Of a stretch of 64,000 nucleotides of DNA, positions 1-64,000 are shown piece by piece. How positions within the stretch are numbered: the stretch's first letter is position 1; each line of letters opens with the position of its first letter. The notes under the pieces were generated by a model. It had not been told where the DNA came from, ran no database searches, and saw only the letters and a list, made by a program, of their open reading frames with translations. Position numbers and translations under genes: made by a program. This DNA comes from Clytia hemisphaerica (lineage: Eukaryota; Cnidaria; Hydrozoa; Leptothecata; Clytiidae): assembly GCA_902728285.1 (NCBI GenBank), contig CACVBU010001205.1, forward strand, positions 1,357,309 through 1,421,308, in the 5' to 3' direction.

Positions 1-230
1 AAATGTTTAAAATGCACTGTAAGGGTCGGAAAACTAGAGATGCACTGTAAGGGTAGAAAAATTCTTGAAAAAAATTCTTGAAAAATCTAGATATTTTGAC
101 CAAAAATGCTAGAATTTGGACCATTTTTTCGAAAGGGATCGAAAATTTCGAGGAAAATTTGGGAAAAATGCACTCTAAGGGTATGATTTTCACTGATTTT
201 TGTACTGTAAGGGTGCAATTTTTTGCATAA
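1..230. repeat. Short motif cluster CACTGTAAGGGT
   Basis: Four close copies of a 12-base motif (CACTGTAAGGGT or one-base variants) lie near positions 15, 43, 171 and 204, in poly-A/T-rich sequence. Related copies recur near 3070, 3515 and 3580. This looks like the eroded interior of an interspersed element; no gene is visible. Confidence 0.45.
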
Positions 231-316
231 TACAGTTAATTGGTAACTTCTTTACAATCCAGATAATTTACAATTTTTTTTTTTGTATAATATAGCATTA
301 TAATGAAAATCTAACT

Positions 317-670
317 GCGTCGAAATATATTGAGATTTTTAACGTTTTTTCAGAATTTAAAGTTCCGGCGAGAATTGCTATTTTAGCACTTTCACTTTCT
401 TTATTGAATATTTCGATTTTAGAGGGGTTTGGTGGCTTCTAGGCTATATTCCAAGCCTTATTCGAGAAAATTTGAGCTTTTAAACCTTTAAATCGATCCT
501 GAGATCCTAAGGTCGTAAGTCTTAAGTCTCATGTTAAAACTCAGAGTTAGAACTCTATCTACTTTCCAAGTGTAAGGCGCTTAAAAATCATTTGTGGTGT
601 TTGAAATTTTGCCGGGAACTCCCTTTTGTCTCAACTATTTAGTTCATGATTGTAACAAGTGTCAAATTTT
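317..670 (+). repeat. Interspersed ~350-bp repeat, copy A
   Basis: The stretch starts near GAAATATATTGAG, passes GGCTTCTAGGCTATATTCC and ends near GTTAAAACTCAGAGTT plus a short tail. It aligns by eye in the same order with 51498-51830 and 58082-58385, all on the plus strand, with many substitutions. It has no coding frame, so it is a diverged family of unknown class. Confidence 0.6.
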
Positions 671-812
671 ATTTCTGATTCAGTGGTTTAGGGTATCTTA
701 GCAGTCGATTTTCAAAAATTTTCTAGTCGGCACCAACCATGGTGCGGCCTGTTTTTCCCTTTTCCATTCATCAAAGATATATCTACTCTTCTCCACTAAT
801 ATAAATAATATA

Positions 813-1348
813 ATACATAAAGATTAAGAAACGTTGTATTTCTTTTCAATACTTAAAGTTTCTTGCTTTCGCATTCATCAGTTGATTAGAAATAACTATC
901 AAAACAAAATTCCACGTTTATTTAAAAAATTCAATACAGCGTCTTCATATAAAAAAAATTGACGTCAATCTTTGGAATCGAAGTTTTCAAGTAGGTGTTT
1001 GTTTATGTGCCGGCATTTTGAGATAAGTTCAGATCTAGAGTTCAATAAATTGTCTTTACGCAAAGAGATTTCAAATTTTTCGTTCAAACTAAGGTCACAT
1101 TTCAGGCTGCTTCTGTTGAACGGTTTGCACTTTCTTACAATTCGCCATGTAACTTTAGGGTTGGTCTGGTTACGAGAATGCCGCCAAAATTCGTTCGAGA
1201 GCTCGGTTTCATTTTCGTATCTGGCGTGGTTGAACGATTTCTTGTGGTTCGCATATCGCTTTTTTTTGAAGGTTTGTTTCTGCGAGACCGATGTAAATTT
1301 TTGGTGGTAATTCTCGTCGTCTGTTGTCAGTGTGGCTTCGTAAACAGT
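813..1348 (-). repeat. Left inverted arm of the Penelope-like element
   Basis: This is the reverse complement of 2244-2779. Read on the minus strand it follows on from the RT fragment and encodes the GIY-YIG region. One T is missing relative to the other arm in the stretch before the GIY-YIG core, and an A-run is longer near 1260, so the frame is broken. Confidence 0.85.
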
Positions 1349-1372
1349 GTTTTTAGCTAAGCAGTTTACCGT

Positions 1373-2243
1373 TCATGGGGCATTGATTTTTGACGATGCA
1401 GTTGCATGTTTTTTTTTTGGTGGTTGTACGATGTCTTGCTTTTTGAGTACTGCTTTGTTATGCCCATCGATGATGGCTTTCATGTTGGTCGTGCAGCTAT
1501 AGCTAACTTTGACTGTATTTCGATTGAACAGCTTGTGGTGTTTATGATGACGAGGAAAGTGTTTGTCGATCAACTTCAAGAACTTTTGTGCGATATTTGT
1601 TTCGACCGATTTGCTGAAGGGAGGGTTAAACCAAATGACGTTGCGTTTTCTTTGGCGTGTTTGTGGTCTGTTCACTGTTGGTGTGAAGGTTAAATTGGTT
1701 TCATAGCCGGCGTCTTTCAAAGCCTTTTCGTAAATGGGCTTTGCTTCATTGAAGATTTGTTCATTGGACGAATGCTCCGATAAGCGTTTTTCAATTGTTT
1801 TTGGCAGTTGTTGGATGATATTTGGTGGGTGGTTAGATTGGGTGTTGATGTACTGTAAGTTGTTATCTGGTTTATGGTAAGGTCGGAATGTACCATCGTT
1901 TAAATTGAACGTAACATCAAGGTAATCGACAACCTTTTTATTGCATTCGATCACAATGTCTAAATCGAAGTCTTTGAAAGTTTTTGTTATTTTCTTTTTG
2001 ATTCTTTCGGATTTTGAACCATTTTTGCCGGTTTCGAAAACGCCTAATCCATTGTCGCGGTAGAGACCAATATCGTTTTTGTCATATTGTTGGCTGAGTT
2101 TGTGCTGTAGGAATGTCCCAACAAGCTCGCACACTTCTGCGCCGTCATACGCACCCATTGTTACATCAAACAGCTGACCTCCCTTCTTAACCCATGGTTC
2201 GTCGTTGCTGAATAGCAGAGACTGTCGTGCATGGTTGATGATT
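1373..2243 (-). pseudogene. Penelope-type reverse transcriptase fragment
   Basis: The minus-strand reading frame (annotated Met at 2158, but open from about 2240) carries the palm-domain segment MGAYDGAEVCELVG, then YRDNGLGVF. Next come DYLDVTFNL, RPYHKPDN and the linker segment IIDGHNKAVL that precedes the endonuclease. These are hallmarks of the RT of Penelope-like elements. The catalytic motif reads YRDN, so the second aspartate is replaced by Asn, which suggests an inactive enzyme. The frame starts abruptly where the inverted arm begins, so the N-terminal two-thirds of the polyprotein is missing. It stops at 1373, before the endonuclease. Confidence 0.85.
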
Positions 2244-2779
2244 ACTGTTTACGAAGCCACACTGACAACAGACGACGAGAATTTACCACCAAAAATTTAC
2301 ATCGGTCTCGCAGAAACAACCTTCAAATAGCGATATGCGAACCACAAGAAATCGTTCAACCACGCCAGATACGAAAATGAAACCGAGCTCTCAAACGAAT
2401 TTTGGCGGCATTCTCGTAACCAGACCAACCCTAAAGTTACATGGCGAATTGTAAGAAAGTGCAAACCGTTCAACAGAAGCAGCCTGAAATGTGACCTTTG
2501 TTTGAGCGAAAAATTTGAAATCTCTTTGCGTAAAGACAATTTATTGAACTCTAGATCTGAACTTATCTCAAAATGCCGGCACATAAACAAACACCTACTT
2601 GAAAACTTCGATTCTAAAGATTGACGTCAATTTTTTTTATATGAAGACGCTGTATTGAATTTTTTTTTAAATAAACGTGGAATTTTGTTTTGATAGTTAT
2701 TTCTAATCAAATGATGAATGCGAAAGCAAGAAACTTTAAGTATTGAAAAGAAATACAACGTTTCTTAATCTTTATGTAT
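2244..2779 (+). pseudogene. GIY-YIG endonuclease copy in the right inverted arm
   Basis: On the plus strand this arm encodes a GIY-YIG region: PKIYIGLAETTFK, an in-frame stop, then RYANHKKSFNHARYENETEL. A C-x2-C segment (KCDLCLSEK) and the RSELISKCRH tail follow. This arrangement is typical of the endonuclease that ends Penelope-like polyproteins. The internal stop and the lack of an upstream RT in this orientation make it a non-functional duplicate of the left arm. Confidence 0.8.
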
Positions 2780-3097
2780 CAAGCTCTACTTATGTATTGA
2801 GCACTCTTAATTGTGCAGAGAAACACAAGTAGTAAATAATATAATAAATATTAATATATAAATATTTCCTTCCTCATTATGCCTTGGCAAATGAATTAGT
2901 AAAAGTTTAGAAACTGGTGGGCGGTGGGGGCACCACTTTAGAAAATTGGGGGGGGGGGGCGCCATTTAAAAAAATTGACTTTGGCCCCTCCAGAAAAATG
3001 TCTCCCTCACTCAAGGTAAATGACTTACCATACTTGCGAACCTTGGGTATATTTTTAAAGCTTCTCTTGTGCACTGTAAAGGTTGAAATCAGCAAAG

Positions 3098-3448
3098 AAG
3101 CTTGGTACTCACTTGTTGAAAAAGTGGCGTTTAACACTAAACGCCGGCGTATAACTTTATACACGCGCGTTTAAAACCATAAGATCTCTAGTGAGTACAC
3201 TCAATAAACGCCGGCGTTTAATTTATACGCCTGCGTTTAATGTTAAACACCGGCGTTTATCGAACTTAGAAAAAAAATATCTAAACGCGCATTACATTCG
3301 ATTTCGTTTCACTTTTTCCCTCTTTCTCTATCTCTCTTTGCTAAAAAGCTCCCAGCGAGTACCATGTGAGTACATAGATGATCTGAAAAGTTAAGTGCGT
3401 GCGTTAAGTGTTAAACGCCACTTTTTTCGACAAGTGAGTACCAAGCTT
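3098..3448. mobile_element. Hairpin (MITE-like) element with AAGCTTGGTACTC ends
   Basis: The left end AAGCTTGGTACTCACTTG and the right end CAAGTGAGTACCAAGCTT are reverse complements. Pairing continues into GGCGTTTAACACT / AGTGTTAAACGCC. The interior is dense in the palindrome TAAACGCCGGCGTTTA and variants. No coding frame is present. Confidence 0.75.
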
Positions 3449-4027
3449 AAGGGTGTGAAATTCCAAAAATCTGACCATATTTTACCTGAGAATGGTAAAA
3501 AAAATTCAAGAAAATATGCACCGTGAGGGTCGATTTTTCGCTCATATCTTCATAAATTTTGCAAAATTTTCTCTGCACTGCAAGGGTCCGGTTTCAAAGG
3601 CCTAATTTTGGGCCGCACGTATATGGTTGTTTTTTAATCGAGTGCCTCCCCTCCCTGGAGTGCCTGCCCCGATATTAAATTTAGCGATTTTAAAATCGGA
3701 AATATTAGTTACATGTTTACCCAATTGATCTTCTACATTTTTAAAGATTAAAGTTTGTCCAAAGGAAAAATAAAGGTTGAATGAGGAAAATACAACTTAA
3801 TTGATTGCATTTGAATTTTCGGGTTTCGCGATATTTTATAATTACGATTTGAAATTTTGCGTGGACTTATTTGCGCGAAATAGCATGTTCCGCGAAAAAT
3901 GGCCGAAATTCGCGAAAATTAATCCACTTAGGATAACCATGGCAAACGAATAGCCCTTGGCACTCAACAAGTATTGATATGGTATCAGGCGTGATCGCAG
4001 TAAATTTCTCAAAGATATAGGGACGAG

Positions 4028-4172
4028 ATGGAGTTTTTACAAGCTCTTAGTTTTGATTACGTTGGTCGTTAACCAGTAATAGAACAGTTTTGTTACTTTT
4101 TCTAAAGAAAGCGTCATTTTTATTACTTCAAATGACCAATTATTAAAGTATCTTACAAAAACTCCATATTCA
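4028..4172. mobile_element. Small inverted-repeat element, copy 1
   Basis: GATGGAGTTTTTACAAGC on the left pairs with TCTTACAAAAACTCCAT on the right. The interior (TTGGTCGTTAAC, TTTTTCTAAAGAAAGCGTCAT, ATGACCAATTAT) matches 9975-10110, which is a second copy. Confidence 0.6.
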
Positions 4173-4439
4173 TCTGCAAAAATAGGAGCTAGAATGCTTA
4201 AACAACGCTGGGTAAAATTTATTTCGCTTAGCACTCTTTATACAAAGGGAAACACAAAATTAAAGCCAAATGTGAATTTTGAAAATGGTAGTGTTTTTCA
4301 AATTCATTCAAAGTTAAAAGTTTAAAAAATGTTTAAAAAATAAATAAATTATTATTAATAATGGTGTATGGTGTATTTGTATGCGTTACAGAAAAATAAC
4401 ATGATAATAATGTAGCAAAATAAAAAACATCCAGCAACC

Positions 4440-4966
4440 TTTTTTTGAATATCTGCTATTCACGTATATTCTACCTAGAAATTTCGATCTGTTGGTCTAA
4501 GAGTCTCAAAAATTTTGATCCGCTGTACTTTGTCTGCACCCCTGTCTCACTGTCTCAAAACATTTGATCTGCAGTTCTTGGGTTTATACCCCTGTCTCAC
4601 TGTCTCAAAAAATTTGATCTGCTGTTCATGGGTTTGTACCCGTCTCAATGTCTAGAAAATATTATCTGCTGTTCTTCAAAAATATCATGTATCCAGTCTC
4701 ATGAAAATAACAAAACGAAACAGCAGATGATAAAATATTCATTAAAAAGTTATTGCCTAGAAAAATCTATCTGCTGTTCACCGATGACGTCATTACCTAG
4801 AAAATGCTATTTGCTGGTCACTGATCCGTCACTGATGACGTTATCTCCTGCAATAGAACAACAGATGTTTTGAAGTAAATTGACCCTCCTAGAAAATGAG
4901 ACCCGCTGTTCACTTTTTCATAAAAAACCGTCTCATAGCAAAGAACAGCAGATATTTCGTAAAAAT
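4440..4966. repeat. CTGCTGTTC-motif repeat cluster with inverted ends
   Basis: A segment of about 75 bp (TCTCAAAAATTTTGATCYGC, TGTTCTTGGGTTTATACCCC, TGTCTCACTG) is repeated at least three times in the left half. The right half carries the same core reversed (GAACAGCAGAT). The left end GAATATCTGCTATTC roughly mirrors the right end GAACAGCAGATATTTC, so the whole may be one foldback element. Confidence 0.6.
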
Positions 4967-5342
4967 GGCTCTTCGAATGCTTCTGACTTAAAAGGAATGC
5001 GGCAAATAGCTTTTAGAATATGTACGTGACAATGTACTTAGAATCTGTAATCTGAATCTGGTGGACCATTTCCTAACCATGATGAAATGTTGAATAATAA
5101 ACTCCAGAGTCAAAACAACGACAATAAAATATTAAAGTATATACTTTTAGTAATTGTGCATCTATTGCGTTTTTGTCTGTAGTTTTCATCGTGGTTAAGA
5201 AATAGAGCGAATATAAGACAATTCTATAGGTCTTGTGTTTTCAGAAAGAAAACAGGAATTGCTTCCTCTAAAAAAACAACGTTTATTAAGAACTCGAGAG
5301 GTTTAGCTTTAAAAAGAGGTTTAGCTTTAAAATGAGGCTTCG

Positions 5343-7623
5343 CTATAACTTTGTGACATGAACAACCAATTTTATCAAGTCACCATGTATATCAATAGGC
5401 AAGTCTCTATGCGCAAAATATTTCACACCATAAGCTTCTCCTTCCTCTCTTAAAGGTTTCACAAAACGAGTTTTTAAATGTTCTTGGTCTTGCTTGCAAT
5501 TGATTGCCATTTTATGTTTGCATTTCTCATTTATGATCAGTGAAATTTTAATCAGTCCAAAAATCATCGGCCATTGTAAACTATCGTCTAATGGTCCCTT
5601 CATGATTTGAAAATAAACTGACATGTGAGTCCCTTGAACAGCGTTCCGACCGTTCAAATAAACTTTTAATCGTGCCCTGTAACCATTTAAATAATAAAAC
5701 GTCTCCGAATATATGAAATCGTTTTGTTGTTTAGAATTCGTTAGTCTTGCTTTGAAATTCTCAATGACGAATTCATAAGGGCAACGTGGAAAAAACATGA
5801 CTGAAAGACTTTTAACTTCAACCAGTAGACTTGATATAACATTATTCTGTTGTGATATTGTCTCTTGATGTTGAGCGATTTCAATCTCATGTTCTCTGAT
5901 TTGATTTTCCTGTCGCATAATCTTTTCCATTTGTAATGAGAAATGATCATCTATATCTTCTTTTAAATGAGTGCACAGTTGCTGCCGATTACCCTACGTG
6001 TAGAGGATGGGAGACAAATACAGAATAAATAATCTAGTTGAGCACTAGAGTCCATGGAGATTTGGTTGAAGAATGTTGGGCATGTGCAGATCAGTCTTAC
6101 GAAAACTATGCCTTAGGAAATAGAATTTTAGTCAAGACAGACAGAGAAAGTGACATTAAGAGAGCCGATTTTGAATAGACTATTTTGTTTTGAGTTTTAA
6201 TTTCTTTTGTAACCCTTAGATGAGAGAGACTCGTGTACTTATGTAGAAAATAATTCAGTTATGAAAGTCCATGGGTCTTGTGTCAAATAAGTCAAATAAA
6301 CGCTTCAATAGTTGAACAATGTCTTTTCCCGCCATCTCTTATCGTTAACTCAAAAGTGAGTACAGAGAATTGTATGCTCAATTCAATGATACTGTGAAAC
6401 GTCAACAGCTAAGACACACAATCACATTCAAAAGACATGGACTAATTTTGAAACCAAAGCATTAACTAATCTTGTATACCTGAAATTTACATCCTAATGC
6501 CTGATATTTGCATGGGAATATTGCATGCGGACACGACTTCAAATGTCCCTATAAAATAAAAGCATTTCAATACAATGACTGTAATACAATTGGAGCTGCT
6601 GCTAACAAGCAATGATTTATCTCTGTCCAAAGACACAAGAAGGGTTAAAAAGAAAAAGAACTATGGATTTTTAGGACATTGACTGCCTTTGATCGAGTAA
6701 AATTGTGCTTCATAACAATTAGCAAGTCCTAACAAGGGGGTCCTTGAAATGTTAAAAAAGAACAATAAAGATTGCATATATTACCTGCCAAAGCTTCATA
6801 ATTTTATAATGTATTGAAATGAAAGAATTTAGAAATTGATATGAAAGTTCTTTACCTCAAGAGTGCGCAATTCACCAGTCCAATTACAGGATAAATCGAA
6901 ACTTGTGCATTTGACTTGAAGATTTAATATTTCCCTCTCCTTGCCGATATCAGCAAATACCTAAGGAACCAAATTAAAATTGATGGATTTAGATAGATTT
7001 AGTACAGCAAGTAAGTTATCATTAAAATGTACTTAATGTTGCTATAGTTGCATGAATACTAAGAAAAAGTGAATATTATACCTTAACAGACTGTCGATCG
7101 CTTGGACAAACTAGTTCATTGTCCAACCTGAAAGATATAAACGAACTAGATTATAAAAACAAAAATTTTTGAAGAGATCTTAGTTACTTGTTTGCTATTT
7201 AAAAATTTTCAGGAAGAAAAGCTCTCTTAGACAAATGTACGTGAAAAAAATAGAAAATCACAGCAAAGCAAAACTTGTCTTAGCTCTTCGTAGGAGGGTT
7301 AGCAGAATCATTAAATCTAGAATTGTTGAAGTGAGAAAATAATATCTTTCGAATCTGTTCGAATACAAAAGATAATGAAAACCATTCAATTCAATTATTA
7401 TTATGAAATAGTTATCGGATTTCTGAAAGCCTTCTTTGACTCACCCAAAACCAGGAACTCTTTCGATACAGCTCTTACAAAATCTATGACCACAAGGGTT
7501 TGCTTGAAGTGGCTCTTTCAAAATCAGTAAGCAAATGGCACATTTGATGTCATCTAGATTTGCAGACAAACTCTCTGCAAACTCGACATCATAACCACCT
7601 GTTGTGTCAGACATTCCATTCAT
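5343..7623 (-). CDS. TRAF-family RING/zinc-finger/MATH adaptor
   Basis: Five minus-strand exons join in phase: 7445-7623, 7082-7127, 6856-6960, 6480-6548 and 5343-5981. They give about 345 residues. The N-terminus has a TRAF-type RING: C28-x2-C31, C44/H46, C49-x2-C52, C67 and D70, with Asp as the last ligand as in several TRAFs. Two TRAF zinc fingers follow (C93, C100, H112, C116; then C123, C130, H138, H146). A coiled coil of roughly residues 150-185 and a C-terminal MATH domain complete the protein ([31 protein letters not shown]). Known TRAFs trimerise through the coiled coil and MATH domain, bind receptor tails and act as ubiquitin ligases in NF-kB/JNK signalling. This one is shorter than usual, with only two zinc fingers. 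The partner receptor is unknown. The start at 7623 is the first Met before the RING. Confidence 0.92.
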
Positions 7624-9228
7624 TTTTGAGTTTTTGCTGAAAAAAATAACAAAGCTTTAGTCTATTAGTATCATAAATAGAAGTTAAGAGCCAACGACTT
7701 GTTGCTCGATTTACTAACCAACAACCTATAAATTCAATATTCATAATGTGTGTACCTCAGGCTTTTAAAGGCAGATTGCTCTAAAACTACTGAGAGATCT
7801 CATTTCGCTTCTGATTGAATATATATTTTGCATCTATTACTGGCGTTGCATTGATTATGCATTTATTTTTTAAGTGACTTTGTCTTCAAAGTTCACGGGA
7901 AAATGAAACATTTGGTTTGACATCAACAAAAGTTGTGTGACTTCTGGAGTTCCTACCCCCACCCAAGAAAAAATCTAAATCGTGTCCTTGTCCTATACTT
8001 TGTATATACCCCCATAACCAAAAAGGCCAACACATTCTCGCACTTATTTCTACCATAATGTGTAGATATGTAGAATCCGTAAATCTACCTTATGTGTAGA
8101 TACGGTAAATGTTTCACATAAAGACTTATGCACACGCATAATTTATTGTTCTTTTAAACCACATGCAGTTAATTCCCGAATGAGGAATGACGGTACAGGT
8201 AAACAGGGTGACCGTACAGTCACTTTCTGTCGGAGTTATGGATTTTGTTTTGTTCTTTGATAGTTAGGGTTAGGGTTTGAAATATGTTGTTCTTCAGCTC
8301 TAACTCACCACGGAAAATAAAGTTGTACATCATTATATGTTGATTTTTAATAAATTATAATGTCTTGCATCCATTATAATTGATGTCGCGCATTATAATG
8401 TGGTACATTAAAAATTGTTCAAGGACCTTTCTACACTTGAAGAAATAGAAGAAGGCAAACATTAAAAACACGGCTCCATCTGTTTTAAATTAAAACTGAA
8501 ACCTACTATTTTCCTCAGACCTCAAGCTTCTTCAAGCAGAGCGGGAAATTAAGCGTGCAATGTGTGTGTACTCGGGCAGACTTTGATAAGTGCAGGCATT
8601 TACAAGTTTACTCCCGCAGGAGTAAAGAGTGTAATAATTAGGCGTATATCAATAATATGTTCCGTTCGCGTCATAAAACATCCCCAAATCCAGTCGGTAG
8701 CAAATGTTGTCTGATTTTTTAAATTTAGTAACTCCCGATAAATCCAGTCGGCAAAAAAACAGAATCCCTTTCCGCCCTGTTTAAATTTGCTAAAATAAAT
8801 CCAGTAAAAACCGTTGACCTCAAAACCGGACCTGATTTTTGGCTACCACTTCAGTGAATTTCAATTTGACAATTTCAATGAGGGTGGTTGGAAAAAAACT
8901 CAAACAAGACTCAATGTGGGTGAAGTAAACCTGAATAAACAAAAACTTGAAGCGAATATGGTGATGTAGAAAAGGCTTAGCTATCAAAAAAAATTCTGAC
9001 ATTATTGCGACTGGGCCGACTCGGGGTTTATGTTCTGAAGGTGAGTCAGTCGGACGACGCAAACAGAACATATTGTTGATGGTTGCCTTTAGAAGGATTT
9101 GATTATCGTATCCACTATCTTTGACAGACCTATGATAATTATTTGAACCAATCAATATCCAGCCCAACGATAGACCTTTGGGAGAGTGTGAGGTTCTATT
9201 GAAGAACAAATTACTACAACATAATTAG
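7624..9228. other. Intergenic stretch upstream of the TRAF gene
   Basis: No gene or clear element was recognised. There are short palindromic patches (ATTATAATG-type near 8340-8405; TGTGTAGATA repeats near 8060-8105). The open frame at 8820-9209 on the minus strand shows no family motif and is not called. Confidence 0.4.
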
Positions 9229-9943
9229 CAGTCAACTGCTTCAACTTGAGACGAGTGTACGCAACATGGGACTTGTTGATATCTGGCCTGTATTTTCACT
9301 TACTGTTAAATCTCTTTGACAACAGATTTGTTTTGATAACTCCACCAAGATTATCAATCATACTTTCTGTCATAACATGTCACGATAACCTTCACTGATA
9401 GCGCGCCCTTTTTAACTTTTGTTTTCATTTAAAATGACCGGACGCCGAATGGAGAATTAGAGAACGCCCGCCACCTAACCGCCTATTTTTTTCATATTTC
9501 GATTTAAAAGCCTACCGTCAACTGCTCCAACTTGGGACGAGTGTACACAACATGGGACTTGTTGATATCTGGCCTGTATTTTCACTTACTGTTATATCTC
9601 TTTGACAACAAATTTGTTTTGATAACTCCGCCAAGTTTATCAATCATACTTTCTGTCATAACATGTCACGATAACCTTCACTGATAGCGCGCCCTTTTTA
9701 ACTTTTGTTTTCATTTAAAATGACCAGACGCCCAATGGAGAATTAGAGAACGCCCGCCGCCTAACCACCTATTTTTTCATATTTCGATTTAAAAGCCTAC
9801 TCGGTGTGAAAGAGAAATTGTGTATTTTTTAATACGCGGCGCATTGAACTCAAATCAAATGACTTTGGAGGTTTGGTGAAATGGTGGTGGAATGGCCGTC
9901 CCATGTTGCGTAAGATAGTCCCAAGTTGGAGCAGTTGACGGTA
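9229..9943. mobile_element. Tandemly duplicated hairpin element (TACCGTCAACTGC ends)
   Basis: A complete copy spans 9513-9943. Its left end TACCGTCAACTGCTCCAACT is matched by the reverse complement AGTTGGAGCAGTTGACGGTA on the right. Immediately before it, 9229-9512 repeats the left two-thirds of the element with few differences (offset 286 bp). The TA at each end would fit a TA-target transposon. A third, partial copy is at 14793-14962. Confidence 0.8.
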
Positions 9944-9974
9944 TATACTCAGTCAGTTGGGTCAAGATGAACAT

Positions 9975-10110
9975 TTTACAAGAATTTTTGTCATTTTATT
10001 GGTCGTTAACTATTCAAACAAAAACTTTTATTATATTTTTCTAAAGAACGCATCATCTCTATTGTTTTGAATAACCAATTATGTGAGCATCTTACAAAAA
10101 CTTCTACACA
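9975..10110. mobile_element. Small inverted-repeat element, copy 2
   Basis: Matches 4028-4172 (ATTGGTCGTTAAC, TTTTCTAAAGAACGCATCAT, GAATAACCAATTAT, ATCTTACAAAAACTTC). Copy 2 has lost the clean outer inverted ends. Confidence 0.55.
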
Positions 10111-10624
10111 ACTGAGTCAGTCAAGAACAAGTGAAAATTAGGATACCTTCGGCAATCTCTCCTACTTAGGAGAGTATCTTAAATTGGATACAAAAAAGTA
10201 TCCAAAATAGCAATCAACATCCTAATTAGGATATATACTATAAACCAAAAAACCTGTTTTTTTCACCAACCAGAGACATCCGCGCCATCTTACCACTTCC
10301 AAGATGTAAATAATAAGTAAATGAGATTGTGTACTGAATTTCATTGAGTTTGGCTGGTGGAATGCAAAACTATAGGCCAAAAAACACCACTCAAATGTGC
10401 CAACTAGAATTCACGAACGCTTTTTTTGCGCGAAAATCGGACCATAGCGGGCTGTTCCCCGTAAAAAGAGAAACAAATCTTTAGCTCGTGTTCGCAAAAT
10501 TTTAGGCTCTGAACGGCAGATTATTAAGGATGTTAATTTTCAAGGAATCCCCCAGAGAAATTACTTGAAATTTTGGTCAGTAGTGCAAATCTCGACGAAG
10601 AAAAGGTTTGCATAGTTTTCCAAA

Positions 10625-10945
10625 CCAGGGGATGTCAATCGAAAAATTCGATTACCGAATCAATGGAACTTAATCGAAGCCAATCGAATTATTGATTTTC
10701 TATTAGCCAAATTGATCGAACGCCAATCAAATTTCACATCTTTTTTTTGATTGGATTCGATTACCGTTCGATTGGTGTTCGATTGGTGTTTGATTGACGT
10801 TCGATCAGTTTCGATTAGATTCGATTGCATATACTTTTTGATTGATTCGATTAATGTTCGATCAATTCGATTTATGTTTGATTGGCATTCGATTGATTCC
10901 ATTTATGTTCGATTGGCATTCAATCAAATTTTGTTCCGGTTTTTT
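10625..10945. repeat. Degenerate GATTCGATTGG-type microsatellite
   Basis: Imperfect copies of a 10-14 base unit (ATTCGATTGGCGTTCGATTGA and variants) run through the interval. They keep several frames open on both strands with a repetitive composition, so those frames are by-products of the repeat. A shorter, inverted relative is at 14530-14640. Confidence 0.7.
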
Positions 10946-12190
10946 TGTAATTTCGATTTTTGTGGTTCCGTATTTCCTCTATACTGCCGGCCCTGTTTTA
11001 AGCGTCTCCCTTAATATAAGAGCTGCACTGTAATCTCAAGTTTCGAAATAAGCGCCTCCCCCAATAAGCCCCGCCATCCAATAACCGCCGGATTGATCGA
11101 GTGCGGCTCGCGTATTACATGGGAACCAACCCCACAGAACTATCTCAGTAGTAATAATCAGTGCAGCTGGAACCTTGATATTCCAGGATTAGAAAAAGCT
11201 ATACCTGTTATCTTTTTTCTTTAAAGAATCAACAAGCCATCAACATCAATAAGTTACACACATTTCCTCAGAAAATTTTAAAATTATCTGCCATAATGAC
11301 TTTCTTGAAGCCGTTCCGAAATTAACCAATCGGGTTGGTATCGGAATTCCTATGGGAGTTCTTTTCCGAGATTTGTAAAATAGCTAAGTCGGCAAAAAAA
11401 CTTTTCCTGGGGGTTCGATGAATGAACAGAACTGTTATCATTTGTTTTTTATTTAACCATATATTTAATTTTGTGCTCAAAAATACTTAAATAAATAAGT
11501 TGATAATATTCAATATACTATTTGTATCTCTCAGAAAATAAACACTTTTACAGAACAACATAGTTTATCATTTGAAATACCCCCGTGTTTGGACCATTCT
11601 ATCGTGGGCGCAAAATGGGGTGGAAACTTAGTAGCACCCTCAGTGCAAGATTGCTGCCTCATCTTTATTTACCCGTGCGAAAACGCCAGCTCAAGGGGAA
11701 AAGGAAAGTGATCGATATTTTTTGAAGGAAAAACGTCAGAAACAAACCCAAAGACCAAAAGATGTATTTTGTTGTTGAGAGTCGATCCTGTGAAGATGAA
11801 AAAACTTCTGCTATGAATTTTTTTCGGAACGATGAAAAACTCTAATTTTGATCTTCCTTAAGGTAAAGAGGTTGCGAGATTAGGGGTAGCGAGGCAAAAA
11901 TCGCTGAAAAACTGGAAAATTGTAATCTTCAAAAATCGAAGTTCCAGCCTCACTAAGACACTCCAGAAATATAAATAAAATCTTAAGTTCGAAATTAGCG
12001 CTGAAATAGGATACAAACGGTATTTCGGAATTGCCATAATCGACCTTGTTTTCTTCGGAATTTCGGAAATCGGGCAAAATTTTTATGGTATTTCAGAATT
12101 CTGATATTTTTTCCGTATCGGAAATCCATGTATTTGGACCATCTCAAGTCAAAACCCCCAAAAATCGCCTAACTTTTTCAAAAGAACCTT
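10946..12190. other. Gene-free AT-rich stretch
   Basis: No gene found. TTTCGGAATT-type segments recur at 11315-11370 and 12030-12125, and GTTTGGACCAT recurs at 11587 and 12130, suggesting an eroded element between about 11300 and 12150. Confidence 0.35.
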
Positions 12191-13990
12191 TTTGACTTTA
12201 ACAAAGGATAAATAAATGAGGTTAACTTATTTTTATTTGCTACTTTACATGCTAACTCAAAATTTATTCAGGTTCACAATGATATATACGTTATAGAGGT
12301 TAAGTGTTGAATTTAAAGAGATATTCTTGGTCAAAGTAGGGTTAAGAATACGAGGTTAACTTGCACTGAGGTTAGCCTAATGGTCCTTAAAGATAGACCA
12401 AAATTGGTATGAAATGTGAGGGTAAAGTAAAAATAAATGATTGGGTTTTACTATTTAATGATTGGGCAACAAGGTAGGCTAGAAAAAATGAGGTTAACAT
12501 TTCAGGTAGGGTGTAAAATTTGAGGTTATTTCACAAAAACACCCTAATTGTGAGGTTAACAATGATATTTCAGTCTAATTTTGGATATCAGACAAACAGT
12601 AGCCTATTATCAAAAACAACAAAACATGAAAAATTATATTTTGATATAAAAAGTGAGGTTAACTCGTATATTAACTTGAGAGACACAAGTACCTGAGAAA
12701 GGGGTTGATTTTAAGCTTTCAGATAACCTCATAAAAAGGGAAAATTGTGTGATGAAAATAGTGGGATCCATTATTCAATGGTTGAGTTGAGGACAAGGTA
12801 AAGTAGAAAAAATGAGGTTAATATCTTAGTTTGGGTACCAAAAGTGAGGTTATTTGTGAATTGGGCTTATAGGGTTTTTTAATTCTTTGTTGTATACTTT
12901 AATGACTTATAAATCTGTTTTTGATATCAATACTGAGCTTAAAAAAGTAAAGCTTAAGTCTTAATTAAGTCTGAATTAAAAATCTTTGAGGTTAACTTTT
13001 TATCGTAGTATACCTTAAACGTTTTTCGTTCAGTTGTTTAAGTTTGAAGGTATAAGCTTCTAAAACATCCTACTTTTTCAGGTTGTTTAACCTCATTTTA
13101 AGAACCTTTTTGGTCTATTTCATATTTTTTTAGCTTAGTTACTTTATGAAAACTTTTAAAAAGTAATTTTGTTCCTGTAGCTGTAATAGAATAGAACTAT
13201 TTAGGTCAATTAGAGAAGCAAATTTCTCACATTCCTTAACATAGAGTTCTAATTTTAACCTCAATACACCGTTTAGGAGTCTCGCTATCTTCACGGTACT
13301 CCATTGCAGAGGCTGGTAAAAATGGTAGGTAAAAATGCGCACTTTAGTACTGTGAAAGGTTAGAGGAATGTAAACATAAAGAGAATGATTTAGATATTTG
13401 AACATGATATCAATGATAATTTTATAAGTCTCTCCTGAAAATTTCACAAAAATTCATCAAGAGGAAAGAAAGTTATGATTAAAAGGAGTTCTTTACCTAC
13501 CGTTTTTCTGCTATGTTTCCTTATGAGAACCAGATGTTTACCTACAGTTTTTTTACGGAGGAGAGTGAATTTTCCGTGGTCGCTAAAATCAAAACAATGG
13601 AAAATTGGATTGACGCGTGCGCAGTCGACACTCCTAAACGGTGTATTTTTAACACTACGTTAGAGCAAAGATTGTCAATTTCATAAAAACCCTATTGATC
13701 TTAAGCTTCTAGTATCATTTTACTTTTGTCCCATAACTTAATACACATGCTAGCAGAAGATATGGTTAAGAATGTGAGGTTACTTGTTACCATTTTTTTA
13801 ACCTCATGAATTGCACCTTCCTTGTGGGAAATCTCTAACCTTTTTTAAACAAGCTTCATATTTGAAGCCTTTTTAATGATTCCCTAATAATTTTTTCCCC
13901 AATAATTCAATAAGCGTCTCTATATTTTGAGGTTAACAAAAGTCAATAAATTGTCATATTAACCTCAAATAACAAACCTTTTTCAAGTTT
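12190..13990. repeat. Dispersed GAGGTTAAC motif cluster
   Basis: The 9-mer GAGGTTAAC, or a shortened GAGGTTA, occurs about 13 times on the plus strand (near 12218, 12294, 12351, 12367, 12490, 12520, 12551, 12654, 12813, 12846, 12987, 13775 and 13927). It occurs about five times inverted (near 12724, 13088, 13256, 13801 and 13960). Spacing is irregular, so this is not a simple tandem repeat. No coding frame accompanies it. Confidence 0.65.
13265..13645. mobile_element. Short-TIR element inside the GAGGTTAAC region
   Basis: TACACCGTTTAGGAGT on the left and ACTCCTAAACGGTGTA on the right are exact reverse complements, about 380 bp apart. TA at both ends suggests a TA target duplication. The interior lacks the GAGGTTAAC motif, consistent with later insertion. 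Confidence 0.7.
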
Positions 13991-14287
13991 TTTTTTTCAT
14001 TTTTGGGTATAAGCCATCAATTATGACCAACCCTCAAAATTTCAACCTTTTTAGATAAAAAATGAAGATTATATGGCCAATTATGTAAATTTTCCACTTT
14101 TTCCTCAAAAAAATTAACTTTTTCTTAGGCGACATTGATTTGAGATTGTCCATTTTTGCTTCCTAATATTGGTATCATAAATTTTTTATCCCCCTTTTTC
14201 GGAATTCATTAGATTGCATACATGAAAAATCAAAAATGAAACATTAGTTGAAACGAGGAGACTTTGAAAGGTGAAAAAACCGACCCT

Positions 14288-14523
14288 TACCGTAAGTTAG
14301 TCTAATGTTGACATCCGTCTTCTAATTTCGACATCCTTCTTTATGATAGATAGGAATAATAAGAAGGTCGAAATCACTGATAGACTAAAGATTTTTCCTC
14401 TAATCGCGCTAATCAAAGTCAATCAGCGATTCCGACCTTCCCCAGTTTCTATTGTTCCTATCTCTAAAGAAGAAGGGTGTCGAAATTAGAAGACGGATGT
14501 TGACATTAGATCAACTAACGGTA
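14288..14523. mobile_element. MITE with TACCGTAAGTTAGTCTAATG ends
   Basis: About 54 bp at each end pair: TACCGTAAGTTAGTCTAATG through ATCCGTCTTCTAATTTCGAC on the left, and the reverse complement ending in TCAACTAACGGTA on the right. The centre is about 130 bp. A shorter relative sits at 17078-17163. Confidence 0.85.
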
Positions 14524-14792
14524 CCGTCCGCACATACCCATTCGATCAATTCGGCTAATCGAAAATCAATCATTCGATTGGAATCGAGTAAATTCGACTG
14601 GTTCGATTGGCAATTGAACCTTCAATTGACATCACCTGGTCTACGCGGATATCGAAGCAGTAACCTGCCTCAAAAATTCAGGTCAAATCAAAGTGTCTGC
14701 TAGGATACCTAAATCTCCAAATTAGGATACAACTGTCCTAGTTAGGAGAGATTGCCGACAGGTATCCTAATTTGCACTTGTTCTTGACTGTC

Positions 14793-14962
14793 AGTGCAAA
14801 AGAGAAATTGTATATTTGTTATAATATACGCAGCAGCCAGGCCGCGCACTCATTTATATAACTCAAATCAAATGACTTTGGTTTGGAGGTTCGATGAAAT
14901 GGTGACGAATTGCCGTCCCATGTTTTGTCAGATAGTCCCAAAAGTTAGAGCAGTTGACGGTA
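14793..14962. mobile_element. Partial copy of the TACCGTCAACTGC element
   Basis: It matches the right third of 9513-9943 (GAAAGAGAAATTGT, AACTCAAATCAAATGACTTTGG, GCCGTCCCATGTT) and ends with GCAGTTGACGGTA. The left part is missing. Confidence 0.75.
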
Positions 14963-16330
14963 CAATACCTATGGTATTAAAAGGTCTGTTGTAAAAGACA
15001 AATCAATTAGATAAAACTTACTCACAGCGCCCGCCATCTTTTATTTTTTCGAATAATCTAACTCCTGACTCTTTTTCAGCCAGTTCAACGACAACTATGA
15101 GACCGCTATTGAGACTGTTTTCCTTGTATAATGTATCGATAACGGTGAATTTATTGCGAAGCGAATATACATGAGCGAAGCAGTTTTGCTATAGTGTGTG
15201 CGTACCTTTAAACTCTATATACCAGGGAAGCGCAGAAGGAAAATTAAGATTTAGTTCCCATCTGTTAAATGTAGATAAGTATTTCGTTCAAGGTTGTGTA
15301 TCTTGTCCAAATATAGGTATCAATCTCGGTTTGGTAGATAGTTTCGTTAATAAAAAATTTATCTTCACGGCACCGAAAATGTCCGAGTTAGGGTTTTTTT
15401 CCAAAAGAGACATTTCGTCGTTTCCGTATATCTTGTATCTCTTCCTTCACCTATGAGACAGCTGATTGGTTGATACTTTCGTACTATCAGACAACTGATT
15501 GGTTGATATTTTCTTTGTTATGGTTTCGATCTTTTTATTTTTATTTATCGAAACCATTTTGTGAATTTTTTATTCTAAGAATATTTCCTGGAAGAATTTT
15601 CTCGACCTGGAAGCTTTTGGAAAACTCTACCAACTAGCTACCAGTTTAGTGAATTTGTTGCTCTGCTGTGGCGATTATCATTTGGAAAAATCATATAATT
15701 AGTTTCATCCACCATAACATTTTGGATTCAACAAAACACAACACATAACTTTGTGCACCAACAGGGAAGTATATATTTGTTGACTTTTCCTCACTTTTAG
15801 CAGTGGGAAGGAAATTGCACTCCACCTTTTACAGTCATAGTTTTCTTTTCACTTGAGAGAGACTTTTCTTGACACAATAGTTAAATTTCCCAGCATCCTG
15901 TCTGTCTGTCTGTAACTATCTGATCTGATTAAGAAATATCAACACACACTTTTTTTAAATAAAAAATTTGATGTCCGACTAAAACAGAACAATCCTAAAT
16001 ATCCACTATTTCTATATTTCTCTCATCGTGTTCGTCAAAATGTCAGGACAATCAAGACTTTTTCCACTAGGGGCTAAAAAATTTGGGCCAAAATGTCTGC
16101 TTTTTTAATTCTGTTACTCAAGCATTATATATTCTGTCGAAAGTTTTGTGACTTTGTTTATAATTTTGACATTAACTGTGTTAACTCAGGAAAGTTAATG
16201 ATTAGGGAATTGTTTATCGCTATGTCAAATGCACCGATTGAAACATACCATTTGATTCCTTCTTTTTGTCGTGGGCCGGATTATGATCACAGTCACTTAC
16301 AACAGTTTGATGCTCAAAAATGTCTAATAT
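14963..16330. other. Gene-free stretch
   Basis: No supportable gene. A 20-base segment (CTGATTGGTTGATA with flanks) is repeated at 15462 and 15491. Open frames at 15196-15456 and 16093-16332 have no recognisable motif and no convincing splice context, so they are not called. Confidence 0.35.
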
Positions 16331-16334
16331 AAAC

Positions 16335-16740
16335 CGCGAAATTAAGCTCCCGCGAAATTTTCTGAAATCGCCAATCCTCGAAATTAAATTACCGCAAAAT
16401 TTTTCAAAAAAGGCGAACCGCAAAATTTTTCATAATTTTTAATAACATTTCTTTGAAATACGTGTATAGTTTGTGAGTTTTCATAAGATTCACTGTCAAA
16501 TGTCAGCCTCAGGTTCCTTATAAAGGTGTTTCTTATAAAAAACAACGTGTAGTCAAATAAAAAAAATCAAATATTTCAGTGATCCGCGAAATTTAATTCC
16601 CGCAAAATTTTTTAATACCGATGAACCGCGAAATTTAATTCCCGCGAATTTTTTAGAAATCGATGAACCGCAAAATTAAATTCCCGCGAAAAAAAACAAT
16701 TTGACCAACCGCGAAATTAAGTTCCCGCGAAAATTTCTTC
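16335..16740. repeat. CCGCGAAATTAAATTCCCGCG array
   Basis: About seven imperfect copies of a unit built around CCGCGAAATTAAATTCCCGC separated by AT-rich spacers. A 95-bp insert near 16458-16552 (ACGTGTATAG...AAACAACGTGTAG) splits the array. The same layout with CCGCCAAATTAAATTCCCGCC recurs at 50980-51323. Confidence 0.7.
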
Positions 16741-16947
16741 CCTGACCAACGATGTAAAAACAATAGATAACCAAACTACCTCTAGAAGGCAATGATTTAA
16801 CTTTGTGTTAAAGTGTGCCAGGTCATTTATTTGAGGGCTATGCATGTTAGCCTCCAGTGATGCAAGTTACCCCATCTCACGGTATATAATTGTGCTTTAA
16901 ATGTGGAAAGCTGTCAATTTGGAAATTTTCTTCCACGTTTGTCTAAT

Positions 16948-17176
16948 ACTCTCGGTTAGTAGGGGGGCTTGGAATAAGCAGGGTGCAGGGGGTTGGAAGA
17001 AATCTCAAAATTTAATATGCGAGGGGGGAGGGGTTGGAAAATTTTGGAAAAATTAATTAGCAGCCCCACCCCCCGGCTACCGTAACTTGGTCTAATGTCA
17101 ACACCCCTCCTCTAATTCCGACACCCTTTTTATGGCCTGTCGATATTAGACCAACTTGCGGTATTAGGTACCCGAC
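16948..17176. mobile_element. G-run hairpin element, interrupted copy
   Basis: The copy begins CTCTCGGTTAGTAGGGGGG and ends with TTAGGTACCCGA, resembling the intact copy at 52455-52728. Its right side is split at TA by the 86-bp element 17078-17163, so that element inserted later. Confidence 0.65.
17078..17163. mobile_element. 86-bp TACCGTAACTTGGTCTAATG mini-element
   Basis: The left end TACCGTAACTTGGTCTAATG and right end ATTAGACCAACTTGCGGTA are near-perfect inverted repeats, related to 14288-14523 but with most of the centre deleted. The TA ends coincide with the TA expected in the interrupted host element. Confidence 0.75.
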
Positions 17177-18090
17177 AGTATGGGAAACTTTTGTTGTCGA
17201 CTTGAAGTTTTCTTCCACATACGTTTTTTTCCCTTTGCACATTCTTTCAGATTACAAAAATGTTTCCCATAAGATTTTTTTCCCTTCTTGCAATCTGTTG
17301 GAAATTATGATCATATGAAATTACTTTGTCCTGTTTTGAAAGTTTTTTCCTTTTTTTAACATTATTAGTAATTATGATAATGCAAAATGACTTTTTTTTA
17401 TTATGAAATTATTTGTGAAGGTGAAGCGTGACGCTACAGATCAAATCTGTGTTTTGACTGGACTCACCAACCTTTATGATTATAAGGGTACAGTTTGTTT
17501 TTTATTTTTTTAAATTCAAAATGCCCTGAATGTGTTACTGTTGTGTTTTCATCTTACTTTTCTTATTTTGTTGCTTCTTTAAACTTTTTGCTATTTATTC
17601 TAGAAAATGAAAAATAGAACGGTTGAAGCTTCATTTTTCATCAATGAGAGAATCTACAGATGTCATTTTTATAGAGAGGGACTATAAAATTTTTGCGAAT
17701 GATAGGATATTCGGAAAAGTAAGTAAAACTTCACAAATGCCATTGAATATACAGTGTTTGTATGTCTTAAATTTTTTGCTTGCAACTTGCGAATCGAGGA
17801 GGCTCTGGATCGCTTCGCAACTTTTATATATATACGGCTTATTTTGACTGAAAGTTTCAGTTGAACGCAAAACGGATGGTCTGTAGTAAAAAGTTCAAAA
17901 ATTGGCACAAGCAAGAATTCCGCAAGAAGGTAGGTGATAACTACTATCCGTATATCTAACACTCCTTCTACTCCTTTTCCTTTCCTATCTTTCTTCTGTA
18001 TCTTTGCTTCTACTGACTGTTTGAGACTTAGTTTCTCATTTCTGACTAAGTTTTGATACCTGTCAATCATTTTTCGACCAATCAAATCAT

Positions 18091-18173
18091 CGCACCGGGT
18101 CGGATTCGAACCACCACCAAAGAAAGACCTTCGGATTCGGAAGCCAACACGCTATCCGTTGAGCCACACTCGT
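18091..18173 (-). repeat. tRNA-derived SINE head or tRNA-Arg pseudogene
   Basis: On the minus strand there is a box A (TGGCTCAACGG, 18156-18166) and an exact box B (GGTTCGAATCC, 18102-18112) 43 bp apart. Between them lies an anticodon loop TTCCGAA, giving CCG (Arg). The D-arm is normal. The anticodon stem carries a mismatch, the variable region is too long, the T-stem has a mismatch and the acceptor ends do not pair well. I therefore read it as a Pol III SINE head or decayed tRNA, not a working tRNA gene. Confidence 0.65.
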
Positions 18174-18281
18174 ACAGCAGAATTCAAAATTTGGAAATAC
18201 TTATAGAATGACAAAAAAGACGGGGGTAATGTTATTATAATATGGGTAAAAGTACCCCTTTTTTAACCTGACTGAAATTCG

Positions 18282-18361
18282 AGCCGTTACTAGCAACCCT
18301 GCGGGGCCCAAGGCGCCGAGTATGCACCCGGCACAGTGACAAGCCGTTACTAGCAACCCTG
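18282..18361. repeat. Direct repeat AGCCGTTACTAGCAACCCTG
   Basis: A 20-bp segment is repeated exactly with a 60-bp offset. It flanks a locally GC-rich 40-bp spacer (GGGGCCCAAGGCGCCGAG), which is unusual in this AT-rich region and lies about 210 bp upstream of the RBMX2 start codon. Confidence 0.6.
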
Positions 18362-18570
18362 ACCCTACCTAACTGTTAATGACCCAATACCCCCTGAAAA
18401 CGGAATTACGGATAGGAAAAAAAATCGTGTTAGATCTACGGATAGTATATATCACTTTCCAAGCAAGAAGGCGAGAGAAGCGTGCAAGAGAATTTTTAAA
18501 GACTCATTGTTATCATTGTTATAATATATATTTCTTTTAATGTTTTAAGCAATTTCCTGTCACATTGATT

Positions 18571-21500
18571 ATGAATCCTCTCACGTAAGTCGATATTGTA
18601 TTTAGACAAAAGATTTAATGTTATTAAGCGATTCTGACACAATACTTTTTTCCAAACAAACATTGGAAATACCGTGTTTTTTGTTTTTTGCTCTTAGGCT
18701 CTCACATTCTTTTGATATCCCCTGATATCTAACAATGAGGCTAGGCTAGACTTGCCTCTTTTCTCTTTCCTGAACCAGTCGAACCAAATCGAACGCAATC
18801 GACCGATTTAAATTCGATTGTCGAACGCAGTCTTTTTTCTAAGATTTCAAAACTGTTGAAACAAAGGTTTTAGTTAGAAAAATGTAGGTGTATGTAGGTG
18901 AAGTTGTCTGACCACGTTTGGTTTGGGAACGCGAAACACGAACGCGAACTACCCATGTCTAAACTTTTCAATATATCTCCAGAACTAACAGATTTTTTGA
19001 AATTCTGTAAAGAGGTCTAAGTTCATGAATAGTTTTACTATGTTCTGTGAAAAAATCATAACCATCAGTCAAATAGTCGTTCGTCTATTTAAGATTGAAG
19101 ACAAAAATTTGCGAAGAAAAATAAACCTTGAGCACAAAAAATGCTTTTTTAAACACTTTTTTCCACCAAAAAACAGTTAACTTTTATAGACTTACCTTCC
19201 CCAAACATTGAAGAAGCCTCTACTAATTAAAGTAAATGAGATAAGATAAGATAAAACCTTAAAATCAACGAGAATTTACAACCTTTTGTCCAAAGCAAAA
19301 GACGTGCTTTTCTCGCCGCCATCTTGTTTTCAAATGAGAATTCTAGAGAATTCCATTCGTTTCCAGCTCCCGCGGTCTTTTTTCATCCAATCAGATCGCG
19401 TAATTTCACTTTCGCTTTCTCTAGACCAATAAGACTGCGGGATTTGAGTCATGTGACATCTCTATTAAAAAACCCGCGCGAAATACAGGGGCCACAAATA
19501 GAAATACAGGGGGTCACACTACTGGCTACAGGAACTGAAAGCAAGCAATTAAGGCCAATATTTTTGGTTTTTCTGAAGGACAAAAGGTATAGGAAGCTTT
19601 ACTGAAAGAGGGATAAGGCTGGGCCAATCTATTTAAAAGACGTAAAAAAGGCACTTTTTTGGGTGATAATTAAGATTTTACTCAGAAACTTTAATTCTCT
19701 TACCCCCGTCTCGGGCCCCCCTGATATGAGCAAGGGAACCATGCTGGCCACCCCTACTGAAAATTTCAGATCAAAACAAACAAGGAATTAATTCCTGTAA
19801 CTCGAAGAAAATTGGAAAAAGCTGGTTTTTGACTGTTTCTGATCCTAAAGTGCTATTTTTTGGTAAAAACTATGCAATTTATGTTTGGATTTCTAGATAG
19901 CTTACCCATTCATTGTTAATACATTTTTTATTTGAAAGTAATCTCTTCATGGAATATAAAGATATAGTCAAATCTTGTAGGGTCATTTTTCAAATTTTTT
20001 TTGCCAAATTCAATTTTCGCATTTCGCCATTTTACCCTACGCAAACGCACGTGTGACGTACCTGGAAAATCAGTTAGGGCAGACGTTCGGTTCAGATCTT
20101 TTTTTGGGGCAATGGGTTTTTATAAATTTTCCTTTTTATACACCCCCTTCTTACAGACCTGACAGGATTTTTTCAGCCAGTAGGGGGTAAAAATAATGGA
20201 TTGAAACTCAATGGGGATTATTATAACCATAATTTTTATGAGTGGGGATTTAAAATCTATTGTTTTCAAGTCAGAAAATTCAGTGGGGATGGGAAAAATA
20301 AAATAATATTTTGCATTGACTGAGGATTGGTTTATTCAATTATTTTTAGTGGGGATAAAATTTGGAGTAAAATTTTCCACTGGGGACGATATTTGGGCCA
20401 ATTTTTCCAGTGGGAAGGGGTCCCAGTGGGTCTGTGAGAAGGGGGTATTTTTATTATGAAAGTTAAAACATTCGGTGTCTTTTTTTCTTTCAGTCAAAAC
20501 GTTTGATAACTACAATATTTTAAGATTTGATTGGTTAAAAAAGTCAATTAATTATTTTTTCTTCAGCCATCCATGTAAAGCTTTTTCTTTGTTTGTATCA
20601 GGGAAATTACAAAAACCAGGGTTATGACTTCTCTATGATAAATGTAACTGTAATCAGCCCATGATTAAGACAGTAAGATTTTTCATTATTTAGCATTTTT
20701 AAGTATTTAGAACTGAACCCAGTTTATTTTGTTTACTTAAAAGTCTGAGAATTTGAATCAAAATCTTCAGTTTTCTCTGTTTTAAGTGTATAGTGAAGCA
20801 ATTTACAGGGCTTTTATGGCATTTAAATTTATATTTTATTACAAAGTGGGCCAGCTTTTGGTATTAAAAAGTGTAGTATTGCTACTGTGGCGTTTATTAC
20901 AAAGTGTGTTAGAATAGGGGCCAAAAAATTATGAAACTTGTAAACTTAATTTTGAGTTTCGTAAATCCCCAATCATTTTTTACGACTTTTCTCTTTGATG
21001 TTTTATTATTCCTTGCATATTGATAACTTGAAATGGAAACACACGGTATTTCCCAAGCCGACAAAAGGGTTTAAACACACCAGCATTTTCAAAGGAAGTA
21101 TCAAAAGTGCCAAGTATTTTTCAAAATTTCGAAAATTGAGTTTTTTGTTATTTTGAAATTTGAAGGTATGAAATTGGAAAATGTCCAGACCTTGGTATCA
21201 AAAGTGCCAACTCAATTATTTGTTTTTAATCCAAGTCTATAAAGCATGTAGTTTACAAATGTTGTGTCGTTTGTATTTTGTAGCCTTCCGTGGAATTAAC
21301 ACACATTTGGAAGTTCTGCCCTACCCTAAAATGCCAGGACAATAAAACTCTTGACCACACCATAAAGGGGTAACATTTAAAGGCTCTGCTTTTGACTAAA
21401 ACATTATCTGTTAAACCATTTTAAGCAAATTGTGATAAGGATGCGACTTTCATAGGATAGTTTAGTTGAGGATGATTTTGATCCCATCAATCATACCGTT

Positions 21501-23616
21501 AAACTCTCCCTAACATCCGGATACTTTAACTAAATTCATACATTTGATTTTCAAATTTCGATACAAGCATAAAGACTAAAGTTTGAAATCATCAATAATT
21601 GCTTTGCCACTTTTGATACAAGGACCTTGTCATCAAATTTGACAGAATTGCAAATTTAGGTGATCTTTCAATTTTCAAGTTTTGAAATTCATGAAATTTC
21701 TCATTTTTTTAATTTTCAAAATTTAGAAAAATACTTGGCACTTTCAATACTTCCATTGACTTGTCGTCAATTTTGACAAAATTGCAAATTTAGGTGATCT
21801 TTCAATTTTCAAAATTTAGAAAAATACTTGGTGCTTTCAATCCATTTAATGAATATGACATCTGTTTACATTCTTGTTATTTAGAAATGTACGAAACGTG
21901 AAGAAATTGAATGAGCAAGATTTGAAAAATGGGATTTTTGACCACACCAAAACCTGGCACTCTCAATACAAAGATAGTGCCTACATTTTTATAGGTATAT
22001 CCCTCTCAGTAGCATCCAGAAAAACCAACTCTTACTAATGCTCTAAAATCTTTAGGTATGGTTATTACCCAGAATGCATCATTCAATGCGATGGACTAAT
22101 GAACTAAAAATGTGTTGTGATATTACTTGCTTGAACTAGACATATTTTGGATATGGAATCTTTTCTCGAAAATGTTTTATTTACAATTTTAGGGGGCCTG
22201 CCATATGACTTGACGGAAGGTGACGTTTTGTGCGTGTTTTCTCAGTAAGTTTCATTCCCTCAAATAAAATGTGTATAATGAGTATAAGTAGCAATTCGAA
22301 AGAGTTATGTATGTTGATGCTTTTTTAGTATTCCTGAAAATCGTTTTTCGTCATTCTTCTCAGATATTGATAATATTTTTGCATAGTGATAATAAATTTA
22401 TGTCAATTTTCTGCGGCATTCTTAGAAATCCAGTGATTGGAATGCTTCACCTCACGGATGAGTCAAGCCAAGGAATGGTTCATCATCTGATATCATTGAA
22501 TAGAAACCTCAATCTGGTATTGACTTTATTTTGCAAAACCTCTTTGTTTTAGGTATGGGGAAATTGTTAACATTAATATGGTGAGGGATAAAAAGACTGG
22601 CAAAATCAAAGGATATGGTTTTATTTGTTATGAAGATCAAAGAAGCACGATATTGGCCGTTGATAATTTAAATGGCATAAAGGTTGCTTTTGGTTTGTTC
22701 ATAAGTCTATGGTTTGTTTATCTGTACCAAAATGAGTGAATTTAACTTATCCAAGTTTAAAAAGAAAAATGATGAAAATTGCTTTAGAGTTGTTTATCTG
22801 TTACAATGTTTGTCTTCCATTTTTATCCCAATTGACACAACTTTTACATAAAATTAATCTGCAACAGAAAAATACTTATCTTTATTTAATTTTTCTTTGA
22901 AATTCCAATAGCTTGGTGGGAGAACCATTCGAGTAGATCACGTTTCAGAATATCGCATCCCAAAGAGTGACGAGAAGGGTGAAGATGGAAAATATAAAGA
23001 CAAAATAGAAACAGGGTGTGCACCCAAGACGCCTTCACCGGCCCCGTCAAGTGACGAAGGGTTATCGGACTATAAACTTGAGAAAAAGAAAAAGAAGAAA
23101 GAGAAGAAAAAGAATAAGAAACTGAAGAAAGGAGCTGACAGAGACGATGAGCAGAGATATAATGACAAATCAAATGGTGAAAAGAAACGAGATGATCTAA
23201 GCTCACCTTATAAGAAATACCATAAAGACAGATTAAGGGATGATTCTTTAGATAAAGAAAGGTCCAAGAGGGATAAATCTCGGTCTGTTTCGCCTGAAAG
23301 ACAACATAGAGAGGGACATCATAAGGATGCACGCAAAAACGAATCAAGTTCCTCATACAAGAAATATCATAGAGATAGATCACGTGATGATTCCCCACCT
23401 ATCTCACAAAAGAAAAGACACGCTTCACCATCACCCTCGGGGAAGAAAAGACACGATTTCCGCTCACCATCCCCTGTACGAAAAGGAAGACACGATTCAC
23501 GATCACTTTCACCAAGTGATAGGAGAATGAGAGATAGAAATAGTAAAAGATCACCATCGCCTGATAAACGGAGAAGGAGTCGATCACCTGTAGGTCGAGA
23601 TCGAGGTAGAAGGTGA
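18571..23616 (+). CDS. RBMX2: RBMX2, spliceosomal RRM protein
   Basis: Five phase-consistent exons (18571-18584, 21885-21994, 22193-22244, 22553-22682, 22912-23616) encode about 336 residues. The tiny first exon encodes MNPLT, the family's N-terminus. The RRM spans about residues 37-115 with RNP2 (YIFIGGL) and RNP1 (KGYGFICY). The family signatures WHSQYKDSAYIFIGGLPY and RTIRVDHVSEYR are present. The C-terminal half is Lys-, then Arg/Ser-rich with many SPSP and KKRH segments. RBMX2 (yeast Ist3/Snu17) is known as a component of the activated spliceosome that helps retain and splice pre-mRNA. Intron 1 is 3.3 kb and holds hairpin elements; the other introns are 198-308 bp. YEATS4 follows 561 bp downstream on the same strand. 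The open frame antisense to exon 5 is a composition shadow. Confidence 0.96.
19310..19490. promoter_or_regulatory. Promoter-like GC patch in RBMX2 intron 1
   Basis: GCCGCCATCTTG (a YY1-type element) is followed by two CCAAT-type boxes (CATCCAATCAGATCGCG and GACCAATAAGACTGCGG) and GTCATGTGAC (an E-box palindrome). All lie within 150 bp. It could be an alternative promoter or enhancer, or a promoter carried by a mobile element. There is no direct evidence of transcription. Confidence 0.3.
20139..20448. mobile_element. CACCCCCTTCTCACAGACC hairpin family, copy 1
   Basis: The left end ATACACCCCCTTCTTACAGA and right end TCTGTGAGAAGGGGGTAT are inverted. The interior carries repeated CAGTGGGGAT blocks. 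Related copies are at 44338-44612, 54199-54474 and 57036-57135. It lies in RBMX2 intron 1. Confidence 0.75.
21090..21850. repeat. Foldback repeat with AAAGTGCCAAGTATTTTTC ends
   Basis: AAAGTGCCAAGTATTTTTCA near 21109 is mirrored by AAATACTTGGCACTTTCAAT near 21728. A further copy (AAATACTTGGTGCTTTCAAT) lies near 21820. The inner block CAAATTTAGGTGATCTTTCA occurs twice (near 21652 and 21785). The repeat sits directly upstream of RBMX2 exon 2. Confidence 0.6.
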
Positions 23617-24177
23617 TTTAAAATCTTCGTTTTGGAGGAAATAACTGGAAATAACGTTTGATCGTCAGACTAAATCCTATCTGGCAAGATTTTGTATGTT
23701 ATACATAGAAAGATTATGTGTATTATATTTAAATTTTTAAAATCAAAAAGGCTGTGGTTTTGACTTTGATTCCAACAGAAATTCTTCCATATCTTAAGGG
23801 ATTTAACTGTTTCTTGACTGACTGAGAATGATAAAAAAAACTAACGTGTAAATGTATATCTTTTTTTTGGAATGATTTATTTTTATTCTGAAAAATCGGT
23901 TTAGTTTATGGTCCAGTGTGTTAGTATAAGTCTGTTCACAATATAGTGGGTAGTCTTTTTTATCGGTACCGTGTATGTGAACCTTATTCTCAAAATAATT
24001 TGTCTATTAACGCTGATTTTTCACATAAAAGACTAAAAACGTACGCACTTTGGGCTTTCCAAATTCTGATAATTTCCAATTTGTCGGGGCTCTACATCAA
24101 TGACTATAAATATTTCTTTCATTTAGAAGAAAAAAATGTAAAATAGAAAAATTTATATAGACGAATTCAAATTCAAA

Positions 24178-27100
24178 ATGGCTGACCTTTCACCGGTCGA
24201 AAGTGCACGTGCAAAAGGCAAGAGTGTGATTAAACCCATAGTCTTTGGCAATGAATCCAAATATTTTGGAAAGAAACGAGAGACAGACGGACACACACAT
24301 ACGTGGTCCGTCTACGTGAAACCGTTTGACGAAAAAGAAGATATGTCAACGTATATCAAAAAGGTTGGTGGTTATTTTTGTTCTTTATTATTTCGAAATT
24401 TCTTTCAAAATTCATGAGCTATTAGTGAAATAAGTGAAAGATCTACATAGAACGGTAGATGGTCAGAAGAAGAGCCTTATTAACGAACCTTTAAGAGTCT
24501 GAAAAGTGGGGAGTGTCTAATAAACTTTTGTCAAGATGTATTTATAAAGGAAATAATCTTTGTGTAGTTATGAATTGGTGATTTTGTTCTTCACGAGGGA
24601 AAATCATTTTTGTATTTCTTACTCGAGTCTTTATTTTGCAGTTCATTTCTGTTTTCTCTAAAGGAGAAACATTTTATCGTCATGAAGGAGGGTCATTTTT
24701 TGTATTTTTGATAGAGAATTGTTCTTATATTCTCTAAGGACTATCTTGCTTGCATTCATTGTTCAATGCGAGGGAAGTTTTTCTTTTTTTTAGGAAATAG
24801 TGTTATTGTACCGGGTGCGCCACAAAAAAGTTTCTCTCTTTGAAACTGAATTTCTCGAAATCTAAAAATTTTAAAAGAACCACATTCCTATTTCATTGGA
24901 AAGAAGAAAGATAAACTTAAATTTTGATCGGTCATTTATTAAATTTGATTCTTTAGATCAAAAGTTATGCTTAATTAAATAAAAAAAGTTACTTCAGAAA
25001 GAGGCCGAAAACGTTAGAAATCGACCTATCAAATTTTATTTTAAATTTTGCAATCGCAATAGCCTTCACATGATTAAGAGCATTTTTCAGTAATTAAACA
25101 CATAAATTTTGAAACTGATGGGTTTTAAAGGGTTTAAAATCTTCGTCAAAATCATTTTAATTTACTCTCACTGAAATTTTCATCAGATTTTTGGTTCTAG
25201 ACTGAACAAAGTCTATGTAAGGCTGGATGTACCTCGAAGGTATATACCAAAAGGTCATTTAGACAGCTAATTATCATTTTTAATGACTGAAACGAAAATA
25301 GTGATGCATCATGTAATCATACACTTCTGTTTAATTTGATAGGTCAATTTTTAACGTGTTTGCGCACTTTCAGAAAGTAACTTTTTTATTCAATTGAGCA
25401 TAACTTTCGATCTCATTAACCGAATTTAATAAATGACCCATCAAAATTTTCTTTCCAATGGAAAAGAAATGGGTTTTTTTCAAATTTTTAGATTTCTCGA
25501 AAATCAGTTTTAAAGAGAGAAACTTTTTTGTGGCGCACCCGGTATTTTTGAAGAAAAGTGGGAAGATCATCAAAGGAAAAACGTTCTAAGTGATACCTTT
25601 GCATTGTTTAAGAAGGCAATGATGGGAAATATGACCAAGCATTGCCAGCATATCTTATAACAATAGTATGGCCAATGGTTAGTTTCCCACCTGAGAAGCT
25701 AGGAAGGTTGATTTGATCACTTTAAAAGCCAAAAATTTAATCTGAATATTACTTTTCTCTACTGTTCAAATTTTCGTATACAATTTTATACCTCGAGTCT
25801 TGAAAAGATTGTCACCATACTGGTTAGAACAAAGTCCTTTAATTAACTCTGACTAATTCGAAGTCAAGCTAGAAATTTTACTTAGTCGAATTGCACAATG
25901 TACAGAGCGCTTTAGGAGGGTTTTTCCTTTTACGAGAATCGAGAATTAGTTTTATTTATAGAAAAGTTTGAATTAGCGAGAATCTGCTGTATTACATTGA
26001 TTTTTCAAAGAAATGTTGTTTGTTATTGTTTTCACTAGAAATTACGAGTTCCAAAAATAATGTCTCAGCGAAAGCAGATCTTTGTTCAGTCAAACATGTA
26101 ACATTGTTCAAAGTTTTTATGAGCGCCATCTGTTTTCCCAGTGTAAACAGGGCTGTAATTATAGATTAGTAATTCTTGAAGCCTTTCTTCACTGACGAAT
26201 TCATGTTGATTTTTTCGTGCTTGATTAACAAAGAAGTTCGACATGTATTGAGTCATAAGTACAGCAATCGAAGTGTGGCAAATTTCTAGGTTCGTGTTGA
26301 ATTCGAAGTTGTTTTTCTCAGGGTGCCACTGTGTGCCATAAATTGGATAATTCTTGGCTGAAAAAGGAAATAGTAGCAAGTTTCATGTCATATGACTAGT
26401 TCACATCCGTCTGGAAGGCCAGAGTTCGATGCCAACTGTGTTACAAATGATCACGTGATAAATTTTACAACTTCTAATACATGCTGGATTTTTGTACGTT
26501 CTGTTATAGGGTAAAAGAATAAAACTGACTCTAAGTCAATAGACCTTAAAATAAATTATGTTACGAACATCACTTGCCTCGTTTCGCGATTATTGCCATG
26601 GTAATTAACTCCCAGCGGATTTCATTAAAACTACTTTCTATTCATAAAAAATTATTCAATGTCTCGAGGGACATAATCACTTTGGTATTGTTTGAATACA
26701 AGGCAAGTGATGTTCGTGACGTAATTTTTGAAAAGGTCTATTTGGAAGATGTTTGTGAAGATTCAACTAAATCTATCTTACCTTCAACAGTAGAGACAAA
26801 TAATTTTCCAGCCAAATCTTTGTTCGTGGACACGATATTGAAGAAGCCACTCAGGTTGGTGTTGGATTTATACGTGTCTGGTGAGACTCCTGCTTGATGA
26901 TGGTTGTATGTGATCTTCTCTTTTGCCAAAGCTGTTGAAATGTCTTCAGGGCAATCTTTGAAGATTTTAGTACCCCTTGGATTTTCTTTGAAATCCAAAG
27001 CTATACTGATATCTTCAGCCTGATATCCATGGGTTAAAATATCAGGGTCTTCCCCACCTTCGATCACATGGAGTGTTTCAAAGCCTAAACATGTACCCCA

Positions 27101-30100
27101 GACAGGGAAAAAATCTCCGTTGTCATTGGCTGTTTTAGCTTTGTCCATAAATCGAATAGCGTGACTGTAGTAGTCTGGTTTACCAGCGTCCCATTTAACT
27201 CCACCACCTGGAAATAAGACTCCATTTACACCATTAAAGATTTCGTCGACTTGTTGCTCGGTCGCGCTGACGGGTACGGGCACCACGCGGGCGCCGCCTG
27301 ATTCAAGGTATTTGATGTACGATGCGGCGATATAGGACCGGCCCTTTTTGTCGGATTTATCAAGTTGGGCAAGAACTGCGATCACTGGTCTGTTGTTTGT
27401 TGCGTCTTTTAAGGCTGAAATGAGACAAAAGAGGAAAGGGAGAGTTATCTCTGGTATGATGAGTTTTATGATGTAGGCGATTTTTATAGTTCAAAAAATC
27501 TACCGTCTGTTTTCATTAAGTGAGATTGTGTCTTGCCAGGACCAACTTTTGATATCAGTAAGTGGTAGATGATTCCATCGAAGAGTGCTCGATGATCAGG
27601 ATCAGAGCTTCAAAAAGTTTACAAGAATATAAAGGAAACTATTGTAATTAAATTTTTTTCTTGTACACATATTAAATCGTTGATAAACATTGGAGTGAAG
27701 TGCTATTTTAAGAAAAATGTGCAATTTTTGATTCGAGTAAAGTCAAGTCTCTTCGCGAGTTTGTTCGTGTGCTGAAAGTAGGCACGGAACAGTGCCTACA
27801 GTAACAAACAACGCTACTACGCGTGGAAAAACAGTTTAGTCTTTTTGTATTTTGCCGTGTCCGACAAGGCTAGTCGGACTTCATCAGTGAAACTTGAAAG
27901 TTTTGTGAATATCTCAGTACTGTAGAATATTTTCTAATCTGTGTTTTTTGGTTATGGATACATTTTCATCTCGCTTGAAGGTCAAGTTAAATTAGGGTAC
28001 TATTTTTTCAAATTAAATAAAACTTAACATGATAAGTTCTCTTCAATGAAGAGTAGCACAGACTAATTTCGGTTTTATTGCCTTGCCTTATCCAATAAGG
28101 CTAGTCTACTTTCCCAGTGAAAGTATTATTGTCTTAGCACTAGTAGAATTCTTTATGCGTTTTCGTTACTCTAAGGACCCATCCTATGCAAAGTCTCTTG
28201 AAGGTCAAATAAGTTTCAGGTTGTGGATCTAAGGCCGCCATTCTAAAATTTGAATAAAACTACCTAGGTGAGTGTTTTTCATACACCTCATTTATCTTGA
28301 AAATGAAGTTTTAATGACACCTACTTACATGGTTTAACCTGTTGTTGTTGCTGTGCCATTTTCTTTCAAAATATTATAAACGGAATTCTCAGAAAAAGTG
28401 TTTGTCGCGTCGCAGTACCTCAATGAATTTTACTATACTGATCTGTTATCACAGTCTATGTCTCAGATTTTCTTCTTTTACAGTTTTCTCTGTGCATCTG
28501 TGTTCAGTTTTTTTTAACAGTTTCTTCCTTGCGTCCTTTTCTTTATGTTTAACGATTTGATAAAATCAAGTTTAATTATTTAACAGTGTTTTTCTATTTC
28601 ATTACTAAAATCTATCGCATTCCATTCATAAGTTTCAATATATACTGGTATTCATTCCGAACATGGTTCAAAGACTATTCATTTCAAATCAATTTAATTT
28701 ACCTTCAGTCTGTATAAAATCAAATGCGTAAACCAAAAGGTGCGCTTTATTTCTCCTACCCTTCCATCCAGATCTATCTATTCTGCACTTTATTATTATT
28801 TTTTCACGTACACTCTTTCTTATAAGAACAATCTTTATGAGAACAAGGAGACTAAAAATTGTTGTCGAAAAAATAAGAACAATTTAAAAAATATGCATTG
28901 TGCCAACAAATAAGAACAGTCGAGCCTCAACAAAAATTTACTGGTTCTTATAAAAAAAAGTGTGAAACATATTCAATGACATATTCATGTTTCTGTCTGC
29001 AATGTCGGTTCGGCAATTTTGGAGCACGTTATTACATGAGACAGTAATTTTCCCCAAGGTAACGTACAATCACCCAAAATTCATGCATTTGTCCAATTTA
29101 TTGCTCAAAGTTATGGGGCCATTAGCCTTTAGCCAAAATATGGAAAATTAACTTGTACGACTCTTTCATGGATAAAGAATCAACAGAGATTTCAACTAGC
29201 GAGGAAGTAACACCACTTGCCCGGACATTGTTCAAAATGAAAGTGGGGGAAAGGAAACGAGGGAAAGTCGTTGTCCATGTTGTTTTGACTTTAAGAACCT
29301 GCACCTACACTTATTTATTTTTATCTTAATGCGTTTCTGTCAGGTCGTGTACAGATGAGAATGGGCTGTTCCATTAAAAACCATACAGGGGGTGTACGAA
29401 CCTTTTCAAGTCAAAAACAAATTATTGAAAATGTGTAGAAACTGGGAAATGGCAAAATTTGCAAAAATACCCTTGTAAAAATTACCTTGAAGTGAGGGTG
29501 GACGAACTAAAATCAGTCTTTTATCCTCTGGAAATTCGAGAATAACTTTTTACCCCCTTGGAAAAATGAAAAAGGGAGTGCCCTTGAAACTGTTCTTGGA
29601 TTACCCTTTGGAAATGTTCGTCCACTTCCCTGTATGGATACAAAATGGAATGGCCCAATAGTTTTAGTATTAATTTTTCCTTTTAAAGCCAGCTTTTCTT
29701 TACTTTCACAACGAATCCGGAAAAATCGGAAATATTTTCCTCATTGGCCTTCCCGTTCATATGCATTATATTTTCATTTGAATTTGTATTACAAGAAGAC
29801 CTTTAGTGCGAGTGGCATGAACGGATGTTTTTTATCTTGATAAAGTTCTAGATTACCAACTTCTTAAAAAACTCCATACTTTTGAGAAAGAAAAAGGTTA
29901 AAGTAAAAGGGGTGATGGGTTTTAGGGGAAAAGGAGAAAAATATGCTTCGTTTTGCGATTTCCTCTCTCGTGTTTTATAAAAGTGGCTCACCTGACACTG
30001 TTGCGAGGAAATCTGACCTCAAAAAGTGTCATATTCGACACAAAGAAACAGCATCAGAAAAAACGGAGAGAGGAGAGTAACAGAATAAAAGGGAATTTGT

Positions 30101-33100
30101 TTTTTAAAGTGGTAACAAAATGTATTGAAAGTATTTTGATTGTATGAGGAGAGAAATATTCTCTTTTTGTTGATAGGTTTTTATTTAGAGGGTTGCTTTC
30201 TGGATTTCATCTTCCTTTTTGTTATAGTTGACGCTCTCTAATTCGATCTTCAAGGGGAATTGGATTTTCATCGAATAAGGGAGCGTCGTTTATGAGAGTT
30301 TCTTGTTAACGGGGACTTTAATTTCATCAAATAATAAAGCGTAAGAGCCTAAGGGAGCCTATGGAATAGTAGAACGTCGAATTAGAGAGCGTCAACTGTA
30401 TTTAAAACAATATGTTTTCATTCTTAATTGTTTTCAATGTACTATATACTTTCTTTCTTGATGATTTTTTATCTATTCTCGAAGCCGAGCGAAGACAGGC
30501 TTCTAAACAAGCCACGCCTTTTTGTAGTTTATTACCACTATAACCAATCCGTATGTTTGGCTTTTCGTATCGTTTATTTCAAATTACAGTACTGTAGAGG
30601 AAATACCTTTTCTCTTAGTTAAAAAGTTATCAATGTGTTTGTTTTCCTATATGTATATATTGGTCATCATAAAAAATTGCTTGTTTGTTTATTGGCTTAT
30701 TTACAATTATCATGTTTTTACTAGAAATTATAGCTTCCATCTCTTTATTTCCTCATACAGGTTAGTTTGGAGAAACTATTTGATACCAACTAGCAGTAGC
30801 AGACAGTAGGAAAGTTTAAGTTTTCTGAGATTTAGAATTTAGAAAGACTGATGTTACCTTTAGAAAATTGATTTTGGTGAATGGCAGGGTTATTCTTTTT
30901 TGCCTGGAAATCAGCGTTTTCGAACAAAATTAGGTGTTATTTTAGAAAATCGTAAAGAGAATTTGTCGAGGAAATTCTTTTGGCGAGACAGCAACATATA
31001 TTGTGAAACTTCCCGAAATTCTTCAAAATTAGTTCTCACCAAAATAAGTTCCCTGTATTATCTGGATTTAGTTGGTGTGTATGGCTTACTTCTAGTTCTC
31101 TTTTTTTTGTCTAATGATAAGTATTGAAGAATTAAATTGCGTGTTACTAGTCAAGTTAACTCCAAAATCAGTGCCGTAGGAAGTATTTTGATATTGGGGC
31201 GGGCATAAGTTCCGTGACACCGTGAGGGCCAACCATGGATTGGCCCGAGGGGGGTGATTTTGAAATCTAGAAACTCCAAATTGGCTAAAAACACACTAAA
31301 AAACTTTTTTTCTTAAACGGTAAAGGATCAAAACAAACTTCTCATTTTCAACTATACCAAAATGTTCCCAATGAAATTTTGGAGTTTCTCTCAAATGTTT
31401 TTTATACTTTTTAATAGTCATACTCTGTAAATTGTTTGTCATGTTAAAATTTTCCTCGGTTATTCGTTAAAAAGATAGCTTCATTGAACTGAAGTACCTC
31501 TTCAAACCTCTGATTGATGACAGTAAAAAATTATAAACAAAATTTTGTATTTTGTTTTTAATCGTCACCTTTTTTTGTTGATTTTTCCGATCATAAAGGA
31601 TGTTTATCTTGCATAGTGTTTTTTGTAAAGTTTTCTCAAAGGGTCCAAAAAGATTCCTAGAATAATAACTGGGTAACTGTTAGAAACTTTTTTCCCCCAA
31701 AAAAAACACACCCTAATATTACATAGGCAACTGTTCAGAAATATTTTCTTTAAAAAATGTACCTTGGCATAAGAATATGAAGATAGAGTTCTAAACATTC
31801 ATTTTGTTTTCCTATGAACTCTTTGTCTTTCGGAGATTTTGACGCGCGCAAATCTTTCTCTCACGAGAGGTATGGGGTCAACTCACAATATAAGATTCTA
31901 ATGTAGACGGAAATACGTACGTGAGTGTGTCAAAGCTGGATATCGTTCTATTTCAAATAGTGAAATAAACCAGCTGCGCTGGAAGCTCCGGCTTAAAGAG
32001 ATTAAAAGATGTGAAAGATGAGTTTGCTGAGTTAGTTGTGTTAGAACGTTGCCCACAAACTAGTAATCAGAACAGATCAGAAAGCAAAGTAATAATTCTA
32101 TTGCAGAGCGAGTATGAGAAATAATCTTAACGAATAAATAAACCAGCTGGAAGTTTAGCTCTTCTAAGTGATTACACATGCACTTTCTTGCCTCAAGAAC
32201 CAATCCCACCCCTCGCCCACTCATCCTCCACTAAAAAATTGGAGCTAAAGGAGATAAACATTTAGAAGTCAATATTTCCAAGTTCTTATAAATTTATTTT
32301 TTTCTAAACTTGCCAATAGCGAAGCTATGATGCGCCGTTGATTTGATTGTCCGGATAAAATTTTGGGGAGCAAAAAATAGCCTAAATACCGGGTGGACCC
32401 ACGAAAATTTCAGACGTTTCTCGACGTCTTGAGGCCGAACAAATGTCCCAAAGTGCTTGGAATTTTGATATTTAGAAAGTAGATATCCTAACTTAAAATT
32501 TGAGCCATCACTTCTTAAATTTGACCAATTTGTTCTCTACTTATGAGCTTTTAAAGTCAAAATTCACTTTTCGGAAAGTGTAAAAAACACATAAAAAAGG
32601 GGTATCAAATTTGGTATTTTTAGACGTTTTTGATATACAGTTTTTGAAAAAAATCTGAAAAATCTACAAAAGCGCCAATTTTTTTATAAAAACTAGTCTT
32701 GTTTTAAACAAAAACTACTTTTAAAGGTGTTTATTAATTATCAATGTCATAAAACTCGTTAAATAAGTCAATTTGTAAGTGATTTTCTAAATAAGTCAAT
32801 TTCTAAGTGATTTTCTAATTGATTGCATAAATTTAATACCTCTTTTTTACGTGTTTTTTACACTTTCCGAAAAGTGAATTTTGACTTTAAAAGCTCATAA
32901 GTAGAGAACAAGTTGGTCAAATTTAAAAAGTGATATAGTAGGGGGAAATTTGTAAAATCGCTCGATTTTTTTAGTCAAAGCACTTGTTATACATTTTTGG
33001 AAAGCTAAGGGGTAGGGGAATCAAAATAACTTGGGTGCCAATTTTTATTCGGACACTTTTGTGTGATTTTCGGACAAATACGACGGTCTCGGGCAAAAAT

Positions 33101-36100
33101 CATAGGGTGAAAAATTAATGAAAATTTCAGCTTGAGAAAACGGAGACCTGTTGTATATTTTTGGAAAGCTCTCAAAAAATTAAGATTAGTGATATATTGC
33201 GAGTATAGGTGATTTCTTTACCTAACTCGAGATATTGATCCTTAAAAACAGTGTTTTTCAGTGTTTTTCAGCCAGAAACAGCTGATTTGTCCAGTTTTTG
33301 CGCTTTTGGAAGCTCAATATCTCGAGTTAGGTACTGAAATCACCTATACTCGCAATATATCACTAATCTTAATTTTTTGAGAGCTTTCTAAAAATATACA
33401 ACAGGTCTCCGTTTTCTCAAGCTGAAATTTTCACTAATTTTTCACCCTATGATTTTTGCCTGAGACCGTCATATTTGTCCGAAAATCACACCAAAGTGTC
33501 CGAAACAAAATTGGCACCCAAGTTATTTTGATTCCCCTACCCCTTAGCTTTCCAAAAATGTATAACAAGTGCTTTGACTAAAAAAATCGAGCGACCTCAA
33601 AAAAACGAACAAATTTCCCCCTACAATTTTAAGTTAGGATATCTACTTTCTAAATATCAAAACTCCAAGCACTTTGGGACATTTGTTCGGCCTCAGGATA
33701 TCGGGAAACGTCTGAACTTTTTCGTGGGTCACCCGGTAGAGGCCACAGCTTTTAGCTAAGCGTTATTTTTTCTGTTGGGATAATACTTGGTGGAGGAGAG
33801 TAGGACAATCCAAATAAAATGGTACAATAGTGTGTATGTAATAAATAGTGGTATATTTGGAAAAAACCTGTTTCGGGTTTGAAAAATCTTCAAAAGGAAC
33901 GGTCGCCCCAACCAATGAAATTACGACAAAGTCCAAAAAATATCATTTTCAGTTATAACACTGTGAAAATTTCTCCGATTTTGTTAAAATTTACACAGGA
34001 ATTGTGTTTTAGTATCCTTTACTGAATTCTCATAGTGATATAATTTTAAAAAATCTGTGTCGGGTTTGAAAAATCAAAAGGAACGGTCGCCAGCCGCGTT
34101 GAAATTACGACAAAGTCCAAAAACGATCATTTTCAGCCATAACACTGTTGGCACTGTGAAAATTTCTCCAATCTTGTTCAAATTTACACAGGAATTGTGT
34201 TTCAGTATCCTTTACTGAATTCTCATAGTGATATGTTTGTAAAAAATCTGTGTTGGGTTTGAAAAATCAAAAGGAACGGTCGCCAGCCGCGATGAAATTA
34301 CGACAAAGTCCAAATACGATCATTTTCAGCCATAACACTGTTCAAATTTCTCCAATCTTGTTCAAATTCACACAGGAATTGTGTTTAATAGTATCCTTTA
34401 CTGAATTCTCATAGTGATATGTTTGTAAAAAATCTGTGTCGGGTTTGAAAAATCAAAAGGAACGGTCGCCAGCCGCGATGAAATTACGATAAAGTCCAAA
34501 AACGATCATTTTCAGCCATAACAATGTGAAAATTTCTCCAATCTTGTTCAAATTTACACAGGAATTGTGTTTTAGTATTCTCTATTGAATTCTCATAGTG
34601 TTATGTTTGTAAAAAATCTGTGTCGGGTTTGAAAAATCAAAAGGAACGGGTCGCCAGTCAACAATGATGAATACACAAAACAGGATCATTTTACATCATT
34701 TTCAGCCATACACATAACACCACAAAAACTACTCAGATCGTTTTCAAATTTGCACTGTAATGTTGTAATTTTAGTATTTTCTTTTGAATTCCAATAGCCT
34801 GTGTGTTTGGAAGTCTTTCCACATTGTTAGAGAACCAGTATGCATCAAACTTCTCATAAATCATGTCCAAAACATCATGAATAATGATGAAAATGATCAA
34901 TTTTTCACTGAGATTTGCCCATTCGCTACACAGTCAGCTAGCCCACTTTCGGCAGCCATCTTTTTCTAAATACTTTCGGCCAATCAAATCACAATACTAT
35001 CAGAATCCAGATAATCCGTTTTTTAAAATCGGAATAGATCATCGGATTAGATAAACAAAAAAAAAATGTCTTGACCGTTGTCGGAAGAGAGAATTAAAGG
35101 CTCCTAGGCCGGAGCAATAACTTAACTAGACAACTCGAATCGAATAATGGTCTAATTCGAATGACTTTTCGGGACTTTTGATACATTAGCGTATCCGGAG
35201 AGCGCTACATGATTTATGTATAATACAAGCAGATCTCTTTATGGAACAGTGATAACCATATTAGGTAAGTCAGTTACGAAAATTGATCAAGTTCAGGAGA
35301 AAAAATCTCCATTGCTTCAGGCGAGTTCATCGTAGAAAGCTGAAATCTATTGAAATTGAAATTTTATAAGTTTCCAACGTGAATTTTGTACAATTGTTGC
35401 TTTTCACCGTGAATTCACCCAAGAAGTCCTGTTGACTATTTCGCATTTTTGTCGTGTTTGTTCAAAAGTAAGTTTCAATTTTTTTATAATTCCATTTTCT
35501 TCTTTAAACTTCAGGTACAGTTTAAACTTCACGAGAGCTACAGTGACGCATTGCGGACGGTAACGAAACCACCCTATGAGGTGACGGAAACAGGTTGGGG
35601 TGAATTCGAAATCATCATCAAAATTTATTTTGTCGATGCTGCTGAAAGACCTGTAAGTAAATACACCTTTTTCTGGTTAGCCGTTTCGTATAAAACGTCA
35701 CCAAAGTCACCGAGTAAACAAGCCATCCCATTGGCTAAAAGCGAAAACATAAACAAAAAAAATGTGCAAAGTATTAGAAAAATGTGCTTTCTGTGCTCTT
35801 ACTCTGGACATTTTTTTGTTTTTGCTTTTAGCCAATGAGATGGTTTGTTTACTCGAAATTTTGGTGACTTTTTATATGAAGAAGCTAACTTCGTAAAAAG
35901 GTGTATTATTTCTTATGAAGTCACCCCTGATTTTTTGATAGAACAACGTCTCAAATATACTTTTCACCTCACCTAGAGGAGTAGAGTACGTCTAATAGTC
36001 TACATATTTATGTTTTTGAAGAAGACCTCAATGTTAAAAAAGGTGAAAGGCTTAACGGTAAATATTCATTTTGAAATTCATTATACACGTTTTTTTATAA

Positions 36101-37195
36101 GAACATCCTAAATTTTTGAAGCATTCGGGTGTTCTTAGTTTTTTGAGCTTTAAGACTAAAAATGTTCTTAACATGTTAGTTCTTAATTTCACCATTTCGT
36201 GAATATTTTTGACCATTTTCCTAAGAAATTGGCCATTTTTAGAGTCTGTAGAAATGTTCTTAACTTGTTCTTAACATTTTGGCCATCAAAGCCTTAAGTT
36301 CTGATATATTTTGTTCTTATTTAAAAAAACGTGCATTGGGATTACTTATAACTGCTCAACAAAACACGAAAGTTAGGATCTTTTTTACCAAAGTTAAGGG
36401 TATCTGTTTCCACAAAAAAAGTCATAACCCATTCACGAAAGATCAGGTAGCTCAAGTGATGGTTGTGATTCAAGTCCAGTCATACCCATACATAATAATA
36501 ACACACTTTTAAAAGCGATCAACATTCTTGGGAAGATTTTCTTAATGGAGAATTATGAATTGACTGAATATTAATTTGTATTGTGCAATGCCATGTTTGT
36601 ATAGTCAAGTTTTGAAAATTCCAGAAAAACAAACAAGAAATTGGATATTTGGTGATAGATTTTTTAATGACATCAGTTTTTAAATTGTTTCTGTCCCTTA
36701 CTATTTATACTTGATTCTCAGTTAACTGTACTACATATTAATTTCGGTGAGTTTTTTATTTTCAAAGTAGTTTAGTATAATAGTTTTGGTCAAGCCTTTA
36801 ACTTTGTTTTTTATGTTATGTTATTACCATTTTGTTTTCAGGTCACTCTCTACCACTTACTGAAGCTGTTCTCCAACCCTCTACTGGCAAATCAACCCAT
36901 CGTTGGAACACAAGGTCAACTAGTATCTGAATATTACGATGAAATCATTTTCCAAGACCCAAGCGTCTTTCTTTATAAGCAATTAACGGCTGGTAAAACC
37001 CTACCTTGTAAGAAAAATGAGACGGATTGGAGAGCCAAAGAAACAAAAACTCTGATTTCTATGAAACACGCCAAGAAAAGAGTTGGCGAGGAAATTTCTC
37101 AAATGAACGAACGATTAAAGAAACAAAAGAATGCCATACAGAAAATTAAAGAAGAAATCACGAAAATTGAGAAACAGCAAGAAGCGAAAACTTGA
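24178..37195 (+). CDS. YEATS4: YEATS4 (GAS41), histone acyl-lysine reader
   Basis: Three exons (24178-24363, 35515-35652, 36842-37195), all joined in phase 0, give 225 residues, about the human length. The YEATS domain covers about residues 15-135, with [23 protein letters not shown] and [16 protein letters not shown]. The acyl-lysine pocket residues H68, S70, Y71, W90 and F93 are all present. The C-terminus (about 170-225) is a charged coiled coil as in GAS41, which mediates dimerisation and contacts. The family protein is a shared subunit of the TIP60/p400 and SRCAP chromatin complexes and helps deposit H2A.Z. Intron 1 is 11.15 kb and contains the whole GGH gene on the other strand plus many mobile elements. 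A hairpin element starts only 8 bp past the exon 2 donor. Confidence 0.96.
24809..25544. mobile_element. TACCGGGTGCGCCAC hairpin element (L1)
   Basis: Arms of about 200 bp pair: the left begins TACCGGGTGCGCCACAAAAA and the right ends TTTTTGTGGCGCACCCGGTA. The arms continue through a TAAATTTGATTCTTTAGATC / GATCTCATTAACCGAATTTA region. It lies in YEATS4 intron 1 and has no transposase frame. Relatives are at 32387-33738, 60511-61000 and 61509-62350. Confidence 0.85.
26086..27504 (-). CDS. GGH: Gamma-glutamyl hydrolase (GGH), nested in YEATS4 intron 1
   Basis: Two exons are certain: 26782-27414 and 26086-26357 (minus strand, phase-1 junction). They carry [51 protein letters not shown] with the nucleophile Cys, YGTQWHPEK with the catalytic His and Glu, and the typical end SPVYTG...FEQCYMFD. 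The family is a lysosomal or secreted class I glutamine-amidotransferase-like peptidase that trims polyglutamate from folates. A third exon ending at 27504 fits in phase: its frame runs from about 27606 and could use ATG 27520-27518, giving MKTD before [10 protein letters not shown]. None of these starts encodes a clear signal peptide, unlike known GGH. A possible first exon (28329-28359) starts [10 protein letters not shown]. The 5' end is therefore open; 27504 is only the donor edge of the extra exon. Confidence 0.93.
26539..26741. mobile_element. MITE in the last GGH intron
   Basis: TAGACCTTAAAATAAATTAT and GTTACGAACATCACTTGCCT on the left are mirrored by AGGCAAGTGATGTTCGTGAC and TAATTTTTGAAAAGGTCTA on the right. 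The arms are about 45 bp in a roughly 200-bp element, and TA at both ends suggests a TA target. Confidence 0.8.
27505..28359 (-). other. Possible 5' exons of the GGH transcript
   Basis: On the minus strand a frame from about 27606 to 27504 ([11 protein letters not shown]...KVGPGKTQ) has a donor G|GTAGAT that splices in phase to the sure GGH exon. Its acceptor is unclear, because an in-frame stop lies just upstream. A short exon 28359-28329 (ATG, then [10 protein letters not shown]) has a strong donor GTAAGT in phase 1, which would fit an acceptor at ...ATCGAG near 27588. I do not recognise the encoded segment. Between the two lies a repeated GACAAGGCTAGTCGGA-type segment (27866, 28090). Confidence 0.3.
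28806..28972. mobile_element. TTATAAGAACA hairpin family, copy 1
   Basis: CTTTCTTATAAGAACAATC on the left is mirrored by GGTTCTTATAAAAAAAAGTG on the right, with AAGAACA repeats inside. It is the same family as 36083-36335, 40887-41130 and 49165-49402. Confidence 0.65.
29381..29637. mobile_element. CCATACAGGGGGTGTACGAAC hairpin element
   Basis: CCATACAGGGGGTGTACGAA on the left is mirrored by TTCGTCCACTTCCCTGTATGG on the right. The interior includes CCCCCTTGGAAA-type segments. A partial relative lies at 58420-58615 (GTTGGACGAAGTAAAAT, AACCCCCTGGAAATTTC). Confidence 0.75.
30223..30400. mobile_element. MITE with TATAGTTGACGCTCTCTAAT ends
   Basis: The left end TATAGTTGACGCTCTCTAAT and right end ATTAGAGAGCGTCAACTGTA pair over about 25 bp. 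TA termini and GAGCGTC-rich inner repeats suggest a small TA-target element in YEATS4 intron 1. Confidence 0.8.
30401..32386. other. Intronic stretch without further features
   Basis: This is the part of YEATS4 intron 1 between two hairpin elements. It is AT-rich, with several unremarkable open frames (for example 30900-31127) lacking motifs or splice context. I see nothing to annotate. Confidence 0.4.
32387..33738. mobile_element. Nested-hairpin TACCGGGTGG element (L2)
   Basis: The outer ends TACCGGGTGGACCCACGAAA and TTTCGTGGGTCACCCGGTA pair, as do the next ~100 bp (GGCCGAACAAATGTCCCAAA / TTTGGGACATTTGTTCGGCC). Inside lie two separate hairpins. One spans about 32510-32945, around CACTTTTCGGAAAGTGTAAA and its mirror. 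The other spans about 32937-33625, around GCACTTGTTATACATTTTTG and its mirror. The second hairpin's left arm recurs at 60640-61000. Confidence 0.85.
33840..34770 (+). repeat. Tandem array, five units of 184-193 bp
   Basis: The anchor GGGTTTGAAAAATC occurs at 33875, 34062, 34255, 34441 and 34625. Each unit includes AAGGAACGGTCGCC, AAATTACGACAAAGTCC, CATTTTCAGCCATAACACTG, ACACAGGAATTGTGTTT and ACTGAATTCTCATAGTGATA. The first and last units are the most diverged. The array lies within YEATS4 intron 1. Confidence 0.85.
35660..35907. mobile_element. MITE abutting the YEATS4 exon 2 donor
   Basis: The left end AATACACCTTTTTCTGGTTA, with AACGTCACCAAAGTCACC further in, pairs with the right end, whose reverse complement begins AATACACCTTTTTACGAAGT. 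Pairing extends about 85 bp, through GAGTAAACAAGCCATCCCAT and TTGGCTAAAAGCGAAAAC. It begins only 8 bp downstream of the splice donor at 35653. Confidence 0.85.
36083..36335. mobile_element. TTATAAGAACA hairpin family, copy 2
   Basis: TACACGTTTTTTTATAAGAA on the left is mirrored by TTCTTATTTAAAAAAACGTG on the right. TGTTCTTAAC repeats occur inside. It lies in YEATS4 intron 2. Confidence 0.8.
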
Positions 37196-38662
37196 AGTTG
37201 GCTTTCTCGTTAATTATGTTCATACTATTTTAATCTCATAGTACTCGCCCAATTTGCAGAATCAATTTGAAATTCAAATTGCAAAATCCAATTTAGATAT
37301 TTGCACTGGCTTCAGATGCCGCGTACAAAGGTAGAAAGTCTCCACTTAAGGTCGAGACTCAATCATTTTTTAACTAGAAAAAGCTTTTACTTTCTTCAGT
37401 CGGCCATTGGGGGATTCTATATTGATTATTAGTAATGATTATACAGTTTTTAAAAGATACTTGAATATTATTTATTTCCCATAAAGTCTATTTCGCTGAT
37501 CTCATTTTTTCCGTTATCGCTTAGAAAAACATGTGCATTTTAATGACCCACAAGATAAATCAACTCTTTCACTATACTACTGTAATCAAAGATTCGAAGT
37601 CACCTTCAGACTTGCTAAATTATTTTTATTTTTTCCGTGTGACTATTGAAGGGTATTACTTCTTCATTGACGTAATGGTTATAAGAATGATGTAATCTTT
37701 CGGACTAACAAACTAAAAGGTATGCTTTCTTTCATTTATTACCGAGTTTATGTATGTATGTTTTTCTGTGACAGAGACGGTAAGGTTCTAATTTGACTAG
37801 ATCCTGACTACCTGAGGATGACGGTAAATCAGCACTTTTACTGTCCTCGGTTTTGCAGGTCAGAACTGTGGGTTATTCCAAATTGCTTCAGTCACTCTAC
37901 CGTCCTCAAAAGAGTACATACATAAACTCGTTATTGACTCAGGCACGACCAATGAGGAAATTTAAGCGATTTTATAGATAGATTTTACGGACGAAGAGGA
38001 AAATTTCAGCCGACAGAAATCTTCTTTAGGTCCAATTCGTTCGTCATCTATATTTGGTATAACACTCTCTAGCCTCGAGTTTTCAAATCAAATACATTAG
38101 CCTGTAAAACACAAAAACAAGTTACAGTATAACATTTTAGCACCTTGCCAACGAACTTAAAGAATGTACAAACGATAAGTGTAAAAACAGTATCTTCAAA
38201 TAGAAGAAGCTGTGTGAACATTATCATATCTAAATAATTTGATGATAAATACTTTTTACTTGTAAACATTAGTGAAAATTAGAAGAATAAATCTTTGTAA
38301 AGTTTAGCGTGAAAAATATCGTAGTTAGTATAATGTTAGCAACAGATTTAGAAAAAATCACAGAAGTTCAATTTAGTCTACATTAAGAAAAAAGAATCAT
38401 GTTTTATCTATATTCTTCGTAAACAGAGTATCTGGAAAGAAAAATACGCTTTTTTAAATTTTCCAGATGTAGCGTGGTGACAGGGGGCAGGGGGCAGTGC
38501 CCCCCTCCCCAAGATGTTTTCTTTTTATAGTGGGCGCCTAAATCAAAATTTTCTAAAATTACCTCCTCAGTTTGCCCGAATTTTAGTCGACCCACCACGT
38601 TTTTTTGATTCTTTCCAGGTATCCTGTACTTCAAATGATCATTTTGATTTCAGTGACAAAAT
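37196..38662. other. Intergenic region between YEATS4 and the EGF gene
   Basis: Besides the hairpin element 37741-37932, I see a GC-rich patch at 38485-38515 with GGGGGCAGGGGGCAGTGCCC and a polypyrimidine-AG (GATTTCAG) 10 bp before the EGF-gene start codon. That acceptor could mark a 5'UTR intron. No gene found. Confidence 0.4.
37741..37932. mobile_element. CCGAGTTTATGTATG hairpin family, copy 1
   Basis: The left end ACCGAGTTTATGTATGTATG and right end ATACATACATAAACTCGTT are inverted. The interior has two GACGGTAAA / TACCGTCCTC blocks. An opposite-oriented copy is at 39263-39455. Confidence 0.8.
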
Positions 38663-41600
38663 ATGAATTCGAAGATGATACAATGGACATTACGTTGCTT
38701 CATTTTGATCAATATATTATACATACAAAACACACGATGCCAGACTTCAATAATAGTAGTTCCATCTTCCTCTGAATCAGTATCGCTTAACCAAACACAT
38801 ACAACTAGCGGAGAACCAGCATCATCAACAATTCCTATGCAACCTCTACCTCCAATTACATCAACAAGTTCATTACACCAAGCTGTATCGAGTACCATCA
38901 ACGATCCTGATATTGTTACGTCATCATCAGCATCAGTGTCCAATCAAACGTGGCTGTCAACATCGGCATCCAATCAGATTGAACCATCTGAAACGGTAGC
39001 TATGACAACAGCAATAGATAATGGTGGTGGTGTTAAAGCTACTTCAGAAATTACACAGCGTGAGTAAACACCCTCTTTTTATAAAAAATATTATAATAAC
39101 ATTCTGTACTTGTAAGTCTCTAATGTTTTTTGTAAAATTGCTTTTGCAGAAAGCCTACCCGCACTTTTGAGCAAAATAGACTTTTTTCTCCGATTCCTGG
39201 CGAATTCTATCTCATTTTGAGCATTTAGCCCATCCACTGTTGTTCCGTCGGGTCTGTTTCGGTACCGAGTTTATGTATTTGCACTTTTGAGGACGGTAGA
39301 GTGACTGAAGCGATTTGGAAAAACCCGCAATTCCGCCCCGCAAAATCGAGGACGGTAAAAGTGCTGATTTACCGTCGTCCTCAGCTGGTCAGGATCTAAT
39401 CAAATTAGAACCTTACCGTCTCCGTTGCTGAAAAACACACATACATAAACTCGCTGGTGTCTGTGGTGTCAGAGGAACAGGAGTCAGGGAAATAAGCCGT
39501 GTTTGGAACAACACTGTTCAGTGTATTGATGTATTGATTGAGTGCGTTTGTGTTCAAACTGAAATATAAAATTTGAACAAAAAGTAAGTCTAATGAAAAA
39601 TGAAAACAAAACGGCTGACAAAGTACATGAACTACGTCTTATGAAAAAATGAAAACAAAACGGCTGACAAAGTACATGAACTAAGTCTTATGAAAAAATG
39701 AAAACAAAATGGCTGCTGACATGGTACAAGAACTAAGTATCAAAGGAAGTGAATGCGTGTAAATGCTAAGTATAATTGAGAACTAGAAAAATAATTAAGT
39801 ATTAGAAAAATATGTAATGAAAACTTAACTTAAAAGCCACTGTAGAACAAAAGCAAAAAAAAAGGAAAAACTCACCAGCTAGCCTGAGATAAGAAGCTGT
39901 AAGCAGGCAGCAGTACACAGGGTGTGTGTTGATTAACACCAAGTGTATGTAGAATGAAAATAATTGTTAAGTTTGAAAAATGTATTGACTTGACATGTCT
40001 TGACTCCTTGAATGTCTCTGTTGAAGTGAAGTGCAAAACTGAAAGTGGCTATTTATACATTCTGCAGAATAGTATGTATAAAATACAGACCAGAAATAAT
40101 TTATGAAAAACTAATATAAATTATGACAAAAAGTGAATTACAAATTGAATTGACACATATTGATATACAAAACCAAATGTGAATTTAACTGAAAATATGA
40201 AATATATTCAAAATGGTAGAAAATGTGAGTAAAATGCTGACCAAGGAAAGAAACAAACATGATAAAAACAAAAGAAAACACGAAAATGACAAACTGCAAA
40301 ATGGTGAGAGTGCTGTGTGGGACTTGAGACTCAATTAAGGTTAACTGCCTTAACAGTGTCTTCCTTTTCAAATTCACTGGATTCGGTGTGTTCTGTCACT
40401 GGATAAACCGAACCCTTTTTCCGTGTTTGTAATTATGTTTTCATAGATATCTAAAGACCTTGTGGAAGCACTTTGATATATTTTAAATTAAACAAAGAAA
40501 CTTTATTATTAAAAATTTTGTTTTTAAATAAGAGTGATATCGTTTTCTTACTCATCAATTTTAATTCACAAGCGTTTTCATGTTTGATTGACACGGATGT
40601 GGAGCAAAATTCGTTAGAAAGAGGAAAAAGAAAACTTTTTTTGCTTATGTCAGCACAATATTAACAATAGGGAGACACTGTCCTGATATGAAATATGTGT
40701 CTGATGTTAAACGGAACACTTATGTAAGAATAAAAATTTTAACTAAACATCTGCTTCTGTACTGTGAAATTCATTAAATTTTCTATTATTATCTTCATCA
40801 TTGATAGCATCCTCGTCATCAGTGCAACCCTCCGTTTTGAATTCATCGCCCGCAGTACCATCCATGTCTGATCACGGTATAATTTTACATACAATCTTTT
40901 TTTAACATACAAATCTTTCGAAGCCTTCGGATGTTCTTAACTTTTTGGGTTTAAGCCTAAAAATTTTCTTTATATTTTCTTCATTTTGTGACCATTTTGA
41001 CCCATTTTCCTAAAAAATTCTGGTGTTTTCGAGTCCGCAAAGCCTTAACATGTTCTTAACCTGTTCTTAGCATTTTGGCCATCGAAGCTTTATGTTCTTG
41101 TATAGTTTTTTCTTATAAAAAAACGTGTAAACAGTTAAATACCCGATTTGATTTCTGAACACAATAGACTAGCTCAAGGTTTTAAAAAACTATTATGACG
41201 CAGTCTAGATTTTCTTGGCTCTATTAGATGGTCTTCCACCTTCGTGTGTTTTTTAAATTTTGTCGATTTTTATTCGTAGACTTATTATTAATTTCGCCTT
41301 AGCGAAAGTATTACAATAGGCATGGTGCGGCGATATCGGAAGAAAATTTTGAAAACGAAAGTACTTGATACGGTGGACGAACTCACTAAAATCAATTTAC
41401 AAATTACACGCTCGTATAACCACGGAAGGTTTTCTTTGGATTACGTCATTATATCTTTGTGTCTTTAGCTTCACAGTTTTGATTTTTCTTTATTTTCTTA
41501 TAAGCATATACTTTATAAGAATCAAATCAATAACTCTTGTAAAGCGGTGAAATACCTTTCGGTAATAAGTTCTTACAAAGTAAACAAGGGATGGGGCACA

Positions 41601-44600
41601 ATATGAGCATATTTATTTTTCTTATAAGCATTTACTTTATAAGAATCAAATCAACAACTCTTGATAGACGGTGATATACCTTCCGGTAATTAGTTCTTAC
41701 AAAGTAAACAAGGGATGGTGCAAAATATGAGCATATTTATTTTTGTTATAAGCATTTACTTTATAAGAATCAAATCAATAACTCTTGATAGACGGTGATA
41801 TACCTTTCGGTAATTAGTTTTTACAAAGTAAACAAGGGACGGCGCACAATATGAGCATATTTATTTTTGTTATAAGCATTTACTTTATAAGAATCAAATC
41901 AATAACTCTTGATAGACGGTGATATACCTTTCGGTAATTAGTTCTTACAAGGTAAACAAGGATTGGGGTACAATATGAGCATATCTATTTTTGTTATAAG
42001 CATTTACTTTATAAGAATCAAATCAATAACTCTTGATAGACGGTGATATACCTTTCGGTAATTAGTTCTTACAAAGTAAACAAGGGACGGCGCACAATAT
42101 GAGCATATTTATTTTTCTTATAAGCATATACTTTATAAGAATCAAATCAATAACTCTTGATAGACGGTGATATACCTTTCGGTAATTAGTTCTTACAAAG
42201 TAAACAAGGGACGGCGCACAATATGAGCATATTCAGGGGGGGGCACGCAGTTACTACAAGACATGATGTGTAGTAAGTGCTTTTTCAACACTTTTTTTCA
42301 GGACCACCACCCTTTGCAGTTATTACACCTTGGTAGTAACTGTTTTCAGAAAAGATTTCCAGGTACCACCCCTGTTTTTGAGTGATATCATCAAAAACAT
42401 CCTCGAAATTACCCTAAATTGCGATTATTTTTCAACCTAAAGCCATTTTTGTGCTAGATTTTCTTTTAATTTTAATTTATTTGGTTAACAGCTGTTGAGA
42501 ACATTCTAATGATAATTAGGGAAAGCATAATTTCAAAGTTGGGTCTGAGAAAAATTTCAAATTTTTTTTCGTCCATTTATAACAAAAATATTTTTTTTAA
42601 CAAAGAATTTTTTCACAAAAAATTCATTTTTTGTGAAAAATTTTGAAAGTTCTTTAAAAAGAATTAAAATATAAGCACTTACTACACCAAAAGTGCTAGC
42701 TTTAGTTTTTGGCACCACCCCCAAACAGCAGTTACTACACTGTGTAGTAACTGTTTTCATAACTTCTGAATACAGTACCACCACGGTAGTAAGTGTCATA
42801 CTGTCTTGTAGTAACTGCGTGCCCCCCCCTGGCATATTTATTTTTCTTATAAGCATTTACTTTATAAGAATCAAATCAATAACTCTTGATAAACGGTGAT
42901 ATACCTTTCGGTAATTAGTTCTTACAAGGTAAACAAGGATTGGGGTACAATTTGAGCATATCTATTTTTGTTATAAGCATTTACTTTATAAGAATCAAAT
43001 CAATAACACTTGATAGACGGTGATATACCTTCCGGTAATTAGTTCTTACAAAGTAAACAAGGGACGGCGCACAATATGAGCATATTTATTTTTCTTATAA
43101 GCATTTACTTTATAAGAATCAAATCAATAACTCTTGATAAACGGTGATATACCTTTCGGTAATTAGTTCTTACAAGGTAAAAAAGGATTGGGGTACAATT
43201 TGAGCATATCTATTTTTGTTATAAGCATTTACTTTATAAGAATCAAATCAATAACACTTGATAGACGGTGATATACCTTCCGGGTAATTAGTTCTTACAA
43301 AGTAAACAAGGGACGGCGCACAATATGAGCATATTTATTTTTCTTATAAGCATTTACTTTATAAGAATCAAATCAATAACTCTTGATAGATGGTGATATA
43401 CGGTACTTAGTTCTTACAAAGTAAACAAGGGATGGCGTGCAATAAGAGCATATCAATTTTTTATAAGCATATACTTTATGAGAATTTTTAAAAATTAATC
43501 AGCAATTGTTCTTAAATTGGTCTTATTTTTTTAGCGATTTTAAGCCTCGTTGTTCTTGTTGTAAAATTGTTTCATCAAGGCTCGATGTAAAGTAGATTTC
43601 AGATTAGCTTCATCTACTTCTTGTTTTTCCCATGTAGTTCAAACTCTAGGCGAAATTTTCGACTTCAAGTCGTCTTGTTTTTGTTTCAATGCCTGATTAG
43701 CGTTGTCAAATACTGTCATAACTAGTAAGGGCCCTCTAAGTTTTACTGTTTTGGTACTCTAGGTTTAGCAATTCAATGTTATGGAAGCCTGCTACATCGT
43801 TTATTTTATTTTTTGTAGTGCCACCGTTGATTTCAAGTGTTGACCATTCAACAACATTGTCAACTTCCAGTCAAGGTATATCTTTCCCACTTTTAGTTTT
43901 CCCTCTCATATTATTAATTTAGCTATTAAAAATTGTGATTTGTTCTACGAAATCCCCCTGTCTGAATGAGCAGTAATACCCTGTGCGAATACACAAAGCT
44001 CTCTGATATCTTTTTTATGTATTCCAGTCCTTTCACAAAGTCTTGCGCCAGCAGCGTCATCACCAATCATGGAATCGTCAAGCCCTGTCAACATTATGAC
44101 TACAATGGAACCTAATCCCAAAGGTTTGTTTACATTAAGCAATTTTATACAGATTTTTTAGTCTGAAATAAGTTTGAAAGAAAAATATCAAGGATGAGCA
44201 GAAAATTTTGAGAAACAATGAAGGTTAAAAACAGTGCTTTATTAGAGTTTATGAACCTCTAAACGGTATAGCGGTTTTTAACAATTCCTTGTGAAAACCA
44301 CATAGTGATGAACTTAATTTAACTTCTTGTATAACAAAACCCCGTGTCACAGACCCGCTGGGACACCAGTTCCACTGGAAAATTTGTCAAAAATTTCCCC
44401 CGGTTGGAACATACCCTAGAATTTCAGCCCCACTGTGAAATTGACTTCGATTTTATCCCTCCCCTCATGAAACTCAATGCCTAAAAATTGCACTCTAAAA
44501 CCCATCCCTACCGGACTTTCTAACCTTCGAACAATAGAATTTTTATCCCCATTGGGATTTCGATAGAAATTTCATCCTCACTGAGGGAAAAAGTCCTTCG

Positions 44601-47600
44601 GGGCTGTGAGGCTTAAGTGACAAGTGAATAGGTCGGAAAAATTCGCAATTCGCCAGATTAAAAAGGATCCTTGAATAAATCATATAATTGATTTTTTTTT
44701 TGATTGAATTATGTCTAGATTTTCGATAACTCTTTAGTTATGATGTGGTAGTCAGGGTCCTTTTGACAAAAATACTTAAGAGCTCCAGAGATCTTTGTGG
44801 TGTTGTTCCTTGAGTCAATTGAAAAGTCCAAAGAGTTCAAATGATCAGTATCCATCAATGACATCGCAAAAAATAAGGAATCGAAGCTTTACAACCAAAA
44901 TTTTCTTTCCAGCTGCACCAAAACATTGTAATGATGTCATCGGGTCATATTGTGAAAATGGTGGCGTTTGTTTCAATCAAACTGGAACCGAAACTAAACC
45001 TGTTTGCTCGTAAGTTTGAATTTATTTTCTATTTTCGTCTTTTTTTATGATTGTGGTTACTTAGTTTATTGGTATCCTCGGCAGTATTTTCAACAACCTT
45101 TATTGTTAAAAAATTCGTCGGCAAAGAAATTTTTTGAAAAAAGAGAAAAATAATTATAAAAGAGCCAACATTTCTGCGCTGGCTTTGCTTCCAATTTTGC
45201 CTTTATATGAAGTGCCGTAGCATGAACGGTGTCTGTAGAAATCCCTTGTAGAGATAGTGATCTCGAGCCGGTCACGGACGTGAGGGAATGGAATAGATTT
45301 CAATGAAGTTTGTCTGATTTTTTTAGATGCATAGATGAATATTATGGAGAAAAATGTGATAAGAAGATCGTACCAAAATGTAAGTTTGAAGGAATCTCTG
45401 ACGCATTCTTTGATTTATTTGTTATGTAGATCATTCGTAGAGGATATTTTGGGAAGTTTGTTATTAATCTTTTAACTTTCTGCTTACAAGGTTAGCGTGA
45501 ATTCGCAAATGTTTTTTTACGTAGATACTGGAGTATTGGGTTTTTACAGAAAAAGTCTGTGACAGACATGGCTGATACCGATTATTGTAACAGTTCTAAG
45601 ATTCTATAACAAGTTCCTTGAGGTGAGCTGTTTGTACGCTTAGCGTGGAGTGAACATTTATCGGTGCAAAAAGGTCCGTCGATGTCCTTCTGGTATATAG
45701 TAAAAACTCGGTAAACCTTATTCTTATTGTCTTAAGATTCTATAACATCGAAGCAAGTACCTCGAGATGATATAATAGAAACTCGGTGAACCTTATTTCT
45801 GGCACACCCGGTACACTAATTAAAAAGATAATTCCTGAAAATTCATTGTAGGTGCTAAAAACATCAGATTTCGTCTAAAATCTTGAGTCAAGCAAAATTC
45901 AAATTAAACTTTTTGTTTTCCCAATTTTTATTGCACATATCACTTATTGGAAAAATCTTGATAACGTTTCTCTTTCACTTGCGATAAAATTATGACGCAA
46001 ACTTAGAAAAAAAGTTTTCATTGAGAAAATAACAGCGGGCGACTCGTTCACTCGGACGTGTTAAGTATATTCGGAAAAGAGGCCCGAAACAACTGGTTCA
46101 AAGCCTAAAATACCTCGATTTCGCCCTGTACAATAAGAACCGGATAAAACTAACTTGAGGACGAAGGTACTAAAAAATCAGATTGACCGAGCCTTTGTTG
46201 GTTTATTGGTTCTTACTAAAAATGGGCTATCTCTTTTATGTCGGTCCTTTATCATTGAGTCAAATCAATAGATATTGTGTCGTTCATTTCCACCCCTTAA
46301 CTTCTCTCCTTTATCTTTTTATTTCTCATTATGTCCGATTATGTTCCCCTACCTTGGGAAGTGTAACCATCGAAAGAGGAGCTTTCGGAACGACTCTGAC
46401 GACCTTACTCTTAGGTTCCAAATAAACGCCCCCCCCCGCTTGTTAATTTTTCGAAAATTTTCCAACCCCCCCGGACCTTATTAGGACCCCCCCGTTTATT
46501 AATCTCTAAGAATATTTTCAGCTGTCAAAGAGAAGGCCCCTTATTTTGCTCTAAATAGCCTGATTTTAGCCTCTTTTTACCTTATTTTTGGGTTTCAGAA
46601 GAACAATTTCCAACCCCCCAGCAATTAGGTCCCCCCCGTTTATTAAAATCTAGAAAATCTTCCAACCCCCCCCCCCCCGTTTATTTGGAACCTAAGAGTA
46701 CTTACTTATACCAGTCATAAGAACCGCATATTTTCTTCGTGCAAGTCCTGAAGCCAACAACTGAAAAGTAATGAATAGTAATTGAAGTGATTACCTACTG
46801 TTTACGACTATGGCTTTTAAATTTACATTTAATGTTTCCTGGAAGTCTTTCCTGTTTCAGTGATGTATCAAGTATTTTGATAAAATATTTAAATAAACTG
46901 TTCTCCTGGCTAGTTTCTTACATAATCTTTTAAACATTTACCATTATAGTCAGATATGGAATGCCTTAAGTTTTTTGGAAACTAATTTGGTGGGGGTAGT
47001 TTTACTTTTCTTATCAAAGAAATTAGGAGAAAATTTTTGAAATTATGAAAAGTAATTAAATTTGGCGAGTTACCTTTTTTTTCATTTTTGGGAATTTTTA
47101 CAGAACTCGCTAAAATTAGTTTTCTTAGGATGAAGCTTTAATACTTTTTGATGAATCAACTAAATCAAATTCAACCCCTCTACCGCAATTATAGTTGAGG
47201 ATTTTTATTCACTTCCGAGTTTTTCTGACTGGTCAAGGTCGAAATTATGCAATGTAAGTAAGTTGAATGATGATTCGTCAAATATCATTTACATAATTGC
47301 TATTTACAATCCTCTTTAATCTATCACCACTTGTGGTATTAAGTGAGAGATTCGCAATTGCGACCAAGAAGACTTTCGATTCTTCCCTATTTCAAACTGG
47401 CATTGCCAGAGGGAGTCTTTGTACATTAAAACGTCTTGCAGCTGGAAAAGTTGTGTTTATTTTCAAAAAATGGCTCTAGGTAGAACTAAGTTCTTTTTTC
47501 TTAATTGAGAAAGAAAATTGGAAACAACGCTAAGTTCATTTGATTTATGAAAATTAAAATATGAAAAGTTAAATTTTTATTTGATAATCTCATCATTTTT

Positions 47601-50600
47601 GTCTCAGTTCTCAAACATAGCTTTGTGTTTTCGGAATGTCCATTACATGAAGTTGAATATCCTCAACCTCGTTTTCATGTTGTGTTGTATTATTATTCAA
47701 GTCACTTGTTTCCGGTGGTTGATTTTCCAAAACTCTCGCATGCGGTGTTCGAATACCAAGCCTCAACTTACTCAAAGTTCGTTGCCGTAACTTTATACTC
47801 TTCATTTTTTCGGTACCGTTAGAATCACCACCATCCAGGTGCAATATCTTACGGAAACATTTTTTAAACTCGTCATTGTAAATGTAGTAAATGACGCAAT
47901 TGAAGAATGAGTTTGAATAAACGAGAACAGAGATCACCATTATGAATGATTGAGTCACAAGTTCTCCATCGTAGATGCTGAAAAAACCACCCAAGATTGA
48001 GGGTATCCAACAACAATAGAATACAATGATCAATAAACAGATCATGCGCGTCATACGTCTCTCACGTGATTTCAATGTTTTCATCTGTGAGGTGGAGAGC
48101 GCTCTCCTTCCCTGCTTTTTTATCTCATTAATTTGGTGACTTGCTACACGATAGATTTTGTAATACAAAACACCAAAGACGACCAAAGGTACAAGATCAC
48201 TAAAACACATCATATATAAATAGTCTTGCTTCAACATTGTAGCGTATTTGCAGAGATGATCTTGTTCGGCACGGTAAGCGCTCGGAATTATAGCTAACTT
48301 AGAGAAAATGGGTAGAAAAGAAAACATAATAACAAATGTCCATAATAAAGAGACAACGATAATGCTTCGTTTTGGTGTTACGATTTCATCATAATGTAGA
48401 GGTGACTTGACGTATATGAATCGGTCTATTAGTATAATCATCAGATTAAGTGAAGATGCAGAGAGGTTCAAAATGTTCACTGAAACGGAGAGCTGACACC
48501 ATTTTAAAGTTCTCGTCCAATCAGCGTAAAAGATTTCGTTCAGCCGTAACGGTATCAAAATACAACCTACAAAAAGATCTGCAATGGAGAGTGAAAAGAT
48601 GAAGATTTTGGTGGCATGTTTAACTTTTTTGATCCTCCGCAGAGCCAAAATAACGAAAATGTTACCAACAGTTATGAGGAATGATAGAGTAAGGAAAACA
48701 ACTGCATGTAGAAACGCGATTTCTTCCTTGAATTCGGAATATCGGTTTTCGGTAGGTTTGTCCGACATTGTTGTGGAGATTTTTGTTCGATTTTGTCTTC
48801 AAAGCTCAAGGACTGTTATATCATTGCTAAAAAAAATTTCTCCTGGCAATTCCCTACTCTCCAATCTCTTCCCCTCAATATTTGATCCGAATTTTGTTTT
48901 TTATCTTTCTTGCCGCAATGTTTGGCTTTTTTATGTCCTCCAAACCATTTTCTTCTGTTCAAGGTTTGGTCCTATCAATTCCAAGGAGGTTGCAAAATAT
49001 TATTTCTTTTCCTTCGAAAGTTCCTTGATTGAAATCTCTATAAATAAAATGTAATTAAACGAATAAATAGCTTGATATTATTTATCTCAGTTTCTTTCAT
49101 TTACTAATTTCATTTCGTCTTTTGTTCTGTTGGTTATCTTCCATTTCATTTTATCAATGTACGATACACGTTTTTTATAAGAACAAGCAATATAAAATGT
49201 TAAGAACAAGAACATTTTAAGGTTTGGTGAACTGGGTGGGTACCCTAAAAAACACCTAATTTCTTAATAAAATGGACAAAAATACTAAAAAAATGGTGGA
49301 AATAAGAACATGTTAAGAACATTTTTAGGCTTGAAACTTAAAAGTTAAGAAGAACTGAAGGTTTCAAAAATTTTGGGTGTTCTTATAAAAAAAACATGTA
49401 TGTTACCTTAGGACCCCTATCTTTTTGTATTTTTAGAAACAAAATGAGATCAAAAAGAAAAGTTGATTAGCATTGAATTGATGATTTTCCACCAATTACG
49501 TCTATTCTATATGATGAAATCAAAACTTATCAAAAATGACCTGCTCCTCTAAATGTATACGCCTACGGAATTAGTTTTTACCTCTTTCGTCGTCTGAGTC
49601 AAATATGAAATATTTCTATGACCGATGTTATTAGGAGATTCAAAATTTTTTGTAATCCAGCCCCCGTCTTTGTATGATATTGTACAAGGAATTAGGGGGT
49701 TTGAATACTGAAGTTTTGATGTCTCCACCTCCAAGACAGCAAAGTGAATCTCCATTCCCAATCCTTTTAGTTTTTTATTATTCAACAGCACCTTTTGCGA
49801 AGCTTTAAACCTTCTTTTAAAAAAAAGAAGTTTGTATTTAGCCTAGGAATGGCTATCCTGATAAAATTCTTCTCCAAATTTCAAGGCGAGTCTTTAAATT
49901 TATTAGAAGAGTTTGATCAAAATAATAAAAAAGTTCCCAAAGGACCGAACTAGAGAGCTCTATAAAAAGGTTCAAATGCTACACTCATTTTGTTTTATAA
50001 GCATACGGTAAATTTCGGTTGAAGCTCACTATGCTTAAGTAAAGCTCAATTTTGAGCCTCGACTATGCTTAACCCTATGCTTGGTAAAAAAATTATGAAG
50101 GGGGAGGTTTCTTTGGCTGAGCCTCAAGGTATGCTTAGCATATCTTAATTTTTCTGGAAATTTGAGCTTCAGTATGCTTATAAACGTTATGCTTATAAAA
50201 CGAAATGAGTGTATTTTATCATGGTCCTTTAAAAAACATATAAAATCTTAAACCAAAAACGAAGAGATTTTTATCCATAATTTATTTGGCTAGTACATAG
50301 GATCACCATTTAATTTCTTATTTATGTCAATGTCAACAGAGACAAAATCCTCTTAAAAGATCCTAAATAAATGGCTGTCCAGGTTCGACATTAAATGCGG
50401 TTCTTCTTAAACTTAGCATGATGTCTCAATTTATGATATAGTGAGATGTGACTGCTGTGCGGACGTTGAGAACGATTGTGAAAATCGATTTGAAGAAGTC
50501 AATTTTAAGGATTTCAGGTTACTGCGCTCCACTCTTTCCCCAAATTTTCCAAAAATAGGCACCCTACGAGGGACTGATTTTTCTATTTTGGTGTTTTTGC

Positions 50601-53600
50601 GACCCTACCTGGGACTCGTGGAGGTTAAAAAAGATACCCTGACCAGCGGAGCATCCCCGTAACTTATCTTGCCCTAGTACTCCCCCCCCCCCGGATGAAA
50701 ATCTGCTGAAAATGCAAAATTACCGAATATATTGAGATATAAACTAAGCTAACCGCTCATGAAAATTGTCCAATGAAACCCCTTCCTAAATTATGTGCCA
50801 GTTCTGTTTTAACTTATTTCAAAGTTGCTGAGATTAATTTGAGAATCCCGAAGGGGCTAAATTTGAAATTTTTGATGGGAAATTACTTGCACGTTTTTGC
50901 TTTGTTTTTAAGAAACACACTTTGAGGCTGATTGGTAAAACTAGTTTCTTAAAAAAACAACGTGTATTTCCCATCCAAATACCTTAAGGGAAGAAATTTT
51001 GGCGGAAAGAGAATTTGGCGGATTTGGCGGATTTGACTGAAACCAAATTAAGTTCCCGCCAAAATTTCTTTTTTCCATCATCCGCCAAATCAAATTCCGG
51101 CCAAATTAAACATTTTGAAAATATGATCTCTTTTAAGGTGTTTTTGCTATTTTTTCGCTGTTTTCACGCCATCTTAAAGGTTAAATTTTTAAGCGACCGC
51201 CAAATTAAATTCCCGCCAAATTTAGTTTTTTCGTCCATCCGCCAAATTAAATTCCCTCTGAAAAAACTTTTTTGGCCATCTGCCAAATTAAATTCCCGCC
51301 AAAATTTCTTCCTTTAAGGTAGTGTGGTTTTAACACAAACGCAAGATTGAAATTAAAACCAATCGCCATATCTCGAAAAATGTGCAGCTTAAAAACAAAG
51401 AAAGGCTAGATTCAATCAGTCATTTTGAAAACGGTGCAAATCTCGTGGCTTCACTTTTTATAGCTTGAGAAAGGTTGAAGATTTCCATCTACAATATCAT
51501 GGTTGAAATATATTGAGAATTCCGGTTATTTTAACGTTTTTCAAGATTTAAAGCTCCGGTGAGAAAGTCGATTTTGGGCTATCTCTTTAATTTAATCGAA
51601 TATTTAAATTCGGGAGGGGTTGGCTGACTTCCAGGCTATATTCTGAGCCTTTTTGGACTATTTTTTAACTTTTGGATCCTAAGGTCCTAAGTCGTAAGTC
51701 TAGCGTTAAAACTCAGAGTTAAAAACTCTTCCTTCGAACCTTCTTTAGAGCACTTACAAATCGATTGTGATTACAAAACTTCCTGGGGAATTTCCCTTTT
51801 TTCTCAAATATTATGACCTTGATTGTAGCCCTGAACTTATCGCGCAGCACTATCCCAATTTTTGCGACTTTGGCGCGTTTGATTGATGAGCGAGCTTTTG
51901 TATTGTTAGTCGTAAGTGCAATACTACACAAAATCTCTTCGTGGACAAATCTTAATATATTTCCTCTCTTGTTTTTCATTGTAGTGTACATGCAGCTGAC
52001 GTATGCATTGGGAGGAACTACCGGCTTCCTTTTAATTGTGGTTATCTGTCTCGTTTGTTGTCGATGTCAGAAAAGAAAAACTGGGAAAGGGTAAGACGAC
52101 TTGACACATCGTCAATTTAGATTTCACAGTGGAACCTCTAATTAGCGGACACCATCGGGGAAAGGGGTTAGTGTCCGCTAATTAGAAGTGTCCGCCTTTT
52201 AGAAACTTTTGATCTCGCAGCTCCAATTTTGAAATTAGGCCATCCCAGGGTGTCGAAAATACAAAATTGGGGTCTAAAGTACTTATCTGCAGACACTAGG
52301 CCATAGAAGAGCTCGAGTGACTGGCAAGAGGTTAAATCGAGGTGGTGGGTACGGACTTGAAGTAATAGTGATTTTCTTTGGCCCACCTAAATTCGCTGAA
52401 TGGATCAAGGGAAAACTGGAAATTTGTAGAAATAATTTGAAAAATAAGACTAATACTCTCGGGTACCTAATAGCCGGGGGGGTTGGAATAAGCGGGGGGT
52501 TGGAAAAAATCTCAAAACTTAATAAGCGGGGGGGTTGGAATAAAAATGTCCTGGGTGGAAAATCTTTGAAAAGGAGGCTAATACAGCTAAATTAGGACAA
52601 AAAAGGGAACTTTCAAAAACATTTTCCCAAAAATTAATAAGCGGGGGGGGGTTGGAATAAGAATGTCCTGGGTGGAAAATTTTCGAAAAATTAATTAGCG
52701 GGGGGGGACGGCTATTAAGTACCCGAGTAAGTGCTTGAAATAAAAATGTCAAAAAATTTTTTCAAATTTTGGACGTTTGTGACCCGTTTGATATTCAATG
52801 TCCGCTAATTGGAGAGCTAAAATAGGGGTTTTAGCCATTTTGTGCGAAAAAAATTTGTCCACTAATCAGAGGGTCCGCTAATTGAGTGTCCGCCTTTTAG
52901 AAACTTTTTTATGAGGATTTGACTAGGAAACAGCCGGGGGAAATGAAATTGTCCGCTAATCAGAGGTGTCCGCCTTTTAGAGTGTCCGTTAATTAGAGGT
53001 TTTACTGTACTTATTTTTATTAATTTTCTGCATTTCAAGCCTTTGTTTCTTTTCGCACGCTTGCTTTCATAAGAACAAGCGAAATAAGGCTGAGCTTAAG
53101 ACTGGTAAATTGTTCTAAAAAATAGGGCTATTGTTCTTGGTTCTAAAGGACCCTAAAGAATGAATTCTCATGCAATTCTCATACAATACAGTTTTTAACC
53201 CGGTTAGTATGTCTCCTTTAGGATTTTTTATACCGGAACAGTCACATCGGATCTGTGAATAAAAGATAATTTGCACTAGAACTTGTGTTAAAGGTTTTAT
53301 TTTTACATAAGTTTTCCCGTTCCATATCAGACGTTTTCATATCAGGACAGTGTTTGCCTATTGTTTTATTGTGCTTGTCATCCGTGTCAATTCAATGGGA
53401 AAAAATTGATGAGCTAGCAAACGATTTCACTCTTTAAAAACAAAACCTTTAATCACTCCTTTCTTCCTTTATTTTTCAGGGAACTTCCATTTTCTGAGGA
53501 ATTGGACAGTTTCAGTGTTGGCAGCAAACGGGCAAGCAAATTGTTTCCTTCCAATGGTAGCAGCAGTAATGGCAAGAACAGTGTTAGTGTCATGTCTTTT

Positions 53601-53633
53601 GAGAACAATGGAATCGATATGTATGGTGATTAA
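38663..53633 (+). CDS. Membrane-anchored mucin-stalk EGF protein (ErbB-ligand-like architecture)
   Basis: Eight exons join in phase (38663-39059, 40808-40876, 43819-43875, 44028-44123, 44913-45009, 45327-45379, 51985-52090, 53480-53633) to give about 342 residues. In order: a signal peptide (about 1-26, hydrophobic CFILINILYI); a Ser/Thr/Pro-rich, probably O-glycosylated stalk (27-206); one EGF domain with cysteines at 212, 220, 226, 238, 240 and 249; one transmembrane helix (about 264-282, ending CLVCCRC); and a 60-residue Ser-rich tail. The cysteine spacing 7-5-11-1-8 with GEKC at the end matches the ErbB-ligand pattern closely. The EGF domain is split by an intron between Cys4 and Cys5, and it sits within 15 residues of the membrane. 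The protein is likely shed or juxtacrine. The receptor is unknown, and a non-signalling mucin remains possible. A GPCR gene lies inside intron 6 on the other strand. Confidence 0.85.
39263..39455. mobile_element. CCGAGTTTATGTATG hairpin family, copy 2
   Basis: TACCGAGTTTATGTATTTGC on the left and ACATACATAAACTCGCTGG on the right are inverted. The internal order (GAGGACGGTAGAGTGACTGA first) is reversed relative to 37741-37932. It lies in intron 1 of the EGF gene. Confidence 0.8.
39592..39740 (+). repeat. 49-bp tandem repeat, three units
   Basis: The unit ATGAAAAAATGAAAACAAAA + CGGCTGACAAAGTACATGAA + CTAAGTCTT occurs three times in direct succession, with the last unit diverged. It lies in intron 1 of the EGF gene. 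Confidence 0.8.
40887..41130. mobile_element. TTATAAGAACA hairpin family, copy 3
   Basis: The right end TTTTCTTATAAAAAAACGTG is intact, while the left end (TACATACAATCTTTTTTTAA) is worn. The inner TGTTCTTAAC repeats and TTTTGGCCATCGAAGC match 36083-36335. It starts about 10 bp after the EGF-gene exon 2 donor. Confidence 0.7.
41483..43470 (+). repeat. 124-bp satellite array interrupted by a hAT-like element
   Basis: The anchor GAGCAT recurs at 41605, 41729, 41853, 41977, 42101 and 42225, exactly 124 bp apart. After the inserted element it recurs at 42954, 43078, 43202, 43327 and 43446. Each unit contains CTTATAAGCATTTACTTTAT, AAGAATCAAATCAATAACTC, GATATACCTTTCGGTAATTA and GTTCTTACAAAGTAAACAAG. 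Units alternate between a GGACGGCGCACAATATGAG form and a GGATTGGGGTACAATTTGAG form, giving a 248-bp higher-order repeat on the right side. The array lies in intron 2 of the EGF gene. Confidence 0.92.
42234..42831. mobile_element. hAT-like MITE inside the satellite (CAGGGGGGGGCAC ends)
   Basis: Perfect ~30-bp terminal repeats: CAGGGGGGGGCACGCAGTTA with CTACAAGACA on the left, mirrored on the right. Internal TAGTAACTG / CAGTTACTACA motifs recur. The host motif GCATATT is duplicated on both sides (42227-42233 and 42832-42838), showing insertion into a pre-existing satellite unit. The CAGGG/CCCTG termini suggest hAT, but the duplication I can read is 7 bp, not 8. Confidence 0.88.
44338..44612. 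mobile_element. CACCCCCTTCTCACAGACC hairpin family, copy 2
   Basis: AACCCCGTGTCACAGACCCG on the left and TCCTTCGGGGCTGTGAGG on the right are worn inverted ends. The interior carries CCCACTG and CCCCATTGGGATTT blocks as in the other copies. It lies in intron 4 of the EGF gene. Confidence 0.6.
46408..46700. mobile_element. C-run/G-run hairpin element with ACTCTTAGGTTCCAAATAAA ends
   Basis: The left end ACTCTTAGGTTCCAAATAAA plus a C-run is matched by a C-run plus TTTATTTGGAACCTAAGAGT on the right. Between them, runs of 6-12 C are spaced every 30-60 bp beside CCGTTTATTAA and TTTTCCAACCCC. It resembles 52455-52728 and 16948-17176 in layout. Confidence 0.75.
47611..48768 (-). CDS. Class A (rhodopsin-type) GPCR, single exon, nested in EGF-gene intron 6
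   Basis: An uninterrupted 385-residue frame has seven hydrophobic helices. Class A marks are GN36 (TM1), D64 in SIADLF (TM2), C91 and C173 (likely TM3-ECL2 disulfide), DRF at 115-117 in place of DRY, CWIP at 253-256 (TM6) and NCVIY at 290-294. In NCVIY a Cys replaces the usual Pro of NPxxY. A short helix 8 (FKKCFRKIL) precedes an Asn/Gln-rich tail with N-glycosylation-like NNNTT, which is intracellular here. It resembles amine/adenosine-like invertebrate receptors, but I cannot name the ligand; TM3 lacks an obvious amine-binding Asp. It lies antisense between exons 6 and 7 of the EGF gene. Confidence 0.93.
   Translation of the reverse strand: MSDKPTENRYSEFKEEIAFLHAVVFLTLSFLITVGNIFVILALRRIKKVKHATKIFIFSLSIADLFVGCILIPLRLNEIFYADWTRTLKWCQLSVSVNILNLSASSLNLMIILIDRFIYVKSPLHYDEIVTPKRSIIVVSLLWTFVIMFSFLPIFSKLAIIPSAYRAEQDHLCKYATMLKQDYLYMMCFSDLVPLVVFGVLYYKIYRVASHQINEIKKQGRRALSTSQMKTLKSRERRMTRMICLLIIVFYCCWIPSILGGFFSIYDGELVTQSFIMVISVLVYSNSFFNCVIYYIYNDEFKKCFRKILHLDGGDSNGTEKMKSIKLRQRTLSKLRLGIRTPHARVLENQPPETSDLNNNTTQHENEVEDIQLHVMDIPKTQSYV
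49165..49402. mobile_element. TTATAAGAACA hairpin family, copy 4
   Basis: TACACGTTTTTTATAAGAAC on the left is mirrored by GTTCTTATAAAAAAAACATG on the right. The interior has TTAAGAACA repeats. It lies about 400 bp upstream of the GPCR start. Confidence 0.8.
49980..50213. mobile_element. MITE with TACACTCATTTTGTTTTATA ends
   Basis: TACACTCATTTTGTTTTATA + AGCAT on the left is mirrored by ATGCT + TATAAAACGAAATGAGTGTA on the right, with TATGCTTA repeats inside. TA termini. It lies in intron 6 of the EGF gene. Confidence 0.85.
50980..51323. repeat. CCGCCAAATTAAATTCCCGCC array with inverted ends
   Basis: CCTTAAGGGAAGAAATTTTG on the left is mirrored by CAAAATTTCTTCCTTTAAGG on the right. Between them CCGCCAAATTAAATTCCCGC recurs about five times. 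An 85-bp hairpin with TGCACGTTTTTG...AACAACGTGTA ends (50888-50972) sits immediately to the left. Confidence 0.7.
51498..51830 (+). repeat. Interspersed ~350-bp repeat, copy B
   Basis: Follows copy A (317-670) in order: GAAATATATTGAGAATT, CTTCCAGGCTATATTC, TCCTAAGTCGTAAGTCT, GTTAAAACTCAGAGTT. It is diverged and on the same strand, ending about 150 bp before EGF-gene exon 7. Confidence 0.6.
52127..53008. mobile_element. pogo/Tc1-type MITE with CAGTGGAACCTCTAATTAGC ends
   Basis: The left end CAGTGGAACCTCTAATTAGC is matched by the right end TTAATTAGAGGTTTTACTG. GTGTCCGCTAATT / GTGTCCGCCTTTTAGA blocks repeat near both ends. The CAGTNNAACCTC start is typical of pogo-like Tc1/mariner elements. A G-run element (52455-52728) is nested inside. 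It lies in intron 7 of the EGF gene. Confidence 0.8.
52455..52728. mobile_element. G-run hairpin element, intact copy
   Basis: CTCGGGTACCTAATAGCCG on the left is mirrored by CGGCTATTAAGTACCCGAG on the right. Runs of 6-10 G occur at intervals with TTAATAAGCGGGG and GGTTGGAATAA. It sits inside the pogo-type MITE and is therefore younger. Confidence 0.8.
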
Positions 53634-53773
53634 TAAGCCTTCTCATAAGTTACGTCATGAACAACACTTGCCTTGTTTTGAAAATCTCACTTTAGATTTT
53701 GAGCCATACTTTTCTAGATAGAAAGCTTCTTTTCACCGTTCGTGAGTTGGGTTGGGATTAAATAACACACGTA

Positions 53774-53873
53774 CCCAGCTGGTACATGACGTGTTGTTTT
53801 AACGTTCACTTGACGTTATATAGACGTTGTGAACATTAAATAAACGTTGAAACAACGTTGTGTGCCAGCTGGT
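53774..53873. mobile_element. 100-bp CCAGCTGG-ended element with AACGTT palindromes
   Basis: The left end CCCAGCTGGTACATGACGTG is partly mirrored by AACAACGTTGTGTGCCAGCTGG. AACGTT or GACGTT occurs five times within about 70 bp. It lies about 140 bp after the EGF-gene stop codon, probably in its 3'UTR or flank. Confidence 0.5.
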
Positions 53874-54198
53874 TTAACGTCGCGTATGAGGAAAGTCATG
53901 CCCAGGACGTAACTTATGAAAAGCCATATTCTTCTCGATGGCTAGCGGTATGATGCTAAAGTTGAAAATCGAATTCAACTTGGTGTGATGAAGACAATTT
54001 AACCAAAATAGAAATTCCTTCGCTACCACCACTCTTTATTTAAGATATACATAAGTAAACTCTCCAATACGACGGTTTTTGTATCGGTATGTCACTGGAA
54101 ATGCCCGGAAAGGTTTGATTTTGAGTGTCTAGTCAATGATTTTAGCTTTGAACTTCTTACTGGAGAAACCTCGTTTTATGATAATGATTGATAACCAT

Positions 54199-54474
54199 GC
54201 CACCCCTATCTCACAGCCCCGATGGAACATTTTTCCTCAGTGGGGATAAAATTCCTATCAAAATCCCAGTGCGGATAGAAATTCTATTGTTCAAAGGTTA
54301 AAAAATCCAGTAGGTATGGTTTTGGAGTGCAATTTTCAGACATCCAGAGACATCGAATTTTCGAGTGGGGATGAAATCAAAATCAATTTCCCAGTGGGGC
54401 TGAAATTCCAGGGCATTTTCCCACTGGAAACGAAAATTTTGTCAAACCCAGTGGCTTTGTGACACAGGGGTGTA
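54199..54474. mobile_element. CACCCCCTTCTCACAGACC hairpin family, copy 3
   Basis: GCCACCCCTATCTCACAGCC on the left and CTTTGTGACACAGGGGTGTA on the right are inverted. The interior has CAGTGGGGAT and AATTCCAGGGCATTTTCCC blocks. It is closest to copy 2 (44338-44612) in reverse orientation. Confidence 0.7.
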
Positions 54475-55737
54475 CCAGTACAGTACAGTGCACTCCTCTG
54501 GGAAGACTGAAGAGGGCTGAATTAAGAGTGAATTGAAGTATATATAATTTATAAATTTTGATAAAAAATGCTTTTATTAAAAAATTGTATTTTTATAGAA
54601 GATATTATTTTGTATGAAGGTAAAAAAAAGAATTCTATCTAGTAAGTCCATTGTCTTTAATGATCATTAAACCCTTGTTATTTTACTTATTTCACTGAAA
54701 ATTTCAAGTGGGTTTCATGGTTGGTGGAGGAGCGGTATCGGCTCTTTTTTCAAATGGAGTGGCGGAATTCAACGAAAATTCCGATGGAATTTCGGAAATA
54801 GTGCTCTCTGCCGGAGTCTGAAAAGTGGGGAAAACGGAATTTTGGAAATAGAAAATACATTCGAAATTCACAGATTCTTTGACAAAAGCTTTGAATTTTG
54901 GTTCTTTTTTAGACGGTTTGACGGAAATTGGGGAGAAAAAGGACCGAATTGCAGAATGGGGTACCCCAGATTATTAAATCTCAAACATTTTCTTGAGGAA
55001 AAAGGAAAAAATAATTCCGAGCGTAGTATTCCAAGGTGGTCAAAGTTTCAAAATAAGGATGAAATATTATGAAGAAGAAGAAAATGAAAACCATAAGTCT
55101 TTAATTTACGCTTTTTTAAAACTTGAAACTAAATAAATCACCATTCAGATTTTTTATCAAAAGTTCAACCTCTTTACAGTAAGGTCCTTCAAATAATAAC
55201 TTATCGCCCCCTTCGATACTTATTCAGGACCATTGAGAATTAAGGCAACATGTGTTAAACCTGCAACGTAACTACCGTAGTTTTGCATAACATTCCATTT
55301 CCCACACTAATATTCTCCTGACTTTGCCGGGGATTCTTCCGCTACTTTTCCCAGGATAGCCCAGCATGAGATTAAAAAACGTTTTTTTCAAAACTACCTT
55401 TAAAAGTTGTGTTTACTTACAAAACAACCTAACTTTTCCGAAGCTCATTTTTCAACTAACCGGAGTTCTAGGAGGGGGTTTATCTAAAAAATCCTACATT
55501 ACTAAAAATAGACATAAAGAACAGCAAATTTTGCCGTCCGCAACCGCGATCGAAAGTGATTGTACCATCCCTACTTTTTCATTCCTCTTTGGTTATATTA
55601 TGGTTTCAAAGAACGACAAATTATGCACATGCGTGTTATAATGTAGGATACTTTTGAGGGACAGGCTGTAGTCTTTTTCCGATAGGAAAGTGGAATCTTA
55701 GTGCAGGAAGTGGGATCTCATGCAAAACGACGGTACA

Positions 55738-56517
55738 CAGGGTGTCTACGGATTTTTTTCGGGGTTTTCAAGGTTTTTTTGGTCATTTTTAAGTGGTTTT
55801 TCAAGGTTTTTTGGCAAAAACTTTGGCACTTTTCAAGAATTTTTGATACTCAGTTGATATGGCTCTTTACAGGAATTTTTGTTTTTTTTCAGAGTGGTAG
55901 ATGAAAGAAAAATAGAGGACAGCAAATAAAATTTATTCGCTTTTGGTGCCCGGGGAATTACTTCCACAGTTAAATTCCTATCTCCCTCTCGAGAAGAATA
56001 CCACAAAAAGAAATACTCCAGCTCCCTAAGTCTTCCAACTGTTGAAATAAAGAAAATTTTGATTTTAACTCTTTCAAATGGCTAAAAAACGTCTTGTTTT
56101 TTATTTTGTTTTTTACAAAAATCAATTGCCAAAAGAGTTGTTTTAAGGAATCCTCGAAATTCTATTGATGAACGGCCATTATTCCAAGACGCCCTGAAGC
56201 GATTTGAAAATTGGGGAACAGTCGATTTCTTAGGGCTCATGCAAACGGAAAATTAGTGACAAAAACTCAGCTAATGATAAAAGAATATGTTGCAGGGAAA
56301 TAGGGAATTCTCTAAATGTTATAAAAGGTTTAGCGCCACAGGCGGTTTTTTACTTATTCTTACTTTTCGAATGACTGGATAGTGCTTTTCAAGGTTTTTA
56401 ACGATTTTTCAAGGTTTTCAAGGTTTTTCCCAGAAAATTGATAGTTTTCAAGGTTTTCAAGGTTGGGTGGTTCATTTTCAAGGTTTTCAAGGTTTTCAAG
56501 GTCCCGTAGACACCCTG
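55738..56517. mobile_element. hAT-type MITE with CAGGGTGTCTACGG ends
   Basis: CAGGGTGTCTACGG at 55738 is mirrored by CCGTAGACACCCTG at 56517. Next to both ends, TTTTCAAGG is tandemly repeated (about ten copies on the right side). The GGTACA sequence appears at both flanks. CAGGGTGTCTAC termini are a widespread hAT signature. No transposase frame is present. Confidence 0.85.
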
Positions 56518-56743
56518 GTACAGTATGTCAACAATGGAAGCACCGAATAAAAACATCACATGTTGAAACTTAAGATACAAACCGTCGAAAATAACTTTAA
56601 AACGACACCATAAAAACTTATAAGGCAATCTCAGATTACACTGTTTTGTAATCAATTTCTTGCATCAAATTTTAAAAATTGTATTTCTGTATTCTTACTT
56701 ACACAGTTGATCAAGTGGGGTAGAGAAAACTGACGCGATCATA

Positions 56744-59569
56744 ATGGCAAATATTTCTGTGATTCTAGTTTTGCTTGCACTCTCTATTGCAACAATTCAC
56801 GGGCTACCGAAACATAATGAGCCAAGACAGAGATTAGCAAACTATGCTTTAAGAGGTAAAAAAGTTTTTGTCAACACATACATTTCTTGGGTTGTAGTAG
56901 GACTGAGAGTAATTTATGAGTTTGGCAAAAAACCTGCTGTTAGACTAGAGATTTAGAAATTTTTTTAACGGATTATCTCGGTTGCATAAAAAGTAAGTTT
57001 GGCTACGTAGTTTAAAGGCCTTCTACATTCACATTATACACTCCCTTCTCACAGACCCACTGGGAACATCAATCCCCCATCGAGTTTTACCCCACTGGCT
57101 GAAAAATCTTACAGGGTCTGTGAGAAGGGGGTGTTATTATGTAATACCTCTAATGTAATAAAGAAATCCAATTAAATTAGCCTTTGATAATAATTGAAAT
57201 ATTTGATTCAGATTTTCAAGTCCATCTCTCGGCAAGAGACAATGGATGTGATTGCCATGGAGATTCATGTTATTGTTGTGTCCATGCTGAAGTGGAGAAA
57301 ATTCACCTCAACCACACAGGTAATAAGCTAACGTACTTTACCCACAGATTTATAAAGCCCGAAAGCTTTAAGCTCTTCTAAGCAAGATAAAAAGTGAGAA
57401 TCGCAAGAAATATTGCTGCTATTGTTTTTGAAAACCCACGAAGCTTCTTATTGGTCAAGCGCTGAAATTTTTTTGTAATGTCACGTGACCTAGGTAGGAT
57501 TTCCTACCTAACCTCGGTACACTTTGCAGCCAAAGCACGACTCTCTCTTATTCGAACTCGAACGGGGATCGAATCTAAATCTGTTCGAATTGTAGAAAGA
57601 TTCAAATTGTAGAAAGGGTTTTACTTAGGTTTTTCCTTGAAGGGGAATTTTAATTTGAATGATAGAAATATTCGAATGATAGAAGTTCGAATTAGCGAAA
57701 TTCGACTTAATATTAGGATCCAACATGCCTTTTTCTGATGTTGGATGAAATGTTGGACCAGTTTGCGTCAATTCAAATTTTTGGAAAAAATGAAAATTCA
57801 AAAAAGAAGAAAAAAATCGTGTTGTGTTGGACGGTGATCCAACATTTGCACATTTTTATGTCGGATGAAATGTTGGATCGGTTTGCCCCGGCCTTGATTT
57901 TCGCTTAATCCAACCACGAACGAGATTTTCTTGAAAAGAAAGCAATTTTTTTCATCTTCGTTATCTCTTTTCCTTTTTCAGTATGTGTTGTTTTGGATTA
58001 CATACCCGACGAATTGGTAAGTCAAACTACTAACCCTTCGAATAATCCCATAATCCCGACAGGTTCCGTGTGGTAATCAAGTTCGAAATATATATTAAGA
58101 ATTTTTATAGGTACTCTAGCATTTTTCAGAATAAGATCGGGTGAGAATCGCGATTTTAGCACTCCCCCTTTATTATTTCATTGGATATTTCGATTTTGGG
58201 AGGGTGGGAGATTCAGTGGCTTCTAGGCTACATTCCCAGCCTTATCCAGAGCAATTTTGAGCTTTTGAAACCTGAGATCTTAAGTCTATCGTTAAAATAT
58301 TACATTCCAGAAGTAATTTAGAGCATTTGAAAATCATTTGCACCGTTTAAAATTTTGATTAAAATATTACGATTTTAATTGTAGACGAAACTTTTCAAAT
58401 CTGCGGATATCCCCTAAAAAATGGCAAAATTTGCCTGGAAAAAAATTGCCCTTTAAAGTTAAATTTTTTTTATCTACTTTAATGCTTTTAATCCGTAAAG
58501 TGAGGTTGGACGAAGTAAAATAAATTTTTACCCCTTGTAAATTTCAGAATAACTTTTAACCCCCTGGAAATTTCAAAAGTTTTCTTTGATCACTTGGAAT
58601 AATAAGTGAGAATATCATTATTATCAAAAAAAAACAAATGTTTAATAACAGACAAGTTTTCGTATATTTTCAGGGATTGGATGTGAAGCTCAACATAGAT
58701 GACGTCACTCTTTTCGTTGAAAAAGTCTCTCGTAAGTAAAATCCAAAAATAAAATTCGTTTTCTTCTTTCCACTCTTAAGCTAAGGCTATACTGAGCAAT
58801 TTTTTCAGGCGCTTCCAACGCAATCTTTGCAACAAGCACCTGAAAAAAAAAAGATTGTAGCTTGGTCAAATTCTCTGCAATCTTTTCTGCAACGCAATAA
58901 AACGCAAAAAAATATTGCAAAAAAAATTGCAGGAGGCTGCAACAAAATAGATCAGATCAAAAAAAGAGGAGAAATTCTCTTTATGTTTACTTTTCTTCTT
59001 TTGTCCTATTGTTTAAAATTCTCGTAATAAAAATTATTTTTTTGGCGGGATGAAATAAGCTGTGAGAAGGAAATTTTTAATTTTTAAAATAATTGCACAA
59101 CTTATTTTTTGTGACTAGACTTTAACTCTTTTCGCGTGCAGCGCAATTGCCAATAATTATTGCATTGCACGCGCCTGAAAAAATTGCTTAGTGTAGCCTA
59201 AGCTTTCCAGGCAATAATTCTCCAAGGTAGATTTGACTCTCAATAATTTATTTTTCAGTGCGAAACCCACCACCACTCTGTGCCGGTATCCCACACTTGG
59301 AGAAATACGCAAGCGTGTGTATTGACTTCTTTAACATTGAATGGACAGAGAAAGTCGGAGGATGTATCAAACTCGATGCTAAATTGGCTGGAATCACTTT
59401 AGAAGAGATCAATATTGGTTGTTTCTTTTATCCATTAACAAAACATCAAATGCACAATGTATTGTGGGAACAACACGTGATGGAAGAACTACGAAAAAGT
59501 TTCAAACAAATTCAAGCAAAGAAACAACAAGAAATTTACAAACATTTCGTACTGGAAGAAGATGTATAA
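56744..59569 (+). CDS. Secreted cysteine-rich DUF4773-type protein
   Basis: Five exons join in phase (56744-56855, 57212-57319, 57982-58016, 58674-58731, 59259-59569) to give about 207 residues. A signal peptide (about 1-19, hydrophobic VILVLLALSIATI, cut after HG) is followed by a short basic linker. The conserved domain (about 50-165) has the cluster GCDCHGDSCYCCVHAEVEKI, then VCVVLDYIPDELGLDVKLNI, LRNPPPLCAGIPHLEKYASV and GGCIKLDAKLAGITLEEINI followed by GCFFYP. This pattern matches the animal DUF4773 family, whose function is not established. Absence of a membrane segment or KDEL signal points to secretion. The tail (about 165-207) is a charged helix rich in Lys and Gln. Intron 1 holds a copy of the CACCCCC hairpin family and intron 4 a 428-bp MITE. 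It is convergent with POLR2H, 417 bp apart. Confidence 0.88.
57036..57135. mobile_element. CACCCCCTTCTCACAGACC hairpin family, copy 4 (short)
   Basis: The left end ACTCCCTTCTCACAGACCCA and right end GGGTCTGTGAGAAGGGGGTG pair over about 25 bp around only 50 bp. It is an internal-deletion derivative in DUF4773-gene intron 1. Confidence 0.8.
58082..58385 (+). repeat. Interspersed ~350-bp repeat, copy C
   Basis: Contains GGCTTCTAGGCTACATTCCC, TTTTGAGCTTTTGAAACC and GAAAATCATTTGCACCGTTT in the same order as copies A and B. It is followed at 58420-58615 by a partial relative of 29381-29637. Both are in DUF4773-gene intron 3. Confidence 0.6.
58778..59205. mobile_element. MITE with AAGCTAAGGCTATACTGAGC ends
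   Basis: AAGCTAAGGCTATACTGAGC + AATTTTTTCAGGCGC on the left is mirrored by GCGCCTGAAAAAATTGCTTA + GTGTAGCCTAAGCTT on the right. CTTGGTCA and GCAACGC motifs lie inside. It occupies most of DUF4773-gene intron 4. Confidence 0.88.
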
Positions 59570-59986
59570 AGTTTAAAACGAATAACCTGGAAAAACCGAG
59601 GAAGCTAAAAAAGTTTTTTTTTAATTTTTCTCTGACTTTTTTGCACTTAAAAATTGACGAAAGTGAATATTTTGAGTTCATTAGATTATCAATCTTGTTA
59701 ACCATAATAGATATATGATATACTAGTAATATCATTACATACTTGTAGCAAATTTCAAAAAACCCATATAAAATGTTCTGTAATATTTGAAAATTCCATG
59801 TTTCATTTCTCCCATTTCGAAATCCGTTTGTCTTTCTGAGTAGATCTAAAATGAACACTTTTTCAATAGCTTCAAAAAGCCTAACATCGAAATCGTTCTC
59901 TGCGATTCAAAAAAATGATCTTTCTTCGACCTCTCCTCGTTAAAAGCAATGTTCTTTTTACACCAAAAGTATCCCATTTGTATCCC

Positions 59987-62795
59987 TTAAAAGGCGATTT
60001 TTTTCATCAACAAATACATTAGCTGATCAACTTCCATACCGTGTAGATTATTCGCGTCACCTTGTAGCCTCATCAACAGTCCACCGTAAGAAACGTAGGC
60101 TGATCTGAAAAGAGTATATTTAATAATAATGAAATTAAATGTGGCCAAGTGTTGAGTTTGTTCGTCCAAGATTCTCAACAAACAATGCAATGATACTTCA
60201 TTTTTCTTCAAAAATACAACGGAATATTTACTTGATTTTCCTTCAAAAATACAAAGGAATATTTTTTAATTTCCCATCAAGAATATAACGAAATAATTTT
60301 TCCTTCAAAAATACATCGATATTTTATAATTTGCTTCAAAAATACAACGAAATAATTCTCATTTTCCTTCAAGAATACATAAAAAGGATTTATCGTTTTC
60401 TTTCTAAAATACAAAGAAGGCATTTCTAATTTTCCTTCAAGAATACAACAAAATAATTCTTCCAAAAATAATACAAAAAATGATTCATTTCCCTCGAAAA
60501 TAAGAAAATATACCGGATGCACCAAAAAAGTATCCACCAGGTTTGTCAGGATATTGTGAGCTTACAGTTAAAGATTTTTTTGTAGATTCTTTGGTTGTTC
60601 TATTAGTAGGGGGGATTTTGTTCGATTTTTTTAAATCGCCCGATTGTTTTGTTAGAAGCACTTGTTATACATTTTTGGAAAGCTAAGGGGTAGGGGAATC
60701 GAAATTACGATGTTTCCAATTTTTTTTCGGACACTTTGGTGTGATTTTCGGACAAATATGACGGTCTCAGGCAAAAATCATAGGGTCAAAAATTAATGAA
60801 AATTTTAGCTTGAGAAAACGGAGACCTGTTGTATATTTTTGGAAAGCTCTTAAAAAATTAAGATTAGAGATATATTGCAAGTATAGGTGATTTCTGTACC
60901 TAACTCGAGATATTAACCCTTGAAAATCGTGTTTTTCAGCCAGAAACAGCTGTTTTGTCCAGTTTTTGCGCTTTTTGAAGCTCAATATCTCGATAGAGGA
61001 AAGCTTAACTTAAATTTTGGTATATATAAAACTAAAAGTTATGTTGAAAAATCGAAAATTTTGACCTACCCGAAATTAATCACAAGGGGACAAAAAATAA
61101 AACTTACAATCTATTTCCAAAATGATCACCACCACCAGAATTTTCAGCGTCTATCCTGTACACTTTTCCATGCATGACATATTCAAACTGGTCAGCTCTT
61201 GATGGGGCATTATCTGCTGAATTATATTCACCATCATCTGGAGTTCCATCCTCACGTAATGTTGTGGCCAAAACAAGACGGAATTTTTCACCAAGGTCAA
61301 CTGGGTAGATCTGTGTGTTGACATCCAAAATCAAATCCATTTTGAAACTTTCACTTTCACAATGAAGTCTTGACACTGATAACGATAGAAAAGATATAGG
61401 TTCTTCTAGAGGACAAGTAATAATTATCAATAATTGAAGCCTACAGTGTTTTTGCATGTTTTAAAAATTTAATGGTGAGGAAGAAATTTTAATGAATTTA
61501 ACCTAATATATCGGGTGCACCACAAAAAAGTATACATGTTTGTCGAGATATTGCGAGCTTCAGGATTTCAATTTTTTGTTCATTCTATTTTCATCGTATA
61601 GAGGATGCTCTAACTTGAATTTTGAGCTATCTATCATACATTGAATTTGAAAAAGTAGTTCGAAAATCATTTAAAAAAAAGACTTTTTAATGTTGAATTT
61701 TCAGATAATCATAAAAAACAGCGACCATACTTTTCTCTTGACACTTACCTTCTTTGTACACGTAAAAATACCAAAAATGCAACTGTGTTCATCAAAACTC
61801 ATTACGAAATTTGAAAGATATGGTAAAGCAAGCTATTCCCATGTGGGATAATATTTTTGAAAAAGCTGAGAAAAAGTTTTATAAATCTCCAAGAGAGGTT
61901 TTGATGTTATGTGTGTGCTATATGATAAAAACGTTGGAAAAAATAGATCACCATTCCTCGACTAGTGACTCAAAGAACTTGGGTCTGCATTGAGTTTGCT
62001 CGTGTTGGAAATGTTCATGATGTGCAAATAAGATGGAGAAACTGTTGGCAAAATATAAATAAGAAAAAAAAGAATCAAAAAAACAATGAAATTGTGTTTT
62101 TGTCATTTTGTCTTATTTATAATTATAGCGTGATTGCTGTAATGATTTTTTGAAATTTCGACATGGAAAAAAAAGTCAGTTAATAAAAAAAACAAACTTT
62201 CGAACTACTTTTTCAATTCTAAAGTATGATAGCTCGAAATTCAAGTTAGAGCATCCTCTATACGATGAAAAAAGAATGAACAAAAAATTGAAATCCTGAA
62301 GCTCACAATATCTTGACAAACCTGTATACTTTATTTTGGTGCACTCGGTAGATTTCTTGTAATCAACAAATCAAATTCTCGCAGATCCCTTACCAAATTA
62401 TTTCTTTCAGGCTATTTGTGTAATAAAATTCCTTCTACAAAAACCTTCTGGACCTTCCAGCAGATCAAATTCCAACCAAATTTTTTCCTCAATGGTATCT
62501 CTTTTTCAAGAAAGAAAGAAGAGAAAGACCCCAAACTGATTGATTTCCAAAAAGCCAGGCCATATTTTAGAAAGGCACGGCAGCGCCCGTTGGTGGCCAA
62601 AGGTATCGTTCCATTAAAAAGGCAGTTTTTACCAATATTTTAGTAATTTCAGGAGGGGCAGCGTCCGATAACCGAACGCTTAAAGGGCATGAAGAATGGC
62701 CTGAAAGCAGTGTGAATAATACCTCTATCAAATTTCTTGCCTCCTGGATCAATGTCTTTCACATCAAAAATATCTTCAAATACAACTCCTGCCAT
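59987..62795 (-). CDS. POLR2H: POLR2H (RPB8), shared RNA polymerase subunit
   Basis: Three minus-strand exons (62723-62795, 61108-61375, 59987-60104) join in phase 1 then phase 2, giving 152 residues against about 150 in human. The N-terminus [20 protein letters not shown] is the family's start. The middle exon has [41 protein letters not shown] and [16 protein letters not shown]. The last exon ends with [20 protein letters not shown] and VYLLMKK-like [14 protein letters not shown]8 is an OB-fold subunit common to RNA polymerases I, II and III. The variable loop (residues about 105-113) is Gly-rich here. Intron 1 carries a 842-bp hairpin element, and intron 2 a 35-bp array and a half-hairpin. 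The longer frame running upstream of exon 2 is intron read-through. Confidence 0.97.
60200..60505 (+). repeat. ~35-bp degenerate array (TTTTCCTTCAAAAATACAAC)
   Basis: About nine imperfect copies of TTTTCCTTCAAAAATACAAC + GAAATAATT follow each other in POLR2H intron 2. Open frames on the minus strand here are repetitive by-products. Confidence 0.75.
60511..61000. mobile_element. Half TACCGG hairpin element (L4) with mixed modules
   Basis: The end TACCGGATGCACCAAAAAAG + TATCCACCAGGTTTGTCAGG resembles the 61509-62350 element. From about 60640 onward the sequence (GCACTTGTTATACATTTTTG, AGCTAAGGGGTAGGGGAATC, ACGGTCTCAGGCAAAAATCA) instead matches the inner hairpin of 32387-33738. The right half is missing after CTCAATATCTCGA. 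Confidence 0.75.
61509..62350. mobile_element. TATCGGGTGCACCAC hairpin element (L3) with unique centre
   Basis: Arms of about 170 bp pair: TATCGGGTGCACCACAAAAA through GAGATATTGCGAGCTTCAGG and ATAGAGGATGCTCTAACTTG on the left, mirrored on the right up to GGTGCACTCGGTA. The centre, about 61690-62160, is not palindromic and contains an unrecognised open frame (61811-61993, extending upstream). It lies in POLR2H intron 1. Confidence 0.85.
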
Positions 62796-64000
62796 TTTGA
62801 ATATTTAGGTTGTTCAATCTAAATGTTAATAATTGTTCATATCTATATTATAAATTTTAAACAATTTCAAACTTTTTAAAATTTTTTGACAACCAGGACC
62901 GGTACATATGGAGGTAAAAACAGTATCAAAGAAATGTAAACTTCAATTTCATTTTGAAATTAAAATATAACTAAACTTGAAAATGAGATAAAAAGCTTTT
63001 TAGATTATGTCATCACCTGTTGTCATACATGAAATTAATGAAAGTAAAAATTTATTGAAAACTTGGAAAACTGAGTAATTGAAAGCAATAAAAATTATGT
63101 CATGATAAAATATATTACAGTATTTAGGAATTGTTTATCGAAAGAGCCATCAATCCCATTAAATAAGTCTCATGTCACTCACTCATGTGACATTTCTAAA
63201 GAGCACAAGGTTGTGAGTCCCTATTTGGTTGTTTAGGTCCTTTGGTAGCAAAAGAAAATACTTCCAAGCTACTGTATTGAAAATTTTGACGCACCAATGA
63301 GTGATTTCTAAACAAAAGAATGACCTGGGTTATTGAGTATATTGAGTAAGTGTTTTAGCAGGCTTTTTTATTTGTGATTTGTTATCATATGAAAGCTATG
63401 TAGGAGAAATTCACATTAGACCAATTAATTTTAGAATAATCATCCCAGACAAAAAGAATTTGCTCAGATCATTGGGATATATCTCCCTTTGGGAAGATTT
63501 TTTCTCATTGGGAAATTGAAAAATGACTTTAAACCTTAAGGGAGGCTGTCTGATGATATTCTTTAGGTTTCTTCTACTGATATCTTCACGGCCCTCCTTT
63601 ATGAACTGTTTATCAAATTTCCCCCAATGAGATTGCCACAATTCATGAGGCTGCTTCTTTTTGTTGCTGTGACCTTTCAGTGGCTTTCACAATGACCAGT
63701 CTGGAATTGGTGCACATCACACTAAATATATTTAGCATGATCATCAATCTTGGGGTGACGTGTTGGCCTACAGACACCATTAGAAGGATTTAAAGACTTA
63801 CTAGTTAAGTTTTGCACTATTTATTTTAAAGGCGCTCTTTAGACAAAAAACATAGGTTTTCAGGGACTCCCCCCCCTCAACCTGCACCAGGCTCTGCCCT
63901 AAATCTGCTCATCTTTCGCCTGGACGAACAGATTTTTTGCTGGTGAATTCTGAATATGAAAAGAAAATTGATTGTGATCAATTGATCATCTTAGAGTCAA
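62796..64000. other. Region upstream of POLR2H
   Basis: This would contain the POLR2H promoter on the minus strand, but I see no clear core element. The sequence is AT-rich and gene-free by my reading; the 63411-63641 minus-strand frame has no recognisable motif. Confidence 0.35.

Follow-up and report, generated by a model that had tools for sequence, protein, structure and literature searches.

The locus and its gene model

The window, i.e. the whole stretch of 64,000 nucleotides from Clytia hemisphaerica analysed here, holds on its plus strand a gene of seven GT-AG exons between 38663 and 53633, whose splicing gives an uninterrupted frame of 319 codons followed by a stop. Several other genes and elements share the window with it. 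A frame at 5346-5993 (-) encodes a TRAF-type MATH domain, and a YEATS4 gene occupies 24178-37195 (+), with a first intron of about 11 kb as read by eye. A gamma-glutamyl hydrolase lies at 26086-27490 (-), where one large exon carries at least 208 enzyme residues and the frame 26086-26382 resembles by eye the C-terminal end of the enzyme. The first intron of the seven-exon gene contains about 11 tandem repeats of 124 bp (41483-43461); a MITE-like element with inverted-repeat ends of about 30 bases, starting CAGGGGGGGGCACGCAGTTACTAC, breaks this array at about 42234-42830. Intron 5 contains, in antisense orientation, a single-exon rhodopsin-family GPCR at 47611-48798 (-); its nearest relatives are amine receptors, and by eye the Asp at what we take to be the amine-binding position of helix 3 is replaced by Asn. 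The features of the gene itself are as follows.

38619..38662, +, possible 5' UTR segment that follows a strong acceptor (99.6th percentile of AGs)
38663..39059, +, coding exon 1: begins with the ATG and encodes the signal peptide (about aa 1-26) and the beginning of the stalk; ends in phase 1; donor at the 96th percentile
43819..43875, +, coding exon 2: continues the stalk; symmetric, with phase 1 at both ends; codon score matched by 0.4% of open intronic segments
44028..44123, +, coding exon 3: further stalk; again symmetric, with phase 1 at both ends; codon score matched by 2.4%
44913..45009, +, coding exon 4: EGF module from Cys1 to Cys4; ends in phase 2 between Cys4 and Cys5; weak codon support (14%)
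45327..45379, +, coding exon 5: EGF module from Cys5 to Cys6 (CIDEYYGEKC) and linker; codon score matched by 2.3%
51985..52090, +, coding exon 6: encodes the transmembrane helix with its basic stop-transfer; KD19 2.44; no support from codon usage
53480..53633, +, coding exon 7: the larger part of the cytoplasmic tail, then the stop codon; acceptor at the 99.7th percentile; no support from codon usage
53757..53762, +, possible poly(A) signal ATTAAA, with a second one at 53835

The splice sites were scored with a generic PWM and ranked against all plus-strand GTs or AGs in the window, and all 12 of them fall between the 91.9th and the 99.7th percentile. As for the coding potential, 400,000 tries yielded no open intronic segment of the length of exon 1. 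By codon usage exons 2, 3 and 5 are supported and exon 4 weakly so, and exons 6 and 7 are unsupported, with 50% and 51% of open intronic segments scoring as high. The original prediction counted eight exons; seven coding exons suffice for the open frame, and any eighth would probably be non-coding and 5'. In fact, 44 bases before the ATG lies the strongest acceptor of its immediate upstream region, setting an exon start at 38619, which makes a non-coding first exon likely, and 38619..38662 is thus a possible candidate for the eighth exon, or for a trans-splice site. Exon 6 also has an alternative in-frame acceptor, by which the exon would be 51910-52090 (+) and the transmembrane exon would gain 25 residues.

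We then enumerated further exons. With strict cut-offs none is detected, and the same cut-offs would also drop most of the sites on which the model relies. Once the cut-offs are relaxed far enough to let these sites in, six open exons with phase-1 entry are found in 45400-54000; two of them share the donor 52090 and carry the helix of the gene, while another two are the last exon in a different frame, which is hydrophobic too. At the lowered cut-offs the first intron yields no additional symmetric exon. Concerning the EGF module, 200 Markov-1 simulations give an expectation per 64 kb of 0.55 first halves and 0.26 second halves, each taken separately (maxima 4 and 3). The window holds one first and one second half, in the right order, with matching phases and an intron of 317 bases between them.

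The predicted protein and the class of its EGF module

The product is a predicted type I membrane protein of 319 residues, and the parts named in the original prediction, i.e. a signal peptide, a Ser/Thr-rich stalk, one EGF domain with spacing 7-5-11-1-8 ending in GEKC, a transmembrane helix and a short tail, are all read in it. The stalk has 162 residues, including 37 Ser and 21 Thr (S+T 35.8%), with no repeated 5-mer or 6-mer. Outside the tail there are three N-glycosylation sequons, one of them within the single EGF module. The intron said to fall between Cys4 and Cys5 is present in the gene model, in phase 2, and splits the codon TC/A after its second base, exon 4 ending in TGC TC and exon 5 starting with A TGC. 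Cys6 is residue 226 and the helix begins at aa 238-241, i.e. 11-14 residues further on, which agrees with the predicted distance of less than 15 residues. The best 19-residue helix stretch is aa 241-259 with a mean hydropathy of 2.44; beyond it lie a basic stop and about 60 residues of tail.

In Pfam, the protein gives an EGF_2 match of E 0.0022, which is below the cut-off of that model. Searched at E up to 1, with filters that drop most matches above E of about 0.1, it shows no SEA, NIDO, AMOP or VWD match, and a follistatin-domain match is likewise missing from the Pfam result. Two further Pfam matches, Orthoreo_P10 and EphA2_TM, both on the transmembrane segment, do not reach their cut-offs and were rejected as composition effects. 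Rfam gave nothing at gathering cut-offs. A rhomboid motif is described as a small P1 with hydrophobic P4 and P2' (PMC2941825); by eye no full motif of this kind is seen in the protein, and Gly/Thr helix breakers are present.

To classify the module, we compared it with the PDB and with two profiles. In the PDB search with the module alone, two Notch-1 chains come on top (E 8e-5 and 1e-4) by summing four weak repeats, each below 13 bits. The best single-domain matches are neuregulin-1 (22.6 bits), an EGF/TGFa chimera, mouse EGF and epigen, all at 21-23 bits, with a similarity that is weak even for the best of them (E about 0.001); the best one-module Notch construct, at 17.4 bits, exceeds TGFa (15.7) and amphiregulin (14.7). 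With the whole protein, 28 chains are retrieved at E up to 10, and ranks 1-15 consist of ErbB ligands or chimeras of them together with an ant venom peptide at rank 7, known as an ErbB mimic. An antibody chain follows at rank 16 and the first Notch module at rank 17, with TGFa at 20 and amphiregulin at 23. As a control, the meprin-alpha module was run against the PDB and ranked Notch first.

In the two-profile test, the module scores +19.2 bits towards the ligands. On leaving one sequence out at a time, all 12 ligands are positive (+8.8 to +49.5) and all 11 non-ligands negative (-47.6 to -0.5), with Spitz and uPA nearest to zero at +8.8 and -0.5, respectively. The pairwise scores are led by NRG4, NRG3, NRG1b, epigen and NRG1a, and give a less clear picture: only 5 of the 12 ligands exceed every non-ligand, EGF and a Notch repeat score equally, and several non-ligands outscore HB-EGF and epiregulin. 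Tomoregulins and neuroglycan C also score as ligands in the profile test, so the profile is no proof of ErbB binding. On the whole, the profile and the PDB ranking support the view that the module sides, by its sequence, with ErbB ligands and not with matrix, Notch or clotting repeats. The check proposed at the outset, ErbB ligands against general EGF repeats, thus favoured the ligands, and the placement among matrix-type repeats that was to count against a ligand was not obtained. An EGF module of about 40 residues is reported to carry little phylogenetic signal (PMC4914847).

Next we consider the residues and the criteria by which ligands are recognized. A splice site between Cys4 and Cys5 and closeness to the membrane are given as the marks of ErbB ligands (the Stein-Staros criteria, PMC1618406), and our gene model has both. 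According to the same source these criteria also select MUC3, 4, 12 and 17, both meprins and IMPG2, and hence they cannot separate a ligand from a membrane mucin. The model also agrees with the Barberan criteria for an EGF-type ligand (PMC4914847), being full length, with a single EGF motif and an architecture in line with that of the known ligands. The residue before Cys6 is stated to be Arg in all verified ligands except the tomoregulins (PMC1618406), and here it is Lys (GEKC), not Arg. Eight positions are described as conserved in EGFR ligands, namely 13, 15, 16, 18, 22, 37, 39 and 41 (seven ligands; PMC3554757); by a cysteine alignment made by eye, five of the eight are kept (Tyr13, Asn16, Gly18, Tyr37, Gly39), and Glu15, Asn22 and Lys41 deviate. 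In human EGF any other residue at Arg41 is reported to leave less than 1% of the affinity (PMC3554757), a result for the human receptor which therefore need not hold for a distant one.

Receptor and paralogue search in the genome

The genome searched is the window's own assembly (417,433,876 bases in 951 contigs), and ectodomain profiles were searched exon by exon. Three matches of Recep_L_domain and one of Furin-like are found, all within one 4-kb stretch of a single contig (C232). Downstream on the same strand are a transmembrane exon and a kinase exon, the frames being read by eye. Against the PDB, the kinase exon matches insulin receptors first (E 1.8e-47), then IGF1R and, far behind, ALK, with no ErbB among the best 60 of 69 matches. 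By sequence, this sole Recep_L/Furin locus is identified as the insulin receptor. Its recovery exon by exon serves as the sole positive control for the Recep_L and Furin searches. The domain IV model GF_recep_IV, run without a positive control, has no match in the genome. Thus, as far as the Recep_L, Furin-like and GF_recep_IV profiles reach, no ErbB-type ectodomain is found, and to this extent the searches agree with one half of what the original prediction had named as refuting it, a genome with no ErbB-like receptor.

A search of the genome with the EGF module itself returned 24 places with E values of 10 or less. The gene's own exons account for three of these, as they must by construction, and none of the remaining 21 has an E below 0.009, so that among the places scored no close paralogue is seen. 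The best-looking match of the second half, on contig C145, was read by eye (1 of the 21 places) and rejected, being a multi-EGF protein and not a split-EGF relative.

These results may be compared with earlier reports. According to a 2016 survey, Nematostella and Hydra have neither EGFR nor an EGF ligand, from which the pathway was inferred to be missing there, and Trichoplax has one putative EGF-type ligand and no receptor (PMC4914847). The cnidarian absence is repeated as a reported one in PMC10253995, and in PMC8662651 EGFR is dated to bilaterians instead. Among the papers listed in our literature searches there was no cnidarian ErbB work beyond PMC4914847.

Two other gene families were looked for in the same assembly. 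The poly-gamma-glutamate synthase is reportedly a cnidarian gene gained by transfer. PGA_cap, which is of this synthase type, has 14 matches on five contigs (C643, C216, C419, C939, C787), six of them close together on C419; 6 of the 14 contain an internal stop, and two share one open frame of 393 aa. The eight loci examined have a GC content from 0.344 to 0.400, near that of the window, and the contigs that carry them measure 0.7 to 3.5 Mb, both of which make bacterial contamination improbable. The PGA_cap genes are in keeping with a cnidarian host. In free-living cnidarians, poly-gamma-glutamate is reported to drive nematocyst discharge (PMC5566210). GFP (PF01353), looked for as a cnidarian marker and without a positive control, gave no genome match.

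Interpretation and comparison with known systems

We suggest, at a probability of roughly 0.45, that the gene encodes an orphan ligand-type precursor, i.e. a cell-surface protein displaying or releasing a single EGF module, which would act on a partner distinct from the standard ErbB receptors. The gene anatomy, the class of the module by sequence, and the finding of no Recep_L or Furin match beyond the insulin-receptor locus are shown by the analysis and form its basis. The type I membrane protein would display one ErbB-ligand-type EGF module on its Ser/Thr-rich stalk. From the module class together with the intron we infer that the module most likely descended from an ancestral animal EGF-type ligand. 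The protein, presumably glycosylated, is predicted to act either tethered at the cell surface or after a juxtamembrane cleavage. Since no ErbB receptor is found in the genome by these ectodomain searches, the module would work through some non-standard partner. The earlier idea of an early-branching EGF-family growth factor thus stands in part: the module class, the intron and the membrane placement speak for it, while the missing Arg before Cys6, two deviations among the seven other conserved positions and the lack of any ErbB ectodomain found speak against it.

A non-signalling membrane mucin comes next and is a serious contender. The protein would then be a small membrane mucin or adhesion protein, working as a coat or spacer, and its module and Cys4/Cys5 intron would be ErbB-like by convergence or old exon sharing. 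The S+T content of 35.8% in the stalk, the Lys in place of Arg and the failure to find an ErbB receptor locus all suit such a protein, but mucins usually carry tandem repeats and this stalk has no repeated 5-mer or 6-mer. Besides, Pfam at E up to 1, where most matches above about 0.1 are filtered out, shows none of the domains SEA, NIDO, AMOP and VWD, and the module scores with ErbB ligands while the meprin module does not. On the other side, the same intron at the same position is described in MUC3/4/12/17, the meprins and IMPG2 (PMC1618406), and transmembrane mucin-like genes are reported in sea anemones (PMC9080433).

It is rather doubtful that the protein is a genuine ErbB ligand with a receptor that escaped the search or falls in an assembly gap. 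The module and intron match the ErbB-ligand family, and an exon-wise search of a 951-contig assembly leaves room for such a miss, but the same searches recovered the insulin receptor L domains and furin-like region, and GF_recep_IV had no match, although without a positive control. Moreover, EGFR is reported absent from Nematostella and Hydra (PMC4914847), and replacement of Arg41 in human EGF reportedly brings affinity below 1% (PMC3554757). Least probable, and in our view very improbable, is a wrong gene model in which the EGF exons and the transmembrane and tail exons belong to different transcripts: the 6.6-kb intron with its nested opposite-strand GPCR and the lacking codon-usage support for exons 6-7 would allow it, but the phases fit, the splice-site scores are high, and over 8.6 kb, at the thresholds used, the only other transmembrane-like exons with phase-1 entry are the alternative frame of the last exon.

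Returning to the orphan ligand-type precursor, the protein may represent a signal still made after its receptor was lost, or it may be a surface protein that just resembles a growth factor. A tentative scenario, possible though on balance unlikely, is that the cnidarian lost the ErbB receptor while the ancestral ligand gene survived with its diagnostic intron and came to use a different receptor, the change from Arg to Lys marking the switch. A ligand-class protein with the diagnostic intron, where the receptor is undetected, would imply that a cnidarian has kept the ligand side or put it to new use. The fate of a pathway after the loss of its receptor would thereby become testable in a single-gene case.

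Among the known systems, Trichoplax is likened by description, not by sequence, in having a putative EGF-type ligand with EGFR reported absent (PMC4914847). MUC3/4/12/17, the meprins and IMPG2 share a membrane-proximal EGF module with a Cys4/Cys5 splice site and, in the mucins, a Ser/Thr stalk (PMC1618406); here, in contrast, there is a single EGF module and no SEA, NIDO, AMOP or VWD match. Its module score is ligand-like, unlike that of the meprin-alpha module, the member of this group used in the comparison. Tomoregulins and neuroglycan C have the membrane-proximal module and the same intron (PMC1618406) with ligand-like profile scores; the tomoregulins likewise do without Arg before Cys6 (PMC1618406), with His where we find Lys, and the present protein shows no follistatin-domain match. 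From the ErbB/EGFR ligand precursors (neuregulins, EGF, epigen, TGFa, Spitz) it differs by Lys for Arg41, Glu15 and Asn22 and by the ErbB receptor locus not found. With them it shares the single EGF module, the spacing class, the Cys4/Cys5 intron, the membrane-proximal position, the type I topology, an aromatic residue before Cys2, Gly18, Tyr37 and Gly39, and at position 21 it has Phe, as have NRG1 and NRG3.
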